From: Haliotis asinina
Taxonomy: Eukaryota; Mollusca; Gastropoda; Lepetellida; Haliotidae
Assembly: GCF_037392515.1 (NCBI RefSeq)
Contig: NC_090285.1
Location: 5,459,501-5,523,500, forward strand
Length of the DNA: 64,000 nucleotides
Reading direction: 5' to 3'
Shown: positions 1 to 64,000 of the stretch, piece after piece
Position numbering within the stretch: position 1 is the first letter of the stretch
Layout of the letters: each line of letters starts with the position of its first letter
Notes under the pieces: model-generated
Told to the model about the DNA's origin: nothing
The model's input: only the letters and a program-made list of their open reading frames with translations
The model's database searches: none
Position numbers and translations under genes: made by a program

Positions 1-330
1 AACCGCCCTTTAAAGGACGTGACACCTTATGGATAACAACCTATATGTCAACTCCTCGGGGCTACCTCTTCAATGTGCATCACCAAGGAGTATCTGAAGT
101 TGAATAACACGTATAAAGGTTGTTATCACGTTATCGTTTCATGTCTTTGTAGAGGTACTTCAAGATTCCACATACAGTTCACAGATAATGATTTTAACAT
201 GAACGCATTTTCAGAAAAAATAATAAAATTATTTTTTCGCACTTTGTGTCGAAAGTTTTCTATAAATGACGCGTGGATGTTTCACATGTTGCGGAGATAT
301 TCTTAGGGTTTCTGTAATACTGTCATACTG

Positions 331-525
331 GAGCGTTCTGACTGCCTGTCATGTTGGTCCTGCATCGTCCACACATGACATACATCCTGTAGCGTTGTGT
401 GTGCCTGCCATGTTTACCCTTGTATCGTCCACACACACATAAATATCATATTGGAGCGTTCTGACTGATTGTCGTGGTGTCCCTGCATCGTCCACACGAT
501 CTAAATGTCATATTAGAGGGTTTTC
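331..525. repeat. Degenerate 61-62 bp tandem repeat, about 3 units
   Basis: The words 'gagcgttctgactg' at 331 and 454 and three copies of 'tcgtccacac' mark roughly three diverged units. The middle unit is the most diverged. Confidence 0.6.
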
Positions 526-1480
526 AGCTTGCTGACCGGGTTAATATCTTTGATCATGAGGACACGGCGTCAGACGTCAGATCAGAATTTTCGTGTCGGT
601 ACTCGGCGATTTTATGGCTGCTTCCGTGTGTTATGAGGAGAAGGATTGGGTCAGTCACGCACACAGGTAACAGACAGTATTGTGTTTTCACTCCCTCACA
701 CATGTGAATATAGAACACAGTAGCGATTGTTCTCTGTGTGTGTGACTGAGACCACACATATTTACAAGCAGAACCAAAATCACGTTTATTGAAGCAGGTC
801 ACTTCTACAGTTTCATTATATTTCGAGAAGGTATTCTCAGTACATATACTCTTTAAGAAAAGTAAGGGAATCTGAACTTTGAAGTCTGGTAGAAACAATA
901 ACCAATGAGGAACGTTACAATGACATTCACCTTGTGTATGCAGCATCATTTCACGTTATCACCACATGCAAACACAATGCATAGGAAGCACGTGCACAAC
1001 GTTGGAGCCTCCTACACGTGCATGGTGTGTCATTGTGAAACTGGGCATTTTACAGGCAGGTCGATAATTCACGGTAGACCATTTTTTTCCCACAACGTTC
1101 TTGCATTTGTGCATGGTCAGGATTTTCAGGGTCAAATCACACACTACGGGCTGAAAATTGTAAACCTGAAATTTCATGTCATACTCCAGTCACCTAACAA
1201 GGGGGATAACTGAACGAACAGCTTTGCTTTGAATGAAATCCTTGTGGAGATGCATTCTCAAAACATCCATCATTATTGTATCAGCATTGATTCAATCCCA
1301 TATATCTTCCAATTTCGACAATCGTACGTTGAAATTACAGTTCCCCTACTTTTTAAGAGCATATATATAATTTAAAATACATATAATATAAAACTGCAGT
1401 ACAAAGAATACTCTTACAATTCAACAGTATATTCCAGAGTATAATAGCATAAAAACATCTATATAGCGAAAGTGGCAACT

Positions 1481-1848
1481 GCAAAGTGAAACTGTTTATG
1501 TTCCGTTACGCCTACTCAGTGCAATGTGAAACTGTCCATGTTCCGATACACCTGTTCAGTGCAAAGTGAAACTGTTTATGTTCCGATAGGCTTGATCAGT
1601 GCAAAGTGAAACTGTTCATGTTCCGATAGGCCTGATCAGTGCAAAGTGAAACTGTTCATGTTCCGATAGGCCTGATCAGTGCAAAGTGAAACTGTTTATG
1701 TTCCGATAGACCTGTTCAGTGCAAAGTGAAACTGTTCATGCTCTGATAGGCCTGATCAGTGCAAAGTGAAACTGTTTATGTTCCGATAGGCCTGTTCAGT
1801 GCAAAGTGAAACTGTTTATGTTCCGATAGACCTGCTCAGTGCAAAGTG
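1481..1848. repeat. 40-bp minisatellite, 9 units
   Basis: Nine consecutive 40-bp units begin with 'gcaaagtgaaactg' at 1481, 1521 and so on to 1801, followed by an 8-base partial unit. The first two units are the most diverged and the inner units are nearly identical, as expected for an array growing in its middle. Confidence 0.95.
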
Positions 1849-2620
1849 CTTAATGTATTGGGTAGATGTATTCTTTACCGTGGCTTGAAAATTCAAAAGG
1901 TAAGAATGTCAGACTGCTCTTGAGTAGACATAATGCATATGGGGTGTTTTTCAGTCACGAGCGGCGCGGTGTACTTAGCCGGTATGTCGAATTGAAAGGT
2001 CGTAGTTGCACGAGGTGGTAGCACTTCTTGAATATATCCTTCTCTTTGCATCTGGTAAATATACAGGCCGCTTTACACAACAAAAGGTGTTGATTCATGT
2101 GTGTGAAAGAGAGAGATCTGCGTTAACAGTTCCTGACCTAGTTTGGTGAAGTTTATGAAGTTTGACAAACTGTTGGCTAGAAATTGAAACTTTCATATAC
2201 TCATCAGTATTTTCGCAAATATGTTGGCGTATCTCGATTGTTACGAATGAATTGTCGTCAGACATTCTCGGGTGTTTGATTAGTTTGATGCCAAAAAAGT
2301 AAGATTGATAGTGCACCCATGACAGTTTGCACGACTGCAAGACTTTCTACGCCTCCAAATCTCCACCGAAAAAGTGCGGCGCAAATGTGGGCGTATGATA
2401 TGCAAGTTCCAAGACAATATACTCAGTTCTTTGACACGTCTTTTTTAACATGACACCCTCGGAACGCAGAACAGATTACGCTTACACGATACAATACTTA
2501 ATGTAAGGTCCAGAACACGGCCCGGGTGGCTCGAGTGTGTCGCTTGTGTATCATCGATGGTGTGGACAGTAATGGAGTGTACCAACAATCGTTGTAAGAT
2601 CCCGATTACACTTTGTCGTC

Positions 2621-2774
2621 AAGGGTGACTAACGGCATAGGGTGGTCAGGCTCGCTGACTTGGTTGACACATGCTACCTACGTGCTCATGATGTCGATCA
2701 CTGGATTGTCCAGCCTCAACTGTTTCCAGACCGCCGCCATGTAGGTGGAATGTTGATGGTGTGTGCGTTAAACA
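2621..2774 (+). mobile_element. SINE fragment, family 1 (diverged)
   Basis: It shares the body of the full-length copy at 40921-41234: 'ggtggtcaggctcgctgac' near the start, then 'cactggattgtc' and 'cagaccgccgccat'. It lacks the head and the CTCA-rich end. Judged by comparison within the window. Confidence 0.75.
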
Positions 2775-3246
2775 AAAGTGTATCAAGCATCGGTGTGTTC
2801 AAGGAGCCGAAAAAAGTCCATCCCTTTAACTGAACAGAACGTATCTTGGCTGACACAGGCCATCGTATCACTTCATCGTTTTAACTGAACACCAATACAT
2901 GTAAGCACTTTCGCTGGTTTTATGAGAGCTTTACAAGCATGATGTATTTATACCTCGCTACAATGCTACTAAGAATAAATGAATGAGCTGCGCTATTAAT
3001 ACAGACGTACCTCTCCACTGAACAAAGACATTGTTTGTGACTACTACTGGTGGAAACACTGCGCCTTTCGCGAACACATATATTTTGATAACTATTAACG
3101 GCTTTTCGCAGAAACGTTTTGTGATCTTACAAATGGTTAGTCGACTATGTTTACATCAACAGACTAGTAAAGGTTTCGATAATGTTTGTAATGTTAACTT
3201 CTTTTAGTGACATTTTAGAAACTGGGAATGGATAACTTTATAAATA

Positions 3247-3344
3247 ACAACTTCTTTATTTCGTGGGTGCGACGGTTTGATACAAATTCAGTACAACGGT
3301 ACAATCTGTATCGAAACGTAGCATCCACGAAATAAAGAAGTTGT
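3247..3344. repeat. Inverted pair of Penelope-type tails (98 bp)
   Basis: 'acaacttctttatttcgtgg' at 3247 is mirrored by its near-exact complement ending at 3344. Inside each arm, reading outward, is the pattern 'gaaacgt' then 'aataaagaagttg' that also ends the other Penelope-type pieces here. Two tails therefore point away from each other around a centre of about 40 bases. No coding part remains. Confidence 0.7.
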
Positions 3345-4650
3345 AATCCAGAAAGTTTGTCTCTACTGTTTGTCGTGTTGTTGTCAATATGTACACTTTC
3401 TCTTGATATCAGTATATGTTTACCCTTATATTACCTTCCCCCTACTTAATACATCATAATGTTGTCACATGAACATCAAACATTCTATTCCCTTAGGCTT
3501 TAGCGTTCACCTTAACGTCAACATAAACTTTAACCTCTTGCTCTTTATGCTGTTTACGCCGCTTTGTGCCCTGGCTGGTCATTGTCTGACTTGTTTTTCC
3601 CAAATTTTAGAATATTCCATTTGAAATGCTGTCTCTATTAAAATTTGAACTGTCTCACCGGAGTCTATATATTATCCCCCACAATGCAGCCACATGGTAA
3701 GGTTGGATAACCAGTTTATCGTGTCGCATCCAACGCATGTTTTATGACACAGAATAAAACTTTTCCACAAGCATTGCAAGCTGGTTCTGTGTTGTTTTAT
3801 ATGCATAACCTAATAAGGTTACACATCCAAGGTATTGTGTTTGTTTATTTGTTTGTAGCAACAGTTGGAAATGAATGAGTTAGGTTCCATGCACGAGGAT
3901 GGGGTTATAATGCTGAAACAATCTGACAGCTCCTTGCACCGAGGTGCGCCTCCCGCCCCCACCCCATGCAAGAAACAGTATCTGTGAAAACTATTGACAT
4001 GGATCACAGCAAATGCGTAATGTCAGGCAAGAAAAGAATATCTACCTTATAACCTCAAACACCATTTTGACTAAAAGTGCTTATTTCTGCTGAACCTGTG
4101 CCAGTAGAATACAATTCATGTCATTGTATATATATTCGTTATGCAACTCTGAATAAATAAAATGGAGGGTGTGCACTGGGTTGAATACTTCGTATGTAGA
4201 TCATAATGTTAACCAGAATGAGCGCGCGCATCCATTTGTAGACAACCAAATACACAGGTGCAATTTATATATTACAGAATTTCCAAGGTTCCCTTGAATA
4301 TGTAATTAGATATACTCTAAGCACTGTAATAATTGACTTTCATGTCTCCAGAAAACACACCCGGACTCAAATTTATTGAAGCGTGCAGTTTCTGAACGCA
4401 GTTTGCACAGTGAGCATCTGTAATAAATCTTCCCCAAACTGGAACAGTTGGGATCGGATTATGACACAGATACCCATCGGGGGTAGGGGACAACTTGAGT
4501 CTAAGTGGCGGTACCGACACACCTGAGTTTGTGCAGCAATAGCACACATACAAACATAATTATCTGTAAATCGAGCGCACCTGACACAGACGTGTTTACA
4601 GGAACGACTCAATAGGTTTTAGTCCTTGGATCGACCGAAGTTTTATCAGG

Positions 4651-4796
4651 ATGAAATTCGACGACATTCTTGAAAACTATCTCGGGGCTTTTGAGCGTTA
4701 CCAGAAGACAAAGTATTTCTTGCTTTGCCTCCCGGGTATCTTTTGTGGGATGCAGATGCTCAGTCCAGTCTTTGTACTCAACATTCCTAATCACAG
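4651..4796 (+). CDS. Orphan SLC22-type first coding exon
   Basis: From an ATG at 4651 this exon encodes 48 codons plus two bases. It starts MKFDDILENY and ends VLNIPNHR, then has a canonical gtaag donor at 4797. It aligns along its length with the first exons of genes A, B and C (N-terminal tail and first membrane helix), with one extra residue near position 9, and it ends in the same phase 2. The next copy downstream is another first exon at 9724, and no exon 2-10 lies between. It could splice to exon 2 of gene A (17597) as an alternative start, or be what remains of a fourth gene. The undamaged frame and splice site favour use, but I cannot prove it. Confidence 0.75.
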
Positions 4797-6214
4797 GTAA
4801 GATTTTCACCTGGAAATGACATATTCTTTACAATAATACGACGAAATCACGTATTTCGCAGACGATTTGAATTTACCGGATCAGCAAGGGTTCTATTTTA
4901 TTTGATTATTTAAATATTCCATATTTTCTCCTTCGCAGAACATACATTTGTCTACATTAAAGATATTTCCTTATACATAGAGGATAATTCTACGAAGATA
5001 GTACTTTCATCTATGTAATACGAAAGGGCCAAAAACATAAAAGACTAACAATCTGCAGAACATTTAAATATTTTTAACATTATTTGTTGAATGTGTGCAA
5101 TATTGTGTAGGTATAGTATTAAAGTCACGAATTAATGCAGAAAGAATATCTGTTTGGTGCGCTGTGACAGCTTTGAAGAAGCAGACATTTTGGACTTTTG
5201 CAGCTGTTTACCCAAAGTGTTTCGCTCAAGTGGAAGTGCTTGTGCCATCATATATACTACTCATATTAGTTTCACTATAGTGTAAATATAACCACTTAAT
5301 TCCGTCAACTGTTCTAAACTTGTTTTTGCAAACTATTCCATTCAGTTTACACGTGAACTAATATTTTTTTAAACAAATTTGTAACCTTGAAAAGATTATT
5401 GCCATGAGTTCAATAATGATTAAAATCAGTGGAAATTCGCGAATTCTAAACAAAAATTTACACCAAAATGTAGCTGTTCGTATGCACGATATTTGCACAT
5501 GTATTTTAGCAGTTTGTTGCATGAATCTGGCACAATTCAACTGCATGAAGTTTGCAGTTGTTTACACTTAACATATATAGTGAGTGCTTTAGGTGACTCT
5601 AAATTTTTGACGGGTAGTATAAGTTGCGGTTGTCACCAGTCGTAGCTGACAAATGAAAGACAGGAACGCGTTATCCCTGGATTTAGATTTGGTTAAGAAC
5701 CTTGATTATTGTTGTGTTAGATGTTATCACTGCAATCGCGTTCAACAGCTGCTCGCTCCTATGCAAAATACCTGAGTAATTTCTCTTGTTTGTCTGATGA
5801 GCACTTACAAATCCCATCTGTATGTATGTGAAGGCATACGGTTAGGTAATAAGGCAACATTTTTGTTCAAAAACATCATTCACCTAATTTATGATAAAGT
5901 AGGCATGAATTTCATATTCTTATACTACTCACATTCCTGCTGTCACCTGTTAACACCTGGATTGCCATATGTTCTAAATAAAACTGCATAAAGTCGATTA
6001 GTATTATTACTTATGTCAATAAATCTTTACATATGGAATAGATTACATTCCTAACACTTAAAGGTACACTATCAGGCCACTTTTCTCTGAAAATCAATAT
6101 TGCATTTCTCTCATTAATACTATCAGCACCCATCAAAGCTGTCGTATAATTTATTCCGAAAAAAATAAGTATTAACTTCACAATATGAAATAAAAAAAAC
6201 TTAAAGTGCCTTAT

Positions 6215-6498
6215 GGTTCAACTTCTTTATTATACAAGGTCACAACGTTTCGAGACAGATTCTAGTCTCTTCTTCAGGTGAGGTGAGGATAAAACTAAAG
6301 GGTTGTAGTATATATACACATAACTGTAGACCGATAACAATGGGTAACAAGATATACAGGTTTGTATTAATTGATGAGAGGAAAGCAATACAAGAACTCA
6401 GAGAGAACAAGGGGATCACCATCACGGCTGCAGACAAAGGGAAAGCCACCGTTATCATGGACACTCCAGAATTCACACAGCTAGTAGACAAGACCCTG
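6215..6498 (+). mobile_element. Penelope-like element fragment: inverted tail plus RT start
   Basis: The left part, read on the minus strand, is a Penelope-type tail ('cgaaacgttgtgacc' then 'aataaagaagttg'). Directly after it, on the plus strand, 6361-6498 encodes IDERKAIQELRENKG, then ITITAADKGKATVIM, which matches the conserved stretch before the reverse transcriptase core of Penelope-like elements. The core and the endonuclease are absent. An inverted tail followed by coding sequence is the same layout as in the element at 39292-40670. Confidence 0.8.
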
Positions 6499-6577
6499 AA
6501 AGCACTCACTATTTGTCGTGTAGTAACCTTTTGTTACGGACTCTCATCATTTATATAAGACAAATAGTGAGTGCTTT
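6499..6577. repeat. Hairpin with 19-bp perfect arms
   Basis: 6499-6517 and 6559-6577 are exact reverse complements, separated by 41 bases. The right arm continues into a sequence resembling 5580-5620 ('agtgagtgcttt...gacgggta'), so the arms may be ends of another repeat family abutting the Penelope fragment. Confidence 0.75.
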
Positions 6578-8092
6578 GAATGAGTCTAAACCTTAGATGG
6601 GTATATATATATTGAGGCATATTCCATCACTTTTGCTTCCTACAGATACAATGCAAGACTTATTAGTTCAAGACTAATGCGGGTATTCCTGGCTGGGATG
6701 TGTTCATGAGGTATGATCACCGTGTAAAACCGGCTAAAGTTCGATAGGATTAGAGTATTGACTTCGAGGGGATAGTTTCAAATTCTCCAGACAGATGCTT
6801 TTAAATAGTACAGCTGAACTATTGTTCACTTCAGTGTTCTATTCGTTCACATACAAAGTAGCGAAACTGAATTTGTATTCGTTCCCACTGTCGTAATGTG
6901 TTCAAAGCATCTATTCATCAAGAGTGGAGTTTATGTCGAACAGAAAAGGCACAACCAGTTGCAAGCGCAGTGGTATTGTTGGAGTATCGTTTTGCTTAGC
7001 TATGCATCAGGTGTTTCATTATACGAAGACATAATCATGTTTGTGAAGACACAGTTCAGTCATCTATTTAGTCACAGGTTGTGTTTTTCATTTTATTGTG
7101 TACAGGCCTGTACGCGACAGAGGAACATATCTGGCAACTATCCAATTGTCAGCCCCCGTATGTGAAAACGAGGAGATGCATTACATAGAGTTATACATCA
7201 GGTTGCTATATGTAAATCTTTGCATGTAATTTCAAGTTTATGAAAACCTCTGACCCAAATTGAAAAAGTCAAACAACACCAAACATGTAAAGAGAGTGTA
7301 ATTGTCACTGCGATAACAACCAACCACCCAACGTTTCTGGACTGGTGGCTAGTTTATATTATTTCACTCTTCAGTAAGAACATTGCCGAGTTCCCGCGGA
7401 GGTATCCATAGTATGAAGAATTGTGGCTAGTTGTACTCAGTCCAACCGTCTCCTCTCTAAGCAGACATTAACGACCCTGACACCATGCTTTCGTGATTAA
7501 CCATTCATGAGAATGAAACCAGGCACCATCGTACTCGCTCTCTTTATGAGGAGCATTTATTCCCTAAAACATTCTTGTCATCGTGGGACCTGGGACATGG
7601 AGATCGGTTCGTGCAGCTCTACTGACAAAAATCATGATTGAAAGCTTGAAATGTTATTCTACTTTAGAATGTTGAAAGCCTTGTCTTCGCCACACTCTTC
7701 TCGGTGATCTGTGAAGTCCAACACGTATCACAATACCCCATCCCCGCAGTATGGCCTAACCAACTGATATTGCCAATCTAAATGTGCCTTGTGGGGTCAG
7801 TGGGACACGAATGAATGCCCCCCGTGACATTGTAACGCCACAGGCATTCCACAGGCCATTTCTGAGAGTGATGACAGTCTCGAAGTGATGAGGTTTTGCT
7901 ACGATCAGGAAAAACGTCCCTCTGTGCCTGTTATTGTTTAGGTGATCCAATGGAATGGTTTTCAGTTCCATGTCCTGCTTCCATCAATGGTCTTTGTAAC
8001 ATGAAGTGGCGCTGACCGAGTTCAATTATTCCTCTATATCTGCCTTATTCTTTGACGTCTTTACTCGCTTGGTGCAATCCTGCAATCGTCAA

Positions 8093-8158
8093 CATGACAA
8101 CTGGAACTGATCCAGTGATGTGTCTAAATGCATCACTAGATCAGTTCCAGTTGTCATG
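8093..8158. repeat. Strong hairpin, 28-bp arms with one mismatch
   Basis: Arms 8093-8120 and 8131-8158 pair at 27 of 28 positions around a 10-base loop. The size and shape resemble a small-RNA precursor or a tiny foldback element. It lies about 1.6 kb upstream of gene A and just before a SINE. No evidence of transcription is visible. Confidence 0.8.
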
Positions 8159-8167
8159 GCTTTAACA

Positions 8168-8316
8168 ACGCATGGGACCGGGTGGTCAGGCTCGCTGACA
8201 CATGACACATGTCACTGTATCGCAATGTTCACTAAGTTAATTATGGTAATGGTCCAGATTCGATTTTTACAGACAACCTCCATATAAGGGGAATATAGCT
8301 GAGTGTGACATTAAAC
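8168..8316 (+). mobile_element. SINE fragment, family 1
   Basis: 'gggaccgggtggtcaggctc' is followed by 'gtccagattcgatttttaca' and 'atagctgagtgtgacattaa', which follow the full-length copy at 40921 with deletions in the middle. Confidence 0.7.
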
Positions 8317-9603
8317 AACAAACACATTTCACTTATTACCTCTATTGTTGCGGACCTTTTGTAGACCACTCATAATGGAGTCTGATTCTTCTCTAGCGTT
8401 GATGTTCTCTACATCCAGAACGTCGTGATTGTGCTGCAGTATTTGCAGACATTCTCTTTATCCTGGGTCAAACTCCCGCTATAAATATGAGAACCGGGGA
8501 AGTCAATTGCAAGGTATATGAGACCAGCACATATAACTTAGCACGCACCCAACTGGTTTGTTTTTCAGTATAAAAAGTACGGAGTGAGGAGAGTATTCTA
8601 CGTGGTTATGATGGTATATTACTGACAGGTCACTAGAGACTCCTGTAAGCGTCCACAACTTTACGGTTCTCACACTCGCCCATCCCCCACCAGACGACGA
8701 AAGGCACATGCATGACACAAACAAACTCTGTTTTACACACTTGCGTGTTTACGACGGTAATAAATCCAGACATTACCGTCAGTCATTGTACGTTAACGGT
8801 TTCTGAAGGACACTGAACGTGATAAAAGTGGTAGGAGCATTACAGCCCAATCAGATCTCAGTATTCCTGTTTGTTGTTAGGACAACATCATCTGTCTAAC
8901 TGTAATGACACACTCTCAAAGCATGCCTTCCGGCCTTTCCTCAGCTACGTATGATTTGTGCATAGCTTTCACTTGACAGAGCTGTATTGTAAGACATTGT
9001 TTTTTATATTTTAGTCGTTTTACAAATTGTTTGACGTATGTTGCGATACTGAAGCCAACAAGAGCTGCTAACAATGTTCACAAAACAATAAAAGTTTATA
9101 ATACTACAATAGGTACGATGCTAGTAACACTAGATTTAAGTACAAACGCAGTGTATGACACACCCTTAAAAAGCAACTTTATCAAATATTATTGTTGTTT
9201 AGTTTTAACTTCCACCAGTCTCTTTGTTTCTTTCAAATCTCATGATCTGATTATGATGGTGCTAATTTAAGTAACGTTTACAACAAGAATCAAAAGCCCA
9301 AATCCCTTCTGCCGAGTTACCCACCTGAACTGGCAAAAACGAGACAGAGGATCGTGTCATTTGTATCATGTGTGCACACATATAGATTCAAAGAGAGGAA
9401 AATGTCCACGCGAATCCGAGTTCATCATCAGCTAACACAACCAGCTGTATGCACTGTAGGGTATGATTATATTTGAACTGTCCCCCGCCCTCCCCGCCCG
9501 ACAATACCTCTCCTGGTATTAAAGCCACAACACCGCAAACAACCAAACAACGTCCACAGACCTGAACTGGCTGACACCCGTCAAAGGTTCAGACTGGATA
9601 ACG

Positions 9604-9723
9604 TTCACTACAGAGGAGCACCTGTTCTGTGAGTACTGCCAACTCTAGACGGCATACTCTCCTGGTGATACATCAACGCTTCATTGTTTAAATGTGCGCA
9701 ACTGTCTTTAATCAAGATCCAAA
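9604..9723 (+). promoter_or_regulatory. Conserved 5' flank / likely 5'UTR of gene A
   Basis: Blocks shared with the same position before gene C (52718-52811) include 'gcacctgttctg' and 'cattgtttaaa', in the same order and at similar distance from the ATG. This suggests a shared 5'UTR or core promoter copied with the gene. I see no convincing TATA box. Confidence 0.5.
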
Positions 9724-12700
9724 ATGAAGTTTGACGATGTTTTTGAGTATCTGGGGGCTTTTGGAACATACCAGAAAAGGATGTACTTTCTGCTTTGCTG
9801 CCCTGGAGTCTTCACTGCAATGCAAATGCTGGTCGCTGTATTCACCCTCAACATTCCAAATCACAGGTATTGTTACAAACTCGAATTTGAAACATACGTA
9901 TGCGCTCATTTGCTTTGTGCGTATAATGGCCAGCGTGAGTGATTTTGTAAATGGTTTTACCTGTAGCATCATTTTGAATTGCAATTCTGGTTGTAATATC
10001 TGACAGTTCGCTTTTCAACAACAACCTAAATGTCATAATATTTATATCACAAGCTTAACGACCGTACAATTTATTTCGGTGGTTTGGTTATAAAATGTAG
10101 AAGCATTGTAGAAGGTCATTTGGCAAGCGTATACCTCTGCTGTAAGAACAAGACGGAATATTCTCCAAGTACATAGCAATGTCGCCGGCCTTAAACGTCC
10201 CCGTTATTTCGCTACATGTGTATTGCCGGCGGGTATACAGTGTTCTCCTTTGTCAAGTGGTGTTTTGACGAGTATGACATGAACATGACAGTGAGATAAG
10301 TAACACAAGTCACTTTCAAGCAATTTCATTTCCACGTATTGCCTTATGCGCTTTTAATTCTTAATGGTATTGTGAAACTACCAATGGTGTAGGAGTAGTG
10401 TTAAGACTTACTGCAAAGGGGGCCTTAGAATGTTACATTAATGTGTGCATGTTAAGGCTTATGGACCTGTCAGGGACGTACGTATATGCATGAAGTGGTA
10501 GACCTAGTTCATATCGTAAAGTACACAGCTTGATGCAAATAAAAAAATAAACCAGGGGAAAAAGTATATGCAAACACCTCCAAGATGAGCTTCAGACCTT
10601 CAGTGCTTACTATTTGTGCATTCACAATTGTATTCAGTCACCACCTATTAAGTGGCGTTTGCAGGTTTAAACAGTGATGTAACTAAGGTTTCGTTACGCC
10701 TGTAATTTGATCATCTCAGTGAACAAAAGCTTGGACACAAAGAACATTGTGTGCAGCCACACATTGGTTACTTGAAAGTGTTGGGGTAGGTTTTGTACCA
10801 GTACGAGCAGAAGTGAAATTATGAATATGTAGTCCAAATCTTTTGTGCGTGAAATTTTCATCGCAATCCTGAATCATTTCACAATTTATTGTTTTTATAT
10901 GTCTTTGTACTTCTTAAAATTCAGTAGAACAAAATCTATGCGTGAAAACACACATGTGAAACATTGTTTGCGTGTTTTTTTGCGTGAAAAACCACAAGTT
11001 TCTACGTTAAAGCGAATGCTTGACCTAAAAAAATTTCTTTTGATGGTACAATTTCTGTATTCACGATGTCGCTCAGTGTACGGCATTCAGCTAACTTCCC
11101 AGGCCCCGATTTCTCGAAACAAACTTAAGTTTTACTCAAATCTCAAACCGCGTTTCACAATTTGAAACAGCTGAATTTTTAACTCAGTTGCATTTTTGAC
11201 ATATAAAACCCAAACAAATGATGTAATCTATTCACGAAACTCAAATTGTTTCCTATAGTTCCTATAGTTCTGTGCCGATTTCAGTTCATTCTGAGAAATG
11301 CGTTTTCTCAAATTTGATTAAAATCTCAGACTTAAGTCAAATCTCAGGTTTAAGTTTGTTTCGAGAAATCGGGGCCTGGGCACCATGCGTATCCAGATGA
11401 CGAGAATGTCATCATCGTTATTGCATGGCGTTCTGCTCATGATACCATATACTTGTTTGCCTGGTCTAGTTGTGGTGAGAATTGGTTTTAAATGGATTTT
11501 TCTTGACTTCGATGTTTAAGATTGTTGTCTTAACCTATATTACAAGGCATTTAATGTCAGCGTGTCTTGTGGTTGTAACAGCAATGAAAGAGTCTGCGCA
11601 CAAAGCTGACTCATAGGTTTTTCACCCGGTCACAAGTGACCTCGATCCCGGCACCTTAAGCTCGCTAGATTACTAGCCTAGCTGCCTTTTCACAGCCTGC
11701 CCAACGCGAAATATTATGAATAATAATACGCGAATGCAAAGAGACTGTGTTGAGGTTACTCACTCAATATTGTTCCAGTTAGGGGTGGTGGGATAGCCCA
11801 GTGGGCAAAACGTAGATCGAAGACAAGGTTTCGATTTCCCACATAGGTACAATGTGTGAAGCTCGTTTGTGGTGTCCCCCGCCGTGATATTCTGGAATAT
11901 TGCTAAGAGCGGCTTAAAACTAAACTCACTCACTGGTCCAGTTACATCACCGCGTGTAAGGAGTCAAACCCCCATGTGATGACAGTTTCAGACATTTACA
12001 CTTTGGTGCAATCTGGGGTGAATTGAGATTCGAACACACAATCATGGGTTCCTGTTGTGTCCAAGGGACGCAACACTGCATGGTTTTGCGACATTTTGAT
12101 TGGTTATATGGTTGTTTAAGGCTGCACTCAGCAATTTTCCAGCTGTGTGACGGTTGTCTCTAAATAACCGAGTCTGGAACAGACAATCCAGTGACCAACA
12201 GCCAGTGTATGAAATTACGTCTGCCCAGCGGCCCGCTGCTTGCTGGTTACATGTATATGTACTAGGTGTTGACCTTTCCACACCCGGTATAATCCAGAGA
12301 CAGGTAAATTTAGTTGTTATAGGCTGTAGTATAAGTAGACACCCGGCTAATCACACATTGCATGAAGGGTAAGTCCTCTTTATCATTGTACGAGCGAACT
12401 CGGCTCATGTAGCTCGTTGACCTATCCCGGTCCCATTACATGTATCAGCATCCCTTAACCCAGGCAACGTTCGAAATAATCGCCGGCCCGGAGGCCCGGC
12501 ACAGATTGTTAATTATCGGGCCGGCAGTTTCAAATAAACTGTGCGGCAAAAGAAAGTATAGGTCGGAAAAAGTCAATTTACTGTGAAAGTGTGGATAGCT
12601 GGTTGAAAGTATGCATTCAGACAGTTGTCCCCAAGCACAAGGATGCAAAATCGCATCTCCCAAACACATCATGACTGGTGGTGCCACGCTGCACCAGAAA

Positions 12701-15700
12701 ATGGTAAAACACGTGCAAAGGCTGCAGAGGGAGATCCACGTGCCGAATTGGCATACAAATAAGGTGAAACCATGGGTTGACAACACAGCTGACAAAACCA
12801 CACAATCGATGTGCCTAGACTGACAAGAGAGGAGGGAGAGAGGGTGATTGCACCAGATGGAAGCAGCACACCTTGCACGAAGGTACGGGTGCATGCCTTT
12901 AACGGTATCCAGGCTGCTGCAACGTTACCGACAGACAGGAAGGACTGCAGACAGATCCAGAACGGGAAGACCACGTGTCACAACACCCCAGGAAGATCGC
13001 CGAATTCGAACAATTCACTTACGCAACAGGTTCGTCACGGCGACGGCGACGGCGACGGCGAAGGCTGCAACAGCGCTGGGACATCGCATCAGCCAACGCA
13101 CAGTACTCCGACGAAACAGAGCCTACCGCCCCTCCAGAGAAATGTTCCTGACAGTACAACATCGACACCGAAGGTTACAATGGGCGAGACAGGTTCGAAT
13201 CTAGCAAGTGCGAGAATGGCGCCGAGTACAGTTGTTTCCAGTTGTTCCAGAACGACGGCGGACAACGAGGTTGTCGCCGAAGAGGTGAACGTTTAGCACC
13301 ACCATGCATGGGAGAGGTCGATCAGTTCGGAGAGGGAGGTGTTATGGTCTGTGGAGGGATCTGTGGGGAAGAGAACACTGACCTGGTCATTGTGCAAGGG
13401 AACCTGAATGCTGTTCAGTACAGAGAGCAAGGTCTGAGCCCAGCTGTGCTTCCATTCCTGTGGAACCAGCCACAGGGAATAGTGTTCCCACACAGCAAGA
13501 TTGACACAGGACTTCCTCAACCGCCACCAGATGCGATGTAATGTGTACTGAGAGAAGAGTAGCAGAGAATCCCTACACACGTCATCAGACGCCTGACGTC
13601 ATCAATGAGATGACGCGTCACGGCATGTATTGATGCACGTGGGAGTCATATACGATACTGAGACTTATTCTGTTTGTTGTGTAAACTTGGACAATGATTG
13701 TCTCTTAAGACAATGCTGAAAAATGAGTTGTTGGACCCCACCATTGCTCAACTAACGCCCACATGTTATGTGTTGCCAGTATTCCAATCATTTTGTGGCT
13801 TAATACTGATCATTGACCCATCTTTCACGATATACACACGCTTGGCCAATTTGATTTGTTGTGTCTTGTTTACCACTCATGAAACTCCACCTATTCTTTC
13901 TTTTGCCGTTTAGTTTTATGTGCAGACCCTAGTGTCCTTCATTATATTATCTTTTTTCACAACTGGAATCTTTCCCTTATACTTTTCCCTTTTCAAGTCT
14001 GGGAATCATACATGATCCATCATGTGACGATAGTATAGTTCATGATAATTCAGCGCTGTGCGCATAGGAATGTCAGCACCAGTCTTTACAATAAATAAGT
14101 CTCTCAGCGCTAATTGATTTTGTATCACCAGTGTGAAACTGTACACAGTGTGGTCTATTTTGTTTTTATTGGTTTGACTTTAACAAAATGGGCCTGCAGA
14201 TTTCTTTCTGGGCCTGTAGATTTTAATGCCTATAAGCGGCAGCAGGCCCTGGGGGTCAGCTGGCAAATTAAAGTATTGCAAACACAGAACCCGGGTCCAA
14301 CAAGAGCCTCTTTGAAAATATCCGGGATGTTCACGGGACTCAAATTCTATTTGCAAACAGGAAAGTCTATAGATTGTAACTATAAACCTTCTATATGTAT
14401 ATATGGGTGGATGTATGTGTGTGTTTATGTGTGTTATATTGTCATGTGGTTTAATACAGCGGAGACAAGTGATATACTGACCCGCATTTAATCATGTTTG
14501 TAGAACCAGTCAATGATATGTGTTCAGCATGGGTTGTACGTGACTGTGCATATATCTTGGTTGCACTGAAGGTCAAGAATGACATTATTCCTTTGTGAAG
14601 AGTTCATTATCTTTACTTAATGGTGACCCTCCCGACATTGTTTGCATAATCAAAAGCTATACTACATGTTTCATGTATCTATTTCAAATTTCCTTTCTAA
14701 ACAAACTCAAAATTAATTTTAAGTTCTGTATCAAGTCCTTATTTTGACCCTATTTTACTGTTCTGCGTTTCGTTTTTTTGTGAATAATTGACTTGTATTT
14801 GCATGTGTTTGTAACAGGTTGTCACAGGTGGGGCAGTTTGATACTAAGAGTGAGTCGATGAAGTGGCCCTTGAATTTGTTATGGTTATAGAAATGTTTCT
14901 TGTCGCCTTGATATAATTAATTTGAATTACTTGGTGAGTACGCACAATTGTATGAAGGATTCTGGAAACAAATATCAGTAGTGTCGAATTCATGTTTAAT
15001 GAAGCTGTCGTGATATACCTGGAAACAAATGAGTCTTTGTATACATACAGATGTTAAAATGAGGAGCTGGGGCGGGGGTTGGAGTTGGGATTGGGGGGAG
15101 GGGTGGGTGGGTAGGGCTTTCGTAGGGGTGACAGTCGAATGTAATATCATTGTCAATAGGATTGATAGGATATTGATATGCGCACACATCCAAGCAACTA
15201 GTTCATGCTCACGGCGCCTATAGCCTATTTTCAATACATTATATTCCAGAGTAGAGGTCTACCCTTTGTGTATTGTACGTAACAGGCATAGCTACAGATA
15301 GTGCGACTCAAATCCTTCTCTAACATGCGGTGGAAAGGTTCTCTCACTGCCACCTTACAACCTTATTGCGTGTCACTACAATGTTAAGCAGAACCCAAAC
15401 CTCGTTATGGATAGTACAGGCGCATACTGGATGGCCCTCGTGTAGATCTGACGTTCGTTTCTCTGTGGTCACTTGTTTATGCAACAACTGTGCGCTTACC
15501 AGGATAGTACTGCTATGGGATAGTCCTTAACAGGCTTACTGGCCTTTTTCCCAGTCAGAGCTCACGTTTGCCTCGCTTTCACTAACATGCACAGAGCTGC
15601 ACTCATTGTTAGCGTTCTGCACCCGCAAACCCGTTTGGAATTGCAATTTTAAAAACACCCAAGCTGAAAATTGAATAATATTGTTGCCGTTGATTTTAAG

Positions 15701-18700
15701 GGTTTATTTTAAATGCATATATTTGTATGACGCAAGAATAGATATATTTACATTGTTTAAAATGATTACTGTACAACTTTGTAAAAATGTCCTAGGTAAG
15801 TAAGTAATATAAAGATGTAGGTAAGTATAACACGTCAACGCCAGAAAAGACTAGGACTCGATTACCCAACCACACAGATTCTGTAATTTCGCAGTGTGAA
15901 ACATCTGAATCACTGAAAATAAGCGATGACACCAGGTGGTGCCATATAACGCCATCAAATACGCACGCAATTTGCATGATGAAAGATAAGTGTTTGTTGT
16001 CGCGGGTCACAGGGTCTGACAGTATCACATGCGATGTATGTTATCTGCATTCATCACATACGATGTATGTTTAACTGTATTCGTATTGATGCTGATAAAA
16101 AGAATGAGGACACCGAGTAGCGCATGCGACTTCAATGTTTCAGTATATGTTTGTGCAGAGACAATATTGACAGCCGTCTGTTGGACCTTGGGTATTGTTG
16201 TGTTTACAAGGCTCCTGTTATACGTAGCCGTGGTACTCTCAGGTTTGAGTGTTATTTACGTTTGATGTCCATGTGTTTGTTCATTTCTGAGAATATATTC
16301 AAGGTCAATAAAGCTTATGTAGATATGCTACTCGAATACCAATGTACACATGACATTAAAGACGATACACGTTTGACCGTATCACATCAAACTGAGACAG
16401 TCGAGGTACGTCTCAGAGTTCATGTGATCACATACAATGTGTCTTGGTAGCTAATGCATTCTGTTTGTAACACAGTATAATATGTTAAGTTCTCCTCTTT
16501 ATTCGTTTTGCTTTTATTGTTTTATTTCCTGTCTTGCACGTCGAAACGAAAACCCGGTCTCGGTGTCCCATATAGATGCAAAGTGTGCGGCACATTGTCC
16601 TCGGCAGTGATGTTGCTGGACTATTAATGTTTCAGCCGATCCTGTTATTCACCCATGCCTGTTATAAGAGATATTTTTCTTTTCATGCAACAGCTTTAAT
16701 TACACATGTATATTATTGATAGTCTGGACATCCCGATCCTCAAGGATTCGGGATGTCTGAGTTTAAAAGAAAAGACAACAGGCATTCTAGGAAAATGCAT
16801 TCTAGCATCAACAATTATTAAGACAAGGGGAAGAAAAATGCAAATAGAAATGGCAAGTGATTTTGCGGCATATGTTGGAACATAAACTATTTTTTCCAAC
16901 AGAGCAAATAAATTGTCGTGTATGAGACACAGCCGAGCTATAGCTGGAATAGTGCTGAGTGCGGCTTAAAACTAAACTCACTCATTCACGGAGAGACATG
17001 GTCATCAGTGTCAACACATGGCCATGTGAACTTCATCATCATCGTAGGTTTCATACATTGAATGACAATTAATGAGTGAGTGAGTTAAAATTTACAGTCA
17101 CGTTGGCACTATTACAGCCATATCGTGACTGAAACAGTAAATAATTTACAGTTTTATTTCATAAAATCTGTCACCAAAGACAGTAAAAACTCCTACATCA
17201 CAGTTAGAGATTAAAAACTGGTATGTGACATAAAGTTATGTTCCATTTAGGACATTACAGTATAAAAATGGGCTGTATATCACCAACAGTTAAAGGTGGA
17301 TCACCATATTAGGGTGTGGGACCATGGGGCCATACCAATTAATGAAAGGACAGAAAATGTTATTTTACTGAAGATTTTAGTGAAAGTTTGAAGTTCAGTA
17401 TGTCGTCAAATTGTTCTTGAAACATGATCGAAGTTGATGCAGTCAACAAAATTATCAACGTCATTATTAATTTTGTTTAAAGTAATAATTTAGCTTCATG
17501 TCATTAAGGTTCCCGTTTGTTGAACGCTAGTGTGTTCAGCCTTTTCTAGGATACATTCTTTAATATTCAGCTTTTAGTTTCACACAATCGTTGTAGATGC
17601 GCTGTCCCCGGTGTCAGCAACGACACATACGCTGTCCAAGGACCTAACCACGAGCTCCTCCTTAACGCCACCATACCCTGGAAGACGGAGAAAGGCGTCA
17701 GTGTCAGAGACTCCTGCCTCATCTACAAGGACGATGCTTCAGGAGGTCAGAACAGAACAACCCAGGAATGCAGCGCCTGGGTGTACGACAATTCCGTCTT
17801 CAAGAACACCGTTATTACAGAGGTACGTTACAGAAGCCATATAAACAGAAGAGAGAAAAATGCCCATCGTAAGACATCGCAGCAATTTATGCCCATTGTT
17901 CATCCCGACAACACCGTCAGTACAGGTGCATGTATCAGTATCCACTATCGATAATGATATCAGAAGTTCTAGAAATGGTAACCCTTTCCTGACCAACTCA
18001 AATATGTGTCCAAATAACTTTCCACGCTAATATAAACTTTTTGCTGAGACTAGAGCCAGCTAATCATTGATCAGTGCATCATGATCAGTGCATCATGATC
18101 AGTGCAGCAATGATAAGTGCATATATGATCAATACATCCCTGATCAATGCATCATGATCAATACATCATTGATCAGTGCATCATGTTCTGTTCATCACTG
18201 ATCAATGCATCAGTGATCAGTGCATCATGATCAGTGATCAGTGATCATGATCAGTGATCAGTGATCATGATCAGTGCATGCTGTTGTGTAATCAGATCGT
18301 GACAGGATTGATGTAATCATTTTTTGCAGCATGACAGTTATTCACACTATTTTCGTCGATATCTTGCCTTTTTCATCCAGTCGAATCCTGAGAGAATCAA
18401 GACTGGCTTACTTCTTCTTTATTCAGTTATCACAGTAACACATCAAGCAGATATCTATCTAGCTTCATTATGTTAATTCTAGATTTACTTAGAAAAATCA
18501 AAGATGTTTTATCACAGATATCTTTTGTATCTCAGACTGTGCTATATGTCTCATTTGACTGGAGAAATGAGCAAATGGGAAAACAAATAAACAAAGAAAT
18601 GGCACTTTAAAGCTGCAGGCTCTGCAAAACAGATCCTGGCGAAACTGAAGGCGACGCCGAAGACGAGGATGGTTATAAAATAAAAATCTTTCTATCATAC

Positions 18701-21700
18701 GTAATCACTAACCAATAAAACTTTGTTTACCATTACATTCAGTGTCTACAAGGAGGTAGTGTGTATATGAAATGAGACTTAAGGGTTAAAAAGGCTGTAC
18801 TTTCTTGGTGACAAAATAAGTTTGTTAGATTAATTACAAATATCAAGGTTAACGAAATGGCTTTTTTCTTATTTGCAGCTGAACATGGTTTGCACAGATA
18901 AGGGCCTAAGGTCTGTTGCCAACAGCATTCTAATGGCGGGACTTCTCTGTGGATCTCTTGTTCTGGGTATTATCTCAGACATGTAAGTAAACCTTTCATG
19001 TGTCGAAGGTGTATCTCATGTGTAGAAGGTGTATCTCATGTGTAGAAGGTGTATCTCATGTGTAGAAGGTGTATCTCATGTGTAGAAGGTGTATCTCATG
19101 TGTAGAAGGTGTATCTCATGTGTAGAAGTTGTATCTCATGAGTAGAAGGTGTATCTCATGTGTAGAAGGTGTATCTCATGTGTAGAAGGTGTATCTCATG
19201 TGTAGAAGGTGTATCTCATGTGTAGAAGGTGTATCTCATGTGTAGAAGGTGCATCTCATGTGTAGAAGGTGTATCTCATGTGTAGAAGGTGTATCTCATG
19301 AGTAGAAGGTGTATCTCATGTGTAGAAGGTGTATCTCATGTGTAGAAGGTGTATCTCATGTGTATCTCATGTGTAGAAGGTGTATCTCATGTGTAGAAGG
19401 TGTATCTCATGTGTAGAAGGTGTATCTCTATCTCATGTGTAGAAGGTGTATCTCATGTGTAGAAGGTGTATCTCATGTGTAGAAGGTGTATCTCATGTGT
19501 AGAAGGTGTATCTCATGTGTAGAAGGTGTATCTCATGAGTAGAAGGTGTATCTCATGAGTAGAAGGTGTAGAAGGTGTATCTCATGTGTAGAAGGTGTAT
19601 CTCATGAGTAGAAGGTGTATCTCATGTGTAGAAGGTGTATCTCATGTGTAGAAGGTGTATCTCATGAGTAGAAGGTGTATCTCATGTGTAGAAGGTGTAT
19701 CTCATGTGTAGAAGGTGTATCTCATGTGTAGAAGGTGTACCTCATGAGTAGAAGGTGTACCTCATGTGTAGAAGGTGTATCTCATGTGTAGAAGGTGTAT
19801 CTCATGAGTAGAAGGTGTATCTCATGTGTAGAAGGTGTATCTCATGTGTAGAAGGTGTATCTCATGTGTAGAAGGTGTATCTCATGTGTAGAAGGTGTAT
19901 CTCATGTGTAGAAGGTGTATCTCATGAGTAGAAGGTGTATCTCATGTGTAGAAGGTGTATCTCATGAGTAGAAGGTGTATCTCATGTGTAGAAGGTGTAT
20001 CTCATGAGTAGAAGGTGTATCTCATGTGTAGAAAGTGTATCTCATGAGTAGAAGGTGTATCTCATGTGTAGATGGTGTATCTCATGTGTAGAAGGTGTAT
20101 CTCATGTGTAGAAGGTGTATCTCATGAGTAGAAGGTGTATCTCATGTGTAGAAGGTGTATCTCATGTGTAGAAGGTGTATCTCATGTGTAGAAGGTGTAT
20201 CTCATGTGTAGAAGTTGTATCTCATGTGTAGAAGGTGTATCTCATGTGTAGAAGGTGTATCTCATGTGTAGAAAGTGTATCTCATGTGTAGAAGGTGTAT
20301 CTCATGAGTAGAAGGTGTATCTCATGTGTAGAAGGTGTATCTCATGTGTAGAAGGTGTATCTCATGTGTAGAAGGTGTATCTCATGAGTAGAAGGTGTAT
20401 CTCATGTGTAGAAGGTGTATCTCATGTGTAGAAGGTGTATCTCATGTGTAGAAGGTGTATCTCATGTGTACAAGGTGTATCAAAGGGTCAGGTTTAGAAA
20501 GACAGACAATGATTACATATTAACACATTTTGTGTTACTTCAGGTGATATTTGTCCCATCTGAATAAAGACTATCTCTGTGATCTAGTGGATAGAGGAAG
20601 TTGAGCACTGACGTCGGTGGTTTGCTTCCTGTTTGGCGTGTTACCAATTGCAACTTATGTAGTTGACTGTTTCACAGTCCCTGAACCTCGTTATTTTGCC
20701 TAATGCCAGGCCTTCTCTGTAGAACTAAAGCCTTAAATGACGCAAGTCTAGAATTCCTCAGGTTATGAATCTCTGGTCTCTCTGGGCTCCTTTTCAATTA
20801 AAATGGATTTGTTTGTTACTATCAAAATTATATATACATATTCAGAGACTAACCCTTAGTCTACTAATGTAAGAAACCAAATAAGAACTTTGTGTGCAAC
20901 CAACAAACAACAAAATGTAACAATAAACATCAAAATATAGTACACCACTGTCCCTTATGGAATATCACAGGTACAGTATACTTCAGTGCACACCACAGCA
21001 ACAGGCCTTCGGAATGGTGACAACCATACCATGACACTTACAAGACACTTGCATAGTATATTTGCCACCATCGGCAAACATTATAGACAGAACAGAGAAC
21101 GGTGCAAAACACACACAATTCGTCGCTAACAGCAGTTCCATGGGATGACCGTTACCCTAGAATTTACTCACAAAAAATGTCATTTGGCAAGGAGACTGTT
21201 CTGAATGAACTCTCCTGTGCAGCGTGATAACGCTAAGCTACACAGTGTCACTACCACTTGATCATAGGGGTCATATAACTATATAGACAGAAGTCTCGTT
21301 GTCCTTGGTACTACTGAAACAGATCATGACAATACCAGATTCACTCTTTCCTAAACATAGTGAAATTGCGACCTCTTAGTTCCACGAGATGTGAAGTTTT
21401 ACATCACCCGTTGTGAGATACCGCCTAATGTGATAGCAGCCATTTCTAACACGTTACCATTGAATAACCATGTTGTTTCATTAAAGCTATCCGATAATAT
21501 GTATGTCAACCATCTTTTGCCCGGTCCTAAAAGCAGCATCGCCCATCCGTAAGAGAACGTTGCGAAGTGTTTCACTCTTCTCACCTCAACTTCACAACCT
21601 AATTGACATTTGTTTCATACAGTAAAGATATGTTCAAGACAACTTTCTAACTCTAACTGACTGTCTGACTTCCTACTTTTCCTGCAAGCATCGGGCGGAA

Positions 21701-24700
21701 ACCAACACTGATGGCATCAGTCCTCCTACACATCGGCACAGGAGTTGGAACAGCGTTTGCTCCGAACTATGTGGCTTTTGTCATTCTCAGATTTCTTAAC
21801 GGTGCTTCTAATATCGGTCTCTTCGTATCATCCTTTGTCATCGGTAAGTAAACTTAGTAAGTCAGATTGTTATTTGGGTTTTATTCAATAATATTAATTT
21901 TCATCATCGCTGTAGGTTTATCTGGTATATCTCTCTGTAAAATCCATCGACCTAATTTTCAGTCATGGAACTCGTTGGTCCCTCCAAACGAACCTTAGCT
22001 GGCATGGTCATCGAGTTGTTTTGGTGCATAGGACTCTTCCTTGTGGGAGGTCTGGCGTACTTCATCCGTGACTGGCATCATCTCCAACTCGCCATCTCCG
22101 TCCCAGCCGTGTTACTGCTCGGCTTGTACTGGTGGGTGCACCTTCTTTATTGCTCAACACCTCAATAAGTCTATGCTGGTGCAAGCACTAGCATTTTCTA
22201 AACAATGTTCTGTTTATGAGCGAACATCGAGTTCTCTTTACGGAAAGACTAAAATAGATTGTGTCATAATTTTGCATTTTAAATGATTTTAATCTTTGTC
22301 CTCGTCACCTCGCCACTGTGGGTAAATGGTCAGTGGCGAGAACAGATTAAAGATGCTAATCATGCAGCAAGTACCATTGTTAGAATGCAATATCAAATGT
22401 ATGCTCGTAGGTTAGTCCCTGAGTCGCCAAGATGGCTGCTGTCACGTGGTCGTGAGCAGGAAGCAGAAGCAATCCTCAGGAAGGCGGCAGACGTGAACGG
22501 CGTGACTCTTCCACAGAAGCTGTTTGACAAGGACACTCTGGATGACGGTCCCAAGGCCAAGGTCACAGAGATGTTCACCTCCCCAGTGCTCCTCGTCAGG
22601 ACGCTCATCATCTTCTTCAATTGGTCAGTAGAAGTGCCATACCCATGAAGACCCAGCTTAGATATTCAGTAATGCATGATTTACTAATCATGTCATTATA
22701 ATGTAACGATGGATAAATGTCCTGGGGAAGAATAGTTTTACGCCGCACTCAGCAATATTCCAGCTATGTGGCAGCAGTCTGTAAATAATCGAGTCTGGAC
22801 CAGACAATCCCATAATCAACAACATAATCATCGATCTGCGCAATTAGGAACCGATGACATTTGTCAACCAAGTCAGCGAGCCTGACCACCCGATCCCGTT
22901 TGTAGCCTGTTACGACAATCATGGTCGCCTTTTATGGCAAGCATGGGTTGCTGAAGGTCTGTTCTACCTCGGGACCTCCACGGGTCACTGGCATCTGTGC
23001 TTTAGTCAGCAGAGTCAGACAGTTCCCATTGTTAGTTATTAGTTTGTCATCTAATTAGCTAGTTGTTGAGTTTTTCATGTTGAACTTCCTACTTTTAAAC
23101 CAGGCTTGTTGTCAGTATGGTTTTCTACGGTCTTGGGCTGAATGTCGGAAACCTCGGCGGTGACATCTACCTGAACTTCACCATCGCCAACATCGTGGAG
23201 ACAGTATCTTACTTCATGTGTCTGTATCTGTTGGACCGACTGGGCCGGAAGTTCCTACACTGTGGCAGTATGTTGGTGGGAGGGATTGCGTGTATTGCGA
23301 CCATTTTCCCAGTTTTGTATGGAGGTCAAGGTGAGGTCAAGAAAATCTTCGCATCTGAAACAGGTAGCCGGCCCTAAGCCACAGCAGTTCGCTTTGCAGG
23401 CTATCGTTGTTTGGGTATATTAGAAGCCTGTGAAGCCGATAGCGCATGATATTTTTAGTTAAGTGAACACGCGCTCTAATCAAGCTGGAGTAATGCTTAG
23501 TAATGCTTAGCACGTTGAACCCAACTCACCAACTGATTACAGACATATTTATTAATAAATATAACAAAGCGGGGTACATCATGTATATTGTTTACAGAGC
23601 TGGAATGGGTGACAATTACTCTGTCGATGATTGGCAAGTTTGGAGCATCAGCTGCTTTCGCCATTATTTACATATTTGCTGCGGAACTGTTCCCTACTGT
23701 TGTGAGGAACTCGGGCATGGGCGGCAGCTCCTTCTCGGCCCGTATTGGAGGAATCCTGTCCCCGTACATTGCTGATCTGGTGAGTCTGGGAGTAAGATGG
23801 GAATATAGTAGCAGTCAGGCCTATTGTGTCGAAAGAGAAAGTTACGGGTCATCGGTGGTCAGAAAATGTTCTGCTTTGAAAAATGATTGCCAGAGAGAAC
23901 GATTACTGACCCAAAGACGCTGAAGCAAATGAAATGTTATTTGAACATGCAATATTTCTATAGACGAGAGTAGATGGTCATTCTTGTGTTGGCTTCATGC
24001 AGCAGTGGCTCCTAACCAAATGTATTGCTGAACTTTTCTGTCAACAGTGTGTTGAGAGCTCTCTTTTCCGTGATCTACAATCTTGGATCAGACATCACAA
24101 CGTGATGAATATCACACGGAACATTGACTGAACTTGGCTGGGTGCTGCAAGAGGATGCAGCTCGGAATATTGCTCGCTCAGAATATCATTTGCGGGTGTA
24201 TGTGGACTAGACCTCGCCGTAGAACGAATATTTGTCCTGTTATTGGGAAGAACCCATTACTGATCAAGTCTTGATCAGACTCCACCAACATTTTCATTGG
24301 CATGTTACATCCACAATTCTCTCAATTCTCTCTTCTTGCACATTTATAACCGTCACTCATTGTACCTTTGTTATCATAAGTAAATTCTCCACTTTTACTC
24401 GTGGTGTCGGACTGAGCTGAATATACACTCTGTCTGTAAAGGTCCTCCATCTTTGTGTGTTGTAGGGCACAATAGTTGGTGGTGACTTCGGTAACGCGCT
24501 ACCGCTTCTGGTATTTGGTGCTGTGACAGTGGCGGCGGGGATACTCGCACTGTGGCTGCCCGAAACACTGAATCGAAAATTGCCGGAAACTATCGAAGAC
24601 GCCAAAGTTTTCGGAAAGTAAGTTGTGATGCCTATCAGATATTAAATAATGATTAGGATTTAGGAGTTATGCTGGTTCATTTGTTCTGCAATAGAATGGT

Positions 24701-25408
24701 TTTCATGTTGTGACCCAAAGCACGAGCATATCGTCAAATTCTCCAGCTACGTTTTACCCGTTATATGTCTTTTAAGTAGCTCAGTTTTATAAATTAACAT
24801 CATTAATGGTAAATGGATTTTAAAAACAAACAAAAAACTATAGCAAGGCCTTAATATACTCATTAGGTTAAGTTGTCAGTAGTGGGTTGATTTGGTACAT
24901 TTCGACACTTGAGTTGCATTCAACATTAAGATTTATTACCTACGAAGGCAAAAATACCGGGGTTCATAATTTTTTAACCATGTCCTGGGGCAAATAAATT
25001 AGTTTTCCATAATGACGTGATGTCATGATCAATGCTATTACGTCACGTTTCTTCTGTGATGTTGCGTTCTGCATGCGGCGAGGATGGTAGCCAACTAATG
25101 TTTCAAAGCTGATAAGGGTTTTTGTTTTCCTCAATGTAACGACTTCGGTAATAAACAGAATATCATACTCGTGCTTAAATATTAGTATATCCCTTGCTCA
25201 CGCTCGGGAAATACCAACATTAGGCACTCGTGTGGTAAACATAGTATGACATTGGCACTCACATAATATCCTCAATATATGACAACATGTGTAACGATAA
25301 ACGTCATAATTCTTCAGGAGCGGTAAATCGTCCTATGAGCTTGATCACACCGTCGAACAGTCCCCCACTGAAATGAAGTATGACAATCCAGCATTTGAAA
25401 AGAACTGA
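9724..25408 (+). CDS. SLC22-family transporter, gene A (10 exons, 553 aa)
   Basis: Coding exons: 9724-9866, 17597-17822, 18879-18982, 21689-21843, 21963-22131, 22411-22623, 23104-23330, 23598-23779, 24466-24617, 25318-25408. They join in frame with GT-AG borders. The predicted plasma-membrane carrier has 12 helices. Helix 1 is at about 20-42, followed by a large exofacial loop (49-123) with sequons N56, N71 and N100 and cysteines C49, C88 and C106. The D-x-x-G-R-K motif is at 157-162, PESPRWL at 269-275 after helix 6, LLDRLGRK ending at 386, and ELFPTVVRN then ARIGG around R461. [16 protein letters not shown] lies near the C-terminus. The tail ends YDNPAFEKN. These are SLC22 hallmarks at the usual length. 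R461 sits where OAT/OCTN members have Arg and OCTs have Asp, so an anionic or zwitterionic substrate is more likely. Introns 1 (7.7 kb) and 3 (2.7 kb) are swollen by repeats. Substrate and exact subfamily are not determined. Confidence 0.93.
11098..11380. mobile_element. MITE with about 33-bp terminal inverted repeats
   Basis: The ends 'cccaggccccgatttctcg' (11098) and its exact complement ending at 11380 continue through 'aaacaaacttaag' on both sides. The 283-bp body has no coding potential and holds internal 'aaatctca' repeats near both arms. It lies in intron 1 of gene A. I could not define a target duplication. Confidence 0.85.
11780..11935 (+). mobile_element. tRNA-headed SINE, family 2
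   Basis: The head 'gtgggatagcccagtggg' resembles a tRNA A box and 'ggtttcgatttcc' a diverged B box. The body 'ggtgtcccccgccgtgatat' runs into the tail 'ggcttaaaactaaactcact'. This is the most complete family 2 copy here, in intron 1 of gene A. Confidence 0.8.
12115..12201 (-). mobile_element. SINE fragment, family 1
   Basis: On the plus strand 'ctgcactcagcaattttcca' followed by 'taaataaccgagtctgg' and 'agacaatccagtgacc' is the complement of the family 1 3' half. The remainder may resume near 12400 ('cctatcccggtccca'), suggesting a later interruption. Confidence 0.65.
12811..13541 (+). mobile_element. Decayed Tc1-like DNA transposon (transposase relic)
   Basis: Translated pieces in several frames match Tc1-type transposase in order: MPRLTREE at 12811; helix-turn-helix region [18 protein letters not shown] then TGRPRVTT in the 12848 frame; [13 protein letters not shown] and [15 protein letters not shown] to 13200; then [19 protein letters not shown] and [12 protein letters not shown] up to PRGIVF-like residues near 13490. 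Frame changes, a CGACGG expansion near 13040 and loss of the part carrying the last acidic residue show it is dead. No terminal inverted repeats were found. It lies in intron 1 of gene A on the same strand. Confidence 0.88.
15068..15117 (+). other. G-rich run with G-quadruplex potential
   Basis: Seven or more runs of three to six G within 50 bases, separated by 1-7 bases, fit the usual G-quadruplex pattern on the coding strand of intron 1 of gene A. The element is not in an evident repeat family. Confidence 0.6.
16937..16986 (+). mobile_element. SINE 3' tail fragment
   Basis: 'tatagctggaatagtgctga' followed by 'gcggcttaaaactaaactca' is the shared SINE tail, without head or body. Confidence 0.75.
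18063..18280. repeat. Irregular tandem repeat of tgatcagtgcatca type
   Basis: Units built from 'tgatcagtgcatca' and 'gtgatcatgatca' recur about 15 times in intron 2 of gene A. The palindromic TGATCA word makes the region self-complementary. Confidence 0.8.
18998..20480. repeat. 20-bp minisatellite, about 74 units, in intron 3 of gene A
   Basis: The unit 'gtgtagaaggtgtatctcat' repeats from 15 bases after the exon 3 donor to 20480. Two main unit types, with 'tgtgtag' or 'tgagtag', alternate irregularly, with a few single-base variants and short slips near 19360-19430 and 19565. The low divergence implies recent expansion. The array takes up more than half of this intron. Confidence 0.97.
22736..22970 (-). 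mobile_element. SINE, family 1, nearly complete, in intron 6 of gene A
   Basis: The plus strand is the complement of the 40921-41234 copy: 'tttacgccgcactcagcaat', then 'gtctggaccagacaatccca', 'ccgatgacatttgtcaacca' and 'gcatgggttgctgaaggtct'. Only the CTCA-rich end and the extreme head are lost. Confidence 0.88.
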
Positions 25409-25627
25409 AGAGAAAAGACTACAACAAGACGACGTATTGCTTGTTTTGTGTTACCTGTCATATTATCATTGATTCGTATGCAAAAACTAATTCCATTTAC
25501 ATATTTATCCATATTTACAGCAGGACAAGCCAGATTTATGGATGTCAACTTCGTTATTTGTGTATAACACGACGTTTTGGAGAGTGTGCTTGCCTATCAT
25601 CGTATTCTTTACCCCATCGTTACGTAC

Positions 25628-25780
25628 CATGTTGTTTTAGTGCATCACAGGCCTCCTCATGTTGTTTTGGTGCATCACTGGCCTCCACATGTTGTTTAGT
25701 GTATCACTGGCCTCTTCATATTTGTGTTGTATTCCATCAAGTCGATTACCATGTTGTTTTAGTACATTACTGGTCTCATT
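25628..25780. repeat. 30-bp tandem repeat in the 3' flank of gene A
   Basis: Three adjacent units of 'catgttgttttagtgcatca' plus 'caggcctcct' start at 25628, 25658 and 25688, and a fourth diverged unit starts near 25750. They begin 220 bases after the stop codon and so probably lie in the 3'UTR. Confidence 0.85.
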
Positions 25781-25834
25781 TTTTGTATAATATTTTCAGT
25801 CTTCAACGTTGTTAAACATGTCTTCTTTGTAGCG

Positions 25835-25930
25835 CCTGTGTATACACCTCTATTCACCTGATGAAGGAGCAAGCATACACTCCGAACCGTCGTTTTATCC
25901 ACAATAAAGAAGTTGATGTCCATAAATCGG
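25835..25930 (+). mobile_element. Penelope-type tail fragment
   Basis: 'cacctgatgaaggagcaagc' followed by 'actccgaacc' and 'caataaagaagttgatgtcc' matches the end of the element at 39292-40670. Only the tail is present. Its AATAAA may be mistaken for the poly(A) signal of gene A. Confidence 0.8.
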
Positions 25931-26892
25931 GCATTTCTTATGCTTTCCACTCCTAAATGTCCTTCCTACAATTTATATTTACAGTAATTGTATAAATCCA
26001 CATGCATACAGTTCTTATGGGAAGCCGACAAATGACGGCTATCTATGTTCTCATACTTATCTGGCTTTGTAGAACAAGACAGTGTAACTATTTCACTAGT
26101 ATGGACTGGTCTGATTTTACTGTTGGTGTGTTTGTTTACAAACAAACAACGTCTCATTGAAATCCATGACGTTAAGTTAGGCAATATACATAAGCTTTAT
26201 AGTTTAAAAATACAACATCATACATACTAACTAGAAAACTAAATTAACTGGCATGTGCTTTTATAACAGATGTTGTATTTGGGATGGCAGCTTGTACAAC
26301 TTGTATGGCACTGTGTATTCAAAGCGTGTACTTTGCCTGCATTGTCGGCCAAATACCCATATTGCGCCCATTGTCAAACCAAACATACAGAGAAATAATG
26401 TATTTATATAGCCGTGCACAACTAAAGCATGAATTATGTTATAACAGGTTTATTCGCCAGTGCTACTACATATGGGGCACTTGTACATGTTGATGGTTGG
26501 AAGGTGAACATACACTGCACTTTGAACGACATTACTTGTTGAGATCCATACAGAAGGGCGAGTACTACGTAAGGAAAGGATATGCGGATAGTAAACAACC
26601 AAGTAAAGAAGTTGTATCCTATATATGTTATCCTTAATGGGTCGGAAGAAATGGATGATTGGCACTGAACTGTGGCAGACATTTACTAACACTTCATACT
26701 TTGTTTCGCATGAATAGATATTTAGATAGCGTCACTAGGACCTTTGAAACACTGACACAGGTAAATAAAATGTTTCTTATTTTGAGTTAATAGATTCAAA
26801 GGTGATAAATAGTATTGATAGTTTGTAGAATTAGATACAACCTTTATTTAAATGTAATACATACATTCAGTAAGCCAGCGTGTCACGTCTTA

Positions 26893-28042
26893 TATGCTAA
26901 GTTCACACTGTCGTGCGATTCGTTACGAATACCATGGCTGACCATCCGCAGCTTATCGTGGAACTTCTCTGAAATTTCAGGTTTGGATAGGAGGTGATGC
27001 GAGTCGATACGTTCTGATACAGTTTATTGCGCTTGGATGCGATTATGTCACGATCTGATGTCCCGTTCAGGTACGATCACGTACGTTGTGACACGATTGT
27101 TCCTATCGACTCCACGATTATGTCACGATCTGATGTCCCGTTCAGGTACGATCACGTACGTTGTGACACGATTGTTCCTATCGACTCCACGATTATGTCA
27201 CGATCTGATGTCCCGTTCAGGTACGATCACATACGTTGTGACACGATTGTTCCTATCGACTCCACGATTATGTCACGATCTGATGTCCCGTTCAGGTACG
27301 ATCACGTACGTTGTGACACGATTGTTCCTATCGACTCCACGATTATGTCACGATCTGATGTCCCGTTCAGGTACGATCACGTACGTTGTGACACGATTGT
27401 TCCTATCGACTCCACGATTATGTCACGATCTGATGTCCCGTTCAGGTACGATCACATACGTTGTGACACGATTGTTCCTATCGACTCCACGATTTGGTCG
27501 TGATCTGACATGATCATGGCGATCGGGGTCCCCGATTTGAGACGATGTGGTACGTGCAGGTACGTTCCGATACGTTCATCACACACCGATGTGCTCTGTT
27601 GCGATAGGGTACAATTGTGGTTGCGATGTCTTTCGCGATCACGACCGAGGTGATCACGATATGAGCTACGATTGGACCCCGACGGGTACGTACACAGCCC
27701 GACTGACCGTGCACTTCATTGTTTCCTGAACTTATACTGAGCAAACACAACCACTGTGGCGTTTGTCTTCTCCACGACTGATTCCGATCATCACGATTTG
27801 GAAGCACGAGTAGATTCGATATGTTGCACTTTGCTACGATTCAGTACGATCTGATGCGACGATTAGGACTGACAAGTGATCGTGTTGATCGAAGAAACCC
27901 TTTGAACCGTCCAAAACTTTTCTATGATCAACACGGTTAGCACGACTGACCTGAAGATCTGGTAAGTCCACCACGGTTAGTCCTCGACTAAGACCACTAT
28001 TTCAGTCCTGGCACGAATCGTGATAGTGTGAACATAGCATTA
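26893..28042. mobile_element. 1.15-kb non-autonomous DNA element with terminal inverted repeats
   Basis: The left end 'atgctaagttcacactgtcg' (26894) and the complement of the right end 'aatgctatgttcacactatc' (28042) match imperfectly over about 28 bases, both running into 'cgattcgt'. The interior is rich in 'cgatc' and 'cacgatt' words and carries the 75-bp array at 27045-27494. No transposase is visible and the target duplication is unclear. Superfamily not assigned. Confidence 0.7.
27045..27494. repeat. 75-bp tandem array, 6 units
   Basis: Six near-identical 75-bp units begin 'atgtcacgatctgatgtccc'; the third and sixth share one variant ('cacatacg' for 'cacgtacg'), suggesting duplication of a three-unit block. 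Because 75 is a multiple of three, two forward frames read through as 25-residue peptide repeats. This is a by-product and I do not call a gene. Confidence 0.95.
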
Positions 28043-28211
28043 ACAAATCAATAACAAATAGCAAACGTATTCACTTCACGTTATCGATTTCATATTTCAG
28101 TAGGAAATAGGTTACACTCAAGTTATGATGCTGCTAATAAATAAAAGAGTCCTGAAACAATTGTTATTAGTGTTATTATTACATAATTGTCCATTCACTG
28201 ACTTTCCGTGA

Positions 28212-29175
28212 TACAACCTTGCCTTACAACCTTACTTTACAACCATTTCCATACAACCTTGCCTTACAACCTTACCTTACAACCATTTCCATACAACCTT
28301 GCCTTACAACCTTACTTTACAACCATTTCCATACAACCTTGCCTTACAACCTTACTTTACAACCATTTCCATACAACCTTGCCTTACAACCTTACTTTAC
28401 AACCATTTCCATACAACCTTGCCTTACAACCTTACTTTACAACCATTTCCATACAACCTTGCCTTACAACCTTACTTTACAACCATTTCCATACAACCTT
28501 GCCTTACAACCTTACTTTACAACCATTTCCATACAACCTTGCCTTACAACCTTACTTTACAACCATTTCCATACAACCTTACTTTACAACCATTTCCATA
28601 CAACCTTGCCTTACAACCTTACTTTACAACCATTTCCATACAACCTTGCCTTACAACCTTACTTTACAACCATTTCCATACAACCTTGCCTTACAACCTT
28701 ACTTTACAACCATTTCCATACAACCTTGCCTTACAACCATTTCCATACAACCTTGCCTTACAACCTTACTTTACAACCATTTCCATACAACCTTGCCTTA
28801 CAACCTTACTTTACAACCATTTCCATACAACCTTGCCTTACAACCTTACTTTACAACCATTTCCATACAACCTTGCCTTACAACCATTTCCATACAACCT
28901 TGCCTTACAACCTTACTTTACAACCATTTCCATACAACCCTGCCTTACAACCTTACTTTACAACCATTTCCATACAACCTTTCCTTACAACCATTTCCAT
29001 ACAACCTTGCCTTACAACCTTACTTTACAACCATTTCCATACAACCTTGCCTTACAACCTTACTTTACAACCATTTCCATACAACCTTTCCTTACAACCA
29101 TTTCCATACAACCTTGCCTTACAACCATTTCCATACAATCTTGCCTTACAACCATTTCCATACAATCTTGCCTTA
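28212..29175. repeat. 40-bp minisatellite, about 24 units
   Basis: The unit is 'acaaccttgccttacaacct' plus 'tactttacaaccatttccat'. Several copies lack the middle 'acaaccttactttacaacc' part, giving 20-base half units, mostly after 28720. No unit contains a stop in any forward frame, so all three frames stay open for about 330 codons. This is not a coding signal: all three frames read the same 40-residue cycle. Confidence 0.97.
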
Positions 29176-29185
29176 CACGCAAAAA

Positions 29186-32100
29186 TGCCACCTGTTCCTC
29201 AATGATCCACTCATACATTCTTGCGTTACATGCACAATGGCACATGCTTGTCAGTGATAGTTCAATACAACCTTGTTTTATATATACAACGGAACCTGGT
29301 TCTCAGTTATTCATCCTGTTTCGGCAGATAATCTATAATCAATATTGTCTGGCGCATATAGAGCCTGGTAAGCGTTAAAACAAATCTGCGTTAAGTACAT
29401 TATGTTACATTTAACAATGTGTGCAGTTTGTCACATCAAACAAATATAAGTGTATTCACTCAGGTTAAAGATCAATCTAAGCCCTAATCTGTCAATAGAT
29501 CAATGCATAGTATCTGCGTACTTCTACTGCATAGCATCTCAGCGAATGTACTGGTCTCGACTTTCCCCTGAAACAAATTCCATTAGACGAAAAGGGGAAG
29601 AAGCTGTGAAAAATATACAATAAGGATAGTTGAAAACCATTTGGTGGCCAGAAAACGACAATCAAAACCATCCGACACTGACACAATGCATGAAACAGTA
29701 ATGTTTAATAATGCAGTAATTGTTGCCCGGTTTCCATGCTACAGTTGCCTCTAAACAAACCAGACACTCACGAGATGATCCAGAAATTACCGGGACATGG
29801 TTGCGCATAAACATCATCTTGGATCTGTACGATAAACATGCAAGCGAAGGCGGGGTCAGATGGGGACATCGTAGAGGTGGAAAGCCGATTTACTGTTGTC
29901 ACAGCTCAGTGCTCTCGTGTGGCCTGCAGACGAGCTCACAGAGCGCTCGTTCTGCCCGTCTAGTTCAGATATGGCGTTTTCCGTCGTTAAAACTGTCTGA
30001 CCTTGACCTCATTTGTATCGTATTCGGAAATATACCGGACATCACTGATTAGCGAATCAACTGTCTTACTGATTTTGTAACCGTAAGAATTTGCTGTTCT
30101 ATCTCTCATGACGAGTGTTTTCTTCTCTTTTTGTTTGTTTGTTCTTTCCTTTCCCTCTGGACATTCTGTCTCCGTTGCTCTATGACTCACAAATGTAAAT
30201 AAGAATTCTGATGTCACTTTCAAAAGGTCTATCAAAGATTTCTACGTTTTGGAAGACGTAGAAACTGTGAGTAGAAACCCCAAAAATGTGATAACAATTG
30301 TCATATGTAGGTAATAACAACGTAACGTGAGTAACGGTGCGAATAAGCAACATCAATATCGTATCTCATTGAGCATCATCGCGTTTCACCGTATTTCAGT
30401 TAACTTGATTGTGTTGTATCAAGTATGGCGTATCGCCTGGGTACTACCCCATCCAAAGTCGTCAGATCCCCCAGATCGTAGCATATTTCTTGTTCTCGTA
30501 TATAGGGGCATAGCGATCTTCATGTATTTGAGGGATGGGGGTGGGCGGGGACTGGGGTGGGGGAAGAGGGTCTCATGCGAAAGCTCCCGGTCCAGCCCTC
30601 ATGATCTAGTTCGGGCTGTTGCGTCGACCATGGCTTTGCATGCTAACATCTCTATGTCGGACATCATGCATTGCTGTTTCTGGGCTGAAGACATCACCAA
30701 CACCTTCGGGATCTTGCGACTCAGATTCTGGTCCTCCCTGGGTCCCCTACAATTTGTTCAACACACACTAGTCTGGTCGCGAAGTCTCGCCAGACTTGAT
30801 GCTCTCCGGTATCAGCGTTTGTCGGTCACTTTCTGTGTTCAGTACGCAAACTCTGTGACATGATATTTTGTTCACTTACATTTGCTTACATCTGTGGCTT
30901 GTAGAGAAAGGGAATCAGCCTGCCTACACTTGAGGCTACAGTATCCCTACCCCCTCTGTTAGTTCGCGCAGCCTGGGCGTCAGTGGGCGTCTAGTGTTGT
31001 TTTCCATCCGCCGACATCGCTATCCGCCTACACTTCATGGTCTGTTGACCGCACAATACGCAGTGATAAACAAGCGTCACCCCTATGATCTGAACCTGGA
31101 CCCTTCTATTTCAAAGAAGAAAAAGAGGTATACAGAGGTATAAATGGCTATATTTGTTGATATTAAGAAGACGATTTCCCAAGAATGATTAGGTTATATA
31201 CATTTACTGTCCAAAAGATGTACACAGGGTGTAAATTTGAAGTATTTAGAATAGAACATTACTCAGAATATTTTAACAGCTAATGCTAATATACACAAGG
31301 CTTGAATTAGAGAATGACCATTATGCACATTTTGTATGACATATTGTTTGAGTGTAGTTTTGTAAAGGGACTGTAGACCGAATTGTCCTCTTGGCTCGGG
31401 ATATTAACTGGGCGAAGGACAAATTGAATCAACATTAGAAAATATATTAGTTGATTTTATAGGGAAAAATAACAACTCTCTAAACACTATCTGCCTAATA
31501 GTAAAGAAGAATATTTACACTATGAGCAGAAAAGAAGTTAAACCAAACTTTCACCAGATCAAAAGTGAGATCAAAAATACTACAAATCATGTACCACTTA
31601 TCATTTATTGCCTTTGCACACAGCGGCCAAGCTAACATGAAAAACGTTGCTTATATTGTGACATGTTAGGCCATTTGTAACAATAATCTCTACTAAAAGT
31701 TCATTCGCCAATGCTTTACATGTAAATAAATAATGGAATTCATATTGGATATACTTATCTTCCTACTCCACTAATATTCAGTCAACAGTCAATCAAGATC
31801 ATTATAGCCCTGCTCAGGCGGTTTCATTATAAGAGTAGGGCTGCATTTTTCACCCTATTTAGTCAGTTTTGTTTATGTTGGCGATTGGAGACGTAGGCGA
31901 ATGGAGATGTAGGCGATTAGAGACTAAACCGTCTGCTCTGGCGCTGTCCTGTAGCCCTCTGTGTATCTGTCGAGGTGTATCTGTAAATTACATGGTTCAT
32001 TTTGTTCAGGGGTCGTGAGAGTTTGCCCTGAGCATTATATGATCAGTTCCCGCCTCGCAGCTTTGGTAGTAACATACATTTGTTGTGAAGCACACTAAGT

Positions 32101-32470
32101 TCAATGACTTCACTATCATAGTATCATAGTATGAATAACATGGAATCTCCTTCAAGGAATTTGTATGCGGGTTTCTAGCCTCGTGTACAGTGCAGTTCTC
32201 CGAGTGAGTATTTTTGCATGGAATATTTTACGCGCTCGGATTCATTTTGCTGCAAAAAGTATTCCTGTAAATCTAAGGTGACATTTTCTGCCTGTTCAAA
32301 CGGCAGTGGACCAACTCCTGCTGGGGACGGTCTACGGGATAAGCAGGGTGTCTGAACAAAAAAGTCACGTGTTTTGTCAGAATATAGCAACAGAAATTTA
32401 TTTATTAGATTCATTTTTGACATTTTATTATATGGACAAGCGTAGTAAACGGGGCTTTTTCCATATGTAA
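29186..32470. other. Intergenic stretch between genes A and B
   Basis: No recognisable exon, transposase or reverse transcriptase is seen on either strand. There is a G-rich run at 30532-30571. Weakly related 'gtaggcgaatgg' motifs occur near 30990-31040 (minus strand) and 31880-31930 (plus strand), and could mark ends of an old inverted-repeat element. The longest frame (30327-30863) has no family resemblance I recognise. Confidence 0.55.
30532..30571 (+). other. G-rich run with G-quadruplex potential
   Basis: Six runs of three to five G, separated by 1-4 bases, lie within 40 bases of intergenic DNA. Confidence 0.5.
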
Positions 32471-32477
32471 GCATACA

Positions 32478-33086
32478 CCAAGGTGTACTTTGTCAGTACA
32501 CCAAGGTGTACTTTGTCCATACACCAAGGTGTCCATGCATCAGGGTCTACTTGTCCATACATCAGGGTGCAGTTTTTCCTTACGCCAGAGTGTACTTTGT
32601 CTATTCACCATCGTGTACTTTGTCTCTAGAATAAGGTGTACTTTGTCTGTACATCAGGATGTACTTTGTCTATACATAAGGGTGTACTTTATCTATGCAT
32701 TAGGGTGCAGTTTTTCGTCACGCCAGGGTGTGCTTTGTCTAACACCATAGTGTACTTTGTCTCTGCATCGGGGTGTACTTTGGCTCTCATCAGGGTGTAC
32801 TTTGTGTCTGCACCTCTGTGTACTTTGTCTAAACATCAAAGTGTACTTTATCTTTACGTCAGGGTGTACTTTGTCCATACACCATAGTGTACTTTGTCTC
32901 TACATCAGGAAGTACATTGTCTATACATCAGGGTGCACTTTGTCTCTTCGCCAGGGTGTACTTTGTCTATACACCAAGGTGTACCTTGTCTATAAAACAG
33001 GGTGTAATTATGCATACCTAAGGGTGCACTTTGTCCATATCCCAGGGTGTACTTTGACTATACATCAGGGTGTACTTTGGGCCGTA
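32478..33086. repeat. 23-bp minisatellite upstream of gene B, about 26 units
   Basis: The unit 'cagggtgtactttgtctata' plus 'cat' repeats with high divergence and ends 300 bases before the start codon of gene B. The period is not a multiple of three, so frames rotate, but stops are rare and a spurious 213-codon frame (32757-33398) runs into exon 1 of gene B out of frame. Transcription start sites probably lie in or next to this array. Confidence 0.92.
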
Positions 33087-33387
33087 GATAGGACCGTGAG
33101 AACAAGACGTAAATTTCAGTATGAACGTTCTCCAGATAACTGGCCAGGTTTCAGGAATACAAAGTCTTGCATCATACGGTACGTGGATGAATCTCTGCCC
33201 TTCACTTACACCGATAAGATCTGCTCCCCGTTCGTGTATTTTACAAGCTTAGCTCTGTATTACTGTCCTTTGTGTCATTGCTTGAGGCGCCGTGCCCTCA
33301 TACCCGTCAGCACTGTCAGCATAGCAAGCCTCTCTTTCGCCATCCAGTTGACCGGTACATCGAGGGAAACATTTAAAACGGAAAACT

Positions 33388-36300
33388 ATGAAGTTTGATG
33401 ACATTCTAACTCACCTTGGTGAGTTTGGGCCGTACCAGAAACGAATATACGTGTTGGCATGCATCCCTGCAATATCTGTAGCATTCCAGACCCTTTTACC
33501 TGTGTTTTACCTGGCTATTCCCGACAACAGGTAAGTGCAATACACGCTCCTTGTTTACATTTTGTGGTTCTGTGCCCCACGACAGATAGATCTTGTATAT
33601 ATAGAAACAGCATTTTAACATGGAAACAACCGATGACTACGGTAATATAGCCACATATATGAAACGTGTCTTGTATTGGTTCACCTGATAACATATATTT
33701 AATCAAATTATAGGTAATTTCTACTGAGCTCTGCGTGCGACAGGCTGTAATCTAGTGCTATCCCCACACAATATTAGAGGTAAAGATGCGTATTCATCTA
33801 CCAGGATGGGTGCTTGATTTTAGGTTTAATGCTAGAAACTGCAACTGAGCAATACTCGCATCATATTATGAAATGGAGTGTCATGACGTTAATTTCATAC
33901 TTCACAATCCACGAATCACTCCAGACAGAAATATGGAGTTTCATACATTGACCTCCCTATATTTAGAGATCAGCATGGGAGAAGCTTATTTGTTGGAGCA
34001 ATAACAAACAATCGTATGCATACATTTACTGTAAGATGTCACATGAAATTCTGGTTTCCTCTGTGTGTTTCAATTTTTAGATCGCGTTCAGAATTAATTC
34101 TGTTGTGCATTTTGATTATGACACCATGCATATACAGGTGTGTCTGTGTTTCCATGTATTCGTATAGTCATGTCGTCTTCTACTCGTCCGAGCACATGGC
34201 TTGTGTATATCGCTTAGCTATTGACATGGCAAGCACTTGAACCCCAATCAGTCACAGTACATTGACTCCGAGCCGCCCAACCTTGAGGTCTCCTCACACT
34301 GTCCACAAGGCAGGTATTAATACTTACCGCTCTTAACACCTTTTTGGTATAACGCGACCGGAGTTCGAACCACCCAGCTTCCGTTCTCCGAGCAGGCGTT
34401 CTCCGTACATCACCAAAGATAGCTTATTCGTGCGTTTGTCTGAAGAAGTCTAGAACACACTGAGTACCATATCTGTTAGTGACTGAGTATGGTTTTACGC
34501 CGTATTAGCAATATTTTACGGCGGCACGGGATGGGGGGTGACAAAATGGGCTTTACACATTCTACTCATGTGAGGAATAGAACTTGGGTTTGGGGCGTGA
34601 CGAGCAAACGCGTAAACGATTGGGCTACTCTACCGCCCAGTACCATACCTGTATATAGCGTATTGGGACCGATACAATAGCACTCGGTATACCCTTGGAC
34701 ATACCAAGTACCGTCACTATTCGATAATATTTCATGAACACATGTTCATGATACAATCGGAATGTCCTGACTCACTTTTTATTCTTGACCACAAACTAAC
34801 ATTACATTCAGATTCAGACAGACACGACTGTATGACACGTGCAGGTCACCTGATTTATAGGCAATCACGTGCTGCGTGCGTGCAAGATAAGCGTGACTTG
34901 ACGCTTTCATACAAGGCATTTTTTATGCTGACTGGATTGTTTGAACTGTATGCCTAGAACTGATAGTTCAATGACAGCAATAATACATCTTTACTCCCAA
35001 CATGCCGTTGCAAGGTCTTTATCAAAACAGACTATTTAACAAGAAATTCATTCTGGGGTATACTAGGACACATTTATAGATACGTAATGTTTTCAAAAAG
35101 TACTTCAGTATTATGAAGTCGATAAGTAAACATGGTAAGTGGGGAGTATAAATATTGTATATACACAGTACATCAACAGCTGTGGCGAATGTGCGGCCAC
35201 TTGATGGGGCACTGCTATCTCTTCAGTGTGGGTGTCTGTTTTATTCCAACCTTGAAGTAACAGCCGTGAACACTAGCGGCATAATACGGTTAATATCTGT
35301 GGGGACAGTAAATGCAGTCTGGGTCTTTTGCAGTAGTTGGCCGTACATGAATCATCATTGGTAAAATTCCCATAGACTTGCATGTTAAGTAGCTGTTGCA
35401 AGAATAATTTTCATAAATTTAGTTTCGATTGCTTTCAATAGTTACCTACCAGCTGAGAACATATTTCAGCTACCTACACGTAATTTACATTTAATTTTGC
35501 AATGATTTTTGAAAGAAAATTGCAACTATTTAAACAACTTATTTTAGACATACCAGTCTGGATTATCATGGCTTTCTATGGGAGAGATTAAAAGTAGTAC
35601 TCATACACGGTGCTTAATCAGGTGTCATTCGATAACTAATCAACTCAAAGAGAAGAAACTGTGTGTCGTAACTGAGGATGATTTCCAAGATGCTTGCAAA
35701 CTATCAAAATTAGAATGACTTCAACTCAGTTTATTAATATTACTGATGCAGCAGTGAATTAACATGTAAGTCTATGGAAAATCCACTAATGATGGCTCAC
35801 TTGTGGCCAACTACTACATGAGCGGTGGTTGTTATGTAACAAGAATCAAACAAATGCGAGTGAAGTGATCTATTATTATCTACCCGTAATAATAACCCGA
35901 AATGGTCGTGAAAGATAGTCATACAATACTGAAGTTGGGACAAAGGTCTAACCCTAAAGACGATTCAAAACCGGGGCACCTTGTGAACCTGGCTGTATAT
36001 ATGTATATATTCCGTAGACAGGACAATAGACACATTGCTTTCATACCGGTCCCCGGGCCTACTCGTCACGTGAGTTTGTAGTTACGGAGGATTTAGTCAC
36101 ACGCGACTGCACACTATCGGAACATGCATTATATTGGGAATTTACGGCTGTCGGGGCACGTTGGGACATGGGAATGTCACGTTCAAGGAGCAGGTACGCA
36201 ACGTAATTGGCGAGATTCTGCTGCTGGTACCGTAAGCCCCATCCGAAGTCTACCGTAATGCGGAAAACCGTTAATGTTTACCATTTAATGATATAAACGA

Positions 36301-39300
36301 GCCACGAAGAGATACATGGGTACACATAAGGTTTGTACCATACACGAGGCATAGAGAAAAATGTTCATACAAATACGAGGCGTACAGAAATAATTTGCCT
36401 GCACATATTACCTTGACAACAATTTTAAGTCAGTTTAGTTTTCAAAACGCATAAGGTCGATATCGTTGCATAAAGTAAACGCTATTTAAGGTCAGAATTG
36501 TAAAGGTCACATGCAACGTAAAACACGATACCTTTCGGTATGCAAATACCGAAACAAATCATCAAAAATGTCAATTCAACCTATAAAGTTGAAAAAAAGC
36601 GATGAAAAAAAAGCCCGCGAAATCTGAGTTCAAACGATAAATGAGATATTGTTGGCATGACACGGGTTTCATCATTTAGCTGATGTGAACATTTTTATCA
36701 GGCCATAATCTTGCTAGATTTAAACGTGTATTGTAACTTAAAAAGTCGGAGAGAGTGACATAGTTACAAAATGACGTGAAAACTCACCAGCAAAACGGGC
36801 CACTGACTGTTGAGATTTACTGGTCCGACTGGATTTTTATCAGCCAAGGGCTAGCTGGCCCGTAGCTATTTCGCACGATGGTTTCCAATCGCTCAAGCTC
36901 TGGGACACCTCACATAAACAGAATGCATGGCCACACGCTGCTGCTAGACATGCAAAAGGCAAAAGTCAGTCGTTACACGGGATATGTCGCCATTCGTCTT
37001 GGAGAGCCTGGACCCCTTCCAGCCTAGTTCCCACTAACGCGTCAGCGCAGCAGACCCCAGGAACTAGTTCCCAAAGATGTTCTCGCTGTCGACCACGACG
37101 ATTCACGACATCCCTACGGTGTTCTTTTGGAACCTTTTCCGAAAGCGTGGAGGCCATGGCATCACGGAGGTGTCCTTTTGGAGCCTTTTGGGTAGCGCGG
37201 AGGCCATGAAATCACAGAGATGTTTTATCGGAACCTTTTGGGTAGCAAAATTGATTCATGTTGGGTGTTTCTGCTTAAACAATGTATGATTTACAATTTG
37301 CGACTTGTAAACACATGGTGAGGGCACAAAACAGACATATATTTGTAAAGTGTAGCGAATGATGCAATACTGAAATGTCTCTGTGTGGCCACGCCTCATA
37401 TCCAATAGAACACCCTTCTGTTCAGCAATAAGTCACACTATTATCTATTCTGTACCTAATAGTGCGTTTGTGCTACCAGTGTGTTTATAACTTCAGCATT
37501 CGTATGTGTACATGGACTGATGCACCGAAATGCACCAAAATTCAGTCATAAAAAATCATTCATCAAATTCAGTCATCGTAAAACCAGAGTTTGGGGAACT
37601 GTTGAAAAAAGTTGACGACTCCAGACGGATGGTATCAGAACTCATCGCCTCATATGTGGAAAGGTCTTGACACCTACACAGTCTACCTAGATAACAAAAG
37701 GCAAGAACTGTACATAGTTGCAGGGTGCTATAGTTCTCAGATGAAAGTCACTTCAACTTGTTCCGAAATGATGGCCTGTTCCGTTTTTTATTTGGGGAGA
37801 GTGAATGCACTTTACTGCATCTACGATGAGCGGAATGTCTGGTCAACGGAGGAAGGGGTCTTTATTCAAAGATATAGGGATGAAGTCTTGTGGTGCCCTT
37901 CTTTCGTCAACAACTTCTGCAACAGGACAATGTGCGATTCCATTCATCTGACGTTTTGGGGATTATCGTAACAGGTCAGCACGTCAACATGCACAAACAT
38001 CTCTAATAATCTTACACAACGTGTATCTCACCCATCAAAGATTTTGGGGTGGGCAGGAGGGCAGGGGTTGCAACACACGCTCCTACAGACCTGTTTGGTT
38101 ACATGAAGGTAAATGAGCCATCAGAAACAACGTTAGTCATATTGTAAACAGTCAATCTATCTATGTATCTATCTATGTATCCATCCATCCATCCATCCAT
38201 TCATTCATTCATTCATTCATTCATTCATTCATTCATTCATTCATTCATTCATTCATTCATTCATTTATTTATTTATTTATTTGGGGAGGCACGCCCAAAC
38301 TATGTGAATCCCATTTCTGGTGTCCCCCGCTGTGATATTGCTGGAAAAGTTCGGCGTCAATCCACACTCACGAAGTCCCTTTGTAGTATTCATTGACGGT
38401 AGTTAAAACGACTACGTTATTGCATAAGTGCTGAACCGAGAATCAGTTAATATGCACATGTACTGAAGATGTACCACCGGTTGGAGCAGTTTTATCAGGT
38501 ATATCGCAATATGTCAACTTAGTGTCAGTGGAAAGCCATTTTCCCGCACATCTCACCACTCACACGGGCACAAATATACATACTCTCTTGGGATATGATT
38601 CATGAGATGTTTTTGCTTGTTGCTGTTAACATATAATGAAGATGCATCGCATCGGTTGGCTGTCGCTAGGTCATTATGTACATGTTATTCAGCTCGATGA
38701 AACGACCTGCTGTGATGTTTGAATACACCGATACATATGCACCGTAAAATTACCGAGAGAACACACAATATATGCACGTTCTTTCCAAAATCCTTTCTTG
38801 CGTTTTGGTCGTTTTGTGTGGCGCTCTATATTCAGGCCCTGTCCATGATAGAGAATGTATAAAGTGTTTGTACCGAGGATAAATGTCGCTCTCCTGAGAA
38901 TGCATGATAACTGCCTGATTTACCAGACATGTCATAATCATGCTAATTTAACAATGCCATATCCGAAGCCGCGTGTTCCTTTCACACAGGTCTGTGGTGA
39001 TTATGTCTTCCCCTAGTGAGTGAGCATACGGATGGCTTTATAGGGCATGTCAGCCTGGCTGAGGAGAACTGGCAGCCATTCAGAAACAAATGGTCATATA
39101 TAGTCATATATAATCTGGTAGAGGTTCCGTATTCAACGAGATACCTTTTCTCAAAAGTGTAACTTAAGTTGCAGGTACATCGATGACCTAATAGATCGTT
39201 CAGTTACCACGAAACAGCCCATTGTGAGCATCCCCGTCCAGAGACTTAGCCACCACAACTTTAAATATATATAGCAAGCAAGTTAGTCTGGTCTTTGAAT

Positions 39301-42300
39301 GTCATTTAGAAGTGAAAATACATAAGAATGAAGATTTTTATGGATATCAACTTCTTTATGAGAGAACACAACGTTTCGGAGTTAATGCTTACTCCTTCAT
39401 CAGGTGATTGAGAAAGGGATACAGAGGTGTATTTATATGTACAGGTAAAACAATAACAAAGTAACAAGTGGAATGAGTTAACGAAAGCTAGTATAAACAA
39501 GCACTGATAGGAAGCCGATAGTTAAGATAACAATGATGGAAGCCAATGGTAATGCATTACAGTTGATTGGATATGTTTACATAACATGATTGGGGATAAG
39601 GGTGGAAGCCAATGGTGATACATTACGCATGATAGGATGATGTACATAACACACGATAGGGGGTGAGCATGTTTACATGAGGATTGGTGATGTACAAACA
39701 CAAGACCCTTAAGGACCGAGAACCCCGCCCCAAACCTTCTCCATCACCCATCAGAGTAACCATACCCTACCTTGGCCCCATCAGTCATCAAATATCACGC
39801 CTCATCAAGACCAAAGCCAGCATCGATGTCACCTTCTCCAGTGGCAAGACCATCAAGACCTACCTAAAAGCCAACGGTAAAGGACCCAGCGGTGAACACC
39901 CTAACCCGAGAGGATGCATCTACCAGATCCCTTGCAACTGTGGCGACCTATACATTGGAGAAACGCTGAGACCAATCAACACCAGAATGAAGGAACATCA
40001 GACCTCAGTCAGGAAACTCGACCAGAAATCGGCCATCTCTGAACACATACTCAAGAACCCTGAACACTCAATTCGATGGGAGGACACTAGGATACTATCT
40101 ACCAACAACAACAACTGGCGCCAAAGGAAACTGCAAGAGGCCATCGAGATCCGGAGACAGAAACCAGCCATCAACCGCGACCAAGGAGTGTACCTACCAA
40201 GTGCCTGGGACTTATTGATAAATTAATCTCATCTACCTGTGTACATTCTATCTATGTAATTCATGTATAGCCTATCTACCCGAGTACATACTTGTGTTTG
40301 TACATCACCAATCCTCATGTAAACATGCTCACCCCCTATCGTGTGTTATGTACATCATCCTATCATGCGTAATGTATCACCATTGGCTTCCACCCTTATC
40401 CCCAATCATGTTATGTAAACATATCCAATCAACTGTAATGCATTACCATTGGCTTCCATCATTGTTATCTTAACTATCGGCTTCCTATCAGTGCTTGTTT
40501 ATACTAGCTTTCGTTAACTCATTCCACTTGTTACTTTGTTATTGTTTTACCTGTACATATAAATACACCTCTGTATCCCTTTCTCAATCACCTGATGAAG
40601 GAGTAAGCATTAACTCCGAAACGTTGTGTTCTCTCATAAAGAAGTTGATATCCATAAAAATCTTCATTCTCAAGTTAGTCTGCCTCGAATGTATTATTTT
40701 TAGATCTATGTCTGTATGACAAAAGAAATGATGTCAGCTTTCCAGTACCGAGTCAACTTTCATTCGTGTCTAGCATCATTCAAACAGCCTCAGTATGTGG
40801 TGTTTACCTTGCACGACTTTGACGTACTATACATACAGTGATCATGCTCGGTGTATTATGATTACTAGGAAGTCACACGACTCTTGCTCAGCGGATGCTC
40901 GATGATAGTTACTACATCCATGGGACTCGTGCAGGTCCGGGTACAAGAGGCCTTCAGCAACCCATGCTTATCATGAAAGGCGACTGCTTATCGTTAGAGG
41001 CGATTAACGGGATCGGGTGGTCAGGCTCGCTGACTTGGTTGATACATGTCATCGGTTCCTAACTGCGCTGATCGATGCTCATGTTGTTGGTCACTGGATT
41101 GCCTGGTCCAGACTCGATTATTTACAGACCGCCGCCATATAGCTGGAGTATTGCTAAGTGCAGCGTAAAACAAATCTATCTCACTCACTCACTCACTCAC
41201 TCACTCACTCACTCACTCACTCACTCACTCACAACGTCCAAGGCCTCAGTAAATGTTCAAAATGTGTTATAGGGAGGTGACACCGGGACAAAAATATGTC
41301 CTATACAATTCCGGATTTAAGCTTGAAACCGTTGCCGAAACAAATAGCTATAGCCTTAGTCTATAATGGATACGACCAGTGGAGCAGGACTAGTATCATC
41401 ACTGTTTTCATTGCTTTTCAGAAACACAAGCTCATGACACAATCAGTGTTGTGCAGACAGTATGGACATGATGTCCTTGCTCGAATATGAAGTACATGTT
41501 TTGTTTTAGATTCACCACCTCAAAATATATTATGTGGAATCGTGTGATAAATGTTTCGTCGGACTGTTGTGTGAATATTGTTTGTGAATCTGCAGATGCA
41601 ATAAATGTATTGTTCAGTAACAAAATGTTATTTCAAGGTGTGCAGTCCCTGGTCTAGCCAATGATACCTACAAGAGTCAGGGTAGCGCTCACGACATCAT
41701 CGTCAACAGAACCATTCCCTGGGAACGTAATGACGACGGTGTATCCAAGCTGTCAGAGTGCAACGTGTACACTAACTTCACAGCGGGCAACGAGACACAA
41801 GAATGTACATCCTGGGTGTATGACAAAACCACATTCACCTCCACAGCTCTTGCGCAGGTGAGTGTACATATCGTCTCATGGTTAATTTGCAATTATAGTT
41901 TGACAGTCGAAAAGCCACATAATCATTCCCCTGTTCGACCAAGATGACGGGCTGCCAAGTCATGACAGGAGTATTGTAGTGGTTGTCGGGCTACCAATAA
42001 TATGTATGTCAATTGTGGGAATGGCGTGCTTATGTCTTTGTTGGGTACAGTGTGTTTGTGTCTGGTACCACCCCCCCCACCCCCCATCCCCACCCTGTCT
42101 CGTTGCTGGAATATTGCCGAAGAGGCGTAAAACTATATTCACTCACCTACGTCGTTTCGAACACCTCGCATCATCTTTTACTTTCAGTACACTAAACTTT
42201 CATGTTTATCTAGTTCAACATCGTGTGTGGGAACAAAGGATGGAGAGCGACCTCTAACTCCATCACCTTTGCGGGCAGCCTGGTTGGTGCAATCTTCCTG

Positions 42301-45300
42301 GGGCTGCTGTCTGACTTGTAAGTACCTACACTGAGTACACATGACAACGATCACGTGGTATCCAGGAAAATCCATAAATATCAATTACCCGCAAAAGTGC
42401 AAATATCAGAGTGATGGATGGAAGATGGCCACTGTGTACAAACAGGTCGTTGACTGTTAACAAAGAGTGTTTCTGTGGACGAATGGTTGAGGACGAGATG
42501 TGTCGAAATGTAATACGTCACATTAACCTGTCTTTGAATTTGCACTAAATCCCGAATTAATGCATGGCAGAGCACGCTACCTTGACACGCGCACCTAAAC
42601 TACATATTTTACCAATGCAACAGCACGGGTCTTTTTCACTCATGCGTTGACTTTGAAAGCAAAGGGGACAGACTACTTGTGGACAGTGAGTGTTTAGTTA
42701 TCGTGTTGCTCGGAAACAGGGTTTCGCAATGCAAGGCATTGTTAGGAATATGTGAAAATATTTAGCTATAAGGTGTCATGGGTGTCCAGCAAACACCATA
42801 GGCGTCATAGTAAGTTTCCAGAAATATTAATATCCAAAAACAGTATGATCTCTATGGAGACGAGATGTACAGCATAATTTCACATCTACCATATTCGGTT
42901 AGTGCAACAACATAATCCATACGAAAGTGCCCCATTCACAGCTGGGACAATTCCTCGTCTGAGACAAATTTGTGGCAGGACTTTACGCGAAAAGTTGAGA
43001 CAGCATGCTTGAACGTATACGTCACCGACAGGCACGCAGGGCTTGATGTAGACACCATCTGATGTTCAGGAGACTAGGGTTATCACAGATGAGTAAAGGA
43101 TTCACCTGAACAGCTCTGCTGGTCATAAAAAGGTCTGCAAGCTTGCGTTTCCCAACGTCGTCAGCTATGTGGTAGAAGTGAAATGATAGGGGCTTCTTTA
43201 CAACTCCTTTGAGAATATACCAACTACTGTTGAAGGCTTATTTAAATGGATTATTTGAGTACAAATGTACAGACTTCATTCATTCATTCATTCATTCATC
43301 ATTCATTCATTTTCTTTCAGGATCGGCAGAAAGAAGACGTTTTTCTTGAGCATATTCTTCCACTGTGCTTCTAGCATCAGCATTGCTTTCGCCCCCAATA
43401 TGGTGGGCTTTGTTGCACTCAGGTTCATCAACGGTGTCTCCAGCACTGGAGTCTTTATGACCTCCTTTGTAATTGGTAAGTTCTACAAGTATTATGGGGC
43501 ACAGGCACAGGCACAGGCACAGTCATTCCAGGGCCCGCAAATCGCTATGTACATTTACGTTCTATTTTTACAGTCCGTGAATCCCAGGGGCGGTGGGGTA
43601 GCCAGGTGATGTGATATTACTTGAATATTGCTAAAAACGTCGTAAAACCATACTCACTCACTCACACTTAAGTGTTTTTCGCCAGAGTGGGAAACATCTG
43701 CTCACTCTACCGTCATGAAAACATGTCAACGTAAAATCAATCACCTATATATATATTTTTTTGTGCACTCAGTAAACTTTGTATTTTAAGAGTATATTTG
43801 ACGCTGCATTGAATATTATGGAATCACAATTGCAGGAATGGAACTTGTCGGGCCCTCCAAAAGAGTACTTGCTGGAATTGTCATCGAACTATTTTGGTGC
43901 CTCGGTCTGTTCATTCTGGGGGCCCTGGCCTATGCTCTTCGAGACTGGCAACATCTGCAACTGGCTGTCTCAGTGCCGCCCGTACTTATGTTATTGATGT
44001 GGTGGTCAGTGCTTTCTCCATTTCTCATTTCTCCATTTCTTGTAGTAGTGATACTATTCTTGATCAAAGACATTTTTGTCTATCATTAATTAAGATGGCA
44101 TGTCTCTGGTTGTGTTTCTTTTGACTCTGCTAGGTACCTCATTTGTTGGAAATTGAATTAATCTTTACACGAAAATGTTTGGGAACGTTTCCATGTGGAA
44201 GTCAGTTCTCAACATTACACCTTTCTCCTCCTCAGGTTTATTCCTGAGTCTGCAAGATGGCTGCTGTCACGTGGGAGGGATGCTGAAGCAGAACAGATCA
44301 TACGCAAAGCGGCAGAAGTGAACGGCGTCGACCTTCCTCCTAAAATCTTCGACAAATCAACACTGGATGTGAACCAGCCTCGAGCAAAGGTGTGGGAGAT
44401 GTTCACTACGCCAGTTCTCCTTATAAGGACTTTGGTCATATTCGTGAATTGGTGGGTAAGACACGCTATCTATGTTACATGATTACATTGCTTAGCTTCA
44501 TTCCATGTTTGAACTCTGCTGTTTGGTAGTGGTTGATGTCTGCTGGACACCTACTACATACGACCATCAAATATAACATATATATATATAACATCATTGG
44601 GTAATGAAATATGTCATGTAGTCGTTGTAGTGTGAAATGTATAAATGTGTTTATCGATATGTCACCTAAAATATACTACATACAGCATGTATTTTGTACT
44701 TTCTCCGACTGTAATTGGTGAGAACTCATCGACTGGTGAATAAGGAAAGACCAATCGATGTGTATTTGTGGTTTATAACCATTTAAAAACAATGCAAAGA
44801 TTTCATGGTGTGCTTGCAGGTTTGTAGTCAGCATGGTGTACTACGGTCTAGGACTTAACGTCCAAAACCTCAGCGGAGACATCTACCTCAACTTCACCAT
44901 CGCTAACATCATGGAGACTATAGCTTACGCCCTCTGCATCATCTTGCTCGACCGTACCGGAAGGAAGAAACTGCATTGTGGGAGTATGATGCTGGGTGGA
45001 ATAGCTTGTCTACTCACCATGTTTCCGGTCATGTATGGCGACAGCTGTAAGATTATACTAATCTTCTCATAATAACCGGAATGACATTCACATTAATTTT
45101 ACCATAATAATCTGTGATACCAAACACGAATAACGAGAAACAACATCATGAGAACTGCTATTATTGGTAACTTAAAACCAAAGAGTCGGAAAGTTGAGTT
45201 ATACTCATGGAGACAAATAAGCGAACACATGTATGAATACTAATGTCAATACTATAAATAACGTTTTTCTGAAAGTGTATTTTCTGAACCTAATATTGCC

Positions 45301-46738
45301 GCGCGTAAGGAGAAAATACAAATATGCAGCAACTCTATGTTTGATAGGGCAACTATTACTTGTAGGAATATCTTGTCCTAAAATGGTCACACATTTGTGT
45401 ACTGGGAAGATCTAACAAACTATACAACGATCCTCAAAGCCTATCTGATCAGGGTCACAGCATGCAAGGACTCAGGTTTTATGCTGAACATAGATAGGAA
45501 ACTTTATCAAATTTAAACTCATATCCGATAAAATTCTCAATACTGACTTACATCATCTGTTTGCTTGTTGCTAAAATGTTCCTGGGTTGGTTTGAGCAGA
45601 GTTTTTTATAAATTGTATTCGTGAAGATCCCGGTTACAACTGGCTCTTCAGTAACTCTTGCTTTGACCCAAATAGCATAGATCGATGCTCATGCCGTTTA
45701 TCACTGCACTCTCTGATCCAGACTCGATTATTTACAGACCACCGCTATATAAACTCTCTCTCCCACTCTGTTCTATAAAATGTAGAGAGGGTTATTTACA
45801 CATAACTTGTTTCAGCTCACGCCTGGATTACCACGACACTATCAATGATTGGGAAACTGGGTGCTTCGGCAGCTTTTGCCATCATATACGTATTTTCTGC
45901 CGAACTTTTCCCGACTGTTGTCCGTAGCTCCGGGATGGGCGCCAGCTCCACATTTGCACGTGTGGGCGGAATTATCTCCCCTTATGTCGCTGACCTGGTA
46001 GGTATAACAGCAATGGAGGACTTTTAATACGCTTACGGTATTCTCTATAAGAAAATATGATGCGTTTCGTATTCTGACTTTCTCTGAAATTACTGAGTCC
46101 GAACATGAATCGTCAATGTCAGGCACGTGATCTGTTATACAGGGTCTATTAGTGGGTGGTGATCTGAAGGTGGCGCTGCCATTGATTGTTTTCGGAGCCG
46201 TGAGTGTTGGCGCGGGTCTACTTTCACTTCTACTTCCGGAAACCCTGAACCGAAAACTCCCGGAGACCATCGACGACGCCAAAGTGTTTGGAAGGTAAGG
46301 CAGTTAAGGGATCGTACATAATTTAAGACAAGGTTTTAATAATGATTTTATGGGGGTTGGGTAAAACCCATCTTGTTCTTGCGGTAAGAGGCGACTAACG
46401 GGATCGGGTGGTCAGGCTCGCTGACTTGGTTGACACGTCATCGGTTCCCAATTGCGCAGATCGACGCTCATGTTGTTGGTCACGGGATTGTCTGGTCCAG
46501 ACTCGATTATTTACAGATCGCCGTCATATAGCTGGAATATTGCTGAGTACGGCGTGAAACTAAACTCACCTACACGCTAAAAATTATAGTTGCTCTATAT
46601 TCATTGTAAAATTAATACTTGATAATACTTTATTTCTACAGAACGAACAGCAGTACGGACTACTATCTGGATACTTTGGAAGATACTGACATTGACAAGG
46701 GCAGTTCGTCTAAGAAGAAAGAGAGCGATAAATTCTAA
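33388..46738 (+). CDS. SLC22-family transporter, gene B (10 exons, 554 aa)
   Basis: Coding exons: 33388-33530, 41638-41857, 42214-42317, 43321-43475, 43836-44004, 44236-44451, 44820-45046, 45816-45997, 46143-46294, 46642-46738. All introns are GT-AG and sit at the same positions and phases as in genes A and C. The N-terminus starts [19 protein letters not shown]. The exofacial loop has sequons NDT, NRT, NFT and NET. Later motifs are [40 protein letters not shown], the TM11 Arg in FARVGG, and [19 protein letters not shown]. The C-terminus is acidic, then Ser/Lys-rich ([13 protein letters not shown]), quite unlike A and C. It is the most diverged member, so its substrate may differ. Intron 1 (8.1 kb) hosts a foldback Penelope element and SINEs. 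Confidence 0.93.
34481..34655 (-). mobile_element. tRNA-headed SINE, family 2
   Basis: The plus strand shows 'ggttttacgccgtattagca' followed by 'gaatagaacttgggtttgg', 'cgtgacgagcaaacg' and 'gattgggctactctaccgcc', the complement of the head and tail seen at 47788 and 11780. It lies in intron 1 of gene B. Confidence 0.75.
37110..37250. repeat. Short tandem repeat, about 48-bp unit, about 2.7 units
   Basis: 'cttttggaaccttttccgaa', then 'cttttggagccttttgggta' and 'atcggaaccttttgggtagc', each followed or preceded by 'ggaggccatg'. It lies in intron 1 of gene B. Confidence 0.7.
38161..38283. repeat. Tetranucleotide microsatellite (ATCT/ATCC/ATTC/ATTT)
   Basis: It is a compound run of four-base units moving from ATCT and CCAT to CATT and then TTTA. 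The step-by-step unit change suggests point change followed by slippage. Confidence 0.95.
38301..38375 (+). mobile_element. SINE fragment, family 2
   Basis: 'ctatgtgaatcccatttctg' leads into 'ggtgtcccccgctgtgatat' and a diverged tail. It starts just after the microsatellite. Confidence 0.65.
39325..39704 (-). repeat. Left arm of the 380-bp inverted repeat
   Basis: It is the reverse complement of 40291-40670, with equal length and no mismatch noticed by eye. Read on the minus strand it ends with the Penelope-type tail including 'ctgatgaaggagt' and 'aaagaagttg'. Confidence 0.93.
39684..40226 (+). CDS. GIY-YIG endonuclease ORF of a Penelope-like element (180 aa)
   Basis: Residues 24-75 ([17 protein letters not shown] and following) match the linker that follows the reverse transcriptase in Penelope-like proteins. 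The GIY-YIG nuclease begins with G-C-I-Y at 77-80 and L-Y-I-G at 89-92. Arg101 and His105 of RMKEHQ follow, then [10 protein letters not shown] and a final stretch ([20 protein letters not shown]) typical of these nucleases. Cys78, Cys84 and Cys86 recall the zinc-binding cysteines of this family. The nuclease nicks target DNA for insertion. The frame is intact and its first codons lie inside the left inverted arm, so the start is uncertain. Without a reverse transcriptase it cannot move alone. Confidence 0.9.
   Translation: MVMYKHKTLKDREPRPKPSPSPIRVTIPYLGPISHQISRLIKTKASIDVTFSSGKTIKTYLKANGKGPSGEHPNPRGCIYQIPCNCGDLYIGETLRPINTRMKEHQTSVRKLDQKSAISEHILKNPEHSIRWEDTRILSTNNNNWRQRKLQEAIEIRRQKPAINRDQGVYLPSAWDLLIN
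40291..40670 (+). repeat. Right arm of the 380-bp inverted repeat
   Basis: It mirrors 39325-39704. Near its end it carries CTGATGA (40592), a GGAGT/ACTCC stem and GAAAC (40618), which resembles the core of hammerhead ribozymes reported in Penelope elements. One extra A follows CTGATGA and I cannot find a matching stem I, so activity is doubtful. Confidence 0.9.
40921..41234 (+). mobile_element. Full-length SINE, family 1
   Basis: This is the best copy of the family. The head runs from 'gtgcaggtccgggtacaaga', through 'ccttcagcaacccatgctta' and 'gggatcgggtggtcaggctc', to 'ccagactcgattatttacag', and the tail 'ctggagtattgctaagtgca' ends in about 14 ACTC units. It lies in intron 1 of gene B and serves as the reference for the fragments listed elsewhere. 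Confidence 0.9.
42060..42145 (+). mobile_element. SINE tail fragment with C-rich run, intron 2 of gene B
   Basis: A run of C blocks (42068-42095) replaces the usual 'ggtgtcccccgccgtg' part and is followed by 'gttgctggaatattgccgaa' and 'gcgtaaaactatattcactc'. The C blocks could form a G-quadruplex on the minus strand. Confidence 0.75.
43274..43313. repeat. ATTC microsatellite next to the exon 4 acceptor of gene B
   Basis: About nine ATTC units, with one slip, end a few bases before 'tttctttcag' and exon 4 at 43321. They occupy the branch point and pyrimidine-tract zone. Confidence 0.9.
43585..43665 (+). mobile_element. SINE, family 2, internally deleted, intron 4 of gene B
   Basis: The head 'aggggcggtggggtagccag' is joined directly to the tail 'tgatattacttgaatattgc' and 'gtaaaaccatactcactcac'; the middle is missing. 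Confidence 0.8.
45679..45770 (+). mobile_element. SINE fragment, family 1, intron 7 of gene B
   Basis: 'catagatcgatgctcatgcc' and 'ccagactcgattatttacag' match the middle of the 40921 copy. Head and tail are absent. Confidence 0.75.
46371..46575 (+). mobile_element. SINE, family 1, intron 9 of gene B
   Basis: 'gcgactaacgggatcgggtg' through 'gtctggtccagactcgatta' to 'gctggaatattgctgagtac' follows the 40921 copy closely but lacks its head and the ACTC run. Confidence 0.88.
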
Positions 46739-47787
46739 ATAACATGATCATGTGAAAAGTAGAATATCATTTCATATTTCTGTTGATATATATACAAAAC
46801 ATATTTTCTTTCCCTCTTTCACACCAGTAGTATGTACTCATTTCAATAATGTTATGCCCTCGTCTATAGCAACATACATTGTATTTTGTATCATGTTTGG
46901 ATTTGCTGAATATAAATGTTGAATTTTTCCAGTATTCTTAATGACAAGTTTAATGAGCTATGCTAATGGTGTTCATTAAAGATACTAATATGTAATACTA
47001 TGAAACAGATAAAGCGATCTTTAAGAGTGATAACTTAATGTAAGCCTTAAGCTGATATATGCAGTATGCCCTTTACCTTGACAAGATTCTAGACAGTACC
47101 ATACACGTGTGATTTGACATGAACTGGACGAAACAAAATAAAAAGAAACCGTTATTGGACAGACACTCAGCACACCTAAGGTCCAAAAAGCAGCCCTGAT
47201 ATCACTATAGATTTACCATTCCTTTTTGTTTTACTGCCAACCACCGTAATAAATGGGTGTGTACTTTCTTTTGTCCGTCAGTGTAGTACATGAATCTTTG
47301 TTAATGTCCATGTAACAATCGTAGGAATCCTTTCTGAAATATATACAGATTCACAATTAGAGTGTAAAGTTGGTGAATGTGCTATTGTTAACCGAAGCAC
47401 AAGGTGAAGGGTTAGTTTCAGAACAAAGTGTATAAACGGTTAAGGACTGAACAACAGCTGTTATACAACCATATTGTCTGACATTGTCTTAAGGGCTTTC
47501 AAACGCTCCTACCTCCCACTCGCATAATATCTCTACTATTTCCAAATCATGTACCAATAACCATATTTGAGCAGCCTTAGGCAAAATCTGTATCTCATGA
47601 AAAAAAACACCTACGCAAGCAATATCTATGTTTCTATTAAATGAATCAGATCATCACCTGCACGTACATAATGTACATAGTATTCAGTACCAGCGTCGCT
47701 AACTTCTGGTTGACATTGAAGATATATTTTACTCATTTTCCGCACTTTTTGGAAGATTTCCTGAAATGTTACCTTCAGTTTCAGAGG

Positions 47788-47882
47788 GGGCGATGGGGTA
47801 GCCTAGTGATTAAAGTGTTCGCTCGTCACGTGGAAGATCGCGGTTCTATTCTACATATAGGTACAATGGGTGAAGACGTCAT
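47788..47882 (+). mobile_element. tRNA-headed SINE, family 2, 5' part
   Basis: 'gggcgatggggtagcctagt' (A-box-like) and 'gatcgcggttctattctaca' (B-box-like), then 'aggtacaatgggtgaag', match the head of the family 2 copies. The tail is missing. Confidence 0.75.
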
Positions 47883-48580
47883 CAACTGTACTGCTACTAA
47901 AGTTAACTGACTATCACTGTCGCTATAGGTGTTTCATCCTCAGTAGTCACCCCTTATCATGATACATCTAGCCAGCATCCCACCGATATATGTTCATCCA
48001 TCTAACTTATCCAAGTTACGTCACGAAATCCTTTTGTTCTGCACCTATTTCTATTTGTGGGCAATATGAAATAAATTATTTTTATCAAGTAGTATGTTTG
48101 TTTTGGCTTAAGTAAGCTACTAAACAACCGGTCGATGACAGTCATCTAATATGCATGTGATATATGTTTGTAATTTGTGATTATACGACATCCCATTATC
48201 ATGTAGACGTCCAGAGGGTTGATTATAGTGTGAGCTTAAGCAATGTAAAGAGTAGCCGATCGATGACAGTCGTATGATACAGTGGAAGTTGTCAACCGGC
48301 GTCTGTCCCATCCGGCAAGTTGTCAACACTGGCATAAAATCACAGTCCCGTCCGTGGCTTGTATATTTATCACCAGCTCTCCAGCCGGCACATCGTCCAA
48401 ACCGGATTATTTCTTCAGTCCCAGTGAGTGCTGGTTTAGACAGCTTCCTCTGTATATGTATACTGAAGAGCAAAAGAAACACTTCTTGAAATGGAACGCT
48501 TGCTTTCATAAGCTTTCATTTTTTCGAAACTGCGTGTCCTTTACGGTTCAATATATTGTATATGTTTATATGTTGCTGCA

Positions 48581-48700
48581 TGACACGACGCTTTCAGGTA
48601 GACGTGACACGACGCTTTCAGGTAGACGTGACACGACGCTTTCAGGTAGACGTGACACGACGCTTTCAGGTAGACGTGACACGACGCTTTCAGGTAGACA
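48581..48700. repeat. 24-bp tandem repeat, 5 exact units
   Basis: Five units of 'tgacacgacgctttcaggta' plus 'gacg' fill 120 bases without visible change except at the last bases. The period is a multiple of three, so overlapping frames read repeated octapeptides on both strands. Not a gene. Confidence 0.95.
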
Positions 48701-51513
48701 TCCGAAGTGTTTATTTTGGGATGAAGTGTTCATCTGCATACAGTTGATTTGCACTCTGGCAAATATCTCGATGTTTCGATTCAAGCTATGCAAATTTCCT
48801 TTTTCCTAGATCATGGTTAGATTTGTGATCAAACGTCTTTCCACAATTGTGTGAAGTGACTGACAGCGTAAAATCTTCGTCAGTTTTATCTACATGTCCA
48901 GCACAACTCCTGAAGCTGCAGTCTTAAATTTACATTTCACAAGAAAAAAATCTGACATGATCTCGCTACCAACGAGTTTAGAGACACTCATACGATATTT
49001 CGTCTGAAGAAGTTGTCTTAAGACCGCTGTAAAGTTTTGCAACAATTACAAACATGTGACAAGATGAATAAACATTCCAGGCGTGGCCTGAATTGCGTGA
49101 CTTTGTAATTAATGCACATAACCTGCCACGCCCATACAGTTGGCAGCCAATCAGCATTGAGATATGCCAAAGACGGTCCTGTCGATCAAGAAGAATTGTG
49201 ATTACTTTACGTATCCGTAACAAGTAACAGGGAGAACGCACCTGTTTCAAATGACATGGCAGGTAATCTCCTCATTCAATCCTTAGAACTCGGAAAATGA
49301 AGCATATCAACGAAATCTGAAATTGTGACTGAAGCTGTGCGTTGAGGGACTTAGAAGTCTGTTGTATCGGAGCGTTGTGGTTGTGCTTGGTACCTGAAAA
49401 CTGGACTAAAATGTTGACCTGAAAACTTATAAATAATGATAGAAGAAAGGGAACTGCCGCGACTCCGCTGAGTATTCCCTGGGGTACATGGTACACCGCT
49501 CCCTTCAACTTGGCTTCTTTTCATAACATAAGTCGGCAAATGAATGGAGCAAACGTGTCCAATTCAGCCGCAATGCAGAATGCTTGAATGACAATGAACA
49601 CACGACAATTTCAGTGTCACGACTGGGCACCCCAGACAAAGACTCAGAGTAGTGAATCCGAGCGGGGACTCGAACATGAGCCAACGGCGTGACTACCCCA
49701 ATACCCTGGTACCAAGGATAACGTTGGAAATAGACTCACTACACACACGCAATGCATCTCGTTTCTAGACGTACAATGATGCTAAAACCGATCATAAAGC
49801 ATATAAAACATAGTATTTCCTTGATCCATGTCTTCACAAGATTCATTCATGTAATTCTCACTGAATTTGCTATAAATGGAATATTACTGTCAACCCTGGT
49901 TGGTAAATCTTAGTCGTTGAAATATTACAAAATTAATTAAATAACATGCGCTGAGAAAACTGGTCTGAAATACCTTAATTCACACAGTACACCAACTTCA
50001 TAGTCGATTGTTATCCTCAATAACATGAGGGCACTGTCCTGAGTGTGCAGCACAGACGTAATCCGAGTGTTCTTGGTTTCTGTTGACCACATTTCAGAGT
50101 GAATTCACGCAGATGAATGTCACAAGACATGCATGACTCAATACAATGATATGCCTATATAGTAGACACGATGGGGGACCTGTGTAACAGAACGGCCAAA
50201 GACTAGTCAAAAATACTTGTAGACAATCTACACAAAAATAATGGATGCTGCTACCAATCACAAACTGTGACGAAATAAATACCAGAGTTCGGAGACGAAG
50301 TTCAGTGAAAATATATCACAAGGACCTAACAGACAAAGAATGAAGAGACTGGCGATATGCAGAAGGATCACACAAGTAGATAAAGTTCCAATAACGATTT
50401 TATTTAATGAGCACTAAACTGTAAATACACCGTCTCGAAACTGTCACCTGGAATGTCATCAGGACTGGACATCTTGCTTGTCAAACAGTGTCTTCGTGGT
50501 TGTAGAAGTCTTGCAGTGCTGTATGGCAGTCTTGATGGAGACTCCTGGCTGTTAAATGAATTGAACTGCACTATAAACTTTCAAACTGGCAAGTGTACGA
50601 ACTTGCAACAGCCGGAACTGGATCCAGATAATGTAAACAAAGTATTCCGGAAGCCACGTGATCCGGAATGAATGACAAGGATGCCACACCTCCGACAGCT
50701 GTCAAAAATGTGATACGAGTAAGGATATAGCTAAATCCCACTTATAACTTGCATTGAAAAACTCGACTGTTTCCAATCATACCGTGTGTGAGAACTCCTC
50801 AAGAGAGACTGTAACTTGATAAGGTAAACATAGCATTTCGGAATGACCTCGCGAAGACAATCAGCGACTGCCAAACATTAAATAAACTGTGAACTGTAAT
50901 ATTTCCTTCTGCCGATAAATCGTACTAGATTTGCGATTGACAGCTGTGACAGTGAGTGTATCTGTATCTGTAATCTGTACACTTGATTCCCATCAGCCAA
51001 GGATAATCCGTCGGAATGACCAAGTCCAAGTGTTAATAATATCCTTGATAATTAAAAGTCATACAATAAAAAATGTCCCACAATGCGAAAACGAGAATTA
51101 AGCTGTGACGTAGCGCTGGAACCCTACCTTGCTTGTGAAAGTCAAATTTGCCGTCCCGGCGCTAACCTTGACAGCTCTATTTAGTGGTGACCTAGGGTCG
51201 CATGATACACAAACGTGACACCAGAATATTGAAGATAGCGACTGACATGACTGACGTTACGTGCATTGGAAATTACTGTTATTATTGATACTGTACCTTG
51301 GAAACAGACTGCATAAAGGTATTTCACCTTAATTAAATGCAGCATAAGACTGGTATCTTGGCTGGAATCACTGTGATGGCTGAGAGCTTGATAATCTCTG
51401 TACTTGAAGCCAAGATCAGACTTGAATTTTTGTTACACCTGTATCAAATCTTGTACGTTTTTTATGCCGATACGGTTTCTCCAACATGAAAGAAAACCTA
51501 AGTTCTATGGATA

Positions 51514-51575
51514 GTGAACTTCTTTGTTGCAATTAATGCGACGTTTCGGTGTAGGTACAAATACCGTTGTCCTCC
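51514..51575 (-). mobile_element. Penelope-type tail fragment
   Basis: Read on the minus strand, 'ccgaaacgtcgcattaattg' followed by 'caacaaagaagttc' matches the end pattern of the other Penelope pieces. It abuts the 36-bp repeat. Confidence 0.65.
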
Positions 51576-51589
51576 GGTCAAAATATGTC

Positions 51590-51705
51590 AATAACATCAG
51601 TTGCACATACGGGAGAAGGTCTAATAATAACATCAGCTGCACATATGGGAGAAGGTCAAATAATAACATCTGTTGCACATACGGGAGGGGGTCAAATAAT
51701 AACAG
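51590..51705. repeat. 36-bp tandem repeat, about 3 units
   Basis: Three units of 'aataacatcagttgcacata' plus 'cgggagaaggtctaat' occur, followed by a partial fourth. Confidence 0.9.
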
Positions 51706-52717
51706 GAGGGTAAGACTGTAACGTGATCACGTTGAGAAAGCAAAACCTTTATGAAACCAAAAAAGCCGTTTTAGTATTCATTGTTGGGGTGACGGTACGT
51801 AATGAGTCTACGGTTATCCGATGGGATAAAATAGCCACGAACTCATCTGAATGTGGACGTGCATGTGTAGTGCTACTGGCATTTTCTTTTAGTGAACAAG
51901 TTACAAAAAACCTGTCCACATCCGTAAACAGCAAACGTGGCCTCGTACGACCTTATTCTATAAGTCCGTCAAATAGTGATGGCGAATAGTGATTCACCCA
52001 CCACTGACACAACGCTAGACAACTCCTGAAGAAGCATGGTATTATATTCCTTCACTATGTCGTCATGAGATGGGGGCCGCTGTTCCACTTATATCAGTAC
52101 AGGACTCATATATGGCTTCGGTTAATACTCCAGTTACATCAAATCCTGTTTAAATAAGAGTTACTCATAGGATCAAACAGTTTGTTCACACAAAGGTTAT
52201 GTTCATATTTGTTTCAGTAGAGACAGCTCGTCCACGGACAGAGATGGGTTCTTCTTTACAACCATGGCCACTGTTGGTTCGTGATTATAGTCAACAAAAC
52301 TCCATATGGTTAGCTTTATAGGGTTATTTTGAGAGGCACTGAGAAGTTGGTGTAGGAAGGAAGGATACCAACATATGGATAAACAACTGTGATACATAAG
52401 TAGTTCTTCGATATATTATTATTCCTATGTAACATACTTGTTTATAAACAAACCCATAAGTTCAACCAGAATATACAAGGTAATTCGAGTTCCTTTTGAC
52501 TGGCAAAACAGCTGAGCTTCAGTTTCTTGTTTCAGTTTGTTTGTTGTCGCGTATCACAGTTTCAGTGCTAATGTTCAACAACAAACACACCTTCCAGCGT
52601 GCCCCCGACCGTTGTGAGTGTACGATGAACTGCGTGTTTGAACTGTGAAACTGACACGGCCACTATCCACGCTCCCATCTATTGCTGACTGCACCACGAA
52701 GGTGTTCAGTACAAATG

Positions 52718-52811
52718 GGCACCTGTTCTGCGAGGGCGGCACATGCCAATTGTGATATGTCAATTCATCATTGTTTAAACTAAGTGTAAAGGTCTTCATT
52801 CAAGTTTCGAA
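52718..52811 (+). promoter_or_regulatory. Conserved 5' flank / likely 5'UTR of gene C
   Basis: 'gggcacctgttctg' at about 52727 and 'catcattgtttaaact' at about 52767 correspond to blocks at the same distance before the ATG of gene A. Conservation over both copies, while the surrounding DNA differs, suggests a retained promoter or leader. Confidence 0.5.
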
Positions 52812-55201
52812 ATGAAATTCGACGGTATTTTTGAGTATCTGGGGGATTTTGGAACTTACCAGAAGAGGATCTACTTTCTGCTTTGCATCCCTGCTGTCTT
52901 TACTGCATTGCAAATGATGGTCGCTGTCTTCACTCTCAACATTCCAAATCACAGGTATTTATTGAAGAGAGAGAGGTTAGAGAGACGTTCATTACCTCTC
53001 GTTGTATTTTTTCACAAAGGACATTTCGTAGGACTGTAAATATACTTGTATTGTGACTGTATGTTTCAACGTCATCAAGTGATCCTTATTCTGGAAAAGG
53101 TGCGCGTTCTCTCACATGGTATTTTAAAGATGATTATAGAGTGTGGTTTTTCGGAGATAACAATAATTTCAGGATGCACAGTGCTTTGTAAATATTCATA
53201 CAGACAGTATTATACAACAACAAAGCCCCACTCAAGAACCTTACTCTCCCATTCTGCCGCTAATCACTTTGTCTCAGTTATGAAGCCAATATTTTGTTAT
53301 AGACAACAACAATACAAAGTGAAAATTCAGTTTGATTTTGATTTTTTCAGTGACGACCTTTTTCTGTGCCTCAAGTTCAATTGTTTAACATGTCCTAAAA
53401 CATCAAGGGCGGTTGTGAGAATTTATATTCGTAAATCGAAATTACACAGTAGGGTTCAAAGTATATTAGTACGATTCAAGAAATTCTGCGAATTCAATAT
53501 TAATGCGTAAAATGAATACTGGTTTCGTGAAAACACCAACCGGTCGTGATCTCGCGGTTTCTCTATACAACGTGTTGATTGTATCTATACAACGTGTTGA
53601 TTGTATCTGTACCACGTGTTGATTGTATCTATACAACGTGTTGATTGTATCTGTACAACGTGTTGATTGTATCTATACCACGTGTTGATTGTATCTATAC
53701 CACGTGTTGATTGTATCTATACAACGTGTTGATTGTATCTGTACAACGTGTTGATTGTATCTGTACAACGTGTTGATTGTGCCGGAGCTGGATGCACATT
53801 CACATGAGTCTTGTTTAAAGACGATCCATGTCATTCGACATATTCACTCATATGTAACACGATATGGAAGGTAAAGGAAGATTATGTAGATGTGAGGGCC
53901 GGGTCCTGGGACAGCAAACATTAAGGACCATACAGCTTTTAATGTGCCCATGATAAACAGGGACATTTGAGACACGTCTGTGAGGTCAGTGATACCATGT
54001 GAACATGTGGCGTGAGTCTCAAAACGGATGTGAAAAATGTCTGAAACAGAGAGTGCATAAAGTAGTTGTGTTATGCATGTTGACACTGATGAACTCTACC
54101 TTTGCGTTAAAGTAAAAGGGACAATACAGAAATGCCTGCTCCACCATAAAGTGTGACTCCACCACGTATGATCAACTGAACACACGTTTAGAGCTTTGTC
54201 TATGGAAATATAACACACCTGCTTTATAAACTGTTTTATTACATAGCTTCCCTTGCAATGAGGTAGCGTAATGGTTAAATCTTCGCTCGTCACGCCGAAG
54301 ACTCAGGTTCTATTCCCAACGTTGGTACGATGTGTGAAGCCTATTTCTGGTATCCCCGTGTAGTTGGAACATTGCTAAAATATTCATTTGCACTAAACTA
54401 TAGTAACATCAGTCATTTTCAACTCAAGATTCATTAAAAACGTACAATTAGTGTTCTTGGCATTATCTTTGTCGTATTGCTGTTTTCAGTCTTTGCCCCC
54501 ACACATGGTGAACTTATTAGTCTGCTGATGTCCAGGAAATACAATCAACGCATTACCTAACAATTGTTGTAGATGCGCTCTCCCCGGTGTCAGCAACGAC
54601 ACATACGCTGTCCAAGGACCTGACCACGAGCTCCTCCTTAACGCCACCATACCCTGGAAGACGGAAAAAGGCGTCAGTGTCAGAGACTCCTGTCTCATCT
54701 ACAAGGACGATGCTTCAGGAGGTCAGAACAGAACGACCCAGGAATGCAGCGCCTGGGTTTACGACAACTCCGTCTTCAAGAACACCGTTATTACAGAGGT
54801 ACGTTAACCAAACAAGGAAATAATGTTAATTCGATTCCAACGATTCGCAACAAGCCGGTGAATCACTCTCAAGCAGTATTGAACCACGTTCCTGGTGGAG
54901 TTCTGGTAGCCCCCATTACAAACGCATGTAGAGGCAAAGGTATTTGTACACTTTGGTCATATATGTAAATGTCCCACATATGTCGGCAATAGAACACCTT
55001 GAACATTCACTGCGGTTTTGAACGTTGTAACATATTTTGAACCAGATTCCCACGGTGCTGTGAAATCTTTGAAGACAGAACATGGTCGACTGCACTTTAA
55101 GAGCTCTTACACGTGACAACAATGTTGTTGATGCTGGAATATTGCTTGAAACAAACGAAAGGTTGACTTCAGGAACGTTGACGCCATCATTCCTCTTACG
55201 G

Positions 55202-55243
<42 letters not shown>

Positions 55244-58200
55244 ACACTGTTATGTCTACCCCTTGAGATGGAACATATGACGGATGACAAGTTTCACTTG
55301 TCTCTTTTGTGTGTTAAATAAGTGACCAATGATTTTCCATACACATTCAGAACAGTGTTTCAACTTCGTCTTTATGTCGAAGTATGTTCGTTGTATTGCA
55401 AGCATTTTTCTCGCTGGTTACAAAATCACATTCAGCTGAATGCAGTGTGTCTCATTTGCAGCTGAACATGGTTTGCAACGATAAGGGCCTAAGGTCTCTT
55501 GCCAACAGCATTCTAATGGCGGGACTTCTCTGTGGATCTCTTGTTCTGGGCGTAATCTCTGACATGTAGGTAAAACATTCATGTAGAAACCGTATATCGA
55601 TGTAAGGTTTTCGCAGAGAAATAGTGAAATTGTTTCTGATAAAAGTCAGCCAAGTATTCTTTGGCACTAACGTTCTATACTCATTGACATATGTATACGT
55701 TAATAATGATGGTCCTTATTCTTCTTGTCACAGCGAAATTCCTATAAAGGCACATAATAACATATATTCCCTGTCCAGTACAATTACAGATTTCCGAAAA
55801 GAATAACTGGTTTCCCACTTTTCCTGCTAGCATTGGGCGGAAACCAACACTGATGGTAGCAATCCTCCTACACATCGGCACAGGAGTTGGAACAGCGTTT
55901 GCTCCGAACTATGTGGCTTTTGTCATTCTCAGATTTTTTAACGGCGCTTCCAATATTGGGCTCTTTATTCCGTCTTTTGTGATCGGTAAGTGAAGCCAGA
56001 TGAGTATATACGAAATCATACAGTAAACAACATGTGGATACAAACAGTTAAATTACATTGATACTAAACGATGTAAATAGACAGCCTTTTCAAGATCAGA
56101 AACAGAAACGACAAAACCCTTTCCACAACCAGCAATATTGAAGCTGTACAACACAATCTGAACGTGACAATCAGTGACAACATGAGATACAATGGCAGAG
56201 CATGTATTTGTGAATCAAAAAGTAATGATAAAAGATTTGGGGAAAACGTGAGGACACCCAACACCAAGCAACATATACGTGAAGAAACGACAAAAATGGG
56301 ATATCGGACATATTTTTGTCATTGATGTTGTTACGGTTAAACATTTGCCGTGACAAAAGGTGTAGGAACCAGCAAAATATAACTCTTACAAGGCTGAGTT
56401 TTTCATTATTTTTGTATTTAGCAAAAACAATGGCAAGATACAAAGGTACACAATAGAGGTTTCATGTACAACTGAGTCAAATCTAAAGTAATGGGTCTCA
56501 AATATAACGTCAGCTTACTGAAGTCTTGGTGTGAGAGTGAGAAACAGTTATGCAGAATGCAACACAACGAGAGGTCAAGCAGCGGTTATGAAGATCAAGC
56601 GCTGACGGAGAGCTGGCAGACATGTAGTCCAGTTAATCTGTTTATCCGCGTAGACAACACGGCAACTAGCCTTATATATATAGTCATTCATTCAAGAACT
56701 TTACAACACTTTTGCGACCATCGCCATCAACGTAGAATCTTCTCGGCCAGAATCCTGGCAGTCAAAAGTTAATCAAAACACAAAGTCAAGGGGAGGTAAC
56801 TCTAAAGCACTCTTTAAAGGCATGCAGCCAAAATATTAAAAGTACTGAACATTTATGATACGAAATGTGACCCATAATAATTATCACTCAAAACACTAAA
56901 CGTTGTGACCCAATAATAATTATCATTTAATTAACAATACACTCTCGTAACAATGTAAAATATGGACATTTCCACCTAATGCCTATCATAAAAAATATTG
57001 AGCGCTTCACTTAGGCCCTGAACAAAGAACTTCGTACTGTGCCTATACAACTAGAAAATTAACAATTAGCTGTCCATGATCACCAATTCCTAAAAGTCCC
57101 TCTAATACTGGTGTGTTGTTTGCGTTCAAAAAAAAGTTTAAATACTTTCTTTCGTATTCAGTCGCCTATCTACTTATATTTTTTAATCTCCCCTGAAGAA
57201 AAAGTATTATCAAGCTGACATAACCAAGAAATATTCCTTATTTACATGACTAGACTTAGCAAATGTTTCTGATGGGTGCCACCATTGCGGCAGGATACGC
57301 TCACCTTTCCGCGAACACCTTCCCACTCATCCCTATTTCATAGTGATTTATGAACACATGCTCTGTCATCGTATCGCATGGTGACATTGTCTGGTTCAGA
57401 CCCAGTTTGTTTACAAAGAACGTATTACAGCTGTGATATTGCAGACACAAATACATGTATCTGCCCATGATATCGTCACAATTATACAATCGACTCTACT
57501 CAGATTGACTCGACAGAAAGGTTTTTCGCTTCTATTGCCATGGAAGCAAGAAGACAAAGTCATCAATAACGATGCAAGATGTATGTATGGTATGGTATGA
57601 TGTATCTAAATTGCTAACAGCTGAAGAAATGATGTAAATCCAGCGTGTATCCACACAGGTAGCAAGAGTAATATGAGTAATCGTGGTCCCTAGTATGGTG
57701 ATCTACCTTCAGTGGTCCCTAGTATGGTGATCTACCTTCAGTGGTCCCTAGTATGGTGATCTACCTTCAGTGGTCCCTAGTATGGTGATCTACCTTCAGT
57801 GGTCCCTAGTATGCTGATCTACCTTCAGTGGTCCCTAGTATGGTGATCTACCTTCAGTGGTCCCTAGTATGGTGATCTACCTTCAGTGGTCCCTAGTATG
57901 GTGATCTACCTTCAGTGGTCCCTAGTATGGTGATTTACCTTCAGTTGTCTCTAGTATGGTGATCTACCTTCAGTGGTCCCTAGTATGGTGATCTACCTTC
58001 AGTGGTCCCTAGTATGGTGATTTACCTTCAGTTGTCTCTAGTATGGTGCTTCGGACGGACGGACCTCGTTTCTATATCCCGCGCAAGTTTGTTGTTGCGG
58101 GGGGAAATAAATTGTACAAACATTAGTAGGAATCCAACCATGCGTTTATGTGCTACATATGATCAAATCTCTCAATTTATACAGTAATGGAACTCGTAGG

Positions 58201-61200
58201 ACCTGCCAAACGAACTTTAGGCGGTATGGTCATCCAGACGTTTTGGGCCGTGGGACTCTTCATTGTTGGAGGTCTGGCGTACTTCATCCGTGACTGGCAT
58301 CATCTCCAACTCGCCATCTCCGTCCCAGCCGTGATACTGCTCGGCTTGTACTGGTGGGTGCAATCTTAACTGGATCTATGGATGTCTTTCTATTTCAGCA
58401 TCCTGTTAAACACTAGTATAAATCCGATCGAAAAAATTATCCAAGACAGCACTAGAAACTAACCAAACGTTTGTTAAACTGGTATGCTATCGTACCCCAG
58501 CCCCATTGTATTGTTTTCAGTCCCCTGTAAATATTTCTACTCACAGGTTAGTCCCCGAGTCGCCAAGATGGCTGCTGTCACGTGGTCGTGAGCAGGAAGC
58601 AGAAGCAATCCTCAGGAAGGCGGCAGATGTGAACGGCGTGACTCTTCCACAGAAGCTGTTTGACAAGGACACTTTGGATGACGGTCCCAAGGCCAAGATC
58701 ACAGAGATGTTCACCTCCCCAGTGCTCCTCGTCAGGACTCTCATCATCTTCTTCAACTGGTCAGTAGAACTGCCATAGTCATCAGCATACGTCACCATGT
58801 GTATTAAACAGGAAACGTGTTTACAAATGAACTCATAATGAACAGGGCGACCGAACAAGTGTTTGCAACTGCATATTTCTTTAGTTCATGCTTGATGCAA
58901 ATATTTTCTCTGAAGGGTTTAGCCAAAACTGTTTAGGAGTCTATATGATATAACAATATGACACAGTAAGTGCAGCAAACAATTCATTTCAGTTAAGAAA
59001 TCCAGAAAATTATCCTTCTACCTGCTTCTATTCCTATCTGTGAATAGCTGGTCGAGTATTATCCAATTATTATCATTTTAATAAGCCTTAGATGTTAACA
59101 ACTTTCCAACTTCAACACAGGTTTGTTGTCAGTATGGTTTTCTACGGTCTTGGGCTGAACGTTGGAAATCTCGGTGGTGACATCCACCTGAACTTCGCCA
59201 TCGCCAACATCGTGGAGGCAGCATCCTACGTTATGTGTCTGTTTCTGCTGGCCCGACTGGGCCGGAAGTTCCTACACTGTGGCAGTATGTTGGTGGGAGG
59301 GATTGCGTGTATTGCGACCATTTTCCCAGTTTTGTATGGAGGCCAAGGTGTGTTGCTAAGAGGCCAGGTTTGTTAAAAAATATTAGAACTTGGTGTAAAG
59401 AATTTTCACTGTCAATACTGATAAACTAATACGTGGAAAATATAATGGTTCAGTCTTCATTAGAGACTGCAGCACAGACAGTAGTATGGAGTTGCTTCCT
59501 CTTGGCACGACAGAAACCGTGATTGAACTAAAGTACTTCCTGTACATATACATGCGTTTCCTTTACAGAGCTGGAATGGGTGACAATTACTCTGTCGATG
59601 ATTGGCAAGTTTGGAGCATCAGCTGCTTTCGCCATTATTTACATATTTGCTGCGGAACTGTTCCCTACTGTTGTGAGGAACTCGGGCATGGGCGGCAGCT
59701 CCTTCTCGGCCCGTATTGGAGGAATCCTGTCCCCGTACATTGCTGATCTGGTGAGTCTGGGAGTAAGATGGTAAAATAGTAGTAGTCAGGCCTATTGTGT
59801 CGAAAGAGAAAGTTACGGGTCATAGGTGGTCAGAAAATGTTCTGCTTTGAAAAATGATTGCCAGAGATGAAATGGAGTGCCAACTGTTCAGGTGGAACGG
59901 TCGGGTCTGACACGGCTTTCTCTATGTTTATGGGAATGTCTTCCACACTGTGATGAACCTGGTCAAACCGGTGGAACACAGCACGAGGTAATCAGTATGT
60001 AAATGTCACTGGCAGACATTGGAATTTGCAAACCTGGGAACGACATCAACTTGCACCACATTTCAACACAATATCCTCATTTCCTAGCCAACCAGTAGTC
60101 GATGGCATTGTCGAGTGTAAATCGGCAACTGGCGATGTTTTTGACTGCTAGAAAGCCCCTGCATGTTGTCCAAGGAAGATTAGTAGTCCTAAAACATGCT
60201 GAAGTCCACCGCCTTTACGCTTTCCGGACCTTACGTAACTGACTGGCAGCAAAATACAACCAAAAAGCAATGACCAGCCATGGCGTGACCCTCCCTCTAT
60301 GGAAAATGTCAAATGCCATTCTCTAATTTAGCTGACCTGGGCCAGATTACTACAGGAGATGCGATCTATAGTCTCCTAAATTGTCACTGGGCGGATGATT
60401 CCGACAAGGCCATGACTATTTGACCAAACATGGGGAATATCAAGTTATTGATCTAGTCATCTAAAACCTCCATTTGTAGATCAGACACTCATATTGCATT
60501 TCATGGTTGTTTGTGCCTTCACAATATACAGCCAATAAATCCTGATGATTGACCTGTTACACCTAGTTTCATTTTACATCATGTACAATCATAACCCACA
60601 TGGCACTTTGGTTATCACCTGTATCTTTTGAAAATAGTTCATGGTATAGCTCAACGGAGTTGAATATACAGTTTTTCTGTGAAGGTTCTCCAAACAACAT
60701 CCTTTGTGATTTGTAGGGCACAATAGTTGGTGGTGACTTCGGTAACGCACTACCACTTCTGGTATTTGGTGCAGTGACAGTGGCGGCGGGGATACTCGCA
60801 CTGTGGCTGCCCGAAACACTGAATCGAAAACTGCCGGAAACTATCGAAGATGCAAAAGTTTTTGGAAAGTAAGTTTCATTGCCTCTTAAAGATTATATAA
60901 CGATACCGAAGATCAGAACATGCTTACACGGCACGGTGGTCCAGTTATGTTTAATTCAATATTATGTCTTTTAAGAAAGTAGAGACACTTTTCACCATTT
61001 TGCCTCGGACCAGCTATGACGGCGATCCAGTTGAACGCCGACAGAGAAATTAGCGATAACGGCGACGGAGAAATTGGCGATAACGGCGACAAATTTGGCT
61101 GTAAATGCGACGATAATTTTGGCTGTGACGGCGACACATATAGTTTGTTTGTTTTTGGGTTTTTTTAAATGTAAATGATAACTAAAATTTGTTTATGCAT

Positions 61201-62381
61201 ATGATGGATGTAGTAGCGTTACTGGTTTATTCTTGAGATTTGAAACACAACAGAAATTAAGACTTCTTTCTTTCAGATTATTTTTAGTGATGTCACAAAC
61301 ATGCATTGTCTTCTATACACAAATATACGATATAAACAATAAACACGTCCTATTTTGTACACTTCACTCGACTGGATCGTGGATCTGTGCGCATGTTGTC
61401 AGAAGAGACCTCAGACTGAAATCGCCATCTCGGTATGTGTCTGTGTCTTCAGTCACAAGTGCCAACCTTGAATATAACGATAAAATGTTTTATAAGTTAA
61501 ATACAAACTGTATAAATCATTTAACTTTCCGTATAGATAATTCGTTTTCCATCAATTGCAATAAAAGATAAGAAGACGTCATTACCTTCAACATGATGAT
61601 TTGTGCGAACGGTCACCTTGAAGACTGACCACGACCTTGGAGTGAACATGTCATGTTGGATCAACGGGCGGTCAATGTAATCTGCAAACTTCTTAAGTTT
61701 GGTGTTGCCTTCAGCTTTGTCGCACGGTTGAAAATACGTCTGTGGCGGGAAGGAATGGCATGACCTTCCTGATAAAGATAAGGATACTCCCATGTCTCCT
61801 TTAGGCAATCTGGGAAGAGGGAATACGCATGTATGTGTAGTTCTAATCATTTAAATATAGGTGTGAGCTGTAGGGTTAATGTGATCTTTAGTCTTTAATC
61901 AATCACAGCTTTTTCAATATGCATAGCTGCAAAACTAGGAGCTGGCGTTTCGTCCACATAGCTTGGGTGAGGTGGAACAAACAGCCACGGATGCGGACCT
62001 GCTCATCAAGCACAGCACGACATGTAGATGTTAAAAAGCCATTTTAACCGTGATAATATCAGGATCATTTAGATATTTATTGGCAGTATATCTTTATTAA
62101 GTTCATATCTAAAATATACTGTCGTTGTAGTGACCGTCGCCGTTATAGCTGATATCCCATTAGGCTCAATACTGCATGAATTGAGATTTTGAGTTGAGTT
62201 GCATCACTGATGGTAATGTCTGAGCAGAGACAATGTCGATAAACAATTCAAGCTTCCCAATGAACATTGATATTTGGTCCTTTTTTTCAGGAGCAGTAAC
62301 AAATCATATGAGCTTGATCACTCAGTCGAGAAGTCGCCCACTGAAAAGGAGTATGACAATCCAGCATTTGACAAGTGCTGA
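52812..62381 (+). CDS. SLC22-family transporter, gene C (10 exons, 553 aa)
   Basis: Coding exons: 52812-52954, 54573-54798, 55462-55565, 55831-55985, 58185-58353, 58547-58759, 59121-59347, 59579-59760, 60717-60868, 62291-62381. All introns are GT-AG with phases equal to A and B, and the total length equals gene A. By eye about 46 residues differ from A, mostly in exons 1, 4, 5, 7 and 10. Exons 8 and 9 encode identical protein. SLC22 motifs include [32 protein letters not shown], Arg461 in ARIGG, and [16 protein letters not shown]. The Asp of the second loop motif is Ala here (LLARLGRK, residue 381). The tail ends YDNPAFDKC. The frame and splice sites look functional. Confidence 0.93.
53564..53780. 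repeat. 22-bp minisatellite, about 10 units, in intron 1 of gene C
   Basis: The unit 'acaacgtgttgattgtatct' plus 'at' repeats with alternation of 'ctat/ctgt' and 'acaac/accac'. Confidence 0.95.
54258..54398 (+). mobile_element. tRNA-headed SINE, family 2, in intron 1 of gene C
   Basis: 'gaggtagcgtaatggttaaa' is followed by 'cgctcgtcacgccgaagact', 'aggttctattcccaac' (B-box-like) and 'ggtacgatgtgtgaagccta'. A diverged body and tail follow to about 54398. Confidence 0.75.
55205..55242. repeat. Poly-T run of 38
   Basis: An unbroken run of T lies in intron 2 of gene C, 220 bases before exon 3. It could be the A-tail of a minus-strand retroposon, but I recognise no body next to it. The exact length may be a sequencing estimate. 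Confidence 0.85.
57684..58049. repeat. 29-bp minisatellite, about 12.6 units, in intron 4 of gene C
   Basis: The unit 'ggtccctagtatggtgatct' plus 'accttcagt' repeats. A variant pair ('gatttaccttcagttgtct') occurs twice, which points to duplication of a multi-unit block. The array ends 135 bases before exon 5. Confidence 0.96.
61010..61135. repeat. Diverged ggcgataacggcgac repeats in intron 9 of gene C
   Basis: Words such as 'gcgataacggcgac' and 'aaattggcgataacgg' recur five or six times. A complementary motif ('gtcgccgttatagctga') lies near 62135-62155, so these may be the sub-terminal repeats of an old inverted-repeat element spanning about 61005-62165. Confidence 0.45.
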
Positions 62382-62571
62382 AGAGAACATACTGCAACTA
62401 ATATATACTGCTCGTATCAAATATTGGTGTCGGATATATTCATCATGTACTCACATACATGTATTTAGCCACGTTTACAATGTATGAATTCGCATGCATA
62501 CATTTCTTTCGTAAATCCAGCAAGTGTAGACTTATGGTCTCGTAGTAATCCATGTCATGGATGTACTGGGT

Positions 62572-63046
62572 TAACACACCGACATTCTCTTCCCACAGTG
62601 GTTACTTGTCATATCTTCCTACGTAACCTCTGTTCTAATACGACCCTTTCATGGTGCGAGTGTTCAAGACTCGTGATTGGAGGCAATCAGATTTAGTAGT
62701 GCAATCAGCGACCTTGTTTCAAAAGTGATCGTTCGCAAGATCTCGGTAATTTCCGGATGCATCGTGAAAAATACAACTTCTTCCCGAGCGCGATACTCAA
62801 AATGTTTCTTCTAGACAGTACTCAGTTATGTCATATTTGTTTCTCCACGTTGCTCCCATTTGTCAAGTTGAATCTAGGTCGATGTAACACGTGTTCTGAT
62901 TGGACAGATAAAAAAGGGCGATAAATCTACTGCCATTTTTTGCCGCTAGGGGATTTTATGAGAACCGCGAAATATCCCGTATTAGAACAGAGGTTCGTAG
63001 GAAGATATGACAAGTAGCCTCTGTGGGAAGAGAATGACACACCGAA
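62572..63046. mobile_element. Foldback MITE-like element, about 74-bp inverted arms
   Basis: The left arm (62572-62646, including 'cattctcttcccaca' and 'tcatatcttcctacg') is the near-exact complement of 62972-63046. The 325-base centre has no coding potential. It begins 190 bases after the stop codon of gene C, so it may lie in its 3'UTR or just beyond. Confidence 0.85.
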
Positions 63047-64000
63047 GGAATAACCATAAACATAAGCTGCTCTGAATTCAGTGTCTGTGTGTTTGTGTAT
63101 AAAGGTGATTTGAGGTGGCAAGCAAGCAGCATCGCATAGCACCTTATGACGTCTGTCAGTCTAGACAAAAATTGGTAGGGACAAATGGACTGCAGAAGTG
63201 TCTGACAGCTAATGAAGTAATTAGTGCAATATTCAATTCTACTTTACTGATTTTGAAAAATAATCAGAAAGATTGAAACCTGAGTTTTCGGTTAGGAAAA
63301 TATGTTGCACAATAATGACATCAAATACAATCGCCTTGAGCATGCACTAGTTCAATGGATATGTGCACTGTATAAATATCCTAATAAAATATAAATAATA
63401 ACATCAAGAAGGCTACTAACTAGAAACCTAGATGACTGACGGGCTACTTGGTCTGATAATGTCTTCTGCTGCATTGTTGGCCAAATGCTGTGGCATGGTG
63501 TAAATGACGACGAACCAGAAAACAGAGAAAAAGAATTCAAATATTGTCAGTGCAGATGTAAACGATACTGTAAAGGGGCAGTCATTCATTGCGTGGTCAA
63601 TGCTCTAAGTGTATTATATTGTACAATACTGGCTAGAGGTGTGTTATACTTCAGGTTATATTAAAACAGCCTTCTGGGACATTGTATTGTTGGTTATTGT
63701 TTTTACAAGTTCCTTAACAAGTTTTTCTTGCATTTTAAATATGTGGTAAACAGTTGTTGAAAATCAGTCCACGTTGTTGTTTAAAATTCTGCAAGTTTCA
63801 TCCTCCTTGCCTGTTGACTGGAGCTGTGATTATCAGACTATTAATAGTAAGCCTGCTACATTGGAGGATTATGTATTGGTTCCGTAAGCTTCCAGGCAGT
63901 TTAAGTCTGTGGAGAAGCGGGACGGCTATTATTTAAGTACCGCTTGCTCGGGAAAATTAAACTTTGTTTGGTAAGTCATATCTGATAGTTTGAGGCAGGT
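63047..64000. other. Downstream flank without a recognisable gene
   Basis: AT-rich sequence with no exon or repeat that I can support. Confidence 0.5.

Follow-up and report, generated by a model that had tools for sequence, protein, structure and literature searches.

A one-tail rule in two-armed insertions of a Penelope-like element from Haliotis asinina suggests paired target-primed reverse transcription

Every two-armed insertion that we scored in a young, multicopy family of Penelope-like (PLE) retrotransposons from Haliotis asinina consists of two head-to-head copies of the element, exactly one of which carries a tail at its outer end. We believe that these insertions are best explained by paired target-primed reverse transcription from both cut strands, each using one of the PLE start sites, and we would put the probability of this explanation at roughly 75%. 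The unit with which the analysis began is found near 39.3 kb of the window (the whole 64,000-nucleotide stretch of DNA under study). It is one 5'-truncated insertion of this family, and in itself it is an ordinary truncated copy.

The unit occupies positions 39291-40670 (1380 bp) and is bordered on both sides by exact 12-bp repeats, CAAGTTAGTCTG, whose copies at 39279-39290 and 40671-40682 are the sole exact occurrences in the window on either strand. An earlier, sequence-only reading described a nuclease open reading frame between 380-bp inverted arms with a 12-bp duplication, and this description was borne out by the repeat pair and by arms (39325-39704 and 40291-40670) that are identical as reverse complements at 380 of 380 positions. 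The arms had also been called equal and identical; they are identical over these 380 bp, but their full lengths are unequal, as the left arm has 34 additional outer bases (39291-39324) that are absent from the right arm and represent the Penelope ‘tail’. The template of this tail extends beyond the end of the right arm and contains the ATG of the PLE frame (MTFKD...). Likewise, the nuclease frame called intact is indeed open (181 codons, 39681-40226 from stop to stop), but the inverted arm contains its first 8 codons (to 39704), and the frame is the C-terminal end of a polyprotein with reverse transcriptase (RT) and endonuclease (EN) parts. The RT is absent from the unit, as had been noted. 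The body begins at 39700-39704, where a 5-bp overlap, ACAAG, is common to both pieces. The features are as follows.

39279-39290, no strand: target-site duplication, left copy, 12 bp, CAAGTTAGTCTG
39291-39324, minus strand: tail, 34 bp, at the outer end of the left arm
39325-39704, minus strand: inverted pLTR, 5'-truncated, identical to 40291-40670
39368-39406, minus strand: minimal hammerhead-like core within the inverted pLTR (start 39406, reading leftwards)
39700-39704, no strand: inner junction of the two copies, 5-bp microhomology ACAAG
39705-40226, plus strand: C-terminal part of the PLE polyprotein with presumed GIY-YIG-type endonuclease motifs, to the stop codon, without RT
40227-40290, plus strand: element stretch 3' of the frame, absent from the inverted arm
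40291-40670, plus strand: right pLTR, outer end untailed
40589-40627, plus strand: minimal hammerhead-like core, CACCTGATGA...CGAAACGTTGT
40671-40682, no strand: target-site duplication, right copy, 12 bp

The family shows the pLTR arrangement (direct and/or inverted), the tail and the target-site duplication by which PLEs are recognised, and the RT expected of an EN-containing PLE is provided by copy L040. In this copy a 797-codon RT+EN frame is open and matches RVT_1 above the cut-off (E = 9.3e-8); its best matches are to AbiK (E = 0.0007), and those to telomerase RT structures are weak (E = 0.015). The motifs GCIYQIPC...LYIGE...TRMKEH...NRD, read by eye in the nuclease frame, are presumably those of a GIY-YIG endonuclease. 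Neither this frame nor that of L040 gave a Pfam, NCBIfam or PDB match to a GIY-YIG domain, and no EN relatives were found in genome_contigs, viral_contigs or phages. The nuclease frame gave one weak PHROG endonuclease match (E = 0.16), and an AlphaFold model of the EN made without an alignment (pLDDT 36.6) was unusable. Pfam matches to XhlA fell below the curated cut-off and were taken as chance. A putative minimal type I hammerhead in the pLTR is suggested by CTGANGA and GAAA-type boxes (GAAC in the 25k copy); a search of Rfam gave no match to it. Both sides are changed in 4 of 5 pairs of stem II among only 3 copies compared, and covariation as high was reached in 18 of 500 shuffles on four measures and in 336 of 500 on a fifth.

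For the survey we used 33 independent insertions, namely the window unit and 33 fetched loci, minus one locus (L013) left out because it has reverse-complement flanks and the same junction as L012. Sampling was narrow, since the 40 of 1910 first-look candidates that were scored are those closest to the window unit. Two head-to-head, differently truncated copies with arms of about 0.1 to 3.5 kb make up 27 of the 33 insertions, and in every one of the 27 one outer end is tailed and the other untailed. Among the 26 that were measured together (L040, the 27th, was scored apart), the long ends lie between reference positions 551 and 561 and the short ones between 518 and 524, the ATG being at 539. 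Were each end chosen independently at one half each, 26 one-tail units out of 26 would arise with P of about 1.5e-8. An exact flanking repeat of 12-15 bp is present in each of the 27; its length is exactly 12 bp in 14 of the 26 and 13 bp in L040, and in L019, which also contains a direct tandem, the longest exact repeat is 13 bp (18 bp with 1 mismatch).

Six of the 33 insertions show one arm, although a second arm under about 18 nt would be missed, and thus pairing is not obligatory. Three of the six are tailed and three untailed, and therefore single starts use either site. No direct repeat is detectable in four of them. An older family offers a further view of the outer ends: of the 6 loci at which both arms were seen, 4 were scorable, and each of these seems to pair a long end with a short one, as judged by where aligned matches stop. 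The window itself holds several PLE remnants, including two older related two-armed insertions, and for the second of these a flanking match as good as that observed has a 0.4% chance in random places.

25521-25974, no strand: older related insertion with two arms, the right one tailed, and with a 10-bp repeat, ATATTTACAG, at 25511 and 25975
3196-3367, no strand: older related insertion with two arms, the left one tailed, and with a decayed flanking repeat (10/12)

In the paired-priming scheme, the RT-endonuclease of the element would cut the two target strands 12 bp apart to leave 3' overhangs, and reverse transcription primed by each 3' end would begin at one of two fixed start sites, separated by about 34 nt and situated near the ORF start of the downstream unit in the element RNA. 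For the window unit, 414 nt (tail and pLTR) would be copied from one strand and 971 nt (pLTR and EN region) from the other. Both cDNAs would end early, their ends would be joined at the 5-nt microhomology, and fill-in of the overhangs would create the 12-bp duplication. The ‘inverted pLTR’ would be the shorter of the two cDNAs, and the EN frame left in the window unit would be a by-product. We infer a double cut with 3' overhangs, paired priming, and an origin of both cDNAs from one RNA or one source locus.

Inner junctions and arm similarity bear on the same scheme. The two pieces overlap by 0-5 nt in 17 of 23 junctions, with a mean of 2.24, whereas random junctions average 0.60 and none of 20000 resamples is as high; the observed mean excludes the other 6, which have inserts of 2-42 nt instead of microhomology. 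With insert junctions set to zero the mean is 1.65 (n = 26), the resampling null having been applied to the mean of 2.24 only. Arms within one unit usually resemble each other more than arms of different units. Specifically, compared with the median foreign arm, the own-unit arm is closer in 23 of 26 units, tied in 2 and farther in 1 (L010, with 9 differences in 358), and the arms are identical in 9 of the 26, some over short overlaps.

In vitro, purified Anolis PLE protein is described as cutting and extending both strands and as starting at two neighbouring sites, the interval between them corresponding to the tail (PMC11167929). The available sections of that paper also report that the start site is no different between strands, which counts against the pairing model. 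They draw no link between the two starts and inverted pLTRs, the word ‘inverted’ appearing once, for a blocked DNA end. In our sample, the cut priming the untailed arm has an A-run at 27 of 42 positions versus 12 of 42 mirrored positions (Fisher P = 0.002), an asymmetry that was noticed after the fact and is based on 14 of the 26 sites, those whose repeat is exactly 12 bp long. A stronger proposal, whose chance we rate somewhat short of even, is that every two-armed insertion comprises two coordinated target-primed reverse transcriptions, one per cut strand, obligatorily from different start sites and probably on one RNA molecule, with the AAAC/GTTT-signature cut feeding the upstream (untailed) start and the opposite cut the tailed start. 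If this is true, what is called the inverted pLTR in Penelope elements at large would be the shorter cDNA of a pair, and one could read from the tail which strand was primed at which site.

A variant of paired priming places the two reactions on two separate RNAs in a protein dimer. We lean against this variant while regarding it as quite possible, given that a dimer is predicted in the available text of PMC11167929 and that near-identical arms are also expected from two RNAs of one locus. Alone, however, it leaves the always-different starts unexplained, unless the halves of the complex are asymmetric.

Self-priming, whereby one cDNA snaps back to use an antisense template, has been proposed from palindromes at inverted junctions (PMC3846280, in the parts available) and agrees with the head-to-head orientation of the copies, yet we consider it improbable here. 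It predicts nearby inner ends. Such ends lie no more than 50 template bases apart in 3 of 23 units (L010 at 2380/2409, L028 at 2392/2438 and L031 at 2065/2055), whereas they are about 190 or more apart in 20 of 23 (for example 3149/2558, 829/2057 and 990/2378), a distance on which we rejected snap-back. Moreover, the outer end of the first arm should recur in the copied arm, yet one of the two always extends about 34 nt further. The layout of the unit can be explained without self-folding ends of the kind that had been suggested for it.

Far less credible is a minimal non-autonomous family in which the whole EN unit and both arms are copied and inserted as one in trans. The unit looks complete and has its 12-bp duplication, and PLE ends can mobilise other sequence in trans according to the accessible part of PMC3846280. 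However, this option failed the genome search that the sequence-only reading had set as its test: the inner junction (33-mer, ≤3 mismatches) occurs once in the 1.14-Gb genome, which refutes it unless the assembly collapsed many copies. Instead of several copies with the same borders, the 33 other fetched places (32 independent insertions) share the EN region and 3' end but are bordered differently. In the copy that looks closest (L009) the longer arm bears the tail, in the window unit the shorter one, and the junctions lie at reference 2481/230 and 140/2558, respectively. The sole pair sharing a junction, L012 and L013, is a segmental duplication, because its flanks are shared as reverse complement. 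It was the alternative then offered that proved correct, namely an autonomous element truncated at its 5' side, with an inverted end joined to it. The suggestion of a recent insertion is likewise supported by 0 differences in 380 arm positions and by long body matches that are 98-100% identical, with one at 96%. An assembly inversion appears very unlikely as the source of the arms, because 26 other insertions elsewhere in the assembly are built in this way, and in each of them the exact flanking repeat of 12-15 bp is its own and the inner junction is different.

Equally hard to credit is an origin in two independent events, either a solo inverted pLTR at whose edge a second insertion landed or a recombination of neighbouring copies. 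The PLE remnants in the window might speak for this, but a single flanking repeat surrounds the pair of arms in each of the 27 two-armed insertions, an arm usually resembles its partner in the unit more than it does the arms of other units, and repeated independent pairing would not yield 27 of 27 one-tail units.

Several known systems also produce inverted pieces. In LINE-1 twin priming, two priming events, one per target strand, are joined to give an inversion, and the second primer enters inside the RNA so that the pieces do not overlap. In the present family both copies start at the same 3' region, which makes the arms repeats of one another. DNA transposons with terminal inverted repeats, and MITEs, likewise combine inverted arms with a target-site duplication. 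We rejected this reading for our units because arm lengths vary by copy and the tail makes the outer ends differ; the body is, moreover, part of an RT-EN frame.

The closest precedent is Pen2_Av of Adineta vaga, an EN-containing element of the Penelope/Poseidon type. The sections available describe 5'-truncated members with flanking inverted pLTRs, an optional 31-bp tail on one inverted pLTR, duplications of 8-10 bp, microhomology at a 5' junction and partial tandems (PMC3846280). The present family shares the truncation, inverted pLTRs, tail, short duplication, junction microhomology and partial tandems. It differs from Pen2_Av in having arms of any length that often extend on both sides into EN and RT, a duplication of 12 bp, and exactly one tail in all 27 two-armed copies. 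With PAc, a Poseidon element of Anolis carolinensis, it has in common two adjacent internal RT starts that define the tail; the hammerhead motif of the PAc pLTR has a putative counterpart here, and the cleavage and extension of both strands by PAc suit our model (PMC11167929). The start sites differ, being near the ATG here (commonest at about -18 and +17) and 111-118 nt into the frame in PAc; that work is an in vitro study, and its available text does not describe the paired-arm structure of single insertions.

The inverted layout and tail are thus already published, and the family-level one-tail rule is of moderate interest. No statement of a strict rule of one tailed and one untailed end was found in the available parts of PMC3846280 and PMC11167929, nor anything on inverted arms in those of PMC12910113 and PMC6431247. 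As far as their accessible text goes, the first two leave open the PLE insertion mode and the reason for inverted ‘LTRs’ and an optional tail. The once-only tail, with single-arm insertions as a control, provides a sharp, testable model of paired priming on both strands from two fixed start sites; any genome rich in PLEs, and the in vitro system already established, would serve to check it.

The insertion at 39291-40670 lies between two copies of CAAGTTAGTCTG (39279-39290 and 40671-40682), an exact direct repeat that has no further occurrence in the window and that encloses 1380 bp. The sequence-only reading had described its inverted arms as equal in length and apparently identical. Identity was confirmed, as 39325-39704 and 40291-40670 are reverse complements with 0 differences over 380 bp, but the left arm extends 34 bp farther outward (39291-39324) and the lengths are unequal. 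These arms are pseudo-LTRs (pLTRs) of a Penelope-like element (PLE), and the unit belongs to the endonuclease (EN)-containing PLEs. Mapping on longer copies places the start of the element body at a 5-bp overlap (39700-39704), and therefore the first codons of the open plus-strand frame at 39681-40226 fall inside the inverted arm. On the background of known sequences, we take this frame to be the C-terminal portion of a polyprotein of Penelope-like type that carries motifs of the GIY-YIG kind; no GIY-YIG model in Pfam or NCBIfam matched it, and a PHROG endonuclease match was weak. Ten residues of the window copy occupy the position of PSCEHPNPRG in four related genomic loci (L011, L016, L025 and L040).

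The window corresponds to C6:5459501-5523500 of the 1.14-Gb assembly, and the genome search scored 40 of 1910 candidates, with 119 matches listed. The earlier suggestion of a mobile family built on this unit did not hold: a 33-mer spanning its inner junction occurs once in the assembly when as many as 3 mismatches are allowed, and thus the unit represents one event rather than a family. We fetched 33 further loci, plus the missing end of L040 afterwards. Locus L013 was left out as a segmental duplication because it carries the junction of L012 together with reverse-complement flanks of that locus, and 33 insertions remain, the window's included. Of these, 27 are two-armed, each a head-to-head pair of element 3' parts that are truncated at different points. 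The shortest arm measures 97 bp and the longest 3.5 kb (the latter, in L019, counts a tandem); the window unit, whose arms are 414 bp and 971 bp long, is a single sample of this range. The left copy of L040 holds an open frame of 797 codons, so autonomous-looking copies exist. Both arms of L024, L026 and L029 have ~13 additional bases in the pLTR. Within the frame of the tandem copy, L019:5743-6044 is a 151-bp direct tandem duplication, and the other mapped copies only ever match a single one of its two repeats at once.

One long (tailed) and one short outer end were found in all 27 two-armed insertions. On the L019 reference, where the ATG of the frame is at 539, 26 units have their long ends within 551-561 and their short ends within 518-524, and L040 ends at 558 and 521. 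Two-armed insertions thus always use one of each start site; if each end were chosen independently, with a chance of one half for each type, 26 of 26 would occur with P about 1.5e-8. The six one-armed insertions, so classed because one arm was seen (a second arm of less than ~18 nt would escape detection), have a long end in L036, L037 and L041 and a short end in L018, L020 and L034, and thus both start sites are used alone about equally often. Two matches less than 6 kb from L027 and L033 (C6:8628678-8631114 and C2:10192838-10194456) look like local duplicates and were neither fetched nor counted; by the genome-search matches, each has one long and one short end.

The two older units in the window fit the same rule, with the tail on the right at 25521-25974 and on the left at 3196-3367.

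Other elements in the window
3184-3379 including repeats: PLE insertion of 172 bp, a head-to-head pair of short arms; its 12-bp flanking repeat has decayed (10/12)
6188-6583: untailed inverted pLTR joined to a presumed PLE N-terminal RT fragment (ADKGKATVIM), then hairpin AAAGCACTCACTATTTGTC.../...GACAAATAGTGAGTGCTTT
11098-11380 and 62583-63036: MITE-like short units, terminal inverted repeats of 31 bp (100%) and 41 bp (95%)
25511-25984 including repeats: older PLE insertion, inverted arms, 10-bp repeat ATATTTACAG, tail on right arm, 30-bp minisatellite in its centre
51480-51560, minus strand: solo PLE 3' end, CGAAACGTCG...CAAAGAAGTTC, with no clear partner arm within 49000-54000

For the older family found with the insertion at 25521-25974, 12 loci were fetched including that unit, and among the 11 others inspected both arms are present in 6 and one arm in 5. 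One end looks long and the other short in the four scorable two-armed loci (L045, L048, L051 and L053), as judged from the stop points of divergent alignments, a weaker measure than that used for the young family; L050 and L052 are too fragmentary for scoring. At C11:38090394-38091229, the post-hammerhead stretch of this older element (query 340-392) forms a tandem array with a period of ~56 bp, which is a satellite derived from a PLE pLTR. Elsewhere in the window, near-identical coding stretches at 22283-22648 and 58422-58778 presumably reflect a duplicated transporter gene of organic-cation-transporter-like type, and the mutually overlapping open frames at 12445-13541 resemble, in our estimation, a decayed Tc1/mariner-type transposase. 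Repeats near the unit are reminiscent of abalone.

In every one of the 27 two-armed insertions the flanks carry a perfect direct repeat, 12-15 bp long (exactly 12 bp in 14 of 26 units; 13 bp in L040). In the 14 sites with a 12-bp duplication, compared with the tail oriented left, C precedes the duplication in 7 and G follows in 8, and an A-run is present on the left side only (A at 27/42 versus T at 12/42 mirrored positions, P 0.002, post hoc). Inner joints have overlaps of 0-5 nt in 17 of 23 units, with a mean of 2.24 versus 0.60 for random joints (a value that none of 20000 resamples reached), and inserts of 2-42 nt in the other 6. Of four units added later, L035 has a 1-nt insert, and L038, L039 and L040 overlap by 1, 4 and 3 nt. 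In 23 of 26 units the two arms resemble each other more than they do the median foreign arm; 2 units are ties, and in one (L010) the foreign arm is closer. The arms are identical in 9 of 26 (L040 left out).

Self-priming has been proposed to generate inverted PLE pLTRs (PMC3846280). This route predicts neighbouring inner ends, and these are indeed no more than 50 bases apart in 3 of 23 units, but in the other 20 they are separated by ~190 bases or more. It also predicts equal outer ends, whereas no two-armed insertion has them. We favour a process in which both cut target ends would prime reverse transcription, one at each start site, after which both cDNAs would terminate early and be joined through microhomology. 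One-armed copies might then arise when a single cDNA is made and joined directly to the target, as is suggested by the 9-bp flanking repeat of L018, which overlaps the element. L036 has a 12-bp repeat, and none was found at the other four one-armed insertions.

Both arms of the window unit also contain a minimal hammerhead-like core. Among the three copies in the window, and with three sequences only, both sides of stem II are changed in 4 of 5 pairs; in a shuffle test of these three sequences, 18 of 500 shuffles were as high on four measures and 336 of 500 on a fifth. No Rfam match was obtained for this core; PMC7761336 describes a minimal type I hammerhead of PLEs in which helix III is missing.

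PLE copies, 5'-truncated ones among them, with inverted pLTRs and an optional tail on one pLTR are already published (PMC3846280). No statement of a strict rule of one end of each kind, with one-armed insertions as the control, was found in the literature searched, although coverage was incomplete and the rule may already be known. As described in PMC11167929, an Anolis PLE protein cleaves and extends both target strands, and its reverse transcription has two adjacent internal starts whose interval corresponds to the tail. No strand-dependent difference in start site was seen in that study.
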